Source: Platerodrilus igneus
Lineage: Eukaryota; Arthropoda; Insecta; Coleoptera; Lycidae
NCBI GenBank assembly: GCA_036346225.1
Contig: JARFIW010000941.1
Location: 1,731,501 to 1,795,500 of the forward strand
Length of the DNA stretch: 64,000 nucleotides
Direction: 5' to 3'
Shown: positions 1 through 64,000 of the stretch, piece after piece
Position numbering within the stretch: the stretch's first letter is position 1
Layout of the letters: the number at the start of each line of letters is the position of its first letter
Position numbers and translations under genes: made by a program
The notes under the pieces: model-generated
Seen by the model: the letters and a program-made list of their open reading frames with translations, nothing else
The model's database searches: none
What the model was told of the DNA's origin: nothing

Positions 1-779
1 ATGAGCCAATGACGTAAACACCAGTGCGAACACTAATAAAACGTGGTTTTCATGGTGTCAACGAAATTGCGGTAATCACCGGAAATTTCCACGTCAAATT
101 CTAAAAAAAGTTTCTAAATTTAAATTAATGAACCGATACCTTGGAGCTTTACAAAATGAAGCGTATCGTATTAAGATCATATAAACAAAACTCACTCAGA
201 AATTTTGAAAGCTTATTAAAGGAAAATAATTCTATTAACGAAAATAGACGAAATTTGTTTAAATAATTGTTTTTAGTAAAGTCAAATTTTAATTTTATTT
301 ACTCTAGAACGTCATGATACCATTGTTGACAAACCTTTTTAATTTTTCTTGGTCTTCTTCTAGTTCAAACATTTAGAGCAAATTCTTACGTTCCTTCCCT
401 ATAATTAAATAATGTGACGCATAGTTAATTTAAAATTGCATATCAATTACTGTTTCCACAGTTATTTTGCGTGTATTAGCAAGTCCTATTCCCTCTCAAT
501 TTAAACAATTATTTACTTAACATCCTGTAGAATCTTATTAAATATTTAGTCACAAAGTTAAATATTTTGAATCTATTCTATTTTGATAACGTACCAAGTA
601 TGGATATTTGTCGAAACATTTGTTCTCAAAGATTGTAAGGTGTTTCTGAAAAGTGTAACGTTTTATTTGAAAGTGTTTATGAATTAAAATTTCTTAATTT
701 AGGAGTTAGGGACTATACTTCAATAGTTATAAAAATTCCCGTGTAATTAGTGCAATTTCGCTGATGTTGTGTACCTCTG
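1..779. other. AT-rich DNA, no gene seen
   Basis: All six frames are closed at short intervals and no repeat shared with the rest of the window was recognised. It is probably intergenic or intronic. Confidence 0.5.
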
Positions 780-991
780 GGAATAGAAACATTCACACGG
801 ATCCCGCCGTCAGGTTTATCATTGTATACGTAAGCACTAATGCAGGATTACGGCGTGAGAAGGGTTTATCTTCCCATGAATACCAGCGCAAGTTCGTCGA
901 CTTTGATGGTAGCTGAAGACGTAAATAACCAGGACCACCGACTAATCAGCAAGTTTCGATCGTACCGCCACATCTACCGCATCGATAACAT

Positions 992-1150
992 ATGGTACCG
1001 GGCAGTGCTGACGCGAGTGTTGTCGCCCCACCTACCTTAACTTCCTTAACGTCTTGCAAGGGAAGCCCTACTGGAGAAGCAATAACAACTCAACAAGACA
1101 AGTCAGAATGGACTGTGCTCCCTGAGAAGGACAACATAACAATATCCTGG
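992..1150 (+). CDS. Candidate host exon, product unknown
   Basis: An open frame starts at an ATG at 992, encodes a Ser/Thr/Pro-rich segment, and ends in ...DNITISW directly before a near-consensus splice donor (CTGG|GTAAGT, GT at 1151). The stretch from about 780 to 1150 is clearly richer in G+C and CpG than its surroundings, as first exons often are in AT-rich insect genomes. A second frame (840-1040) overlaps and cannot be excluded as the real one. The last residues resemble a fibronectin-III B strand, but this is too short to call. It could also be an internal exon with an acceptor near 1060, or chance. No partner exon was found in the window. Confidence 0.25.
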
Positions 1151-1160
1151 GTAAGTGCTT

Positions 1161-3520
1161 TGATAACCTTAATTCGTTTGCCGGGGATTTATTGTTAGGG
1201 TTGAGCTTTATAATCTAACTATTTTGAGGTTAATAATTTTGTTTATTATATAGGTTAAATATATGCATTTCTTTATACGTTTAAAAAGTGGTTTTCAATT
1301 GTTGAAGCATTTGTTTCAGAAATACCCCATTCGTTTAGCAAAGTGTTTTATCAAATGGGTTTTCTTTTATCTGTAGTTGTTGGTTTTGAGTTTCTAATGA
1401 GGGATATTCAATTGTCATCGCAGTCAAACTTTTATTTTAAATCCATCTACTGACTATAACCATCCGAATTAAGACATATGAAAATTCAGATAACATGGTA
1501 TTCTAAAATTAGCTTGTATGAAGCGATTACTTTGAGAGATACAATTTTTTCAATAACGAAATTATTTACGGCAATTGGTGCTAACTTTCTACTGTGTTGT
1601 AGAGACGCGAGCAAAAGATAAAATTTGATGTTTATTTTGAATATACACCAAACAGTTGTCGCAGATGAGACTATACCAACTGATCCAGGTAAAAATTCCT
1701 CAAAGTACATGAAAATTCACAAAGAGTATCCAACCAACAAGGGATTGGATGAAACTCGTAGATGATATTAAGAGAGAAGCAACTGGTTTACATCAAGAAA
1801 TTTGCTATGACCATACAACTTACATAGAAAAGGCATTTGTCGCTTAAATTACAATGATAGTGGGGCGGTTTTTACGAAGCACCAAAGAGGTTCTATGGAG
1901 CTGTGTAACAAATATAAAAGCACCATACAATAAATCAAAAGAAGTTTTTGTCAATTGTCTTGCTTCGTACTTTGAGATTATATTAAGAGCTTATAGAAGG
2001 TGGAATGAGGAAGAATCGTACTCAATGGAAAAGAATGAGTTAGTTTATGTAGCTAATTGTTATTATGACACAACTAAAATAAGCATCAGTATTACTTTAA
2101 AGTTCACTACGATGTTTTCACATACTAGAGTGACATAACATAAAAATGTCCTTATTGAAGACCTTACAAACCGCATTATTACCTTTTAAAAATGTAAAAG
2201 AACTTAAAATTTATATAACCCATTCATTTTAATCAATAAAAGTACTATTGTATTTGATTGCACATTTTTGGAAATCTTAGATTTACGTAAAAGAACTATT
2301 TTGCATACTAAGCCTTTAATGATTGAAAATTTTCACTTGATTGGTCAATTTAGTTGGTAGTAGCTTCCAGTATCTGGAATCTTCTTGGTCAGCGAGGTAT
2401 ATCGGTGGTTGAATTACCAGGTCAATATGCATTAAAGACATTGACTGTATAAGTCAACAAATCGCACACAAATATCACCCATTTACAAAAATCGATCAGG
2501 TGATACCCTGACACGCTTCATCTCTACACTCTTGTTGCCTTGTTGTATATAACTACATATACATTCACTACATTAACTTTAATATACTTTAATACCCTGT
2601 CAGTATTTATAACATCATGGAATGACTTTCTTCTAAACACACTTGCAATACAGTCTTATTTACATTTTCGTTTCTACAACAGAAGCATTCTTAAAACTCA
2701 TATTTTCCTCGCGTATCCAAGGTAAGTGCCGATTGGACCGCGAGGTAGGACACTAAATCCAAGTTTTTCTCTGTCGAAGCGAACCTGGATCATCTTCACT
2801 TGTTTGTCTTTGTCAGGAGACTGCTTTCATTTCTGTACTTTTCCAGCGTTTTCCACGTAGGTAACCGCAATCATCTTCTAAATTTGTATAATAGGAAGCC
2901 GATGTTGATGTAGGATTTTGGCAACCAGCATGTACGGAGGTTCTCATTGTTCCTGTTAAGAAAAAATTAATATTAGATGAATACATCTTACAAACCAAAT
3001 TAAAGTGTTTGATAAAGATTGAGATATATGTACATATATCATACACTGTGACAGTGCTTTCGGTAGAGACAGCTAACACAGAAATAAGAAAGTTTATTTA
3101 ACGTAGTAGAAGAATAATTAATTATTTTTGAAGTTATAAGCATATGAAGTCACGTATGCAGATTCCTTCTTTTAATATTTTTCCAAAAATTTTGGTGTAG
3201 ATTCTTCAAAAGGTCTAAAATTAAATAAAAAATTTGTTGAAATCAATTTCTTAACACAAACTGAGAAAATAATGAAGAATTTCAAACTTCGATTAAAGTA
3301 GAAACACATCTGGAAACTACAGAAGTACTTACTTTTGTAAGTACTTATGTTTATGTTTTTATAACCCAAATTATGAAAGTCAATACTCAATTTTATCATC
3401 ATAACGTTTTGCACTAATGTAAGAGAGTTTGCATGCTATTTACTCTAAAACCATGTATGCTAACAGAGAGTAGGTACCTCTATATAATACTTTGTTGAGT
3501 AAGCATGTAGGGATTGCTGA
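1161..3520. other. Unassigned AT-rich DNA
   Basis: Only short open frames occur (the longest about 94 codons at 1854-2138 on the plus strand, with no recognisable motif). No terminal repeats or RNA genes were identified. Confidence 0.45.
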
Positions 3521-3529
3521 ATCTGCAGC

Positions 3530-4440
3530 TAGAGATTATTCAAAATGCTACCCGACTAGTAAACGCTCATGTAAAAGAATAGTTAGAAAATAGATTGCAA
3601 CACTAACACCTGACAGAGGTCGACCAAGTGATGTAACAGTGGATGCTGCAGAAAATGTTTTAGACTTAGTGAATGAAAATATCAAATTTCAACAAGAGAA
3701 ATTGAAAGCTTAACACATTTGCCGGTCTTCAGTTAATCGAATTCTACTCAAAGAGCATTTTTATCTTTTTCTTTTTATTAAGACCCAGGTTTTAAAAAAA
3801 GAAAATTTCCACATACGTGATAATTTTAGTAACTGATTTTAAACGTTTTATGCCAAAATGAAACAATCTTTTAGAGAAGCAGCTATTTTAATTAACGTAA
3901 TATGCGTTCTTGATAGAAAACTGTACAATGAACTATAAATCTTTACTCTAAAATCAGTTTTCAGTCAATTGATTGTGGGTAGGCATTATAGGAAATTGAC
4001 TGTTGAACCCAAAATTTTTAATGAATAGATTAAATGGCGAGGGTTTTTTAAATTTTGTCTCTAATACTTTAGAAGACATGCTAGATGATTTCTCTATAAC
4101 TGAAAGAAATGATATGTGGATTCAATTAAATGAGTCGCAGCTCATTTTCATGGTGTCCGACAGTGGTTAAGAGGATACTTTCTAAATAACTGGATTGGTA
4201 AAGGTAATGTTGTTAATTGGCCAGATAGGTCTCCTGATATGAACCCCTCGATATTTTCCTTTCGTGACATGTAAAATCTAGTGTTTACAGAACACCCGTG
4301 GAAAAATCGACGATGTTTTACAAAGAAGAACATGACATATTTAGAATGTTACATCATTAATCTTAAAAATGTACGTAGCAATATTCGTAAGACCATAAGC
4401 CTACTTCGAGATACAGGGTTGAAATTTTGAACAATTTTTT
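3530..4440 (+). pseudogene. Dead DDE transposase of a mariner-like element
   Basis: Conceptual translation in shifting frames gives pieces of a Tc1/mariner-superfamily transposase. Near 3530-3710 there is a helix-turn-helix region with a TPDRGRPSDVT linker of the kind that precedes the catalytic domain. At 4140-4330 there is the catalytic block HFHGVRQWLRGYF, NNWIGKGNVVNWPDRSPDMN and a following helix. WIG.G...W..RSPD is the hallmark of the DDE_3 catalytic domain in insect transposases with an N-terminal HTH. Many stops and frameshifts separate the pieces, so it is long inactive. Terminal inverted repeats were not found. The 36.2-37.2 kb element belongs to a similar transposase class, but direct kinship was not tested. 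Confidence 0.7.
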
Positions 4441-4844
4441 AACTAGCTCATACGTATGTTGAATTTTGTTTTTATTAATCAATAAAGCTATCACGTTCCT
4501 TTGTTGTTAAATTTCTTTTATTTAAAACTTAACAACTTTTAAACGAAAGGTTTAGTACATTTTCTGCAATTGATTTCGTACTCTATAGGGAGTAATAATA
4601 TAATCTTATAAAGTATGGACCCCATTTTTGAGAATTTCCTATATACATAATACCATTAATCATGTTATTACTTTAAAAAAGTGTTGCAGTGGTTTAACCT
4701 TAATACTGTAACAAATGGGATCAGTTGCCAAAGACTATATACCAGTCATAAATTATTGAACTTTTAGGAGATGTCGGAACTTCAAGTTAGGGCGAGATTT
4801 TAAATTTTTTAGTTGGGCATAGAACCGTCCTAATCGAAGAAGTT

Positions 4845-5480
4845 TTCAAGAATTAGGAAGAAAACCAATTATTATATTGCTACATGCCAAAATTGGCATT
4901 GTAAGTTTCTAAATTTGTAAGTGAATTCGCGCCAATATTTTAAAAGACTTGTGCGTGCATTTCCGTCACTTTAGATAGTTGCGTCGGCGCACGAGATTGC
5001 GCAGACGCGGAGTGTGGAAGAGAGTGGTAGTTTCTGTCACGTCATGGACTGGTCAACGAAACTTCGAAGAGCGTGGTTATCTGTGGTGTGCCTTTGTCTT
5101 CTTTTTTCAGATATGAAGGTTTCCTGCCTTGTACCTGTTATCGTTTCTCCTACCTGTATCCTTTACCGTACCGCTACACAAGAAGAGAGAGAAGACAAAC
5201 AAATCTGGTATCAACGGGGGCGAAGGACGACCCACGTCCAACAACGCCCAACCAACAACGAGATCCTGACGCGAGAGTAGCTGTAATGCCGTGACGAGTT
5301 CCACAGTTTACGTGAGTACATTTATCTTTTCTTTGTATGTGATAAAAATTTGAGGAGTAATAATGACGTAACCCCTTATTGCGCAATATTGCGCACGTAT
5401 TTATTATGTTACCAACTGTCGTAGTGGCTCTTATAAATTACGCGCCGGGACTTTAACAGTATACCTTTGAATAGAACATC
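4845..5480 (+). repeat. Diverged direct repeat, copy 1
   Basis: This segment aligns in the same order with 6235-6950. Shared blocks include a TGCCAAAA..TTGGCA palindrome at the start, a CGCGCAGACGCG-like GC-rich block, a pyrimidine-rich block (cctgccttgtacctgttatc versus cttttgattgtcgtccctat), a donor-like ACGTGAGTAC, and the ending ACCAACTGTC..TGACTCTTAT. The two copies are about 1.4 kb apart and could be the LTRs or leader regions of an old retroelement. Overlapping open frames at 5014-5386 are not conserved in the second copy, so they are probably not genes. The 5481-6234 spacer is AT-rich with nothing recognised. Confidence 0.5.
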
Positions 5481-6234
5481 TAGAGTATAATAATATACTT
5501 AATTATCTTTTTTCAGATTTGAAGTTCAGCTGCGATAACAAGTTTACTCTTTTCTTTATCGTCTAAATTTTGAAATACATTTTTATGAATGTTTACAAGT
5601 TATAACTAAAATATAAACACTGAATTACAAATATGAAAAACAATATATAACACTATTTAATTTAAATTCACCTTAACTATAACATGTATAAATACATTGC
5701 AGTGTGGACATTAAATTGTTTTGTATTATATATAATATTTGCAAAGTGTTTTTTTAATATTAAAGAATTATATTTTAAAACAAACTTAAACTAAATAGTG
5801 ACACATTGTGGACACAACAAAATTAACTATAAACTTGCTTTCAAAAATTCAAACAATAGTAAAGATCTTTTAGGAAATCCGTCGAAATATTATATAATTA
5901 AATGAAAATCACTACAAGGTAAATATTAGAATTCGTATATGCGTGCTAAGGAAACTTACCTTAACGAACTTCAATATAAAAAGAACATTTTTTTGGCAAC
6001 GGCAAATTAGAGATAAATCAATGTCATTTATATAAAATTAGCCTTCAAGTAGACGTAACTTTCGTTAAATATTTACACAATTTAAAGTAAACTATTAAAA
6101 ACTTAATTATTGGTAACTATTTTGACAAAAAAATGTGTCCTAATACAAGGAAATGAACAAGTTGTATTATTCCAAGGTATTCTGCAATAGGTTAGGTAAA
6201 ATATACAAACAAGTCACTAGGGGTCGCCAGCAGT

Positions 6235-6950
6235 ATATTCTAAAGTGTCAAATTAATACGTGCCAAAAATTTGGCACTAGACATTTTTAAATAAGTGCGG
6301 GAATTTGACGTCTTAAATTTAAAAAGACTTGTTGCGCGTATTTCCGTTACTACAGAGTGCGTTTGCGCCAGATCGTGCCGACGCGTGTGGGAGAAGAAGA
6401 GTGGGAAATTTCCGGGAGACGCCTGGACTTTGCTTTTGAACGTGAAGAAGAGTGGTGTTGGGTTTGGTATCGTATCTTATCTTTATTATGTAGATCCCTT
6501 TTTCTTGCCTTTTGATTGTCGTCCCTATAAACCTGTTCCTGTCGTTCCCTGCATATATAGAGAGAAGACCAACAAATTTGGAAGCAACCTGGCCTAACAG
6601 CAGTTCACGCCCTGAGAACCATCTTTAAATAATCCGGAAGGGAGCCCTGCAGTCGCTAGCCTGGAGCACTCCCGAGGACGCCCTGAGAACCATCTTTAAA
6701 TAATCCCGAAGGAAGCACGAGCCGCCATCAAGAAATAATTCTGTGAGACGCTTACATATTCACGTAAGTTCCCCGTGTGGGTTTTTTTAAAATATATTTA
6801 GAAATTTGCATATTTCGTCATTTACGTGTAATAATTTGCATATTGTGTGACGTCATTGACAGATGGGCGCGCTAATTTCTACATTATGGATTATCGTTAC
6901 CAACTGTCTTTTGTGACTCTTATGCCGCGTAAACGGTAATATTAAAAAAT
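6235..6950 (+). repeat. Diverged direct repeat, copy 2
   Basis: This is the partner of 4845-5480. It contains an open frame (6295-6597) that the other copy does not preserve, and a good splice-donor-like site CAC|GTAAGTT near 6763. A third, partial similarity (a GGGCGC..AATCATTACATTAT block) occurs near 7200. An old LTR pair is one explanation, but no PBS or PPT was identified. Confidence 0.5.
6607..6716 (+). repeat. Short tandem direct repeat, period 71 bp
   Basis: The motif ACGCCCTGAGAACCATCTTT and the following 17 bases occur at 6607 and again at 6678 with one or two changes, so a 71-bp unit is duplicated inside repeat copy 2. Confidence 0.85.
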
Positions 6951-9900
6951 CTAGGAGAATTCTACAAGGAACATATTATTTAAATACGAAATTGAAAAAT
7001 GTTCTTGTCCGGTAGTAAAATTGATATTTTATTAGTTTGGGTAATAGCTACACAACAACCATAAACTATATGCTACGTATTCAAATTAGTATAGTTGTAC
7101 ATGATGCAATTGAAAATATTTTATTAATACACAGAAAGAAAAGCCAACCTTTAACATTTTTAATTAGTAAATATTAAACAATTTTTAGAAAAATCGACCA
7201 TTAGTTGGGCGCCAATCATTACATTATCAGTTGGGCGTAAAGTATAAGCTGACTCCGGGCGTATTTTATTACGCCCTAAATGTGGTTTCAAATTATTGCC
7301 GTCAAATAGTTACATATTGACATACAAGAAAAGCATTTAAAAACCTTGACGTAAAGCTGTAGCCAAGGATATAGCTCTGCGTTCGTTTTACTCTAGCCGA
7401 AAATTATCGCTGACATCTTCAATTAATCAGATTGCGTGGCCCATTCTTATGTTTTGTCCAGATTCTTGTAGTAAAGTGATCCGCTGCACCTACAACTTTA
7501 GGGAACAGGTACTTGTCGGTGATCAGATATGGGATAGGTAAAGGATTTCTTAGGACACTTCCTGCAATTAACGCGCATTCGCGTCTAATACGACGATATC
7601 GTCTGGAAAATGACGATAAATTGAAGTTTAAACCGCACTTTTCCCATAAACTCCTCGATGTCTCCACCATAAAAACGTTTCTCATTGGTTAAGCGCAATA
7701 ACCACACACTCCTTTGACCTAGCAAAATGCGTGCATAAAAATACTTGGATAAATTAAGGGTTCTTGACCTCAGTTCGCAAGAACCCAGAAACAACAAACT
7801 TTACATGTAGTAAACCTAGTTAAATAATGATAGGAAGTAGCTTGCCTTTTCTGGAATAAAAAAATTTCTCATTCCTAATACTAAAACGAAAACTTTGTGC
7901 AGCTAAAAAGCGTAACAAATGGTGTGATTGAGAGCTACAAGAGTTGAATACAATGCGAAGAAGTGAGTGTGTTCCGGTGACTTTCAGAAAAACGCGCATA
8001 GTCTAATATATAAACCGTACAACCCGATGGGAAGTCGGTCAGTTAGTATTAACCCAAGTACAAATGATATAAATTAAACTATTTGAGGTGTGAAAATAAA
8101 TATGGTTAATGTATGTAAATTATGATATAACCGCGAATTATATGTAATTGATTAGTTGCTGTGTAATAATAAATAAATTGTGCATCAATTCAATACAACG
8201 TACGCAATTAAATTAATAACAATTTACGCGTCGTGTTAATAAAGTAAATATTTGAAAAATTAGATTTGTCTTGGACTCCATAGAAGTAAACATAATACAA
8301 TACGAATGAAAATATAATTGATTAACAGTGACTTTCTCTGTAATACCAACCAAAGGCAGTTTAATTACTGTTCAACCAATTCGCGTTTCTGGAATAGAAG
8401 TTATAATTCCCTCAATAGAGCTAATCAGTAGTAAACTTCTCGAACAATACCAAGAATTGATGGACTTGAAAAGATTGATAGTAATTGTCTGATGGATATA
8501 ATAACAGAAAAAGTTTTCTTGTTATTCCCCTAGTTGGTTATAAAATACACTACGATTTCTTAGAATAACTGATGTTTATATAGCTGGACGTACTGAAGCT
8601 CCCAAGAGAACTACTCAGCTATAAACGAATTTTCTTCGCTTGATGCACACAGTTCGTGAATTTCGAGCATTGTTTGCTCTATAAATTACATTAAGTTCAG
8701 CAGGATTTTTATCTAAATTGAAACGAAATGCGGAACAAAGTTTAACGTTTTATATGTTTCATGTTGGTTTGGATCGGGACGAGCATACAAAGTTTTCCTG
8801 AAAGTTACCTACCATTCCGTATAATTCGGTGATGATCCGGAGAACCAGAATACGAACGCCGCCCTCCTGTAAGAACCTCTCGTCTGGTTAATGGTCCAGG
8901 GCTTACATTAACAAATGGAAGCCAATAGAAGATTTGTTTGAAACCCCTTCGAAACCTGCAAATAAGTTTTAAGTTAGATATGATTCTTTATATTTTGATT
9001 GATAGCAGTAGACGGTGGTTGTTTCAAAGTAATTGTTTGTTGGATTCAATATAAAAGCTGAATAACAGACATATCCTTAAAATGCAATTTTAATGTGCTT
9101 TACACAAGACATTCAATATTATTAATAATTACTTAATACCATACGTTCCAACAACGTCGACTGCCATTATCAATTACTTACATATTTTGAAAACATATAC
9201 AAATAATTTATATTAGTATTAATGACATTTTTATATAGTAACGTGATCGGACCGTCTAAAACTTAAAAGGAAAAAGTTGATCATAATATTAAAATAAGAC
9301 TAACAGTAAAACGCCTGGTACATTTTACAGCCGGCAATAAAAACCGAGGACATCACAGTTTAAAATAATATTTGTATAAATCCACATAAGGGTTAACATA
9401 CCACAGAATCGCAAAACACCATAAAATTAATGCCTGCACACGGACTGATGACATTGAACTCGACCATAAAAACTGCTTTAGACGCACAAAGTGTGAGAAC
9501 AGAATTTTTAAAAAAAGAAATGGGATAAAACAATTAAGTTCGAACTTAGTAAAACAAGTTACGAAAAAAACGATGGATGAGTAACAACGGAAGTGTATAC
9601 GGACCGCGGGCGGGCCCCTCGACAAAATGGTCGAGGGCAAATTGTTTTGAACTTTTCTTGATAAGCAGGTCAGGAAGTTTACGCACGTAGTATCGTGGAA
9701 TTATATTCGCTTCGGTCGAGCATAGGTAAAAGGGCGTTAGTCCATGTCAGAGCGGTGAACGGATTTTACACTTTCAGCAACCGCTGGAATTTAAATATAG
9801 TGACCTAGCGTGTCGGTAGTTAATAAACAGGTGAATCAGTGGAGGTGCATAGAAATCCTTAGATTCTTAAATCTGTGAATATTGTCTTGAGCTTGTTTCT

Positions 9901-12440
9901 ATTTTTTGACTGTACCGGCTTTTAAATATGTACATGCGAACGTGTAAATAAAAATTACAATTGGTTTGTAGAGCGATGGAAATAGTTTGTTTAAATTTAA
10001 GCAGAATATTATTAGAATGGAAATGAAAACGCTAAAAATGAGATATGTATCAATTTAAACACAAGCCTTAATTATAGGATGTATTTGCTAGTAAATTTCT
10101 TGGTATAAATTTAGTATTTTTGGTAGACATTGAAATGGCGAAATCAGAAGTTGGTATAGCGCTAAAGTTTCTTATGTATTGTTATTAAGGGAATTTTCAG
10201 ATAAATCGGATCTAAAATGTCGTATAAATCAATCTAGGAAACTAAAACAGTGGAATGGAAGCATTATTTATGGATAAATGTTTTCAAAGAGTTCTGTCCA
10301 GTTGAAGGTTAAATTAAGTTTGTCTTTCTCTTAGGTTAATGTAAGCATATTTCCGAAATTATTGCCAATAGAATTAAGCTTAGATAGATTTTAATTGAAA
10401 TTATTTATAAGATAGATAAAGCTAATCATCGTGAAAGAATATCCAGCTACATCAGTGATGAAGTCGTATTTTGGGATAGGCGTCTCTTTAATTCGATGAA
10501 AAGTCAATGAGTATTTTTAAGGTATCGTAGATAAAAGTAAGAGTATGAAGTAACGAGATTTAGGAAAACCGAAAGCAAGGTGACGTATTCGGAATAGCCG
10601 TCTTACGGGTAGCGAAAATATCAAAGGAATTTTTTTAACAACTAGTAAAACCCTTCAAGGTAAGTGTACCCGTAAAGTAGTTTTGTATTTTAGCCACTTT
10701 AATGTTCATATTTATATAGTTTTTATCACTTTTCTATAGGAAACCCACTCTCGCACCCTGCAGTTAGACTGTATCCCTTTAAAATTGTTACGAGATTTCC
10801 ACCCCTTTTGTGCAAATTGATACTTGTAACGTAGCGCTATTTTACTTGTAACCCTGATGGATAGTTCAATCGCTTTCTTAATCCATAAGTGATACGAAAT
10901 AAATTGCATGATCGATGATTAAAATAGATACGTTTGGGATGTACGGAATTTCTGATATAACAATTGATCGAGTTGTTAAAATAAATACGCTTATTATCTA
11001 TATAAATTTTGATATAACAATTAGTCGATTAGTGCTTCTGTAAATAAATTAATAGTGCCTCAATCCAATAGAGCGCACACAGTTGAATGACTAATAAATT
11101 TAGTGTATTTTTGCTTTAAGAAAGACTTTAGTGTAATAATTATTATAGGTGGAAGTTCGGTCTCTTTGTCGCACGTTTGCATGGTTAATTTTAAGTTATT
11201 TTTAAATTTGTAGTTGTAAATCAAATAGTAAAGCCGTCATCCCTTGTCCCGTTATATCCTGTCGTAAAACCTCCTTTGTGCATATGTAAATTAAGTTGGA
11301 AAAGAGGTAGTGACAAAAACACTCTCTCATCGATATCGAAGCGAAACGGTTGTTCGTTCGGTAAATGAGTTATTCAATAGTGCCGCCGAATGTGAATTTA
11401 TCGATAAACCCCTAAAAAACACAGTGAAAGTGCAAACGTAACACGTACTATAATTTGAAGACAGTCTACTTAGTTGAAGAATAGGAATTACACCTTAGAA
11501 CAATAGAACAACGCGGAGGTAAGTCGATATACAAATTTATAAGACCTCCCGCGCTTTAAACAGTGATCTTTGCTGCGTCGTTTCAGTAGATTAAGGATTA
11601 ACTGTAGACATTTGTGAATAATTAGACGTATTAGACCGAATAAAGAAGTGTAAAATTGAAGGAGATTAAAATATATTTATACTTACTTATTAAGATTATT
11701 TTTGATCTTACCAACATTTAATTAATTAATACCATAAAAAACAATAAAATCTTATTGTAAAAGTGTTGTTTATTTATATACGAGTGATTTAGTCTGTAGT
11801 AATAGAAATTTTAAGATAATATATGTAGTCCAATCAAAATGAATTTTACAATGCTGGATACGGGTTATTATTTTGCGTTTCTAATTGTAACAAGAATAAG
11901 TAGTATTTCTGTAGTAAACTAGAATTATAAAATTTTTAAATTTTATTACTTTGCAACATAATTTACTTTACAATTTAAAGTTTTTTGCATAAAATACAAA
12001 TTTGCTTGGTTCAAGTAATTAATTTTTTTAATTATATTCATAGTTATTTAGCCTTTTATTTACATCCTGGGTTATTTGCCCTATATAAGCCTTTTTACAA
12101 GCACTGTGGCACAGATTAATTGAATATGTAACTTTATTGTTCGGGTTTTATTTGTAAGATTGGTAAATAGGTTACTTGTTAAATTATACCCCTTATGTGC
12201 AAAAATTAAATTAAATTCTTTAGAGTCCCTTGTAATTAATTTGATCTATAACTGCTTTGTAATAGCCTCATTACACCATTTATTTGACACTCTTTCAGTT
12301 GATTAATAAAGCACATTACACCACTAGTTGAATTAAGTGACATGTTACTCTGCTAGTGAAATATTAATGAAAGAGATCAAAGATTATTTATTAAGAACAA
12401 ACAGGTTTACCAATTTAAAATTTATAGATAATTTAAATCT
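6951..12440. other. Unassigned AT-rich DNA with LTR-like fragments
   Basis: No gene was recognised. Two stretches, about 8090-8290 and 10905-11115, resemble each other (GATATAAC..., AATAAATTGTGCATCAATTC versus AATAGTGCCTCAATCC, then a gap to TTAATAAAGT/ACTAATAAAT) and look like leader or 3' parts of retroelement LTRs. A TATA-like AATATATAAACCG at about 8006 and a donor-like GGAG|GTAAGTC near 11519 fit the same idea. The minus-strand open frames at 7419-7797 match no family known to me. Confidence 0.35.
9614..9638. other. GC-rich hairpin
   Basis: GCCCCTCGAC and GTCGAGGGC pair around a 6-nt AAAATG loop, with one bulged C. It is isolated in AT-rich DNA and its function is unknown. Confidence 0.5.
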
Positions 12441-12443
12441 CTT

Positions 12444-12446
<3 letters not shown>

Positions 12447-12515
<69 letters not shown>
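12447..12515. repeat. (CA)n(TA)n microsatellite
   Basis: A CA run is followed directly by a TA run. It ends in TATTGCTGTGATC, the reverse complement of the ...CACAGCA end seen on LTRs elsewhere in the window. Open frames spanning it (HTHTHT/YIYIYI) are microsatellite artefacts. Confidence 0.95.
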
Positions 12516-12517
<2 letters not shown>

Positions 12518-13534
12518 CTGTGATCTTGGAGTCACAAAGATGCTGTGATTTGGGTACTGCGGAATTGTATGAAAGCAGATGCAATAAAAAATATGAAATT
12601 ACTATCTTATCGTGTCCTTTTCCTTGCTTGGGTAGTTCAGCGGACAATATGTTGTGGATTTTATTAAAAGAAATGAAACGTAAAAATTTCAAGAAACATG
12701 TATGTACCGTTTTCTATGTATTCAAAAATATATTTGTTTTATACACATTATATAAACAATCTCTTACATTCAACAGATATAGAGCATGCTTATAAAAACA
12801 ATTTACAGCTTAAACTTAAACAGAAAATTTTACGTAATGATTACTTACTCATTAAAATAATTTTCATCTAATCATTGTTAACAAGTATAGAATCTAAAAA
12901 TCTCCTATGTGAATTACAAAAATTTTCTTTAAAATTCTCGTGATAATTTACTTATGATTTTATCACTTCAGTTGTCAGTGTAATTGGACAACGACGCTAA
13001 ACAGACAATTTAGTAAAGATCAAAATGTTTCAAACTCTGACCTCAAAATTGCTGGAAATTATGACTTAACAAATAGTTTTTATAAAATTTAATTCTTATT
13101 CTAGCAAAATTTACTCAAATAGACTATTAGGTTACAAAAAAAAACAAAATTATGCTTGCAGTTGGTATTGTCAAATAGCGTTTATCGAAATATAATTTCA
13201 ATTGTGATTAACGGCATTGAATACTTCTTGGTTCTATTTCAGATTTCCATTTCCAATCAATCTTGACGTGCAAATATCAGTTTGCAGAGTGCATTCATTT
13301 TTAATAAAATAAAATTAGCAGTTTATCTTGTATCAAGCTTATTTATATGGAAGATCGCTTAATTTTCGAAATAAAATGAATTATAAATTACTCGAAATTT
13401 ACACTTTCGATGTCATAAAATGAATCACCTCCTTCCTGTTGAATCTTGTCCTTTTATAATAAAACAATTTCAATACGTTATTTTCTTGGATTTACTCATA
13501 CGAGCCAGAAAATAAACTCTAGTCGTTTGTTTGG

Positions 13535-14062
13535 ATGTTCCAAGGTGAAGTAAAAGCCGACAAAAGTTATCCGTTTGCGAAGTATCTCCAAAAAAAGGGT
13601 CGTAACATTTGTCTCAAAAGCACGTCATGTAGTAACAATTTCTCTACAAGATCAAGGAACTGTTACTGCCGATTGGTATACAACCATTTGTTTGCCGCAA
13701 GTCATCGTGAGCTTCGAAGAACCAACCCCAAATGACGAATCATCCTCTACCAAGACAATGTAAGTTCGCACATAGGTCGCAAAACAATTAAATTTTTAAT
13801 GCAATGAAACGTCGAATTGTTGGACCATTCTCAGTACACGCCCGACCTAAGTCACGACGATTTTCTATACCTTTTCGAAAATCAAAGACAAACTGTATGG
13901 TCAAAGGTTCAAGTTGTCAGAAGAAGCAGTCGAGGTAATAAAAAATGCAATTTTGACTGTACCAACAAACGAGTTAAATAATTACTTTCAGAGTTGGTTC
14001 GAGAGCACGCAAAAGTGTATTAATCTTCGTGGAAAATACTTCGAAAAACAACAAAGCTTTTA
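13535..14062 (+). pseudogene. Dead mariner transposase, C-terminal part
   Basis: Translated pieces match the C-terminal half of a mariner transposase: WYTTICLP, then after frameshifts KIKDKLYGQRF, a SEEAVEVIKNAI helix, and the ending SWFESTQKCINLRGKYFEKQ. In intact relatives these flank the HHDNA and DFFLF catalytic motifs, here lost or degraded in the 13740-13880 stretch. Several frameshifts and stops make it inactive. The N-terminal DNA-binding domain and the inverted repeats were not found, so it is 5'-truncated or too decayed. Confidence 0.8.
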
Positions 14063-14138
14063 AAAATTATATACTGTTTTATTCCATATGCAAAACTTAA
14101 AAGACAACTCTCGTAGAATTATTTTGGAAGGGTTTAAT

Positions 14139-14235
14139 ACATACATCTATCTGTCCCTGCAAATCTTACATGCGTTTTATTTATTGAACCGACCTGGAAG
14201 TGGAATCTTAAACTTAGGTTTGAGATTCTGCGACT
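14139..14235 (+). repeat. Dispersed repeat shared with 24150-24250
   Basis: Both places share ATCTATCTGTCCCTGCAAAT, then CTTACA(T/C)GCGTTTTATTTA, then a diverging GGAAGTGGA(A/C)TCTT block. This links the 12.5-14.3 kb and 23.6-24.7 kb segments as members of one repeat family. Confidence 0.8.
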
Positions 14236-14349
14236 CTTGTGGTATTTTTAGGGATTTTGTAGTAAATCCATGTGTACGTGGGAGTGTAATCACAGCAGAG
14301 AGTGACGAGCCACAATGGGGGCTTTAAAATTTCTGCCGATATATATATT

Positions 14350-16404
14350 ACTCATATTTAGACCAGGGTAGAAAATTAATGAATTACATAAAATAATTTT
14401 AATCACCGTGTATAAGGAATTTTATTAGATAATACGCTTTATTAAAACACCGTGGAGAATAAAAATTCATTCGTTTCAGTAAAAATAAGAGATTTAAATC
14501 ATGTACAAGACGCTTTATATCAAAAGAAACAGTATTAACAAGCTCTACGTGTAATGTAATTATTCCGAGGAAAGAAACAAATGGAAATTACGTGCAAAAT
14601 TTATATTAATTAACCCTATTTTAAGTAACCGGTATTAAACAAAACGTACAGATAATAATTAATATTTAGTTAGGATTCACTAAAATTTAAAGGGTATTAA
14701 TTTTAATTGAAGTTAATTGAACCGTTAGTAACATATAATATCTATAAAAACTTGTAAAAACCCAATAAAATAAAGCTCTGAGAATTAATATTATGTTTGA
14801 ACACCTGCGTATTTTTAAAAAGCTCATTCTGCGTAAATTTTGCAGATAATTAATGGTTACAAAGAATCTTGGAGAAACCGGGGCTTAATATTCACGGGAA
14901 GGCGCGATACGGGGTTATTTAACCCAGATAGTCCACATGGACTGAAATAAACGATAGTAAGGAATATCAATTTGCACCACTAAGAACAGGTTAGAGAAGG
15001 AAAGATAATGTGCGTAAGACAAAGACACTAATAATTAAAGGCGTGATATTAGCAACGTCACGAGGGTCACGATTGGTTGAAAATAAGATGCACATATGAG
15101 AGGTAGAAACAACAATTTCTGTATAAAATTTAATTAGTTATTCTCGGACATGTTTGCGTGCCGTGTGAGAATTTCTGAGATTTAACTGGGACGAGTGCAA
15201 AATTCGTAAAATCGCATGCCGAGCTGCGGACTGGGAACCTAGCATGCGAAATTCTTTAGAATTGTCCGTTTTGGGGAACAGACCGACAGACAGGCTAACC
15301 GCTATATATACCGAGGTGAATATAAACAAGCTCTCTTACATCCGCGACTTGATTCAATACGTTAAACAGTGCATTTTAGTTTGATAGAATAATTTAAAGT
15401 TTGCTCGTATATTTTGGTGATTTAAAACAGTTTGTTATTTACGTGCTAACATGAATGTACTTGAGTGCACTTAGATACAAGGTAATAAAATTTAGTATCA
15501 CTGTACCAATTAGTAAAATTTACAACGACAAATGAATACACCATTAGTAGGCAGTTTTGGCGTATATTGGTGAAAGAAGTATGAATTTCTTTGCTATTTT
15601 TCGGGGGTGTTAATAATTAAATGGTTCATAAATGTGTCTGGATCCACAAAACAAGGGTCAGATATACACAGATGAGTTCCGGAAAAGCCCAGAAACAACT
15701 TTAAATAAATGGTGATGGAGAAAATTTGAAAAGCGTTGAGAATCAGAAGCTGTAAATATAATCCAGTTGGAATGGTGTGATTAACAAAAGGGACGATGTA
15801 CATTGAAGCTACGAGTGCAGTAACCTTCAGGTAATTTATACTATTTTGTTTGAACTTTGATATTTTTGTGTGTGATGAATAACTTTATAATTGATTTACT
15901 TTAAATGGACATTAGTGAAATTGTACTAACCATAAAATTTTAATGTCTTTGAGCTCAATTAGACGAACCTGGTTAATTAACGTAAAGGGGTGGTAGATGC
16001 TCCCTTTGTACTCAGACTCAGGTCTGCATATATTGTTATATTAATTAATAGGCATCCTACAAGGACTTTAATTCTGGATGCTCATTAAAATGATAATAAA
16101 TTAATCTTGAAAATTTTGATACTAAAATTTATGCTGAATTTTAATTTTGAAATTTTAATGTATTGTGAATATTGATGTAAATAGAGTTAACGTTGATGTT
16201 TGTGGTAGGAATGTATTTGTTTTTTATGAATGAGGATGAAAGTTATCTAGGGAGCAGCCGAGGCGATTAACAGAAGAAAGTCAATGGACCAACACAGTTA
16301 AAGTAATGAATAGCTTTTCGTAGGATTCACAGCATTCTGGACATCCAATTCGTAGGGGCTCGATTCGAAAAGCGGAGTACCCGGATTTTGGTGATATCAC
16401 AGCA
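14350..16404 (+). repeat. 5' LTR (LTR A)
   Basis: It starts ACTCATATTTAG and ends GATATCACAGCA, without the usual TG...CA. A TATA box (CTATATATACCG, about 15302) lies in the middle. A leader ending in TTCAG|GTAAT gives a splice-donor-like site at 15831, conserved in LTR B and C. Compared with LTR B and C it lacks about 80 nt near 15940, which is therefore a deletion in this copy. Confidence 0.88.
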
Positions 16405-16408
16405 AATT

Positions 16409-16426
16409 TGGCGACCCAAAGTGAGG
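16409..16426 (+). other. Primer-binding site
   Basis: TGGCGACCCAAAGTGAGG begins four nucleotides after the LTR end. TGG pairs with the CCA end of a tRNA. The priming tRNA was not identified; it differs from the Lys-type site of the element at 39.5-46.0 kb. Confidence 0.65.
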
Positions 16427-16546
16427 CTCGAGTTCCAAATAAAATTTTGTGATTTTATTCCAGGAAACTGGCGATCTGAGAGAGAGAGTTTTTGTGTGTG
16501 TATAAATTTAGGAGTATTTTAGAGTGTGTGTGAGTGATTTGAACGT

Positions 16547-17873
16547 ATGCAGAGAAAGGAGTGGTTAAGGAGTCAAGGAGTGGAAATTGGAAGTGACGAT
16601 AGTGCATTGTGTGAGAAAAATTCTAAAATGGAAGAAGCTGGAGGCAGTAGAGATCAGTCGAGGACGGAATCAGGGGATCAAGGAAACGAGATGATAATGA
16701 GAATGCTAGAGAGAATGAATGAAGAATCGAATAGAGCAAGGGAAGAGTCCAACCGAAAATTAGAGCAGATAAGCGGGAAAATTGAGCAATCGACTAAAGA
16801 ATTTACAGAATTTAAAAACAGTCTTACCGTAAAGATGGGGGAAGTTGAAAATAGGGATTGATAAAAATGAGCGTGATATTACAGGTCTTCGACAGGAAAT
16901 GGGACATTTAAGGTCCGAAGTACGCATTTTTGTGAAGAAGAGATTAATGTAAAATGACTGAAGTAACGGACTCATGTAGGGATCAGTTAGGCAGGGTAGA
17001 ACGCGAAGTTAGTAGTATCAAATACAACATGTCAAATTTAACGGGGATAGTCCCAGATTTTATACAGGTGGAGTATCATTGGACCAACACATGAAGTTTT
17101 ATGGCGATAACAGGGTAAATCCACAAATTTTTATTAATAGTGTAAGAAATCTAGTGGGAAATTTATTTGACGAACAGACTAAACTGAATACGATAAAGGC
17201 TTTATTAAAGGACAACGCGGAAGCATGATACAATTTAGTAGGACAGGACATAGACACGTATCAGGACTTTGAAAACAAATTTTTAAAGCACTACTGGAGT
17301 GACCAAAGACAAGACCAGGTACGAGACGACTTAATCACAGGGAAATTTAAGGGAGAATTTTCAGGATTTAGGGAGCACTATGAGATCCGCAAGTATAGCA
17401 TAGCAAAGCAACTGAACCCACCACTGACGGACCGACAAATTATTAAGTATTTATCACGACACTTCGAGGTAGACATAAGACAACAGGTAGCACTACAGAA
17501 CATAGTGGACAGAGAAATGTTTCTAGAATACTTGCAGAGGTACGACGACGTAAGTAGTGGACGACCTCGGGAAAATAGGGAAAGACAGATCAACACAGTT
17601 AGGTTTGACAATAGACGGGACAACTATGCTAGAAGGGGGAATAATTACGGATACCAGCGACAGAATTGGGAACAGAGACGACCATATGTTAGGAGTAATA
17701 GTTTAGGAAGGGGACCTGCACCGAGACCGGGACCTACCAGAATGAATAGTTCACCAGACATGAGCGGGACTGCTAATACAGACACGGAACGAGTGGAAAC
17801 GCCTAGGACATACGCTGAGGTGACGGCGAGACCAGGACCAAGTAGGGAAAACAGACCTGGACAGGATTTTTAG
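16547..17873 (+). pseudogene. gag: gag of the 14.3-21.7 kb element, broken
   Basis: The start at 16547 gives a Glu/Arg/Asn-rich coiled-coil segment (NEESNRAREESNRKLEQISGK). It is broken by a frameshift near 16855 and further stops to about 17040. From about 17060 one frame runs to 17873 with a single nonsense codon (TGA at 17226, where the related element encodes Trp in GNAEKW). This part is the capsid-like domain (QDFENKFLKHYWSDQRQDQV, then a DDLITGKF motif) followed by an Arg/Asn/Gln/Tyr/Gly-rich basic tail from about 17560. No CCHC zinc knuckle is visible; the basic tail presumably binds RNA, as in gypsy-group elements lacking the knuckle. It matches the gag at 42.4-44.3 kb motif by motif. 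Confidence 0.82.
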
Positions 17874-17880
17874 AACGCGA

Positions 17881-18790
17881 CAGACCACTAGATTTCAGTG
17901 TAAATGTATATGAACATCCACGTGAATTTTTCGAAATTGAGGAGGAAGTAGAGCCAGAAACCGTCGAAAAATTATGTTTGCCAATTGTTAATTTAGAAAT
18001 TTTTGAGAATAATGTAGAAGTATTACTTGATACAGGGGCAGAGGCGAGTTTAATATCGGAGGAATTCGTCAGCAAAATTAGGGATAAGGTTTGTGATAGA
18101 ATTATGCCTATAAAGCGTAGCCATTTAGTAGCTCAAATAAAAGAAGTTTGCTGTAGTAAATAGTGTTGTGGTGCTTAGGATAGATATAGGAGGTTTAAGC
18201 TATGAACAGGAGTTTATAATTGTACCTGGACTGAAGTTTCAGAGCATTTTAGGTGTTGACTGTATGATGCAGTTAGGGGTTTTGATAGATATGGAAAGGA
18301 AGGTAGTAAGGATTAAAGATAGGGTAGTGCCATGGAAGGGCAGTTATGAAGTCACAGAGAATGACACGGGGTTATTAAGTATTAATGTAGTAGATGTAGA
18401 GGATGATGAAGGTAAACAGATCAACACAATAAGATGTCCAGAGGATAGGAGAGTAGAGGTTCAAGCTTTATTACAAAAACATGCAGAAGTAGTGGGGGTA
18501 GAAGCAACAGCAGCATATCGGGAGCCGGTGAAGGCAGAATTAATTAAAGATGCACGAAAAATTAATCAACGGACCAAACCGCAATTCCATTGTCCAACAT
18601 CCATGGACACATTTTTAACGAGATTAAGTGGCAAGTTTATTTTTAATAAAGTAGATTTAAGGGATTCATTCTGGCGGATTCCATTACACAAGAATTCTAG
18701 AAGGTACATAGGATTTTCCGTAGAGAGAAAAATCGAGAATTTTAAAGTAGTATCGTTTGGTTTGTCGGCAGAAAAGGAAATGATAATGAA
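17881..18790 (+). pseudogene. pol: Protease and partial reverse transcriptase
   Basis: The aspartic protease active site is visible as VLLDTGAEASLIS (about 18018-18056), followed by a frame change near 18160 and the second protease motif SILGVDCM (ILG.D, about 18245). The RT begins near 18530 and shows the finger/palm motif FNKVDLRDSFWRIPL..NSRRYIGF and VVSFGLS. The segment that normally carries the conserved template-grip motif upstream is shortened, and the YVDD catalytic box, RNaseH and integrase never appear. After about 18780 the open frame to 18983 runs into low-complexity Lys/Arg/Ile/Glu-rich sequence that is not pol. The element therefore retains gag and PR only. Confidence 0.82.
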
Positions 18791-19562
18791 TAAGAAACAG
18801 ACAAGTGTAGGGACTGAAGAAGAAGCAATATTTGAGAGTGAGGATAATAGGGATAAGTTTATTGTATGTGAGATAATAGGGATGATAAGTATAGATATAG
18901 AAGGGGGAGAAATAAGGATGAAGAGTATTAGGATGGTGAGAAGAAAGACTTGGAGGGTCAAGAAGAGAGTTAGATTTAAATAACTTAATGAACAAAGGAT
19001 AGAGATAGGTGAATTTTAGTATAGATATAGAATAGGAATAGGAATAGAGTAATATATAGAATAGGTATAGAAGAGTAGAAGTAAGTGTTTATAGAAAATA
19101 AAGCTAGGTATAGGATAAATATGGGAGATAATTAGGAATAGGTTTAGGATGAGAATAAAGAGTAAATGTAGGAAGAAAATAAGAAGGTTAAGTAAAGAAT
19201 AGTTTAGTGATAGAATAAAGTTAGGAAAAGTAGGATAGGATAATATAGGATTAGGTAGGATGAAGTAAAGTATAGTGAAGATTAGTTAAAAGTTAGGAAT
19301 AGGATAGGTATATAGGATGTATATAGGATTAGATGGATAAGTAGGATGAAGTTAGGGATAATTTCAGTTTATAAAATTAAGTGAGAGTTAGGAATAGGAT
19401 AGGGATATAGGGTAGGTGTAAATATTTTTTGGATTGGAGACAAAGTAGGTAAGTTAGATAGATAAGGATAGAGAGAGATAGGCAATTTTTTTTTTCTAAA
19501 TATTTTTTGGCAGTCTAAATGCTTTATATTTGCATTCAAATAAGTGGGATTATTTGTATTCA
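18790..19562 (+). other. C-depleted purine-rich filler
   Basis: Between 18994 and 19440 (447 nt) I count only two cytosines (about 19104 and 19365), with many variants of ATAGGAATAG and GGATAGGTATAG. It replaces the missing 3' half of pol. It may be an expanded polypurine-like or simple sequence. Confidence 0.85.
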
Positions 19563-19576
19563 AATAGGGGGAAAAT
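19563..19576 (+). other. Polypurine tract
   Basis: AATAGGGGGAAAAT directly precedes the 3' LTR start (ACTCATATTTAG). This is the expected plus-strand primer site and supports the LTR boundary. Confidence 0.75.
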
Positions 19577-21707
19577 ACTCATATTTAGACCAGGGTAGAA
19601 AATTAATGAGTTACATAAAATAATTTTAATCACCGTGTATAAGGAATTTTATTAGATAATACGCTTTATTAAAACACCGTGGAGAATAAAAATTCATTCG
19701 TTTCAGTAAAAATAAGAGATTTAAATCATGTACAAGACGCTTTATATCAAAAGAAACAGTATTAACAAGCTCTACGTGTAATGTATTTATTCCGAGGAAA
19801 GAAACAAATGGAAATTACGTGCAAAATTTATATTAATTAACCCTATTTTAAGTAACCGGTATTAAACAAAACGTACAGATAATAATTAATATTTAGTTAG
19901 GATTCACTAAAATTTAAAGGGTATTAATTTTAATTGAAGTTAATTGAACCGTTAGTAACATATAATATCTATAAAACTTGTAAAACCCAATAAAATAAAG
20001 CTCTGAGAATTAATATTATGTTTGAACACCTGCGTATTTTAAAAAGCTCATTCTGCGTAAATTTTGCAGATAATTAATGGTTACAAAAATCTTGAAGAAA
20101 CCGGGGCTTAATATTCACGGGAAGGCGCGATACGGGGTTATTTAACCCAGATAGTCCACATGGACTGAAATAATCGATAATAAGAATATCAATTTGCACC
20201 ACTAAGAACAGGTTAGAGAAGGAAAGATAATGTGCGTAAGACAAAGACACTAATAATTAAAGGCGTGATATGAGCAACGTCACGAGGGTCACGATTGGTT
20301 GAAAATAAGATGCACATATGAGAGGTAGAAACAACAATTTCTGTATAAAATTTAATTAGTTATTCTCGGACATGTTTGCGTGCCGTGTGAAATTTCTGAG
20401 ATTTAACTGGGACGAGTGCAAAATTCGTAAAATCGCATGCCGAGCTGCGGACTGGGAACCTAGCATGCGAAATTCTTTAGAATTGTCCGTTTTGGGGAAC
20501 AGACCGACAGACAGGCTAACCGCTATATATACCGAGGTGAATATAAACAAGCTCTCTTACATCCGCGACTTGATTCAAGACGTTAAACAGTGCATTTTAG
20601 TTTGATAGAATAATTTAAAGTTTGCTCGTATATTTTGGTGATTTAAAACAGTTTGTTATTTACGTGCTAACATGAATGTACTTCAGTGCACTTAGATACA
20701 AGGTAATAAAATTTAGTATCACTGTACCAATTAGTAAAATTTACAACGACAAATGAATACACATTAGTAGGCAGTTTTGGCGTATATTGGTGAAAGAAGT
20801 ATGAATTTCTTTGCTATTTTTCGGGGTGTTAATGATTAAATGGTTCATAAATGTGTCTGGATCCACAAAACAAGGGTCAGATATACACAGATGAGTTCCG
20901 GAAAAGCCCAGAAACAACTTTAAATAAATGGTGATGGAGAAAATTTGAAAAGCGTTGAGAATCAGAAGCTGTAAATATAATCCAGTTGGAATGGTGTGAT
21001 TAACAAAGGGACGATGTACATTGAAGCTACGAGTGCAGTAACCTTCAGGTAATTTATACTATTTTGTTTGAACTTTGATATTTTTGTGTGTGATGAATAA
21101 CTTTATAATTGATTTACTTTAAATGGACATTAGTGAAATTGTACTAACCATAAAATTTTAATTTTAAGGTGAAATTTGCTTGTTTAAGTAGAAAGGGGTA
21201 TTTAGTATTGATGTTCTGGATTATGATGAAAATTTTTGGGTATGTCATTGAGCTCAATTAGACGAACCTGGTTAATTAACGTAAAGGGGTGGTAGATGCT
21301 CCCTTTGTACTCAGACTCAGGTCTGCATATATTGTTATATTAATTAATAGGCATCCTACAAGGACTTTAATTCTGGATGCTCATTAAAATGGTAATAAAT
21401 TGAATCTTGAAAATTTTTGATACTAAAATTTATGCTGAATTTTAATTTTGAAATTTTAATGCATTGTGAATATTGATGTAAATAGAGTTAACGTTGATGT
21501 TTGTGGTAGGAATATATTTGTTTTTTTTATGAATGAGGATGAAAGTTATCTAGGGGAGCAGCCGAGGCGATTAACAGAAGAAAGTCAATGGACCAACACA
21601 GTTAAAGTAATGAATAGCTTTTCGTAGGATTCACAGCATTCTGGACATCCAATTCGTAGGGGCTCGATTCGAAAAGCGGAGTACCCGGATTTTGGTGGTA
21701 TCACAGC

Positions 21708-21708
<1 letters not shown>
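19577..21708 (+). repeat. 3' LTR (LTR B)
   Basis: It is nearly identical to LTR A apart from about 80 nt around 21160-21250 that A lacks, and scattered 1-nt changes. The TATA box is at about 20523 and the leader donor CAG|GTAAT at 21049. It ends GGTATCACAGCA next to (TA)n. Confidence 0.88.
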
Positions 21709-21740
<32 letters not shown>

Positions 21741-21741
21741 T
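21709..21741. repeat. (TA)n tract at 3' LTR boundary
   Basis: An imperfect TA run directly after CACAGCA. It is followed by TTGATATGATAACGCC, which resembles TGATATGATAATGGCC at 23593. Confidence 0.9.
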
Positions 21742-23059
21742 GATATGATAACGCCGTACTCGGTGTTCTGTATTTACTATAACTCCACCTCTCTGTGTTT
21801 TCTAATCAAATTTAATTTTACTAATTTTTATTATTATGCCACGGCTAGCTTTTATTATTCTACACAGAGTGCACAACGTTACGATGATCAATTTTCTTCT
21901 CCACTCCTTTATGATTACCTATTTGTTTGAATTATAAAACGAAGTCAATTAATTTCATATAATGAAAAGAAATATTATTTACAAGTTTTGCAAAATATTA
22001 AAATACACTCCTCAATCAATCAATATCATATGCATCATTTACCCCAAAATGTATATGCTTCGAGATCAATCTAAAGACACCAAAACCTACCCTTTTACCA
22101 AAGAAACCTCGGACGTTCTAGATCCCTTTATTATATTACGTACTTTTAACGTATGCAATGTTTGTTGCTGACTTCGTTACACTTTTTATTTCAATTGAAT
22201 AAATTCAGGATTAAAATTTAAATAGAAAAAAATATCTTAAAATTAATTAGATCTGACCTGCTACAGGTTGTTCTTCGGATTGTGGATCAACAGCCCTTTG
22301 TTGTCCTCATTCATTTATCACTGCTCTGTTTAGTTGAACCCCTCGTTTTCCATAAATTACTTCGTGCTTCTTTATTGATTCTCGCAACTCAAAATTGTAC
22401 CAGAATTGTACCAAAATCGTCGACGCTGATTTGAAATATTATCTTAATTCATTTAAAATATCCCCACATTCGAATTATTATATCTATCCACACATTTAAA
22501 GTATTATACCATCAATTAGAATTGTCATCAACTATTCGAAATATCCACACATTCGAAATATTATATCATATACTTGAAGCACTATTATTATTAATATTTA
22601 GTTTAAATAAATTACCCCAAATTCTACTCACGTTAAACGGCAAAAGAAGTCTTCATATTTCTAGCACTATTATCACTTGATATATTTTATTAAATATTTA
22701 AAATTACGCGTGACTTTTTGATTCACAGTGGCGCAACTTTGTCCTGCCTGAATTTAAAACTGAACTGTCTTATCATTGCTCGCTGTTAAATATAGGATCT
22801 TCCCACTTGCATGTGGGTTGGGTTTCTAACAAGTCTCGTAGATATCTTAACCAATAAGGTCTTTGTATTTCATGCATTTGAAGTGGTTTCTAATGTAATC
22901 GGTTTTCCATGTAGTGTGTTTATTTGATGCCTTTTTATTTGCTATCTTGACCATTTGTTGTTTTGTTTAGATATCGCTTTTTCCACAATTAAACAAAATA
23001 CATGATGTAACTTTAATTTTACTTTCGTTTATTTATTTTTGAAACCTGCGTTTTCTTAT
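21742..23059. other. Unassigned AT-rich DNA, probably transposon-derived
   Basis: It lies between two TA tracts. It has no coding frame beyond about 70 codons with recognisable content. Together with 23060-23528 it may be one LTR-like unit of about 1.8 kb. Confidence 0.35.
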
Positions 23060-23526
23060 CAAAATGTTTATTATTTCTGCGTAATTGCGTAAAGCTTTGT
23101 TGGGTTTTATCTCTTACCTTCGTATTACATTATAACTAATTAGAACACTTCTCAACGCGTGTTTAATTCCATTTACTATCATTTTCTCCTGAATAAGCGT
23201 ACCTTTACTGAAAGATATTCTCACTTTGCATTACTTAAAATTGATTATGGTTTATATACAGTGTAAAATACTTGTTATTTACCTAATGTATGAATTACCT
23301 ATTTTCCTGCTAAATACGAGTACTATTGTTGTAAGATATGTTTATTCGCATTGTTTAAAGCTAACTATGATCTATATACAAGGTGTTAAATGTATACTAT
23401 TTACAGAATGTAAGAATTACTTTAATTTTCTGCTAAATAAATGCAGTTTTCTGCTTCCTATCGCAATTTATGGTTACTATACTACCCTTGCTATTCAATA
23501 CACCCCTAAACAACCCCTTATCACAG

Positions 23527-23528
<2 letters not shown>
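23060..23528 (+). repeat. Dispersed repeat with internal 120-bp tandem units
   Basis: Two units with period about 120 bp (GCATTACTTAAAATTGATTA at 23228 and GCATTGTTTAAAGCTAACTA at 23348; each ends in CTGCTAAAT). The repeat ends ACAACCCCTTATCACAGCA next to (TA)n. A reverse-complement copy with the same two units starts at 53786. Confidence 0.8.

Positions 23529-23562
<34 letters not shown>
23529..23562. repeat. (TA)n microsatellite
   Basis: A pure TA run immediately after CACAGCA. The next segment begins TTGATGTTTGTGAGAGCG. Confidence 0.95.
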
Positions 23563-23564
<2 letters not shown>

Positions 23565-26500
23565 GATGTTTGTGAGAGCGTCGCTGAAAAAGTGATATGA
23601 TAATGGCCCCGCGTTGAGGTGCCGCTAAAAAAATGTTATGACAAGGCCCGTTTGAATGGCGTTACTAAAAGAGTGCAGCAGTTCAGATACAGCGATAAAA
23701 TCTGAACTAGTTCACTTACCTTCCTTTTTTAACTTTGCCTGGTTGGCTCAACGGAACTGACAGGGTTTTTCAAAATGAAATCAAACACAACAACATCACA
23801 AAGCATTTATACAGTATTAAATATTTTCTCCCATACAAAAGCATGTAGAACTTTTACAGCATTGTTTTTTTAAGCAAATATAATTTGTAAGAGATAAAAA
23901 AAAGTTTCCTTACCCTATTTTAAATTCACAGAATTAAACTTATTTTTTTGAAAATGGTTTACCTGGTTATAATTATTTCTACGCTTGTAAGATTTGTTTT
24001 GGCCAGAAAAAATCCTTGATAGATAATCTATTAAAAGGTCAAAGTATTTCGAACTCTGATTACAAATTCGCCAGGTAAACCCCTTTACATAAAAAATATT
24101 ATACGATTAACAATTATTATTATTACACCTTACTTCTTGTAGAAATATTTTCAAAGGGATAAATACATAAATCTATCTGTCCCTGCAAATCTTACACGCG
24201 TTTTATTTACTGAGCTGGAAGTCAGGAAGTGGACTCTTGAATTCTGTTTATTCCTATCAATTGGAAAGTAGACACGAGCATTAAGTCAATCATACACTCT
24301 CTAATCAATATAAAACAATTCAATTGTGCGTGAAGATATCTCCGCACTTGCAGCTTGTAGCGATAGAATGCGTACTATTAAAACCGTTTGCAAACTGCAT
24401 CAGATCTAGTTCGATCGGATTACAATACTTTCTCTTACAGCATCCTTGAAAGAATGATTAAAAAGTGCGGACGATTAAGCACTTTCTTAGCTTTCCTGTA
24501 TTTGACAAGTTGGCAACGTTGAAAATCTATCCGGTTCCTTTGAAATCCACATAAAGTGTTCATTATGCGTTTGAAAAGGAAACCACATTTAACCAAAGCA
24601 GTCAAGATAAAATTCACTAACCCTTATGATGAGTAAATCTTTACAAAGACTTACTTTTCCCAAAAGTTCGACTAAAGAAATCTCTAGTATATATTATAAG
24701 GGTATAAGTAGATTACTAATAATTATGATATCTTTGTAAAGCACTTGCACATCTAATATTATAAAATCGGATGGACATTAACGCAGACCAGTTGTACGTG
24801 ACACATTCGTCAAATACTGAAAATATATTTTCAGAGAGTTTTTAGAATTCTTAGAAAGCATAAATAATATTACTTGAAGGATCGTCTTGCAAATAATTTG
24901 CTGCATCAATGGAATTTAGTTCCCAACAATATTTGACACCTTGCTACCATGTTGTTGTCGACCTTGACCTTCTCAGAGTTAACTTTCTTATGCGACATAC
25001 AATGTAAAGATTTTTAACGCCTCCTTGTTATCTATTATTTCAGCAAATTTTCTCAAACCCTGCTTGGTTAATATTGCGAATGAATGGCAAATAGTAGTGG
25101 CTGATGTGAGCGGGTAGCTTTCGGTTTTCCTCGCCGATAGCTTTCCGGGTATGTGATATTTAAATCATAGAAGTGGCTCTTTGTACATATGCCACTCCAC
25201 CAACAGGTGGCGTCGTCAAACGGGACCGACTCTTGTGCTCCTTCCAATGACTTTACGACGCTCTTCTAAAATGGCTTTAATAATTTTTCATTTTAATAGT
25301 TTATGTATTAGTAAATACCACCAAATGGGTTAGGTTATTTCATTTAAGAAATACAATTCTTAGGCTACTACAATTTTGATCTAAGGTAAAATTATTTTGT
25401 ATCATATATGGTTCATACTCAAAGGCTGTCAAGTTCATTATGTCAGTTTTTAAAGGATAGAGATGAAGACATCTTTATAATTTCGTTTTAAATTATTAGT
25501 TTCATGATTTGTTTATTTTGATTAATACTGCATTTATTTAGCGCCCCGGTGATCTCATCGGCTGAGTATGAAGACTTCACAGACAGGTTTGTGTTGACCC
25601 AAAAAAATAAAATCTTTCTGTCTGGTTTTATTTCAGCTATAAGTAAGTTAGGTATAAACACAGATCAGATAGAAAAAACGATACGAGGTATTTTAAATTT
25701 ACAGCCTTACCTCATCTGTCCGAAGTTTACCGAAGATGTCTCGAATAATTTTTTAGAGCAATGAACATTTGACCTTAGTAGGTTAGTTGCCTTTGACAGA
25801 AAGTTTATCGAACAAGACTGAAAGTATTCCAACCATGTTCGGCTAATACGTTTCGAAGGTGATTATGTTTAATTTTAGAGGCTGTTTGATTCCCAGATCG
25901 ACAACTTTATCTTGGGAGAGGTGTGTTGAGAGGCCTGAAGTCAACCTCGAGAAACATTTAATGATGTTCATTTTAACTACAGTACAATCACACATTAGGT
26001 ATCTATGAAACCATCTGAAACTATACTTGCAAAAAGATTTGTAAAGTAACTGAACAGTTTTCACTCCCGCATGAATTGATAGAACATACTTAATAGGACG
26101 TCTGTGTGACTAGGTTAAGAAGTTAGTTAAGTAAATTTGTGATGTATTTGTTTAAGGATGTCTAGTATGTATTGGTAATGAACAAGTGTGTGTAATACTG
26201 TTGAAAGCATAATCGTGTATAATTAATGTAGAGGTGTAGTTGCACTTGTAGTAAATTATTTTGCAATTACCTAGAAGCGTGATTGAATATTTAGGTCATT
26301 TAACATTTAGTTTTAGAAACCTTTTCTTCAGCTAGCAGTTTTAAATAGGTCTATGTGTACTTAAGGTTTATGTTCATTGTATGTTTAGGCAATAGCGGCT
26401 CTAATAATTTTTTCAGGGCAAATTTTAAGCCAGAACCACTCTCCTCATTCCAGATTTTGGCACCAGGGCTTTTTCCTAGAAGTCATGCAAGATTAGGTGG

Positions 26501-26739
26501 CGTCCAAGATACTTTCTATTCAAAAAATATTTCGTACATGATAGCATTCTGGAATCTTCTTCAAATACTTACACCACCTATCCCAATGAGTTAGTCGCTA
26601 ACCACCTTTGTTAGTATAGTCGAGGTTTTCGGAATTTTACGGAAAAAGTATTTTTAGCGTAGTACTTCACCGATTCCTTCTGTGGATTACTGGATATATA
26701 TTCGCGGGTCAAAATTGTACGTAACAACTTTGCTGCTTC
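23563..26739. other. Unassigned DNA with repeat fragments
   Basis: The stretch at 24030-24250 is related to 13.0-14.2 kb. A plus-strand open frame at 25549-25764 and others of similar size show no known motif. The 5' LTR and most of gag of the downstream BEL/Pao element may once have been here but were not recognised. Confidence 0.4.
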
Positions 26740-26825
26740 ACCATGTATGGCACATCACGTCGTCTTTCTGCTTCTTTAGAGCACCACCGTTTCCCTATCT
26801 GCTCTCGATTCGTCATCATTCGTGA

Positions 26826-27998
26826 TTGCACTTCGATCGCGTTTCGTCTAAACCCGCTTTCGCTGCTAGTAACCAGGCTCGTTTAAGCCCGGACACCGCC
26901 GCCTCTAAGGTATCACCGCGCACTACTCACGCTATTCAAGACCACTACAAGCCTTCCGCTCCTTGTGCCTCTGAGGAATCATCGACTTCGTTTAGCTGTA
27001 GTGGTCGTCAACTTTGAATGTCGTTTTATTTAATTCTTTAGCTAAACCTTCAGTTGTTTTACTTTCTACCGTTCAAGTAGAAATTGCTGATTGCTCTGGT
27101 TCTTTCCTAGCAATTTCGCGGTTTACTTGATTCAGGCAGCATAACTTCTTTTATGTCGCAAAGTAGTGTGAAACGTCTAGGTTTTCGTACTACTCCACAT
27201 TCTCTTACCCTTAGTGGTTTAGGTTCCATGCGCTCTGCTGCTCAGCATGGCACTGTCGCCGTTTCGCTCAAACCAATAGGTGTTTCTTCACCGATTATTA
27301 ATTTTCAAGCTGTAGTACTTCCTAAAATTTGTGAAAATTTACCTATTTCTAATATTTCTTTACAACATTTCAATCATCTAGCTAACCTCAAGCTAGCTGA
27401 TCTGCTCTTTGCTCAATCTGGACCCATTGATTATTTACTTGGCGCGGATATATTCCCCCAAGTGTTATTAGATGGTTGCATCCAGGGTGATAGCGATCAA
27501 CCTGTTGCTATTAATACCATCTTCGTATATGTTTTAATGGGAAACATACCTTCCTCGCCCGCTTCTGAAATAACTAGCTTGTTTTGTATGACAGATTCTA
27601 TTTCCCCATTGGAAGATATTGTCGCTAAGTTCTGGGACGTCAAAGCTGTCCCCGCCGCTCAACCTTTCACGCCTGAAAAAACTCTTGTTAAAAAATATTT
27701 TGTCGATACGTTTCGCCGCAACGAACAAGGTCGCTATGTCGTCTCATTGCCGTTTAGAGATCAAGAACCATTTTTTCCAGGTAGTCGTTATCTAGCCTTA
27801 CAACGATTTGTCGCTTTAGAAAATCGTCTACTAAAGCAACCCCGTGTTTACGAACAATACGTTTCGTTCATGCGTGAATATCTTGATTTTCAACATATGC
27901 AATCTGTTGTTATTGGGTATCATTCGGACTTTTCTTATGACATTCAAACTCGAAAGCGTAAGTACGAAATTATGAGTTGTTTTCAACGCTTCCGCTAA
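26826..27998 (+). pseudogene. BEL/Pao gag end, protease and pre-RT region
   Basis: The first 190 nt encode a Ser/Thr/Ala-rich stretch preceded by an HHS.LH-like remnant of the gag zinc region. A stop follows at 27015 and the protease is in another frame: VLLSTVQVEI and GLLDSGSITSFMS (active-site DSGS near 27130), as in BEL/Pao proteases. The long frame 27153-27998 continues through the protease C-terminal half (YLLGADIFPQVL, about 27433-27470, the usual LIG.D-type motif) into the pre-RT region (LVKKYFVDTFRRNEQGRYVV, then LPFR, FPGSRYLALQR), which is characteristic of this superfamily. It ends in a stop at 27998. Confidence 0.85.
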
Positions 27999-28009
27999 AA
28001 CTCTGTCTC

Positions 28010-28632
28010 AATCGTCCTTGAACGATCACATGTTTGTTGGGCTGAAGTTGCAACCCGATATCACCGCAATTTTGTTACAATTTCGTTTACATCCTTATGT
28101 TATCACTGCCGATATTCGTCAGATGTCCAGACAAATTCTTGTAAATCCCGCTCACTGTGACTATCAATGAATTGTTTGGCGCTTCTCCCCTAAGGAGCCC
28201 ATTCAGGATTTTAAATTAAATACCGTTACGTATGGAATCAATTGTGCCTCTTTCTCGCCATACGCACGCTTCAGCAGTTGGCCGTGGACGAAGGGAATTC
28301 TTATCCGTTAGCCGCTTTCGCACTTCGCCACCATACTTATATTGATGACATCGCTACTGGTGGAGATTCTATTGAATCAACCCTCGCTCTACGTAATCAA
28401 CTAACTGCTCTTTTAAAACTTGCTGGTTTCGAACTTCATAAATGGTCAAATAACCATCCCGAATTGTTAACAGATCTTTCCGCTACGCAGCAATTCGTGC
28501 AACCCCGCTCCTTTGAGAATCCTGATACTCAACCCTTAAAAACTTTAGGTCTTCAATCGAATCCCACTTCAGATAATTTTTGTTTTCTAGTTCAGCCACT
28601 GTACCTGCTGTACCAAACGCAACCTGCTTTCT
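28010..28632 (+). pseudogene. BEL/Pao reverse transcriptase fragment
   Basis: Fragments in two frames give MFVGLKLQPDI, the palm region TADIRQMSRQILV (the first catalytic Asp in ADI.QM), LNTVTYGINCAS, and after a one-base shift near 28255 AIRTLQQLAVDEG and the active-site box TYIDDIATGG (about 28345). Both Asp residues of the box are intact. The gene is inactivated by the stop at about 28168 and the frame changes. Confidence 0.85.
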
Positions 28633-28779
28633 AACATAGACCGTATTTTCGACCCCAAGGGAATTTTTGTCCCTTCTTACTTTTTTGGTAAAACACTTAA
28701 TTTAACGTTTATGGTCGTTAAAATTAGATTGGGATGCTCCCCCTACCCAGAACTCCGCTGTTTGTAGGAAGAGGTACTT

Positions 28780-29390
28780 GCAGGAGTTACCGCTTCTTTC
28801 GGATTTCGCTTTATCCCGCCACAGTTTACTACGTGCGAAGTTCACTGCTTTGCTGACGCTTCCGAACGTGGCTACTGTACTGTTGTTTATTTTCGCTTTG
28901 TTACTTCTTCCGCCATTGAGGTTTCGCTTAGTGTGCGCTAGGTCTAAGGTCGCACCCCTTCCTACAATCTCTTTACCCCATCTCAAATTGTTGGCCGCCA
29001 CATTGGCATCCAAATTATTAGTCTTTGTCCTCAAAACCTTTGATTCGAACCTTACTTTTCATAAAATTTATTGTTGGTCTGACTCCATGGTAGTACTTTC
29101 GTGGATTCGTTCCCCGCCGCAGCGTTGGAAGACTTTCGTCGCCAACCGCGTTGCTTACATTCAGGAAAACACGTTTCGCGCCTCTTGGCATCACATCCCT
29201 CCACCGAGAATCCTGCCGATGTCGGGTCACGTGGTTTACTCCCTACCGACTTGTGCCAATGTTCTCTATGGTGGGCGGCTTCACCAACCTTGTATGGGTC
29301 TTTCGAAAACTACAGTCCATATATTCCGCCTTCAGATATCCCTGAAGTTCTCACTGACAACGCTCTATTGTTTTATCTGCTGTCGTAACA
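28780..29390 (+). pseudogene. BEL/Pao RNaseH fragment
   Basis: ARSKVAPLPTISLPHLKLLA and CWSDSMVVLSWI carry the typical RNaseH layout of BEL/Pao (acidic residue in WSDS), followed by RWKTFVANRVAYIQ and, one frame over, STENPADVGSRGLLPTDL with LWW. The expected E in PRLEL is replaced by K (LPHLKLLA), so a catalytic acidic residue appears lost. A frameshift lies near 29200. Confidence 0.8.
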
Positions 29391-29499
29391 TCCTCTTGGA
29401 TTCAATCAATTCTAGAAAATCACTCTTCCTTTCCATTTATTGCTCGCATTGTTGCTTGATTCTCCGTTTTCGTCATAATCTACGTCACCCATTCGAAAG

Positions 29500-30035
29500 G
29501 TACTCCGGACCTTTGTCATCTTTTGAGTTGCACAATGCTTTGATCCCTTTGCTTGCGCATACTCAACAATCCTATTTTGCTATCGAGCTTGAGGCCATTC
29601 ATTCTGGATCCTCTTTAAACAAGAGTTTTCGCAAATTGTCCCCTTTTATTCGTGATGGAATCTTGCGCGTCGGAGGTCGCCTGGCTCACGCGCCTTTGTC
29701 CTCTAACCGTAAATTTCCCGCTTTGTTATCCAGCAAAGGTCGATTCACTGATCTGCATGTTACTTACGTTCATTTAAAATACTTTCACGCGGGTGCTCAA
29801 ATGGTCCATTTTCTCGTCAGTCAGCACTTTGGATTATTTCTGGAAGGCAATCTATCCGTCGTATTTTGAGTCACACTGTAATGTGTTGGAAGACCAATCC
29901 GGTTGCATTGCAACCTCCTATGGGCAACCTGCCTTCATGTCGAACTCAAGTCGAACCCTTTTTATGTTTGGGCGTCGACTTCGCTGGTCCCTTTTCTATC
30001 ACTGGGTCAAAGCTCTGCCCTTTGCCCGCAATGTA
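29500..30035 (+). pseudogene. BEL/Pao integrase N-terminal and core start
   Basis: A pre-integrase motif (ILRVGGRLAHAPLS) leads to the HHCC zinc domain (VHLKYFHAGAQMV). After a frameshift near 29830 come RRILSHTVMCWKTNP with only one of the two Cys, and GVDFAGPFSI, which holds the first catalytic Asp. The frame ends shortly after in a T-rich run (30045-30100), so the rest of the core is missing. The lost Cys and truncation mean no function. Confidence 0.8.
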
Positions 30036-30169
30036 GAAAAAGGAATTCTTCTTTTTTTTTGTTTTTTTAGATCCCTTTTTTTCGCTTTTTTCGCTTGGTC
30101 ATCTCGCCCCTCCCCTCAAGCTTATAATTATTTTTTTCTTTAAAATGCCTTGCATTTTGGTGGGCGGTA

Positions 30170-30528
30170 TGTTCCGTTTATATTGTAAATAATTTAAAGC
30201 TAAATTTTATTTCTGTCGAGTTTGTTGATTATTTACATTCGCCACGGTATATTTAAATTTATTAGAGTAAAATTCCCATGGTTTTACTTGAAGCACGCGC
30301 CAACATGTACCGCGAGTGATAAACGTTGTTATTCCGCATGTGCAAGAACAGTGTAGTGACTGGAAGATTAACAAAGCCAAGAGAATCGATTTGTCGTTCG
30401 AATAGTCCGCCTCGCTGTTTTACACGTCCTACGTCGGACAAATTAATTTGACGAACCGCTTTTCTTCAGAACCGCTATTGAAATAAATGTGCTTCGCTTC
30501 ACCCGCAAAAGGCAGAGTAGATGTTACA
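30170..30528 (+). repeat. 3' LTR of the BEL/Pao element
   Basis: It starts TGTTCCG after a purine-rich GGTGGGCGGTA and ends GATGTTACA, so TGT...ACA. It contains AATAAA (about 30479) close to the end, fitting a polyadenylation signal. Its length is 359 bp. The boundary is inferred without a second LTR to compare. Confidence 0.6.
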
Positions 30529-32210
30529 TCCTTTTTTCATTGGCACGGCTTCGCAATCAACAGGTGAGTGCTTTTAGTAAACGTTTGAACTGATTAAATA
30601 ATATTAATTATATGCTGTTTGTTACTTATTACTTAAATTTTATATACAGTCCAGTTTTCTCTCCTAATTAGCTATCGTAGTTTTGTTACCGCACTTTACA
30701 TCAAATAAGAAGCACTCCAAAGCACAAAAAATCAAAAGAACCATAGAAAGTATTCACCACACAATGTTTTTATACATTTGCATACCTGGTAATTATCTTC
30801 CAAACGTTAGCCGCCAACCAACCCTTGAGGATGATGCCGATCAGTATGGCACTAGTTCATGCAACAGCTCCCCGGTTGAATCACCATCACTCTGTGTATG
30901 CTGCTACCCCCAAAATCTCTTCATTTAAAATAAAATCATAAGCATCCAACTTCCAAAATATACTCTTTGTATTCGCAATTATAATAAATTAATCAAAGAT
31001 TGCTGCCTTCACCATCAAATATTCCTAAGTTTTAATAATTTTCGTACATTCCAAACCCAAAATCGTAATCGTCTGTACTTACATTCTTCATCTACTTTTC
31101 GCGTAAAATGCTTTATTTGATTTTCAACTGACTTGACTAACTACACTAACTTATGTGCAATTATACATAAATTCACTAAATGCTTTCAGTAAAAGTAACT
31201 CGATAATACGCGGAGGAATGAAGAAAAATTATGAGAGCGTCACTCCCGTTGAATGTGGTTTATATAGGCTTGCTACACCTCCCCTGTTTTCAAGTTTGCA
31301 CGTAAATTTTTAACGTACAGCAATATTCTATGTAAAAGCACCAACCGTTTCTAATTTCTTAAAACTACTCGCATAACCGCCTTTATATTATCGTGAAAAA
31401 CTCCAACGGCTCTTCGTTTCCCCTGAATTACTGCAACAAACACGTTAAAATATTTGGTAAACATTTACAACGGCCAACCGTCCCTGCTATTTTGCGAAAA
31501 CTAGCCTCAACCGAAAATTGATTCCCATTACTTTCACGCCTTCAAACTAAAACAAACATCTTTCATCTCCCTTGTTCATATAGTCCCTTTTCATATATAT
31601 GGTTCCACCAGCTGGATATTTGCCCTACCTAATACAAAATTGTTGCGCGTATGCCTGTGTCGACCAATCATCTCGCTCAATATCTCTTCCTTGAATTCAA
31701 TTAATCCGTGTCTGCTTATGATATTCCTAGAAATTATTGATTTTGTTGCCCCTCCAAAATAAGTTTGTTTGTCGCTTCCCTCTTATACTACATCTATAAT
31801 TAAATCCCAAAATACCCCGTTTCTCACTTGTATTCATTTGATTCTGCTTCGTTCTTGTTCCTTCATGACAATTTGTTTTTAGATTTTCTCCTATACTACC
31901 TTTATGATTAAAATCGATATCTTATACAAACATACTGCGTCTTCGTCATACTTATATGTTCTCTGTTCTGCCCTTGTTGTATAGTGACTATACTAACTTC
32001 CAACGGTCCCCATCCTTCTTGTAACACATTAATTTTTATAGGCTTGTATATTATAACATGTTATCTTGAAATATTTCCCCCTTTTAGTTTGTACACTATG
32101 CTTTGAAACGTTTCTGGTTTTATCCTTCAAAATAATAATCCTACTCTAACGAATATGGAAAGCTTTTATGTTTTCGTATACTAGAAATACAAGAAATACA
32201 AATAAAATAA
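30529..32210 (-). other. Unassigned; possibly a minus-strand LTR-like unit
   Basis: On the minus strand a TATA box (CCTATATAAACC, about 31260) is followed by a purine-rich leader-like stretch, and the rest is strongly pyrimidine-rich on the plus strand, like the minus-strand LTR unit at 51.6-53.8 kb. No gene was recognised. A plus-strand open frame at 30683-30928 lacks any motif. Confidence 0.3.
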
Positions 32211-32219
32211 AGAAAATTT

Positions 32220-32900
32220 TGAAAAACAATAATTACCCTGCTGTTTTATGAACCCATAATAAAGAAAGAAGTACAAGACATATTTAACAATCCTACTAAA
32301 ACAAATGAAATAAACGTAACAAATCAAAATACAACAACAATAGGTATCGAGTACGTTCCCGGGTTATCTGAAAAGATAAAAAAGTACTTAAAAACCACAA
32401 TATAAAAGTAGTACACAAACTTAATAATGTTTCCAAAATCATTTTACAAAATTAAAACCCACAATTGAAAATAAAAACAAAGCTCATGTGATTTATAAAA
32501 TTAATTGTAGGGACTGTATCATCTGCATACCTGAAGATAAAATTGACGAAACATTAAAAACCTTTAACAGTTTTCATAAACGTCTACAATTTACCTACGA
32601 AAAAGAAGTGCACAAAACAATCCCGTTCCTAGATACACTCATCATTCACAACGAAGGTAAAATTTCAACAGACTGGTACCGAAAAGATACATGGAGTGGT
32701 AGATATATAAATTTTAATTCAAATGTGCCAAAACAATATAAAATAAATGTTGTGGAACACCTAACTGATAGAGCAATAAAGTTAACACATAATAAGCACA
32801 GGAAGAAAAACATAAAACTCATTAAAACTTACGCTTAAAAGTAAGCGATTCCCCTGAATCTTTTTATGAACCAATTATTAAGAAAAAAATCCATCTTTTA
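32220..32900 (+). pseudogene. Rearranged Penelope-like element RT/linker fragment
   Basis: Two pieces are joined in the wrong order. First (about 32240-32515, with frameshifts) comes the region normally after RT: VPGLSEKIKKYLKNHNIKVV and, at the end, HVIYKINCRDC, the Cys motif preceding the GIY-YIG endonuclease. It then runs in frame directly into the RT palm end, IICIPEDKIDETL (the part just after the YVDD box), LQFTYEKEVHKTIPFLDTLI and TDWYRKDTWSGRYINF, a Penelope signature. At 32860-32890 the post-RT motif PESFYEPIIKKKI appears, matching a motif already passed near 32265. So the tail of one copy is fused to the middle of another. The open frame 32488-32838 spans the joint. Confidence 0.88.
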
Positions 32901-32968
32901 ATTACTAGCTCGATTTAAAATGATCATTTGGGCTTTGCATAAAAGTCTAAGTTATTATTTCATCTTAT

Positions 32969-32972
<4 letters not shown>

Positions 32973-33019
<47 letters not shown>
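32973..33019. repeat. (TA)n microsatellite
   Basis: A TA run separating the Penelope-like fragment from LTR C. Confidence 0.95.
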
Positions 33020-33021
<2 letters not shown>

Positions 33022-35252
33022 TCATATTTAGACCAGGGTAAAAAATTAAATAATCACATCAAATAATTTTAATCACCGTGTATAAGGAATTCTATTAGAT
33101 AATACGCGTTATTAAAACCGTGAAGCATAAAATTTATTAGTTTCATTAAACATAAGAGATTTAAATCATGTACAAGACGCTTTATATCAAAAGAAGCAGT
33201 ATTAAAAAGATCTGCGTGTAATGTAATTATTCCTAAACAAATGGAAATTACGTGCAAAATTTATCTTAATTAACTGTATTTTAAGTAACCGGTAGTAAAA
33301 CAAAGTGTACACATAATAATTAATATTTAACTTGTATTCGCTAAAAATGAAAGGATAGAAGTCAATTTTAATTGAAGTTAATTGAATCGTTAGTAACAGA
33401 TAATATCTATAGAAACTTGTAAAAACCCAATAAAATGAAAATCCTAGAAGTGTTAGTTAGAAGTAGGATGTTTGAACACACCTGCGTATTTTAAAAGGCA
33501 ATTTCAGTTTAATTTGTTTAGATAAACATGTCGATTCTAAGGATATTGGAAACGGTCAGATGCTTTAGCACAAAATACAAAACAGGGTTTATTTAAATAG
33601 CTCATTCGGCGAAAATTTTGCAGATAATTAATGTTTACAAAGAATCTTGGAGAAACCGGGGCTTAATATTGACGAGAAGGTGCGATACGGGGTTATTAAA
33701 CCCAGATAGTCCACATGGACTAAAATATAATCGATAATAAAGAATATCAATTTGCACCAATACGAACAGGTTAGAAAAGGAAAGAGAAATGCGTCAAGCA
33801 AAGACACATATAGGAAAAGGCGTGATTTAAGCAACGTCACGAGGGTCACAATTGGTTGAAAATAGGATGCAAATATCAGAGGTAGAAACAACAATTTCTG
33901 TACAAAATTAATTAGTTTTTCTCGGACATGTTTGCGTTCCGTGTGAGAATTTCTGAGATTTAAATGGGGCGAGTGAAAATTTCGTAAAAACCGACGCGCG
34001 AGCGACGGACTGGGAACATAGAATGAGAAATTCTTAAGAATTGTCTGTTTTGGGGAACAGACCGACAGACAGGCTTTTCGCTATATATACCGGTGGTAAT
34101 ATGAATTTCGGCCTCTTAGACTTTTGACTATTCGATGCGTTAAAAGCTCTTACATCCGCGACTTGATTCAAGATGTTAAACAGTGCATTTTAGTTTGATA
34201 AAATAATTTAAAATTTTGCTCGTATATTTTAGTGATTCAAAATAGTTTGTTATTTACGTGCTAACATGAATGTACTTCAGTGCACTTAGATACAAGGTAA
34301 TAAAATTTAGTATCACTGTACCAATTAGCAAAATTTACAACGACAAATGTATACACAAAAGTAGGCAGTTTTGGCGTATATTGGTGAAAGACGCATGAAT
34401 TCTTTGCTATTTTTCGGGGGTGTTAATAATTAAATGGTTCAAATACGTGTCTGGATCCACGAAACAAGGGTCAGATATACACAGATGAGTTCCGGAAAAG
34501 CCCAGAAACAACTTTAAATAAATGGTGATGGAGAAAATTTTAAAAGCGTTGAGAATTAGAAGCCGTAAATATAATCCTGTTGGAATGGTGTGATTACTAA
34601 AGGGACGATGTACATTGAAGCTTCGAGGACAGTAACCTTCAGGTAAAATATACTATTTTGTTTGACATTTTTGTGTGTGTTGAATAACTTTATAATTGAT
34701 TTACTTTAAATGGACATTAGTGAAATTGTACTAACCATAAAATTTTAATTTTAAGATGAAATTTGCTTGTTTAAGTAGAAAGGGGTATTTAGTATTGATG
34801 TTCTGAATTATGATGAAAATATGGGTATGTCTTTGAGCTCAATTAGACGAACCTGGTTAATTAAGGTAAAGGGGTGGTAGATGCTCCCTTTATACTCAGA
34901 CTCCGGTCTGCTTATATTGTTAAATTAATTAGTAGGCATCCAACAAGGACTTTAATTCTGGATGCACGTTAAAGTGATAATAAAATTAATCTTGAAATTC
35001 TTTTTAAAACTGAATTTTATGCTGAAATTTAATTTGAAAATTTAATGTATTCTGAATATTGATGTAAATAGAGTTAACGTTGATGTTTGTGGTAGGAATG
35101 TGTTGTTTAATTTTATGAATGAGGAGGTTTATAAAATTAGGTGAGCAGCTGAAGCGAAAACAGGATCACAGCAGTTTATGATGCATCGATAGGTAGGACT
35201 AGAATTTTTTTGTTGAAAGGGCCAGTTCCTGCAGACGGAGGAGGTTTTACAG

Positions 35253-35254
<2 letters not shown>
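33020..35254 (+). repeat. Solo LTR (LTR C) of the long-LTR family
   Basis: It is collinear with LTR A and B over its whole length, from ACTCATATTTAG to TTTTACAGCA, with (TA)n on both sides and no internal region. It is a solo LTR left by LTR-LTR recombination. It carries about 90 nt near 33490-33590 that A and B lack and LTR D partly keeps, so it represents an older subfamily. TATA is at about 34082 and the leader donor CAG|GTAAA at 34643. Confidence 0.9.

Positions 35255-35290
<36 letters not shown>
35255..35290. repeat. (TA)n between LTR C and LTR D
   Basis: A pure TA run shared as the boundary of two solo LTRs. Confidence 0.95.
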
Positions 35291-35292
<2 letters not shown>

Positions 35293-36193
35293 GTGGTTTA
35301 GAGGGCTAAATTTAAGTATAAACAAGGCAATTTCAAACACCCTGTATAGAGGAAACAACCAGAATTTACGTGCGAAATTTATTTCATTTAATGAATTTAA
35401 AGTAACAAGTATTACCATAATTTTACAATTAGTGATTAAAAATAGTTAGGTTCGTAAAGAAAATAAATTGTAGAAGCCAATGCAAATTGTTAATTAATTT
35501 AATTGAGTTTAATTGCACGGGTAATTACGTCTAATACGCATAAGAGCTTCAAAAATCGAGAATACCAAGGTGAAACGCTTTGCTAGCACATAAACAGCCG
35601 TTGAATATAAAATACCTTGAAAAGCCAACTCCTAGAAATGTTGTGTTAAAAGTTTTGTTAATTGAACACCTGCATGTTTTCGAAATGTCAGGTTTCCTTA
35701 TTTGTGTAGATAAAAGACAGAATTCAAAGTATATCGGGTAAACGGTCGGACGATTCGCGTAAATGTTAACTAAAAGTTTCCTTAGAGTGCAGAAAGGATA
35801 GCTGATCAAGGAAATTCGTCGGAAGGAAACAGGAATAATAACAGTTCACTTCATAACGCACGTATTCAGTCCACATGGGTTAGTTTGAAACGCGGACAGT
35901 AATATCGATTTCTACCACTCAAACAAGGTTAGAAGGAAACAGAATATGCATAAGAGAGGAATAGCGTTAATACAGGCGGGGTTTCAAGACGTCATTGAAT
36001 ACCTTATTGGTCTATATAGGTAGTAGTATAACAGACAAACACGGGAATATTGAATGTTAATTTTTCGGAAAATAATAACGACGAGTTAAATTTTGAAGAT
36101 TTCGAAAACGGTTGAACCAAAATTTTAAGAAGTATTATTTTAAATGAAGGATTTCGCGTTAGGAGGGTATAGAGAGGTTACATTGGAATTATA

Positions 36194-37171
36194 CAGAGTG
36201 GTAGAAAAGTCCCGGAACGGTCAAATATTTGGGAAATACTCATCGCATCAAAAAAAGAAAAAATACGTGTTCAATATTTTTTTACAAGCTATCCAATGAC
36301 ACCAAAATTGCACCCCACCCCCACCCCCTGGGGGTAGGGGTGGGGCAACTTTAAAAGTTTAAGTGGAAACCCCCATTTGTTATTGCAGATTCGGATTCCG
36401 CAGGATAAATTACCCCAAATTGACCTACGATACAAGCCATTTTGGATGATAGAAGGTGTTGTAATTGACAAAACCAAGATAGGGTACAAAAACATTTGAA
36501 ATCGAAAAATGTCAGAATTACATTCATTTTTAGTATTCATTTCGTTACTAGCTTTTGATATTATTTCGTGATGTCTCTGTCTGAAAGAGAAAGAATAAGT
36601 ATCCTGATGATGCGGGGGTATAGAGATAAAGATAGATCATTGCAGCAAGTCGCAGATTTATTCAATGAAGTCAATGCGGAATGTCAGCCGATTTCTAAAT
36701 CTACTGTGAGTCGAACAGTGAATCGTTTTGAGCGAACTGGTTCGGTGAAGGATGAACCAAGATCTGGAAGACCTAAAAGCGCGACGAGAGGTGGTCAATT
36801 TGAACACCTTCGGCGGTAATTTCGTTATGTATGAAATAAATAATTTATTATTTTACTTCTTTTATTTTCTGATCCATCAATTCTTCTAGAAATAGTTAAT
36901 TTTTGTTGATTGCAGCGCCATCTGCAAAAACCTAAAAAAATTATGACTAACATTTTGTGGCGAATCCGAATCTGCAATAACAAATGGGGGTTTCCACTTA
37001 AACTTTTAAAGTTGCCCCGCTCCCTACCCCCAGGGGGTGGGGGTGGGGGTTCAATTTTGGTGTCATTGGATAGCTTTTAAAAAAATATTGAACACGTATT
37101 TTTTTCTTTTTTTTGATGCGATGAGTATTTCCCAAAATATTTGACCGTTCCGGGACTTTTCTACCACTCTG
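36194..37171 (+). mobile_element. Non-autonomous mariner-like element with long TIRs
   Basis: A 978-bp unit with inverted repeats of about 206 bp (36194-36400 and 36965-37171) starting CAGAGTGGTAGAAAAGTCCC, flanked by TA target duplications (36192-36193 and 37172-37173). Each TIR contains an inner GC-rich hairpin (CCACCCCCTGGGGGTAGGGG). The middle holds only the N-terminal part of a transposase. It is nested in LTR D. Confidence 0.93.
36568..36819 (+). pseudogene. Transposase N-terminal HTH domain, truncated
   Basis: The frame begins MSLSERERISILMMRGYRDK and shows a helix-turn-helix region (SLQQVADLFNE, ISKSTVSRTVNRFERTGSV), then KDEPRSGRPKSAT, the GRPK-type linker found before the catalytic domain in insect mariner-like transposases with this N-terminus. 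It has 83 codons, whereas intact relatives have several hundred. The whole DDE catalytic domain is deleted and the right TIR follows soon after. It might still bind TIR DNA, but cannot catalyse transposition. Confidence 0.82.
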
Positions 37172-38404
37172 TATAAATACTCTAAAAAGATTAGCATCGC
37201 TCTCTTTTAACTTCGTTCTCTTAGTACATTCATCGCTTGAGACTACGAACAGAAATTTACCTCGAGCTTGTAAGTATATAAAATTATTTTAAATTAAATA
37301 GTACAGTGTTGGCCTTATAATTTTGATACGCGAATAGTGTCGAGTCTAAATTTTCTTGAGGTGCAACATATATCTTAAACAAGCTCGTGAAGTGACGTGA
37401 AGTAACGTAAATTAAACTAAATTAAATTAAAGTACGCAATTATAACTAAAGTGTAATAAACTTGGATTTGGATTGGATGCATTGTGAAGGCAGAGCATGC
37501 AGCACAACTTAGATGTGTTCATCTACAAATAGCTAGAAGCGGCCAGCAGAGCAGTACCACAAAACCGAGAGCGAAAACAACGTAACGGCTTCGTCAACGG
37601 AGTAGAGATCTTCAAGAAATTCCAGGTAACGCTTTAGAATTTGTTGTTTTTATAAACTATGAAAATTGTGGTGAGGTGTGAGAGTGAATTATAAAGGTAT
37701 TTTGCATTATTTTGCGTATTGAAAATAATACGTATAACTAACTTTTATGATGGTATTTAAATAGAAATCTAAAGGTGTATAAAGATTATTGACGTTCCAT
37801 CAGGATTTTAAATTTTTATTGTTACGATTACATGGGTTTTTTTTGTTTGCAGTAAGCGTATGCAAAGTAAAAAGCATACATTATTCATAATTAATTGGGT
37901 TATCATGAGCTCACTATACTCCAAAGTGTACTAATTAAAATTAATTATAAATAAAGAACGAAAAATAAGGTATTATTCAGGGCCCATTTACTCCGGTTAC
38001 ATTGAATGTGTTTAATATTTCTAGTTAAAAATACTGGACTTTACAAATAGAATTTATTGAGGTGTAACTTGAAGTAATGAAATGTAAATAATCTTGAAGT
38101 TTTATTTGTAAATAGCGGTAAATAAATATTGTATGATTGTTGTATTATTTTGTGGTTTTATTGAGTGTGTGCGTGAACGATAAAGAGTATGATAGTGAAT
38201 CTAGGTATCCAAGAGGAGACCCAACTGAGCTAGCCAGGGAAGCGGTTGAAGAATTAAAGTGATGAAGCAGGAATCTGAGTAAGAAAATAAAAATTTTTGA
38301 AAAATTTTTTTATTGTGTGAAATTTATGACGATTTTTTGGGTAAATTAAATAAAATCCTCCAATGTGTTTTGAGAAAGTACAATTCGTATAATTTACCAC
38401 GGCA

Positions 38405-38423
38405 ATATATATATATATATATA

Positions 38424-38460
<37 letters not shown>
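38405..38460. repeat. (TA)n tract
   Basis: TA-rich tract with interruptions between LTR D and the first hammerhead foldback. Confidence 0.95.
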
Positions 38461-38464
<4 letters not shown>

Positions 38465-38557
38465 AAATGCACTTTGCATTTACCTATACAAATCGAACTG
38501 GTATTTGCATAGCCATTACAAAACAATTACTTGATCGTTTTGCAGAGAGAAAAAACA

Positions 38558-38601
38558 TCCATTGACCAGGTTTCGACCTCATTAGGTCTCGTCAGAATGG
38601 A
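38558..38601 (-). ncRNA. Hammerhead ribozyme, left arm of foldback A
   Basis: This is the mirror image of the motif at 38850-38893 and identical in its core, read on the minus strand. The predicted cut is between 38564 and 38563. Confidence 0.85.
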
Positions 38602-38849
38602 CTGGTTTTAACCCTAACAAAACATCAAGCAACCTCAATGTATATGCTCGAAGAAACCTCTGTACGATGGCGAAAGAAAAAATAGAGCGCCATCAATTGG
38701 CTAAAACCAACCCTAAGGCTGAAACTGTACAGAAGTTGATTCGAAACTATACAATTGATGGCGCTCTATTTTTCCTTTCGCCATCGTACAGAGGTTTCTT
38801 TGAGCATATACATTGAGGTTGCTTGATGTTTTGTTAGGGTTAAAACTAG

Positions 38850-38893
38850 TCCATTCTGACGAGACCTAATGAGGTCGAAACCTGGTCAATGGA
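38850..38893 (+). ncRNA. Hammerhead ribozyme, right arm of foldback A
   Basis: Core CTGACGA (38856-38862), stem II GACC/GGTC with a TAATGA loop, core GAAA (38877-38880), a minimal stem III (AC/GT), and cleavage triplet GTC with the predicted cut after 38887. Stem I is TCCATT (38850-38855) paired with AATGGA (38888-38893). All invariant nucleotides of the hammerhead core are present. The very short stem III is the form known from Penelope-like elements. Confidence 0.87.
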
Positions 38894-39045
38894 TGTTTTT
38901 TCTCTCTACAAAACGATCAAGTAATTGTTTTGTAATGGCTATGCAAATACCAGTTCGATTTGTATAGGTAAATGCAAAGTGCATTTACGGATACATCTCA
39001 TGTAATTGGTTTAATTTTAACTGCAAAATTGCAGAGAAGGTTTTG

Positions 39046-39050
<5 letters not shown>

Positions 39051-39139
<89 letters not shown>
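39051..39139. repeat. Long (TA)n microsatellite
   Basis: About 89 bp of uninterrupted TA between foldback A and foldback B. Confidence 0.97.
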
Positions 39140-39144
<5 letters not shown>

Positions 39145-39170
39145 TTGCTTATAGCAAATTTAATAAATAA

Positions 39171-39496
39171 AACAGTATATACGATGTACAGATAAACACC
39201 CACTTTGCGAGGAATCCAAAGAAAGTTTTTAATTATACAAAGCAAGCTAGTAATTTGCATAGCCATAAATGAAAGAATTTGTTTGTTTCATAAAGGGAAT
39301 AAACATTCATCTACTAATTTCGATCTCACTGGATCTCATCAGGATGAAGTGGTTTATAACCCTTAAGGGTCGATAAATGTTTATTCCCTTTATGAAACAA
39401 ACAAATTCTTTCATTACTAGCTTGCTTTGTATAGTTAAAAACCCTTTTTCGATTTTTCGTAAAGTGGGTGTTTATCTATACATCGTATATACTGTT
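39171..39496. mobile_element. Penelope-type foldback B with one hammerhead
   Basis: Inverted arms 39171-39307 and 39376-39496 begin and end with AACAGTATATACGATG. The left side holds a hammerhead; the right arm starts just beyond where its partner would be, so the structure is asymmetric. The left arm carries an extra ATTTGCATAGCCAT-type stretch that also occurs in foldback A, linking the two. Confidence 0.8.
39306..39348 (-). ncRNA. Hammerhead ribozyme in foldback B
   Basis: On the minus strand: stem I TTCATC with GATGAA, core CTGATGA (39342-39336), stem II GATC/GATC, core GAAA, a short stem III with one G-T wobble, and cleavage triplet GTA with the predicted cut between 39312 and 39311. 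All core residues are intact. Confidence 0.8.
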
Positions 39497-39511
39497 ATAT
39501 ATATATATATA
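39497..39511. repeat. (TA)n at LTR boundary
   Basis: A short TA run between foldback B and the second LTR element, consistent with TA-directed insertion. Confidence 0.85.
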
Positions 39512-40999
39512 TTTTTGTACTCCTCCACCCCCCTTTTTTATTTACTTATTTTTTTCTCGTCGCTCGCCCCTTCTTATAAGTTTCAATGCTTTTTTTGTAT
39601 AATGTGCAAACACCTATTGCACGCCCCGTATTTTTGCAACGTTTGGTTGGTTATTTAATCAAAATAGTTTTTTTTAAAATGCCTCGACTATATGAACTCT
39701 TTATACTCAGGGTGTCCACCTACTTACCGTGGGTTCCGTGGTAAGTAGATGTGCAATGCCCAACCAAACTGCACTCTCTTTTGTTTTTGTACTAATTTTT
39801 GAATCTAGTTTTGTATATGCCAAATTTTTATTATGATCAACGTTGCCTTGTGCCAAATTAATTTAATACCACAAATTTATGACTTTTGACGTTATAAGAT
39901 ATTTCACAGCACTCACCTGGATTATACTTTGTTTCCGGCCTCTCTTACTGCTGGCTCAAAATCCTCGTCGCCGTATGCGCCTTTACACGGTTGCACTATC
40001 CTGTTGAATTTTCGTTTCGCCTCCAGGTATCTTTCTTTAAATTTTAGTTGCTCCCAATATCTGAAATAAATGACCCGAATTTTAGAATTTAGAATACCCG
40101 TTTATTTTACTTCCTTTGCGCTAATTCTTCCGTCGTAGTTTCTGCGTTGACTCTTCCACTTCCAATTGCTGCTCTTACGTGTTCTCCTAATTTCGCTCCT
40201 CTTGTTCCAAATTAATACGTCCGCCTTTAATCCGTACTCAATCCAAATCTATCGTCGTCCTGTTCAAAATCACTCAATGCCCCGCTACATATACATCCAT
40301 ATCAAAATCAATCTTCGTCCCTTTTTATAACCACTCAATGCCCTGCTACAATTCCAATCCGATGCCTTCTGCCTTTATCAATATCGTTCCAAATCTACCT
40401 TACTATTCGTCGCTTCGCCGTCGCACTAATACAAATCTTTACTCTTCCTTGTCGTCGCTATTTCTTATTTAGTATCGATGCTGCTCTTTATCCTTCCTTA
40501 ATAATCAAACTATTTCAAAATCGAACACGTTTACTTATCTTCAAAAATCTTTACACAATTTAGCGCAGTTCTTTAAAATACGTCTTTATACCAAAAATAT
40601 TCAAAATAAACTCCCCTTCTTTACTTTCCAAGGTGATAATTATAACATTACTTGCCTACTACATTACAAATTACATAAACTAAAATCGTCCAATAATATT
40701 TAAACACTAAGTTTGTGTCGCACATACCATAAATTATGTCCTTTTACACTTTCATAGTTTTCACATAATATTCTAGCATTGGTTCTAAATATTTTACAAT
40801 CCTTCAATCACATTTGACATTGTTATAACTTATAATTTTAAAATTACATATTCGTCCAAAAGTTGATTCTAATTAAACAAAAGCCAAAATAAATCACACA
40901 TGACCCTGGATCGGCGTGGTTGATAGTGGACATCCATAGACGCATCCGGTTTTCGGATGGCAAATGTACTTTCAATGGCCTATTAAATTCTAACTCAGT
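39512..40999 (-). repeat. 3' LTR of the minus-strand element
   Basis: Read on the minus strand it starts ACTGAGTTAGAATTTAATAG and ends GGAGTACAAAAA. It is nearly identical to 44485-45971 with a few single-base changes, which suggests recent insertion. Confidence 0.92.
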
Positions 41000-41409
41000 A
41001 TAAACCCTTGAGCACTGTGTATTTTATCACGTCATCAAGTCATTTTAATTTACCTCCTGACACTTACATTTCAACTACCCTTTTGAATACTTTAGCATAT
41101 GTAAAGTACGGCAAACATACATTTTTAAATTATGTGATCAGATATACGGATCATTTTACTTGGCATACACTACCTTCTACTAAACAAACCTTAGAACCCT
41201 TGGTAGCTCCCTCTGACACTACACTGGCCCCACTTATTTTGAATAAAAGTGGAAATTTCGTCTGTTTATACTCTTTTCTTGGTGTGCATAATTTCTAGTT
41301 TTTATTTAAATTCAACCCCCCCGCATTTCTACATCTTAATTATTCAACCCCTATTTTCCTTTCTCAATACGTCTGTCTAACTACGCTATATACTAACCTA
41401 CACTATAAA
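41000..41409. other. Internal non-coding remnant of the minus-strand element
   Basis: It lies between the end of the truncated pol frame and the 3' LTR. On the minus strand no pol motif can be read. A plus-strand (antisense) open frame of 96 codons occupies 41008-41298 and matches nothing I know. No strong polypurine tract is visible beside the LTR; CAAGGGTTTA is the nearest candidate. Confidence 0.5.
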
Positions 41410-42381
41410 CTAAAACAAAACTAAACTTTTCGTCGCATGAACTATATAACAAACTATCCTACTAAACCCTTTTCTTGCACTATTTTGTATGGATTTCAAC
41501 TTCCTCGCATCTAAACAAATTCTTATATCTCTTTTATTCGGTTTCGGTACAATAACTACCGGGTTCACATATGGAGTTTTCGCTGGTTCGATGATACCTT
41601 CTTTTAACATTTTGCTTATCTCGGCTTTAACCCTATTTCTAATTGCAAATGGGATTGGATACACTTTGGTATTAAACCCCCTATCTTCCGTGACCTCTAA
41701 CTTATGCGTATATCGCTTCGCAAATCTCGGCTCTTCATTAAACAATCCTATAAATCTATTAAATAACTCTTCTAGCTTCGCTTTAATATCAATACTCACT
41801 TTCCCTATCTGTTCATCATTAATTATTCTCGCAAACATATTACATAATCTCACTTCAACCCGTCTATAATTATTCTCTCTAATCATTCCTAATCCTGAAT
41901 TATCTATATCATTTCCATTCCTATATTCCGAACTAACCGTAGGCACCACCCATAACTTATCTTTATCAAATATCCGAATCGACCTATCCTTTCCATCTAT
42001 ATTCAATCCAAAACCCTCTATAAAATCCATTCCTAATATAAAATCAAGCTGCAACCCCTTAGTAATCAAGAACTCTGCATCTCCTGCCTTTTTATTCCCT
42101 ATAAATATCGGTACACGGATAACCCTATAAATCGTCGTTAGCTTTTTGTTCATTGCCGACCATAAATTAACCCCATCAATTGTTCCTATTCGTCCTTTTA
42201 AAAATTCTTCATGTTTTATCACCACATTCTCATCTACCAGCGACAACTGCGAACCACTATCAACTAAAGCAACATATAAACAAACTCTTAAACTAATATT
42301 AATAAACAACAGGTTCTTTTTATTAAAGGTATAACTATTTAACAATAAATCTCTTAAACTATAACATACGTCTATATTCAA
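41410..42381 (-). CDS. pol: Protease and truncated reverse transcriptase
   Basis: A 323-codon frame overlapping the gag end in another frame, as expected for pol reached by ribosomal frameshift. The aspartic protease active site is LVDSGSQLSLV (DSG instead of DTG), with the second motif FILGMDFIEG. RT starts with KVYPIPFAIRNRVKAEI, KMLKEGIIEP, PYVNPVVIVPKPN, IRICLDARKL, the usual finger motifs of Ty3/gypsy RT. Soon after ARKL the frame goes into unrelated sequence (RKGFSRIVCYIVHATKS) and stops. The palm with the catalytic Asp box, RNaseH and integrase are missing. It may still make an active protease. The start shown is a TTG; the frame stays open a little further upstream inside gag. Confidence 0.88.
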   Translation of the reverse strand: MNIDVCYSLRDLLLNSYTFNKKNLLFINISLRVCLYVALVDSGSQLSLVDENVVIKHEEFLKGRIGTIDGVNLWSAMNKKLTTIYRVIRVPIFIGNKKAGDAEFLITKGLQLDFILGMDFIEGFGLNIDGKDRSIRIFDKDKLWVVPTVSSEYRNGNDIDNSGLGMIRENNYRRVEVRLCNMFARIINDEQIGKVSIDIKAKLEELFNRFIGLFNEEPRFAKRYTHKLEVTEDRGFNTKVYPIPFAIRNRVKAEISKMLKEGIIEPAKTPYVNPVVIVPKPNKRDIRICLDARKLKSIQNSARKGFSRIVCYIVHATKSLVLF

Positions 42382-42383
42382 CC

Positions 42384-44305
42384 CTAAACATTCGGTCTTC
42401 CAAAAATTGACGTTTTTTTTTGTCCCGACGGCGCCTCGTGTATCTGCACCACCTCAATCTTATCTGTGTCCTGTGTCATCGCGCTTGTCGTCATGTGGTG
42501 GACGTTTGCGTCCCTGTCCGTCCGGCTGTATCCGTTCTGTGTTCCGCCTCCCGTAATACGGCCGTCATCCTCGTTGTTGCCGTGCTGGTACCTGTTTTGT
42601 CCTTGGAAGTCGTTCACCCGGTGTTCCCTATTGTAATACGGTCGTCTGTTTCCGTCGTGTCCCCAATGATTTCGCTGTCCGTGGTTGAAAATGTCCTGTC
42701 GGTAGTTAGGTCGGTGTTCGTGGTACGCATGTCGTCGGTTGTCTTCCCTATAACCCCGGTTTTGCTCCCAATAATTTGTCCGCGTTTTTGACTCTAGTGC
42801 CGTTGCTAAATCGAAATTTCGCATCACTCCTAAAAATTCCCGCAGTGTCTTTACATTCTGTACCACGACTTTGTCACTTCCGGTTCCATGTGTCCCGCAA
42901 GTAGTAACACTATGTCGTCCTCGCCCAATTTTGGTGTCAAGTGTTGTGCCTGGTTATATTTGTCAATCGCGTATTCTTCTCGCGATCCGTGTGTCCTACT
43001 GTAGTGTCCCGTGATTAAATTTGTCCGTATGTCTGTCTGGTGTGTGTTACTCCAGAACTGTTCTATAAATAGTCGTCGAAATTCAGCGTATGTGTCGTAC
43101 TGTCTGCGTATAATGTTGTGCCACTTTTCTGCGTTCCCTGTCAACGTCGCCCCTACTATCTGTAATTTTGTCCTTTCATTTTCGGTCTCCACGATTTCGT
43201 CCAGTCTGTCTAAAAATCCCATCGGTTGTTCCGTCCTCCGTCCCTCAAATTTTGGTAATGCGTCCCGGTTCAATTTCATATGTTGTCCGTAGTCCAGTCC
43301 AACGCGCCTCCGTTCTAGGTCGTCTAACTTGCCCTGTATTTGTCGTACTTCGCTGCCAACCCTGTTTTCTAGTCTCGTCACGTTATCTTTAAATTTTGTG
43401 TCCAGTTGGGTCCTAGCGTTCACATTTTCGTTCTGTATCGTCTCTAACGTTTGTCCTAAATTTTTGTAATTTGTCATATGTCTTTTGTCACATGTCTGAA
43501 TCTCCGTGTTTAACGTCGTGAATCCGCTGGTCATCGTCTCCTCGACTGTCTCCACGCGTGTTTTTATTTCCGAGCGTAGGTCCGTCCTTGTCGCGTTCAA
43601 GTCTCCCTGAAACTGTACCCGTGTATTTTCTAGCTTGTCGTCAACTCTGTCTACCTTTTCCTGTACTTCTGTCCTTAGGTCGTCCTTTACATTTTGCATT
43701 TGCGTGAGTAGATAGTCCTGTGTGTAGTTTAATTTTGCCGTCAATTCGGCGTGCGCTGTCTTAAACTCATTCCTCAGTTCGGTGTGTGAATCTACAATTT
43801 TGTCAGTCAAATTCGTATGTGAATCTACAATTTTTTTAGTTAGTTCCGTATGTGATTCTGTAATTTTGTTTGTCAACTCTGTATGTGAAGTTTCGATTTT
43901 GTTGGTTAAAACCTTATGTGACTCTTTTTGTTCCGTACGTGCTTCTGCGATTTTGTCTGTTAATTTCGTTTGTAGTTCCTTGTGTGATTCTTTTTGTTCC
44001 GTACGTGATTCTGCAATTTGGTTCGTTAACTCCATCTTTAGTTCCGTGTGTGAAGTCTTAAAATCGTCTTTTAAACTCATCAGGAGTCGTATAAGATCTT
44101 GGCTTCCGGCGGTTTCTGCTACCTTAACCTCCTGTACCGTCGCCTAGTCCGTTTCCATGTCTATCGCCTCCGGAACTACCTGCCTCACCTCCGTCTCCTG
44201 GACATCTCCCCCTGCGTCCATCTCTTCGTCTCGTGTCATAAATTCTGCTTCAACTCCGTATATTCTTCCTGATCTCGTAATCCTTTTCATGTCCGCGTCC
44301 GTCAT
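42384..44305 (-). pseudogene. gag: gag of the minus-strand element, lightly damaged
   Basis: The likely start is ATG at 44305-44303 (MTDADMKRITRSGR), with a single TAG at 44146-44144 and one frame change near 42860. Intact parts are 44080-42851 and 42866-42384. The order is an acidic N-terminus, then a long coiled coil with 11-residue repeats of the type TNKITESHTEL (about 44080-43740) continuing to about 43350, then the capsid-like domain (LPKFEGRRTEQPMGFLDRLD, GNAEKWHNIIRRQY, FIEQFWSNTHQ), and a His/Asn/Arg/Gln/Tyr-rich basic tail (about 42790-42560). There is no CCHC zinc knuckle. Capsid motifs align with those of the 14.3-21.7 kb element. With only two lesions it is nearly intact. Confidence 0.85.
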
Positions 44306-44464
44306 CTCTGCTGCTTATTTTTAAACTCCTTTTTACCTGAAAAAAATATAAAAAAACTACGGGCCTCACCTAATCTCGGGATTCCGTATCCTACTACTAT
44401 TTCTGTTCAGCTTTAATCTATCTAGTATCTATCTAGCCTTTTTTTTCAGCTTTTTTTTTCTTCA

Positions 44465-44482
44465 GCCCCACGTTGGGCGCCA
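44465..44482 (-). other. Primer-binding site, tRNA-Lys type
   Basis: Minus strand TGGCGCCCAACGTGGGGC, just after the 5' LTR end. This 18-mer is the site known for priming by tRNA-Lys (the Lys1,2 type used by several retroviruses and retroelements). Confidence 0.85.
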
Positions 44483-44484
44483 CC

Positions 44485-45971
44485 TTTTTGTACCCCTCCA
44501 CCCCCTTTTTTATTTACTTATTTTTTTCTTGTCGCTCGCCCCTTCTTATAAGTTTCAATGCTTTTTTGTATAATGTGCAAACACCTATTGCACGCCCCGT
44601 ATTTTTGCAACGTTTGGTTGGTTATTTAATCAAAATAGTTTTTTTTAAAATGCCTCGACTATATGAACTCTTTATACTCAGGGTGTCCACCTACTTACCG
44701 TGGGTTCCGTGGTAAGTAGATGTGCAATGCCCAACCAAACTGCACTCTTCTTTTGTTTTTGTACTAATTTTTGAATCTAGTTTTGTATATGCCAAATTTT
44801 TATTATGATCAACGTTGCCTTGTGCCAAATTAATTTAATACCACAAATTTATGACTTTTGACGTTATAAGATATTTCACAGCACTCACCTGGATTATACT
44901 TTGTTTCCGGCCTCTCTTACTGCTGGCTCAAAATCCTCGTCGCCGTATGCGCCTTTACACGGTTGCACTATCCTGTTGAATTTTTGTTTCGCCTCCAGGT
45001 ATCTTTCTTTAAATTTCAGTTGCTCCCAATATCTGAAATAAATGACCCGAATTTTAGAATTTAGAATACCCGTTTATTTTACTTCCTTTGCGCTAATTCT
45101 TCCGTCGTAGTTTCTGCGTTGACTCTTCCACTTCCAATTGCTGCTCTTACGTGTTCTCCTAATTTCGCTCCTCTTGTTCCAAATTAATACGTCCGCCTTT
45201 AATCCGTACTCAATCCAAATCTATCGTCGTCCTGTTCAAAATCACTCAATGCCCCGCTACATATACATCCATATCAAAATCAATCTTCGTCCCTTTTTAT
45301 AACCACTCAATGCCCTGCTACAATTCCAATCCGATGCTTTCTGCCTTTATCAATATTGTTCCAAATCTACCTTACTATTCGTCGCTTCGCCGTCGCACTA
45401 ATACAAATCTTTACTCTTCCTTGTCGTCGCTATTTCTTATTTAGTATCGATGCTGCTCTTTATCCTTCCTTAATAATCAAACTATTTCAAAATCAAACAC
45501 GTTTATTTATCTTCAAAAATCTTTACACAATTTAGCGCAGTTCTTTAAAATACGTCTTTATACCAAAAATATTCAAAATAAACTCCCCTTCTTTACTTTC
45601 CAAGGTGATAATTATAACATTACTTGCCTACTACATTACAAATTACATAAACTAAAATCGTCCAATAATATTTAAACACTAAGTTTGTGTCGCACATACC
45701 ATAAATTATGTCCTTTTACACTTTCATAGTTTTCACATAATATTTTAGTATTGGTTCTAAATATTTTACAATCCTTCAATCACATTTGACATTGTTATAA
45801 CTTATAATTTTGAAATTACATATTCGTCCAAAAGTTGATTCTAATTAAACAAAAGCCAAAATAAATCACACATGACCCTGGATCGGCGTGGTTGATAGTG
45901 GACATCCATAGACGCATCCGGTTTTCGGATGGCAAATGTACTTTCAATGGCCTATTAAATTCTAACTCAGT
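44485..45971 (-). repeat. 5' LTR of the minus-strand element
   Basis: The partner of 39512-40999. On the minus strand it runs from ACTGAGTTAG to ...TACAAAAA, followed by a two-base GG spacer and the primer site. Confidence 0.92.
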
Positions 45972-46023
45972 ATATATTTAAATAAAATTAAATAAAAACC
46001 CTTAACCACAAAAAATATTTAAA

Positions 46024-46068
46024 TTACTAGATACGTATTTCGACCACTATGTGGTCATCATCAGTAGG
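46024..46068 (-). ncRNA. Hammerhead ribozyme, left half of foldback C
   Basis: Minus-strand mirror of the motif at 46289-46333, with CTGATGA at 46064-46058 and the predicted cut between 46030 and 46029. Stem I is only three base pairs. Confidence 0.7.
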
Positions 46069-46288
46069 GAAAAAAAAAAATTAGCTGTATAATTTACTAT
46101 ATTGTTGCTTTAAACACTATCGAGGATATTCTCCTCACCCGCAGGCTGGTGTTCTCAACAACAAACAAGTAAATTGTGACAATTCACTTGTTTGTTGTTG
46201 AGAACACCAGCCTGCGGGTGAGGAGAATATCCTCGATAGTGTTTAAAGCAACAATATAGGTAATTATACAGCTAATTTATTTATTTTT

Positions 46289-46333
46289 TCTACTGATGAT
46301 GACCACATAGTGGTCGAAATACGTATCTAGTAA
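46289..46333 (+). ncRNA. Hammerhead ribozyme, right half of foldback C
   Basis: Core CTGATGA (46293-46299), stem II GACCAC/GTGGTC, core GAAA (46316-46319), stem III AT/AT with an ACGT loop, cleavage triplet ATC with the predicted cut after 46327. Stem I is weak: CTA/TAG, a mismatch, then TT/AA. The core is intact, but activity is less certain than for foldback A. Confidence 0.72.
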
Positions 46334-46381
46334 TTTAAATATTTTTTGTGGTTAAGGGTTTTTATTTAATTTTATTTAAAT

Positions 46382-48169
46382 CGTGCCACAGTGTTCCTAT
46401 AGATTATTAATCAGTATATATTGCTATGGTAATAGGTTTATTTAGGGGTATATAAGGTCACAAGGGAGGAACACCTCATGTAACCAACCCAAAATTAAGA
46501 AAACTAAACATTTGAATCATAAAAAGTACTTGGTCAAATAAATTGTCCGCCACACAAACTAATAGACAAACGTGTAATAATAAAAAAATAAGAATATCTT
46601 TAAAAAATGTGATTAATTTAAATCGTCATGACAAAAAAATTCTAACGTTAATGGTGTGATAGGGTGTGTTATACCCCCGCAGAAAGGAAACTTTCAACGT
46701 TCACTTTACAACTGAATTGTTTACTGTATGGAGAATAAAAGGGCGCTAGGTGAAGGTACCTTAAAGTACACAACCAGCATTACAATAGTCTATAAATTAT
46801 TGACTAATTTAAATGGTTGGGGTATACTACACTATCGCACTAACGCAGGGACAACATTTTTAGATTGGCATAATAATTACAAGCAAACACCAGCAAGGAT
46901 TAAGTAACTAAATGCGCATCTTTTTGCACGATTTTAACCTATTTGTATAATATAATATGCGTATATTGAACTAATACATTATAATCTTGTTTTGAAATGA
47001 CCCTATATTCTGATAGCTAAATCGATTAAATTACTTTATTGAACAACTGCAGCATGCAGTTTTCATTGTAAATCGCGTTATTGTACATGCAACGTTTTCT
47101 ATATGCTAATCGTGCAAAAATTCATTACATTGGATAATTGAATTTTCCTGTACATTAAATTGTTTCAATGTTCCAAACAGACTACTGTTTCAATTGTTTG
47201 TAGAATTAGTTCGATGATGTTTGTAAGCAAATAAGCATAAAGCATCCAGTGGCTTTAGTTTGGCAAAGGTTAGTGCTTTACCTTATGTGTGTGTTGACAT
47301 TTGAAAAGAGAAGACGCCAATGACCACTGCTTCGGAAGCTCATCAGATTGATCTTTTTCTTCCCTTCACAAAACACCAACGAACCGTGAAATCTTAAGAT
47401 TGACTTAAATTTAAATACAAGGTGGAAAGTTTCTAAAACGCCATCTAGTCAAATTCAGCAATGAATGTTATAGTAGAGACCAAATAAACTGGGGTATGAC
47501 TAATCTTTAAATTGGATTAATAATTTAATACCCTATCAGCATCCGTCCTCACCTGGTGCAGTCCTTTTAGCTGTCACTATCAACCTGACAATGACATTAA
47601 ACTTTTAAAATTTGTTATTTTCAGGTTGAGTTAAAAAATTGTAAAAATTACAAATAATCAAAAGATATTTTGGACATATTTAAATGTGCATTTAGATACA
47701 ACTTTTAGTAGTACATCTTTATTTGAGTTTACTTTCAGATTATGATGCATATTGTAACAAAGTATTATAAGGTCGTCAAAAAGGAATTTATTGTGAGATT
47801 ATTCCTCTAAGAAACTATTAAATAAAAGAAATAGACCAAATGACTGCAAATTTTTTTAATGATAGTAATTGAATAAGTAAACATAGTTTAGTACAATCGT
47901 CGTTATAACAAAATTGAAACAAAACCTTCGGCGTTGTTATTTAGATACGTCGTTTGAGCCACGCACACACGTCATTTACTACCTGTTGCACTTCTACCTT
48001 TCATCAGAACGGTAAGAGGTTGTGCAGTCTTTTCCCTGTGGTCAAAGGCTTCATCCCTGAATGTTTGGCATACTTCTCACAATTCGGCTGTCCTGACTTT
48101 TCGGCTTCCGATGAATCTTGGGTGTGGGTTTTTGTATCATCTTCAGAATAGCTTTCATCATCGTACGGT
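46382..48169. other. Unassigned DNA, possibly 3' remnant of a gypsy element
   Basis: A TATATATTGCTATGG near 46422 resembles the LTR-end motif in reverse. The part next to 48170 would be the region downstream of pol in the minus-strand gypsy remnant and may include its lost LTR, but no boundaries were found. No gene was recognised. Confidence 0.35.
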
Positions 48170-48698
48170 ATACAAGGTTTCATGCATTCGCTGAACGTTG
48201 AGATGAGATATGAATTGGACCTTCGTGGAAGCCTATTTTATCAACATCATATGAACTGTTCTTCTTTACCTTTGTAATACGGTAAGGACCAAGGTATTGC
48301 GATTTCAATTTAAGTCCTTGGCCTAACTGCGTTCGCTTAACAGCAACAAGATTTTAGATTTGTAAACTTTAGCTGTTAGTCTTTTCTTATTGAATGAACG
48401 TTTGGTTTCTTCTTGCAGCGCTGTAATTTGCTCACTTGCTCTTTTTCTACTTTTGTATCTATCGTTCTGATATAACAGTCGCAATTCTTCGTCGATTACG
48501 TCACAGATTTTCAAATCGTTTATTTTTCGCATCTTTATAGCTCTTAGGAGTTCAAGCGGTGTTTAACCTATGCTACGTTGATACATAGAGTTTATTAACG
48601 TATTTGTACCACTTAGATGGATCTTCTAAAGACAGTTCAGTATGTATGTTGATTATTATTGTTTAGTCTTTCGACTTGATCATTACTTCTAGACAGAC
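48170..48698 (-). pseudogene. Ty3/gypsy integrase C-terminal remnant
   Basis: On the minus strand: SNDQVERLN (end of the integrase core, usually NGQVER.N, carrying the catalytic Glu), then a degraded region, MRKINDLKICDVIDEEL, KRASEQITALQEETKRSFNKK, and after a frameshift KRTQLGQGLKLKSQYLGPYR, IGFHEGPIHIS. This is the chromodomain-less GPY/F module found at the C-terminus of many gypsy integrases. Stops and shifts make it inactive. The LINE begins right next to it at about 48700, which probably truncated it. Confidence 0.83.
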
Positions 48699-48704
48699 TC
48701 GTCG

Positions 48705-49260
48705 TTATTGTAAAACAAAGATCAGCACAAAGTCGTGCTACATTTAACAAGAAAAAGCAACTACTGTGTTCAAAGAAACATAGAAACAAGGAAAAGATTG
48801 CTTAAAACATATGTGTGGAGCACAGCACTGTACAACTGTGAAGCCTGGACAGTAGGAGAAGCGGACAAGAAAAGGCAGAAGCCTTTAAAATGTGGTGCTA
48901 CGAACGTATGATGAAGACATCATGGACAGACAAAGTTAAGAACAAAAAAATGTAGAACTTTGTAGGTGAAGAGGATGTATGTGGAAAACAGTAAAAATAA
49001 AAGAGATAGGATAATAAACAACATACTAAGGCATAAGGGAATAATGCGGAATATATTAAAAGCAGAGATATGAAAAAAGAAAAGTAGAGGTAAACTATTG
49101 CACACAGGTAGCGAAAGATGTTGGCTGTGAGAGTTTCAGGGAAGTGTGCAGGCTAACTCAGAATAGAAATCAATGGAGGTACGCGTCCAACCAATTCCAA
49201 GATGGAAAACCTAATGACGAAAAAGCTAACTGTACTTAAACCTGACGATAGCTATAAGCA
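48705..49260 (+). pseudogene. LINE 3' end, copy 1
   Basis: Translated pieces QSRATFNKKKQLLCSKK, NCEAWTVGEADKK, AFKMWCYERMMKTSWTDKV, then a charged segment and the terminal motif corresponding to (R)W..ASNQ(F/S). These are the C-terminal RT/thumb region of non-LTR retrotransposons common in insects (the CE.W...E..R...FE.WCYRR pattern). Many stops. It is 5'-truncated, as usual for LINEs. The clade (RTE-like or related) was not resolved. Confidence 0.75.
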
Positions 49261-49419
49261 ACTACAGGTATTGATTATGCAATACTCTCAACTAATGTTA
49301 ATTGTGCGAAAAGATCCTTGGTAGCCACAGGCTGCTTAATCCCTTTCACACACTAATGAATCTTGTTGAAATAGGGCATATAATTAGGAAACAACAAAAA
49401 TGGAACCGAGCTGTATCTG

Positions 49420-49720
49420 GGCTGTGTAAATTTCAAGGAACGGTGTAGGCTAGCTCAGAATAGAAATAAATAAACGTACGCGTTCAACCAATTTCTACAC
49501 GGAAAACCTAACGACGAAAAAAATAATTGCAGTTAAATCTGAAGATTATTATAAACAACTACAGGTGTTGGTTTTTAAATATTTTCAACTAATGTTGATT
49601 GTGCGAATATATTGGAAGACTATTAATTCGGCAAATGTTCAAGTATTGGGGGATCTTGGCAGCCGCAGGCTGCTTAACCCCCTTCACACTACGAGGAAAT
49701 AGGTGATATATTTGCAAACA
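49420..49720 (+). repeat. LINE 3' end, copy 2 (short)
   Basis: It shares with 49130-49380 the blocks GGCTA(A/G)CTCAGAATAGAAAT, GTACGCGT(C/T)CAACCAATT, AAACAACTACAGGTGTTGG-like, and a GCAGGCTGCTTAA(T/C)CCC ending. Confidence 0.75.
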
Positions 49721-49739
49721 ATAGAAAGGGAACCGAACT

Positions 49740-50246
49740 GCAACTAACAAGAAAGAGCAGCAGTTATGTTCGAAGACAACAAACAGAAACAAGGAAAAAA
49801 TTGTTGAAAGCATATGTGTGGAGTCCAGTACATCTATGAAATAGGGGCACTAGGCGAAGCAGACAGAAAAACGGTAGAAGCCGTTTGGAAAGTTGTGCCT
49901 CAAATGTGTGAGGATGATAGCATGGACAGACAAAGTTAAGAACAAAAAGGTTATAGAAATAGTAGGGGAATAAAGTTATCTGTGGAAAACAAAAAAAACG
50001 GGAGAAATAGAAGGGCAGGATACGTTTTATGGCATTTTCGGGAACTAGTGTGACATATATTACAAGCAAAGATAGGAAAAAAAAGGCACAGGTAGACCTA
50101 GACGAGACTATTGAACAAAGATAGTGAAAGATGCAGACTGTGTAAATTTCAGGAAAATGTGTACGTTAATTCAGAATAGGGAACAAAGAGGGTACGTACG
50201 CGTCTAACCAGTTCCAGGACTGAAGACCTAATAATGATGATGATGG
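49740..50246 (+). pseudogene. LINE 3' end, copy 3
   Basis: Similar to copy 1 throughout (ACAAGAAAGAGCAGCAGTTA, GGCGAAGCAGACAGAAAAAC, CATGGACAGACAAAGTTAAG, TCTAACCAGTTCCAGGACTG) and ends in an (ATG)n tail at about 50232-50245, a typical simple-repeat LINE tail. It is non-functional. Confidence 0.78.
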
Positions 50247-50386
50247 TAGCTAATTGCAATGATCTCAATGTAACTCTTTATGTAACGCTAGAGTATACCT
50301 AGTAGTATCTGTGTTTAGTGACTGCCTGGGAATAGATATTAAAAAAATGTAAATTTTTTCTCAAGCCAGCATATCCATTCATTGCA

Positions 50387-50388
<2 letters not shown>

Positions 50389-50438
<50 letters not shown>

Positions 50439-50494
50439 ATATAATATATATATATTATAAATATATTATATTTGTATATATTTAAATATATATA
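50389..50494. repeat. AT tract, mostly (TA)n
   Basis: A TA run of about 45 bp followed by degenerate TA-rich sequence, directly beside the 1-kb palindrome. Confidence 0.9.
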
Positions 50495-51493
50495 CAATTA
50501 AGATAGATTTTTTTATTTTGGGTTTTGTTTCATTCAAATGTCATAAATATTTAAAATGCCAAAGTCATTTATTTACAACTGACGTTTCAAAAAACATGTT
50601 TTCTTACACTTAGTTCTGTAATCAAATAGTTAACATCTTTGGAGAATTTCTTAAATCTATCCTTACATTTATTAGACTGTTGGTTTTTGTGACATTTTGT
50701 GTTGTAATGTAATTTGTATTTCTTTCGTTTTGGTTGGTTATATTTACCAACTACGTTATTTATACTGAAAACTACAGGAGTAACAATTACAAATAAGAAA
50801 ATAAAAATTTTTTAATTAGAGATGTTGCTACTTATAAAATATATAAAAATATGATGATCTACTGTAACATTATAATTAATAAAAATATTATCATCTATAT
50901 ACATTGTGTATTACATTCTAATGTGTTCGTATTTGTGTTTGTGCGTGTGTGTATGTGCGCGTGCGTGCCTGCACACGCGCGCCTATGCCCGTGCACATGC
51001 TCGTGCGAGCGAGCGCGCGAGAGAGCGCGCATGCACGTCAGAGTGCGCGCGCACGCGCACGTACGCCTACACACATGCACACACACAAATACAAACATAT
51101 TAGAATGTAATACACACTGTATATAAACCATAATATTTTTATTAATTATTATGTTACAGTAGTTTATCATAATTTTATATAATTTAGTAGCAATATCTTT
51201 TAAAATTTTTTATTTTCGTATTTGTAATTGTCACTACTGTAATTTTCAGCATAAATAACGTAGTTGGTAAACATGACCAACTAAAACAAAACAAAATCTC
51301 ACAAAAAACAACAGTCTAATATATGTTAGTATAGATCTAAGAAATTCTCCAAAGACGTTAACTATTTGTTTACAGAACTAAGTGTAAGGAAACATATTTT
51401 CCGAAACCTCAGATGTGAATACATGACTTTGGCATTTTAAATATTTATGACATTTGAACGAAACAAAACCCAAAAAAAAAAGTATCTTAATTG
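50495..51493. mobile_element. 1-kb foldback element with GC-rich core
   Basis: Inverted arms of over 400 bp run from CAATTAAGATA to TATCTTAATTG and can be matched along their length (TTTAAAATGCCAAAGTCAT; GTTAACATCTTTGGAGAATT; AATGTAATACACA) with moderate divergence. Both sides are TA tracts. The centre is an alternating purine-pyrimidine GC-rich segment. It could be a foldback DNA transposon or an old Penelope-type foldback; a weak hammerhead-like remnant (stem II plus GAAAC and a cleavage triplet, but without the CTGANGA core) sits at about 51385-51408. No coding content. Confidence 0.8.
50933..51088. other. Alternating GT/GC core, Z-DNA-prone
   Basis: About 150 bp of GTGCGTGTGTGT, GCGCGTGCGTGC, GCGCGCACGCGC and CACACACA-type alternation at the centre of the palindrome. 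Open frames over it (Cys/Val/Arg/Ala-rich) on both strands are composition artefacts. Confidence 0.85.
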
Positions 51494-51525
51494 AATATAA
51501 TAACGTCCAGATGGAAAAAATCTAT

Positions 51526-51527
<2 letters not shown>

Positions 51528-51568
<41 letters not shown>

Positions 51569-51587
51569 TTACTTATACATATATATT
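51528..51587. repeat. (TA)n tract
   Basis: TA-rich tract between the palindrome and the minus-strand LTR-like unit. Confidence 0.92.
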
Positions 51588-53768
51588 ACTGTGGTCTTTC
51601 TCGGGCCCCTTGCTTGGGCTCCATAAAAATGCTGTGTTTCCTCAGTATCCGCTGGTTGTAGCTCCACGAAATGGGCTGTCATAAAAAATTTTATAATGCT
51701 TACCTTCGGAAACTCCCCAAAATTTTTTAAATGTAATTACAAAATTTTCTACCTATCTAAAATTGAAGCCTAGACTTACAATTTATACTATTTAACAACA
51801 ATATCTCTCTGAAGATGCTTTTCACTCGGACGCCAAATCCTCCAGCTTCCTCAGAGATATCCGCCACGGCTGTTCGCTCGTTTCCTAAAAATCCTAACCT
51901 ACTAAAAATAACACTGACTGCGAAAAATACATAAATATTTATTAACATATCTAATCAGTTGTGTATCAATTCAGTTTACATACCTCATGTATTTCAAGCT
52001 CAAAAACATTTTATTACTTGTGGTAAATAATAGCTCAGTTTAAAGAAAATAAATTTAAAATCATCCTACATCAATCCTGAAACAAAGTAACCTGGCTTAT
52101 ATCCAACCTTTACTTTATACCCCAGGTCAAATACGAGCTCATAGTAAACCTCCTTTTATCTACGTGCTAACAACGGCACTGCAATTTCCTAAAACTATTT
52201 TACCTTTTACAAAACTTATAGCTTTCACCTTCGAGTGATATCATCAAATTATTACATACATTTTTCATTAAATCCTTTTTAAATTGACTCATCAATTAAA
52301 ATGTCTTTATACCATAATAATACACAAATCACAAAATTGTCACCCAGAAAATCACCAACAAAAACAAACAAAAGTCTTATAAGTAGAGTTACCTGGATTT
52401 TGTTTCAAGTGCTCTCTACATGGACACCATCTGCAACGTGATCCTCCTTCTCGACTGAACGTTCAAATACTGTCTCCAGGTTCTTTATATGGACACCATC
52501 TCCAACGTGATCCTCTTTCTCGAATGTACGTTCAGATACTGTCTCCAGGTGGCCTCTCACCATCAGGAACACACCGTTTCTAATTAAATTTGTTCCCACA
52601 AGTACACGGTACTACCATGCTCTCGTGCACTTGCTGGTCCATCCATACATTTACCTTGTACTCAGAGTCAACACACTGCCTTCAAACACCCAGTACTAAC
52701 AAAGCACTCACTTGTGCTAACTTAACTGTAATTTTACTCAATCACTTTGCTGTGTAGTTAGGTAGGCGATTGTAAGTAAAGACAAAAGAGAAGCCACCCC
52801 CCTACTTCAATTTCCAACACTCCTGTCGCATTTCTCTTGGTATCACCGCACAAACACGCCCACGGTAAAACGTTTCCACAAAATATCCAGTTATCCTTGA
52901 CAAATTCTACGTATTTTCAGCCTACCACGCTCAACCGTCTTTCAAATCTAGGAAATTTTCGCTCCAAACAAGCTCGATAGCACGAAATCCTGGCAACTGT
53001 CGTTTTAAGTTCTAGCCTCTACAATACGCCTACAGTAGACGCGTATATCTGTCATTTCATTCCCACTCATAAACAAAATCTCGTCTTATTTTATCTTTAA
53101 ACATTATTTTCCCGTTTATTCACAAGCTATTGTCGTTTATCCTACTCTTGTTTATTTATTGTAACCGTGGTGCTCTGTTAGTAACATACCCCAGATTTTT
53201 ATACCCTTTCTGCTCCATTTATTATGAAAACATAGCGTGTCTTCGTCCCGCTCCAATATCAAACCTGCAACTATAGTCTTTTATCTCTATAAATCGATAT
53301 TGTGTTCGTACGTGCTGTCTGCACTTGTGTTTTGTCCTCATTAAATTATTTCCGCTATTATTTGTTGACAAGATTTTATGTTTGTTATCTTTTTACAACT
53401 ATAAAGTTCTTAGAATCTATAACACGTGCAACTTAACTAACGACTGCCGCTTTACATATGCTCTCGACCTGAAAGCTTTTATTCTTTAGAATATTAATAT
53501 AAATCTTAATTATGTTTGCCGTAGTTTACGTTTTATATGTATTTACGCACTTATACGCCTCAAATTATGTTTGCTAACTTATTAATAATTAATATTTACA
53601 ATAAAATTTTATGCTATATTCAACTAACCCTAATATTTACTGGTTTTTTGTCAAATACGATTTGATTTTGTTCAAACATAGCTCAAACTTTACGTGACAA
53701 ATTTATACACTTGCTAATTTGACATAAATACAAATTGGAGCTTGCTAATGCCCTTTTATGACCTCAGT
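51588..53768 (-). repeat. Solo-LTR-like unit G, minus strand
   Basis: Read on the minus strand it starts ACTGAGGTCAT (53768) and ends GACCACAGT (51588), with TA tracts on both sides and a length of about 2.18 kb. Start and end resemble LTR A-C (ACT... / CACAGCA). No coding region was found. It is tentatively a solo LTR of another family with the same targeting. Confidence 0.55.
52421..52558. repeat. 69-bp tandem duplication
   Basis: TGGACACCATCTGCAACGTG and the following sequence at 52421 recur at 52490 with a few changes, giving two copies inside unit G. Confidence 0.88.
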
Positions 53769-53785
53769 AATATATATATATATAT
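53769..53785. repeat. (TA)n tract
   Basis: A short TA run between unit G and the repeat starting at 53786. Confidence 0.9.
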
Positions 53786-54260
53786 TATGCTGTGATAAGG
53801 GGTTGTTTAAGGGTGTACTTTATAGTAAAGGTCATTTAAGAATGAGTAATTATCATAGGCAGCAGAAAACTGCACTTATTTAGTGAAGAATTTAGAAATG
53901 AACATAGTTTGTAGATAGTAAGCAGTCAACACCCTGTATATAAAGTATAAATAGTTTTAAGCGACGCAGATAAACATAGGAAGACGCATAGTGGGCATAG
54001 AAATGAGAAATACATTCATTAAGTAAATAGTAAATATTAAATACCCTGTAGATAAAGTTTAGTTAATTTAGGTAAAGCAAGCAATGATATTTTTTAGTGG
54101 AAGCACGCGTATATTTATAAATAAATGATAAAGTGTAATTAGACACGCATTCAAAAAGAGTTCCAGACGATTAGATTAATATGGAAATAGAAACAGAGCT
54201 TCAGGTAGCTAATATAAATGCGTACAAATATCTAACCATTTTTGATAAGAAAAATGATTA
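53786..54260 (-). repeat. Reverse copy of the 23.1-23.5 kb repeat
   Basis: ATGCTGTGATAAGGGGTTGT at the TA tract is the reverse complement of the end at 23528. Further matches are GCAGAAAACTGCA(C/T)TTATTTAG and two successive CCTGTATATAAAG / CCCTGTAGATAAAG blocks equal to the two 120-bp units. The right limit is not sharp. Confidence 0.75.
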
Positions 54261-57200
54261 AAAATTGCGTGAACAGCATGTAAATATGAAAATTAAAAGT
54301 CGAGTTGCATCAGTTGTTTATGGAAAGGCAATTAGATCTATCAAAACACAGCATGTTGATAACGAAAGACAGCTGCAAGCATGTTATGATTATGGGGAAT
54401 CGTGGTGAATTACATCAGAAACGGCTTTAAATGTAATTATTTGATTGGGCAGAAATAAGCAACGAGTTCTAGACCATACCCACGGATGGATTGGGAAATA
54501 AAGAATATATTAGCAAGCACCGTGATAACGAGGTTAGTTTTGAACTCAACAAAGGCCGAAGTGCGTTGTGATGAAATAAAATAATACGTAAATTTGAAAA
54601 GTGAAAGATAAAACAAGTGCTAATATAAAGATTATAATTGCCGATTAAAACGTAAGTACATTTTTCGTGAATTCATTTTAAACTAAAACATAAAAAAATA
54701 ATAGGGCTCTGAAGTCGGGGGTCCAGTAATACAAATCTGATGTATGAGGGAGAAAAATACAATTTTGATGTTCGGGGAAAAGAAGAGTAATACAATTTTG
54801 AAGTACGGGGAAAATAGATTTGAGGAAATTGATTGATCAGAAGAAATAAGTCAGATATGAAACGACAATAAATTGGGGGTGCATAAATGAATAATATTAG
54901 TCCATAGGGTAATGGCAATAATTGAAAGGTAATCCTAAATTGAGGAAGATAATCTTTATTTCAAATGGAAGCGTCGATGTGAAGAAACAAACCAGGTCAG
55001 ATTTTTTAGTTATAAGACATTTTGTTTTTCTATATAATTTTTTTATTGAATTTGCTTAATATAATATGCTTGTGAAAAGGTCAACAAAAGAAGTTGCATA
55101 CAATGAGTAAAATGATAACAGGTTTAGAATATTCTACACTTCGTTGATAAGGATAAAAGGTTTTTTTTTTTGGTGACTTTGGGTTTTGAGTAAATAGTAT
55201 ATGATTGTTAACAAATGAGATTTATAACTTGAACTAATTGAAAAGTGTATTTCAAATAATTTACAAAAGCTGTATGTGCAGAATATATTGGTTTCATTAT
55301 ACATAAAATCGAAATTAACTGAATTTTATAATTTCAAATAAATGCTAGCCGAGGTCATAAGATTGAATAGTTCAAGGAGGAGCTACGAGTATAAATAGGA
55401 AATTGATAACACGCAAGGCGGTAACGTATCGAATTTTGCTATTGGTAGACAAGGTTGGTTCAAGATAAAATCCAGTTAAGTTTCTGGAGGGAATCGATAG
55501 CAGTATTAATAAGACAGCCGGAGGAGGAGATAATTACAATCTTGTTTATTTATAGTAGATATTAAAATGGTCGTACAAATGATGGAACGCGAATAATTTA
55601 GAGTTCATAGCAAAAATAAATATAACAGCCCAACGAAGGGGAATGAGAATTCCAATAGCATAGCAATATATATGTTTACATATTTTGATGTGATAAGGGT
55701 CATATAAAGATCACTGAGCACCATACCGTGTACATACAACACTCTAAAGCCAGAGAAAAATATAGAAATTTTCCTAAACACTTTAATGATCCAAATGCTC
55801 TAATACTCCAAATACGGAAACCCGTGATATGATAAGCTTTATTTATGTTTCATAATAATATCCATCAACAGTACATATTACGTAAGTAAAAATCAGTGAA
55901 TATCCTTCTAACTGAAAAGCACTTTATACCATTTAAAACGCGTTTTAAAAAGAATAGATATCCGTGTTTTTGAAAGCGTTCCTCTTTAAAACATTTTTTA
56001 TAACGCGTTCCGTTCAATTTCATCGCAAGATTGAAAGGTATCAGATTTCATTACATTTCATTAAAAAGCAATGCAAAACATGCAAGTCGGGTATTTCATT
56101 CTTAGAGTATTCGGGAAATCTAGATTCATTCATCAAGTAGTAGAACAAGCCATGAATCATGATAGCAGATTAGCATTTTAACATCTATTCACTAAAGATC
56201 CCAATTATGAACAATAGTAAGACATTTAACAATGCAATAAATTAAATGACGGTTATTAATAAACATAGCATATAAGCATTTTAAACTTTCATTCAATAAC
56301 GATCTCAATTAAAAACGATAACATGAAATTTAACTTGAACTCACACCTACATGGACGCTCTACTCATTATGAGGAAGATTACTTATTACTTTGAGTATTC
56401 ACTTTATATCATTACCTTTTCTCTTTTTCTGAGAATCCTATAGATTGGTGTTCGTCATACTTTTAGCATACTTGAAATCATAAGACCGAACAACGAAAAT
56501 CACATTTCTATTTCCTTTTAAATAAAGAAAACTACATTAATATAGGATACTTACACAAAAGTATCAAGTAATTTTACTACAAGGAAAATAATTTATTGCA
56601 TTTGTTATCTACTAAAAATGATTGGATGGTTAAAATTCTTACAGCCATGGTTGGCAGAAATTTTGCTTATCTTTCAGATCTAAACCACAGGCATCATAAC
56701 TTACGTTAACTGTATATAATAATTAAAATGGGCTGTAATAAGGATATTTTTAAATCTTTAAAATATATAGCCTTCTACATTAACCACACTTCGGTATAAC
56801 ATCAAACAAAACTAGATCCTTTTATTGTAACATAACTTACATTTTTTATGAACTACGAAAGCGAAGCTATTTAATTTAATCTAAACTAATTTTTGTGACC
56901 TTAAATTCATGTAAGAAGCAAAAACAAGAAGGAAAATCCCTAAACCGTGAAGTAAAATTCACCAGAAAGGTTGTGTAGTGTAGTTTGAAGGTTATATCAA
57001 CTTAAATGATCACCATCCTCCTAGAGTCGGCCTCGCCTCTGCAAATGACGACAGAAAAATACTACTGAATCCTCATAACCAATTTCGTAATGGGGTTTCT
57101 TCGAGTCACTTTAAACGGACTGCGGTTTTTCATAAAGCGAACCAACATATCTCGCATTTGATAAGAAATTTCTGCATACGGACTATTATTCTATCAAAAG

Positions 57201-57790
57201 ATGTTAGAATAAAAGAATCATGAATAGTTAAAAGTTGAATGTTGTAATTAAGCGTAATTATTTATAATGCTTTTCAATAGGTTGCCATAGATATATCATT
57301 ATACAATATACTGCTATTTAATACCGTTATAAAGACGGTGTAAAAACGTGGTTGTAGCGCATTTTGAATTGACTATTCCAATTTGCCGTGTCTGTTCATT
57401 CCGACACCAATACAAATATATTTTAGATCGAGTCTTTAGTCACTCGTGGCCAACTTCATTCCCATGTTACTTAGATTAAGGACAATGAACAACTGTCTGA
57501 TTCGGACGACAATCCTAGCAACGTAATATTGTAACAGAACGAACATGCGCCAGATGTTGCTTATCAAGGTTTATCACTGTATAGTGAAACAACAACGGCT
57601 AAACATAGCTGGAAATCCAGCGTTTCGCTTCAAGGTTAAAAGTTTATATACTTAGTTTTCGATAAAGTCAATTACGAAAGTCAACACTTGTTTCGCAATG
57701 AGCATCAACTTATAATTTCGACTTGATAGACAAAATATAATACATGGTATGTCACATATAAAACGACTAGAAACCAAATCTGTTTGCAAT
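54261..57790. other. Unassigned AT-rich DNA
   Basis: No gene was recognised. At 54728-54817 there are three imperfect units beginning AATACAA. At about 55668-55700 two LTR-end-like motifs (CATAGCA on the plus strand, TTGATGTGATAAGGG in reverse) face each other across a TA-rich site. A 79-codon open frame without ATG occupies 56984-57223, and an opposing one lies on the minus strand; neither is assignable. Part of this may be 3' intron or UTR of the receptor gene. Confidence 0.4.
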
Positions 57791-57794
57791 TTTT

Positions 57795-58770
57795 ATGCTC
57801 GAGGAAAATAAAAACGTTACATTGGCTAGTTATAGCTACGAAATATTTATAGGCCTGGACAAGAAAACGTTACAGCAAATGCCTTAGCGCGAATATGTTC
57901 ATCAGTTGCGAAGAGTATATTTGAGTTATGTTTGATTCATGAACATTTATGCCATCGACGAGAAACAAGGATGTGTTATTGGCTGCGTAGTAAAAATCTT
58001 TCTTTATGTTAGAGGACGTACGAAAAATAAAGTCTACTGGTCATGTCTGCTGTGGTCGAGCTACAATTTCACAAAAATATTGGTTATATTGTTAAAACTA
58101 CTCAGTTATTGGAACGATCCAACATAGATTTCAATGGACCACTCCCTTCCTGACCTAGAAATCGATATCTTTTAATTCTGGTTGATGAATTTTTACGTTA
58201 TCCGTTTGCTCTTTCATGCCAAGAGGTGTCTGCCAACACTGTCATACTAAAAATCAAAGAACTGTTTTCCTTGTTTGCATACTTGCATTCAAATCAACTC
58301 CTAGTTTTATCATACGAGCTTAAGCCATAGCTCAATAGCATACGTATTGCCACTAGTCGGACCACGGCTTACAATCCACAAAGTAATGGTCAAAGTGAAT
58401 GTTATGTTGGAATAGTCTGGAAAAATATTCAATAAGCTTTAAAGGATCATCAGCTTGATATTACTAAGTGGGAAGAAGTAAATCAACAAGTTCTGCATTC
58501 CATACGTTCTTTATTATGCACTTTGACTGATTCAACACCAAATGAGAGAATGTTTAGTTACTCAAAAGAACTAGTAAAGGAACGACTACACCTTCATGGC
58601 TAATGAAACCTGGGTCAGTTTTAATGAAGCGACCGGTTCGACATTCTAAATATGAGCATTTGGTTGAAGAACAAAGAAATTCTGAATATTCTTATGTGAA
58701 GTTGCCAAACCGAAAAGAGATAACTGTTTCTATTAGACATCTTACAAGAAGTCATCAGAGTCAACTTTAG
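57795..58770 (+). pseudogene. Ty3/gypsy RNaseH end and integrase remnant
   Basis: In shifting frames: GQENVTANALARI (the RNaseH-end motif), a damaged zinc region, the integrase core with D-containing IDFNGPLP-like and LLILVDEF...YPFALSCQ, NTVILKIKELFSLFAYLH, ATSRTTAYNPQSNGQ.E (the catalytic Glu segment), LHSIRSLL and STPNERMF, and the C-terminal PSWLMKPGSVLMKRPVRHSK, NRKEITVSIRHL. This order is the well-known C-terminal arrangement of a widespread animal gypsy lineage. Numerous frameshifts and stops. It lies about 370 bp from the receptor exon, in opposite orientation. Confidence 0.85.
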
Positions 58771-59142
58771 AAGATTCTGTAACCTCCACGTTTGATTCAT
58801 TAGGAACAAATTCTCCTCTCAATGTTCATAATCAACTAACCGAAGAACTAAAAACAACAAATATTTCTATTTCACTACCAGAAATTTCTCTAGTTCATGA
58901 ATCTACCAGAAGAATACGCGATCGCCACCCCTCCATCTTATTTGAAAGATTACATCACTTACTAAAAGTGAATCTCATACATTATTTATTTGGACATTAC
59001 ATACCTAATCTAGATGTACATGTTTAAAACAATTCGATTGTCAAGTAGTTGTCGTTTAACTATTTTACTCTAAATTTTCTCATTTTTGTATATTAAAGCT
59101 TAGCAAAGATTACTTTAATTACTAAGTATTTCACTTACTTAC

Positions 59143-59339
59143 CTTGCATTCATCCAACAATAGATAATTGGGTTGTACATAGAATTACTCATTGCCAACC
59201 AGTAAATGGCTAGGTAAGTTTCTTGAATATAAGGAGAATCCGTTATATTTGGATAGTACGACACTACAATAAAATAGAGATGGAATGGTAACCAGCAGAC
59301 TGCGAAGATGACTACAACAACCATCATCATTTTGACAAC
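59143..59339 (-). CDS. Tachykinin-like peptide receptor, TM6-TM7 exon
   Basis: A 197-bp internal exon of a class A GPCR. The acceptor is TTTTGTTACAG|GTTGTC (exon starts at 59339), the donor CAAG|GTAAGT (exon ends at 59143; the intron splits an AG|G Arg codon after its second base). It encodes the end of loop 3 (VVKMMM), TM6 with the toggle motif CWLPFH, a loop with an N-glycosylation sequon (NIT), and TM7 with NPIIY, followed by CWMNA. VVKMM..VV.IFA.CWLPFH and [17 protein letters not shown].. are specific to neurokinin/tachykinin receptors, and the sequence fits the insect TkR group. The receptor couples to G proteins at the plasma membrane and is activated by tachykinin-related neuropeptides. 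No other exon was recognised in the window, so the introns are long. Not obviously damaged. Confidence 0.93.
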
Positions 59340-61479
59340 CTGTAACAAAATTCTTTAATTAATAACCTAGGTTATAAGTTGTGAGTTTCCTAGCTATCGA
59401 GAGTTGAGTAGAAATATTTAAGCATAATAATTAAATTTGTTGAAAAAAATTATTTCGATTGCCGCACATATTTATTTATGCAAAATGATGTCTGTCTAAT
59501 TGGCGGATCTTGATTTTCTGATGCCCCAGGCGTAACCCGATTTGGAGGTTCCCTACTGACTATACTAAAAATGAGACTGTTCACCAAAAAGAACAGTGCG
59601 GAAAATCATAGTTGTGTATTTTTGAAATTAAGAACAACAAATACATAAAGATAACATACAGAGATAATATTTTCAAGTATTAGAAAAATAAGCAGATTCC
59701 TATTTGAAAGAAAAAAATACCTTCTCCGGTAGAAAATCTGCATAATATTTTTAGTAATTTAGTATTACTAATTTAACTTTAAACGAGAGATGCTCGTTTA
59801 ATGTTTGTTACGTGTTAAGTAAATTAACACGCAACAAGCCTTTCATTTATCGGACATTTCGTTTCCATTTTTTATATTCATTAAATTTATAGTATTTTGT
59901 GTAAAAGTAAAGGAATTCCTTTTGTTTCTTAAATTCAACCCTGCTTATTTTACAATTATAATTTACACTGTAAGAATGATTCTAATATGCGTAAATACGT
60001 TAAGATATCCTCGGGGATATTTAACGCTCTCGAGGAATGTAAGATGAACACGCCTTATTGAAGCGACAAAGTTATATATTTTGATTAGTTATAGGACATC
60101 AGCTGATTTGAATAAGCCAATTCCGGGGGTGTCGGATAAACACTGAGACAATGGGGGTATTTACGTGGACCACTTAAGTACCGGGATTAACGGAAATGGG
60201 TGTGTTTTTCGGAGTACCGTTCTTGCGCGTGTTTTCAATGTAGTGTCTGAAATTATCTTCCCCATCTTTCTTTAACTTTTTCCCTTTAGCGCACTACAGA
60301 GAATTGGACGCATCTATATACATTAAATTTGAGAAAATCGAGCCACTAAACCCTGAGATTGAGCCGTTTTCGAGGCACGAACTATAAGTGTTACAAACTT
60401 AGTAAGTTTTTGATAGAAGTTTGCGTTGTTGAACTTAAATCTTTAATTAAGTACGAGTGGAACTTCTTTTGCCTTCATCTTTACAAACATCAATAGTAGA
60501 TTCACCATCAAACAATTGAATATTATTTTCTTTAAACATGAGTCATAAATTGATTGAACAAAATTGACCCAATAAATTACGTAAAAAATTTACAGATAAT
60601 AATTGAGGAAAGTACTTCTCCGTTCGAGATCTTGTAGAGAAGATTGGGTATAATAAAGAACATTTTTCAAAGGGGTTTTACAAATCTCAGTCTATTAAGA
60701 TAAAAGAGAAGACACACATACGAAAAAATATGTAAGTTCTTATTAACGGGTTGGATTTTATTTGCAACAATTAAAACTAGTGGAATTATAAGGCTTAATG
60801 TCAACCATTTTTGAAAGTAAAAAGCTTAAGATTTATACGAAGTCACCAAAAACATGGAAAATGTATCCACTACATAGGAAAAAAGAACAAACGAACAAAG
60901 TTCTTATGTAAGAAGTAAAGGAGCGTATAAATACTACCAAGTTTCGAACAAACACTAGCAAGTGACCGAGATTGGATTAAATTGCGAGAACCAAAGAGAC
61001 AGATCACAGAAACAAGTTATTATATTTTTGTAGTTTGAAAATTACTAAGGAAATGTTGTCTGGCAATGCCAACTTAACTACACTATCGGAAATTTGAAGA
61101 AGTTTCCGGGAGTTGGTTGCTTATACTTGAATATAAAAGGCGTATGGAAAACGTTTTGTATATATTAATATACTACGGTCCCTTTAAAATTCAAGATCTT
61201 TGTTGGTTGTTTTGCAAAGAGATATGCGTCAGTCTGACGAGCTGCAAACACAGCGAAACCGGTCATAAGTTTTTCCCTTTGTAAAATAACAAACAAATTG
61301 AATTTTTGTTCAATATGCTTAAACTACTCATCTCCTGAAAAAATTATATGCCACTGTTATACTGGAAGCACTTTAGCTTCTGTCACTCGAAATCCCCAGT
61401 AACATTAAGTGTAGTACATTTTTGGATGGTCCGCTAATGTTATAGTGAGTAAGGTCATTTGTTATTTTCACTCTATATA
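59340..61479. other. Probable receptor intron, no gene seen
   Basis: Upstream (minus-strand) flank of the TM6-TM7 exon, so presumably intron. No further GPCR exon, repeat or RNA gene was identified. It is AT-rich and without TA microsatellites. Confidence 0.5.
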
Positions 61480-62383
61480 CAGGGTAGCATTAGTTTTATG
61501 TCATTAATTTAAACCGATAAGACAAACAAAAATTGTTAATAAACCTGAGGTCTAAAGCAAACAGTTTAGCTACAATTAGACACACAAAAGAATTTTAAAT
61601 TGCCTTTAAACCACTACAATGTTGACTTGGTGAGAAATAAATTATACAATTACATCATGATTTAAAGTCGACCAATTAAGTTGTGACCTTCAACAAACTT
61701 AAAATAGTGAAATAGGGTGCATTTTTGCTGCCAAACGAAATAACTTAATGCACTTTAGCTACTACTGTAATAAGTTTAGATTTTTTTTATAAATTCGCAT
61801 GTTTAGATAATAATCACAACAGAAAATAATATTTCATAATGCTGATGTGGCCAACTGTATTTGGTTCCTGATGCGTTTTTTTGCAGTTCAGCGTTTATGC
61901 AGAATACGATATCCTACATTAAGTTGAATGTACTTTTCATTACATAGCTCGTAACCGTGCTTAGATGTTGTACTTGTGTGTAAGTGTTGTATGTTTGACC
62001 TACGTGCTTAGATAAAACATTTAAATGCAGTATTGTGACTTAATTGTAATTGGATACAGGTAATTGGAGTTTTTTGACGCGTTAGTAGATTAATAAATTG
62101 TTTTTTGAAAATACGAAAACCCGAAAATTATACCAACAGCAAACTTGCGGTTTCGAGCACTTATTGTGAAAACATTTTATTTGCGTTATGAGATTCAGGA
62201 TAGTACTTGTATACGTAAGTATTCCTTAAAAACATGACAAAATAGCGGTCCTAAAACTTTTGCTTATGTTGACCTGGGTAGGGCATTTAAAAAGCGATTC
62301 AAGAATAAAATGCTTTATAGGCTTTTTGATTAGTTAATCAATCTCTATCACCTAAATTTAATGACATAAAACTAATGCCACCC

Positions 62384-62385
<2 letters not shown>
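61480..62385. mobile_element. 906-bp TIR element (MITE-like)
   Basis: TIRs of about 31 bp (CAGGGTAGCATTAGTTTTAT on the left, the CAGGGTGGCATTAGTTTTAT equivalent on the right) continue with TGTCATTAA. The left is flanked by TA, the right by CA/TA. The interior has no coding frame. It fits a non-autonomous Tc1/mariner-type element. Confidence 0.78.

Positions 62386-62426
<41 letters not shown>
62386..62426. repeat. (TA)n microsatellite
   Basis: A TA run joining the TIR element and the LTR-like unit. Confidence 0.93.
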
Positions 62427-63937
62427 ACTGTAATTCAAGGTCATATTACAGCGTAGGATAAAGTTTTTACTTTATAACTTCGAAAAAAGAATTAATTTGT
62501 TAGGCACTTATTTGTATAACAATGTATTGGTGAAATACAGAATATAGAGATATTTATTAAATTTGACGCTTTAACGAGTGGTTATTAAAATAGTTTCACA
62601 CATAGTAAATAATTAAAGGATCACTTTACGTTCAAATGGATGTCAATTTTATGTAAAGACGCGTGAATAAATATTCTAAAAAGAATTTTTATATAATAAC
62701 AAATGGACGTGCTTTCAATTAAAAGCGTATTAATTTAACTTTATACCATTAAAACAGATAGGATTTAGCCATAAAAAGCGTGGTTAATGATTCAGTTCTA
62801 GAATGGACTGGAACGTTGATAACATACATAGAAAATCAATGGCGAACGTTCCCGAGAGAGGTTTGGGTTATTTAAATCCAGTACCGGACAACCACTAGAT
62901 TAATGTTGATTGAAGCGTCGAAGTGAGGGTATGTTGCCTTTGATAGTATACAGTTTTCGTAATTTAATCGACATATAAAATGTATAATGTTAGACGTTAA
63001 TAATTATTTAAAATATATTAAAATGTAAAATAGACAATTAAAATTATCGTAGCAGAAAATTCACTTAAAGATATGGAAATCATATAAAATATCAATGTAA
63101 ACATGGTTTTTGGAATAGGTCAATTTGTATGAAAAGTGAATTTTTAAATACAAGTTAACACAGAATGGAGCTTTTATATCAATTTATAAGGATTGGTAAA
63201 ATGAACGTTGGTAAAATTAAAAATAACGATGAGAAAATGCTTAAACGTAAAACTTAAATCAATTTGTTTAAATATTTTGAGTGATTTATAAGTACTCAGT
63301 GTTAACTTAAGTTTCGGGGTAAGATTTGTTTATGAAATTCAACTTAATTTAATTTTAAGGGTTTTTGTAAATCTACACATATGATTTGTCATTACACAAG
63401 ATAAAAATTAAACATACTGAATTCAGTTATGTTTAACGTGGTTTTTAAGGGGAAGCGATATTAAATTATATTACTTCTAAATTCTAATTGGTGTACATAT
63501 TAACTACAAGAAAGGTTTAATTAAGAATTTGTTAATGAATGATAATCACGTGTTTAAGATTTGTGTATTAGAGACTAATGTAGAGGAGGACTTACAATAA
63601 GTGAGAGAAGGCGATGCTCTTGACTCTTCATTTTAGTATATAAGATATGTGTTGCGGGCAAATTATTTTGAATCATCAAATTTATATTTCAGATATTGTT
63701 TGTAAGAGAAAATTGTTGTGGTTGCATTATTTAGTACTTAAAAAATTGTTTGTAAAAGATTTATTTCGTATTGTTATACCATATGATCACAGTGGTTTTC
63801 ATGAATTGTAAAAGATAGGAAACCAAAAAAAGAATAAGAGAGCTAGCAAAAATAATTAAACGACGAGCACTTAAAATCATTCACCATCACATCACTTTTA
63901 TTGACGCCCAATGTTGGGCAATCATGCATCCACAGCA
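62427..63937 (+). repeat. Solo-LTR-like unit F
   Basis: Bounded by TA tracts; starts ACTGTAATTC and ends ATCCACAGCA, matching the ACT.../...CACAGCA ends of the long-LTR family. About 1.5 kb, no coding frame. A short inverted repeat (CGCCCAATGTTGGGCAA) lies near the end. Similarity of the interior to LTR A-D was not established. Confidence 0.45.
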
Positions 63938-63942
63938 ATATA

Positions 63943-63983
<41 letters not shown>
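63938..63983. repeat. (TA)n microsatellite
   Basis: TA-rich run following the CACAGCA end of unit F, near the end of the window. Confidence 0.95.
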
Positions 63984-63984
<1 letters not shown>

Positions 63985-64000
63985 TATTCAGTTTTTCTTT

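Follow-up and report, generated by a model that had tools for sequence, protein, structure and literature searches.

A real and recurrent arrangement of palindromes and hammerhead ribozymes is present in the DNA analysed here (a stretch of 64 kb, called the window throughout), in which known parts are combined in a form that was not found in the literature searched. It comprises a palindrome with a hammerhead in each arm (E1), a related palindrome with a single hammerhead (P2), a third palindrome (P3), and a putative relic (S4). Among the titles and abstract openings of the matches listed, no published description of coding-free palindromes with hammerheads in both arms was found. We favour, with about even confidence, an origin of E1 and P2, and probably also of P3 and S4, as non-autonomous Penelope-like or retrozyme-like derivatives, which would have been copied head-to-head into TA-rich DNA.

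Palindromes and hammerhead cores in the window

The window is AT-rich repeat DNA containing LTR retrotransposons, and the relatives of a Pao-type polyprotein piece in it make an arthropod the most likely host. Four palindromes were detected by self-comparison of this sequence, three of which carry hammerhead cores (E1, P2, and P3). The fourth, listed in this comparison at 50489-51499 and spanning 50395-51586, is 1.2 kb long, imperfect (81%), and bounded by TA tracts at both ends, and it was negative in the core scan. The features are as follows:

38405..38460, no strand: TA tract abutting the left side of E1
38461..38990, no strand: E1, palindromic element; arms 38455-38699 and 38752-38996, including a few flanking bases
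38463..38483, no strand: small palindrome of 21 nt, read from the sequence, on E1's left outer tip; mirror copy at 38968-38988
38558..38601, minus strand: left-arm hammerhead of E1; RF00163, 24.8 bits; predicted cut between 38564 and 38563
38700..38751, no strand: spacer of E1, the palindrome centre (repeat search)
38850..38893, plus strand: right-arm hammerhead of E1; RF00163, 24.8 bits; predicted cut between 38887 and 38888
39050..39143, no strand: TA tract separating E1 and P2, beginning 53 bp past the right arm of E1
39163..39504, no strand: P2, second palindrome, of the E1 family, 166 bp past the right arm of E1
39306..39348, minus strand: single hammerhead at the hairpin tip of P2; intact core, triplet GUA; predicted cut between 39312 and 39311
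39512..45974, minus strand: LTR retrotransposon adjoining P2, outside the palindromic elements; LTRs of 1.49 kb, 99% identical
45976..46381, no strand: P3, third palindrome, about 96% complementary, 1-nt spacer
46024..46070, minus strand: mirror copy in the left arm of P3 (core scan); intact core, stem I of 3 bp; missed by the looser descriptor
46287..46333, plus strand: minimal hammerhead-like motif in the right arm of P3 (descriptor and core scan); predicted cut between 46327 and 46328
61234..61264, plus strand: S4, hammerhead core with a broken stem I; weak inverted arms at about 61150-61340

The palindrome that an earlier note had described in E1 is real. Its arms are 245 nt long, 98% complementary, and 52 nt apart in the repeat search, and the spacer is 52 nt of unique sequence with no palindrome at the junction. 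Only five mismatches separate the arms, and the ribozyme stretch is free of them. The RNA fold of E1 has an energy of -437 kcal/mol (z -59.5). The two outer tips of the element can also be aligned as a direct repeat. On the left, E1 is bordered directly by a TA tract, as had been noted, and both E1 and P2 have one end on a TA run. Except for a possible TA at E1, no target-site duplication was found. The description of E1 as coding-free agrees with the lack of any Pfam match in the three tested ORFs that overlap it.

The two mirror-image hammerheads that had been claimed in E1 were recovered at exactly the same positions by the RF00163 model (Hammerhead_1) and by a motif descriptor. Both copies have an E-value of 0.0048 when 2.5 kb are searched and of 0.12 for the whole 64-kb window. 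The covariance model thus places both motifs, but their score is below the Rfam gathering score (24.8 versus 34 bits), and an Rfam scan at the gathering threshold gave no match to E1. These hammerheads are of type I, one per arm and outward-pointing, and each strand of E1 carries one correctly oriented, usable copy, as had been proposed. The type I pattern (three helices around a CUGANGA ... GAAA ... UH core, with the open end at stem I) was found in both arms of E1 and in P2. Stem II has 4 bp in the Rfam drawing, or 5 bp when the next U-A pair is counted; stem III has 3 bp in the same drawing, or 2 bp and a 3-nt loop; and stem I has 6 bp, beyond which a bulge is followed by 5 further bp as an outer tier. 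The earlier size of 6 bp for stem I holds apart from this outer tier, and that of 4 bp for stem II holds in the Rfam drawing. The 5'-OH positions given earlier, 38888 on the plus strand and 38563 on the minus strand, are correct for a cut after GUC. The hammerhead fold is not the minimum-energy fold of the isolated E1 stretch, and the same is true of the isolated P2 stretch.

The number of cores in the window is far above chance expectation. A strict motif descriptor of the hammerhead was run on the 64 kb and on 60 simulated 64-kb sequences, and returned three matches in the window (two in E1 and one in P2) versus two matches in all 60 simulations. By using a looser descriptor, which permits one or two extra bases following A9, five matches were obtained (two in E1 and one each in P2, the right arm of P3, and at 3738 on the minus strand) versus one locus in 100 simulations. 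The match at 3738-3672 on the minus strand was rejected as unconvincing, having a large unstructured loop. A scan for the core alone (CUGANGA and GAAA joined by a stem II of 4 bp or more) identified six cores in the 64 kb: E1 and P3 have two each, and P2 and S4 have one each. In 100 simulations, the mean was 0.05 cores per window and no window had more than one, the simulated windows preserving dinucleotide content only. Five of the six cores lie inside clear palindromes and the sixth, S4, between weak inverted arms. The suggestion that E1 is a recurring unit is thus borne out within the 64-kb window, by two further core-bearing palindromes and one putative decayed relic.

This distribution bears on one of the rival explanations, which we regard as improbable. 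The hammerhead units could be relics of ancestral type I retrozymes, single units that were made palindromic by ordinary DNA repair (through foldback synthesis or template switching during replication), the palindrome itself having no role. The hammerhead-free palindrome at 50395-51586 is consistent with such a route, and the differing apparent ages of the arms (98% in E1, 88-91% in ungapped pieces of P2, and barely visible arms in S4) fit sporadic inversion. However, repair would not be expected to choose hammerheads each time, and five of the six cores are in clear palindromes, with only weak arms around the sixth.

P3 shows no similarity to E1 or P2 in the self-comparison of the window. Its right-arm sequence reads CUGAUGA-U-GACCAC-AUA-GUGGUC-GAA-AUACGUAU-C and is mirrored in the left arm. 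The right-arm motif has an extra U after A9 and a self-complementary, loopless stem III, and it conforms to the type I pattern only if that one extra U is allowed. Five of six stem I pairs are present in the right copy, and three contiguous pairs in the left copy. Going by the wording of reviews, the core presumably resembles the Penelope ribozymes. A scan with its pattern matched 26 contigs. A loopless, self-complementary stem III has been described in hammerheads that act as dimers (PMC3088659, PMC7761336). Because an Rfam scan of the whole window gave no match to P3 and its local fold is not above that of shuffles (z -1.46, 18/200), P3 is predicted with less certainty to be a working ribozyme.

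In S4, the core letters are intact and the type I pattern breaks down at stem I. RF02275 gives a partial match of 21.5 bits (E 0.94). Scores as high as that of its inverted arms were reached by 6 of 2571 random positions and by 3 of 2000 shuffles. The S4 tail aligns with P2 at a score of 47. Of 2000 shuffles, 3 did as well, and the top-scoring background chunk of the window reached the same value; the alignment of the tail with E1 is poorer, being equalled by 58 of 2000 shuffles. S4 is therefore kept only as a candidate decayed relic, on account of its core and weak arms.

Comparison of the E1 and P2 ribozymes

The arms of P2 are more diverged than those of E1, with ungapped pieces that are 88% and 91% complementary and an overall value of 76% with gaps. 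One E1 arm matches P2 with 72.9% identity over 140 nt (E 4e-13), and by this sequence match the two palindromes are homologous. The P2 hammerhead occupies the place that matches its position in E1, and all of its invariant bases are intact; two core letters differ (N7, C to U; H17, C to A), both being permitted bases. RF02275 recognizes it weakly (19.1 bits versus a gathering score of 52), with E-values of 0.035, 0.23, and 5.8 for search spaces of 386 nt, 2.5 kb, and 64 kb, respectively. Other Rfam matches to P2 or to the TA tracts (MIR807, mir-297, and similar families) are below gathering and were rejected, as they represent the hairpin or the TA repeat itself.

Outside stem III, the two ribozymes differ at 10 of 37 positions, and the invariant core positions are all unchanged. 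When ten changes were placed at random, a valid ribozyme remained in 10, 76, and 462 of 400000 cases at transition fractions of 0.33, 0.67, and 0.90, respectively. In both E1 and P2, stem I has two tiers separated by a bulge, the inner one being of 6 bp. Across the 16 E1 pairs of stems Ia, Ib, and II, nine bases are changed in P2, 15 pairs are kept, and four pairs are doubly compensated; the lost pair is the fifth pair of stem II. Simulated change sets equalled this result in 14 of 200000 cases at a transition fraction of 0.33 and in 130 of 200000 at 0.90, and in 22 of 200000 when the broken pair was omitted (15-pair count). The outer tier Ib was drawn after inspection of the sequences, and a count of 11 pairs that excludes it gives three compensated and ten kept pairs, equalled by 287 or 1681 of 200000 simulated sets (transition fractions of 0.33 and 0.90). 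Since 15 of the 16 pairs still pair and four of them have changed on both sides, this one comparison of two sequences suggests that the ribozyme has been conserved as an RNA structure between E1 and P2.

The palindromes themselves have not been kept in the same manner. The centres of E1 and P2 differ in their position relative to the ribozyme, and the outer ends differ too. The term double-headed, which had been applied to E1, also suits P3, each having two cores, but not the related P2, whose one ribozyme is at the hairpin tip. A 12-nt palindrome is found at one junction of P2, and the homology of the inverted arms begins at the same spot, some 3 nt or less from the predicted cut. That the boundary of the P2 arms was set at the ribozyme cut site is only an idea, drawn from one case.

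The same data make it very improbable that the arrangement is a product of chance or assembly, i.e., an inverted-read artefact around a chance hammerhead. Long reads are known to give foldback artefacts (PMC12870357), and the Rfam scores under the gathering threshold would also be in keeping with a chance motif. However, such an artefact would not give the five arm differences in E1 or the 9-12% differences in ungapped pieces of P2, and the cores are far above chance and covary between E1 and P2.

Predicted masking and release of the ribozyme

In E1 and P3 (4/4 cores), the ribozyme strand is directed away from the palindrome centre, and the ribozyme of P2 lies between the arms. Whichever arm of E1 or P3 is transcribed first is a nearly perfect antisense copy of the second arm and its ribozyme. 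The consequences were estimated from fold energies, which describe an equilibrium in a model without the tertiary contacts of the hammerhead. Forcing the ribozyme to form costs 84 kcal/mol in the full-length E1 RNA and 73 kcal/mol in the full-length P3 RNA. The cost is 6.6 kcal/mol in 7/7 E1 RNAs whose start is at or beyond 38605; in four P3 RNAs with a start at or beyond 46066 it is 3.5-8.1 kcal/mol, and in the full P2 RNA 8.0 kcal/mol. In this model, about 6 kcal/mol is taken as a baseline that reflects the open core. Because the full-length penalty is 84 or 73 kcal/mol versus 8.0 kcal/mol, gating by the transcription start site is predicted for E1 and P3 and not for P2. The earlier idea that hairpin formation might switch the ribozyme off is compatible with these modelled values, as shown by the full-length and internally started RNAs of E1.

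It might further be supposed, and we consider this quite unlikely, that the palindrome is the functional form of a mobile family, with the antisense arm as a built-in lock. Read-through RNA entering from either side would then form one long duplex in which the ribozyme is masked, and an internally started RNA would have one ribozyme freed, which would cut the RNA towards the element end. If this were true, the element would, on either strand, keep the RNA that it starts itself apart from read-through RNA of the host.

Origin of the palindromes and neighbouring repeats

According to the head-to-head copying that we favour, the movable unit would be a hammerhead-bearing terminal repeat, which may be comparable to a Penelope-like pseudo-LTR for P3 and to the unit of metazoan type I retrozymes for E1 and P2. 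During reverse transcription, this unit would be copied head-to-head, via self-priming or a template jump, giving two inverted units whose hammerheads lie near the outward (3') ends. This product would then be inserted into TA-rich DNA. A junction well upstream of the ribozyme would yield two ribozymes (E1 and P3), and a junction at the ribozyme would yield a single one on the hairpin tip (P2, and perhaps S4). Read-through RNA of E1 or P3 would form a duplex that masks the ribozyme, leaving self-cleavage to RNA with an internal start. The finding that E1 and P2 are homologous yet differently centred relative to the ribozyme fits an independent inverted copying of one unit.

Several features of this scheme are known from Penelope-like elements. 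In Adineta vaga, Penelope elements carry inverted pLTRs arranged head-to-head, with junction palindromes that have been read as a sign of self-priming; they are reported to prefer simple, AT-rich targets, and between their pLTRs they have captured unrelated sequences (PMC3846280). Hammerheads are not mentioned in that paper, and the pseudo-LTRs of Penelope-like elements have been described elsewhere as carrying minimal type I hammerheads (PMC7761336, PMC11167929). By analogy, the two observations combined would account for palindromes with outward hammerheads. In the window, inverted hammerhead repeats lie beside TA tracts, and if they derive from terminal repeats, the likeness would cover the type I hammerhead in such a repeat, inverted head-to-head pairs, and AT-rich targets; the junctions also agree, with the 12-nt palindrome in P2 and the P3 arms 1 nt apart. 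On the other hand, no ORF of Penelope-like elements was found between or beside the copies, and the short looped stem III and tiered stem I of E1 and P2 differ from pLTR ribozymes, which are described as minimal. No Penelope remnant or other reverse-transcriptase or GIY-YIG remnant was detected in 10 ORFs or in six-frame Pfam scans of 46382-61380 and 1-14000, which were run without a positive control, and a one-frame scan of 46382-49381 also gave no Penelope coding remnant. Full membership among Penelope-like elements, as defined by such an ORF, is thus denied in the regions scanned; the proposed mechanism is not, because a non-autonomous derivative would lack the ORF.

The metazoan non-LTR retrozymes, whose hosts include insects, are described as small, AT-rich, and non-coding, with a type I hammerhead and a weak stem III (PMC7229834), and E1 and P2 share all of these traits. 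With its looped stem III and tiered stem I, the E1/P2 ribozyme looks closer to the classical type I ribozymes of these retrozymes. However, retrozymes are described as tandem repeats that give rise to circular RNA (PMC7229834), whereas the copies here are inverted, and two like-oriented cuts that release a unit from one strand are therefore impossible within E1. Direct tandem copies of E1 or P2 with a unit of 150-400 nt, a retrozyme trait, were absent from the window. The W-elements of Schistosoma are also said to bear hammerheads.

A different origin, which we consider somewhat unlikely, is that E1 is a MITE or foldback DNA transposon that moved by cut-and-paste into a TA target with the help of a mariner-type transposase acting in trans, the hammerhead lying merely within its repeats. 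Tetris (PMC4079207) and Galileo (PMC3573991) are described as having the same long inverted arms, short spacer, and no coding capacity found. The near-perfect 245-bp arms of E1 resemble terminal inverted repeats, TA or AT is present at the boundary on both of its sides, and a nearby element at 36189-37176, which has 215-bp inverted ends and a helix-turn-helix fragment, indicates that DNA transposons are present in the genome. Against this origin, the termini should be preserved by a transposase, but the related P2 has other outer ends and another centre; TA flanks are uninformative within TA tracts; and the compensation in the ribozyme pairs suggests that selection acted on the RNA, for which a DNA transposon has no need. 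Neither conserved termini nor a constant target-site duplication was found, a weak test with two members and, at best, TA in TA repeats. Ribozymes are also not referred to in the titles or abstract openings of the Tetris and Galileo papers.

Viroid-like and HDV-like RNAs likewise have one ribozyme usable per polarity; they are described as circular RNA replicons (PMC7761336), whereas the two E1 ribozymes are copies of one, related by the DNA palindrome. A phage collection searched with E1 gave no match. By scanning viral contigs for the exact E1 ribozyme core, three contigs were found (RF00163, 22.9 bits, below gathering), in which the letters of the core and stem II are as in E1:

L001, 5777-5814: hammerhead match
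L002, 4464-4501: hammerhead match
L003, 2989-3026: hammerhead match

The first two were rejected as relatives of E1, since the surrounding sequence is unlike E1 by eye. The conserved tail of E1 and P2 had no matches in the viral contigs.

The role of the hammerhead in Penelope-like elements has been described as unknown (PMC7761336), and in one in vitro study cleavage by the ribozyme is reported as not needed for insertion (PMC11167929). The forms with two ribozymes (E1 and P3) and the form with a tip ribozyme (P2) offer a direct test of its role in making or placing new copies. The same contrast also tests whether inverted copying begins at the ribozyme cut.

The LTR retrotransposon at 39512-45974 probably separated P2 from P3 by a later insertion. 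No clean target-site duplication was seen in its inspected flanks. It has a weak aspartyl protease match, below the cut-off, and its long minus-strand ORF contains 33/66-bp tandem repeats at 43776-44053; a protein search with the gag-like ORF gave no match. The element at 36189-37176 is possibly a mariner-like DNA transposon, with inverted ends aligned over 215 nt (96%) and an internal ORF that resembles HTH_32 and HTH_29 below the cut-off. A second LTR-like pair of direct repeats (98-99%) is located at 14349-21709, and a related copy at 33008-35125 is 87-93% identical. Two copies of a repeat, 76% identical and inverted relative to each other, occur at 23337-23548 and 53770-53978, and both overlap TA tracts. 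In addition, the window contains a piece of a Pao-type polyprotein, whose relatives among the best 120 of 319 matches come from mosquitoes, beetles, ants, wasps, and spiders.
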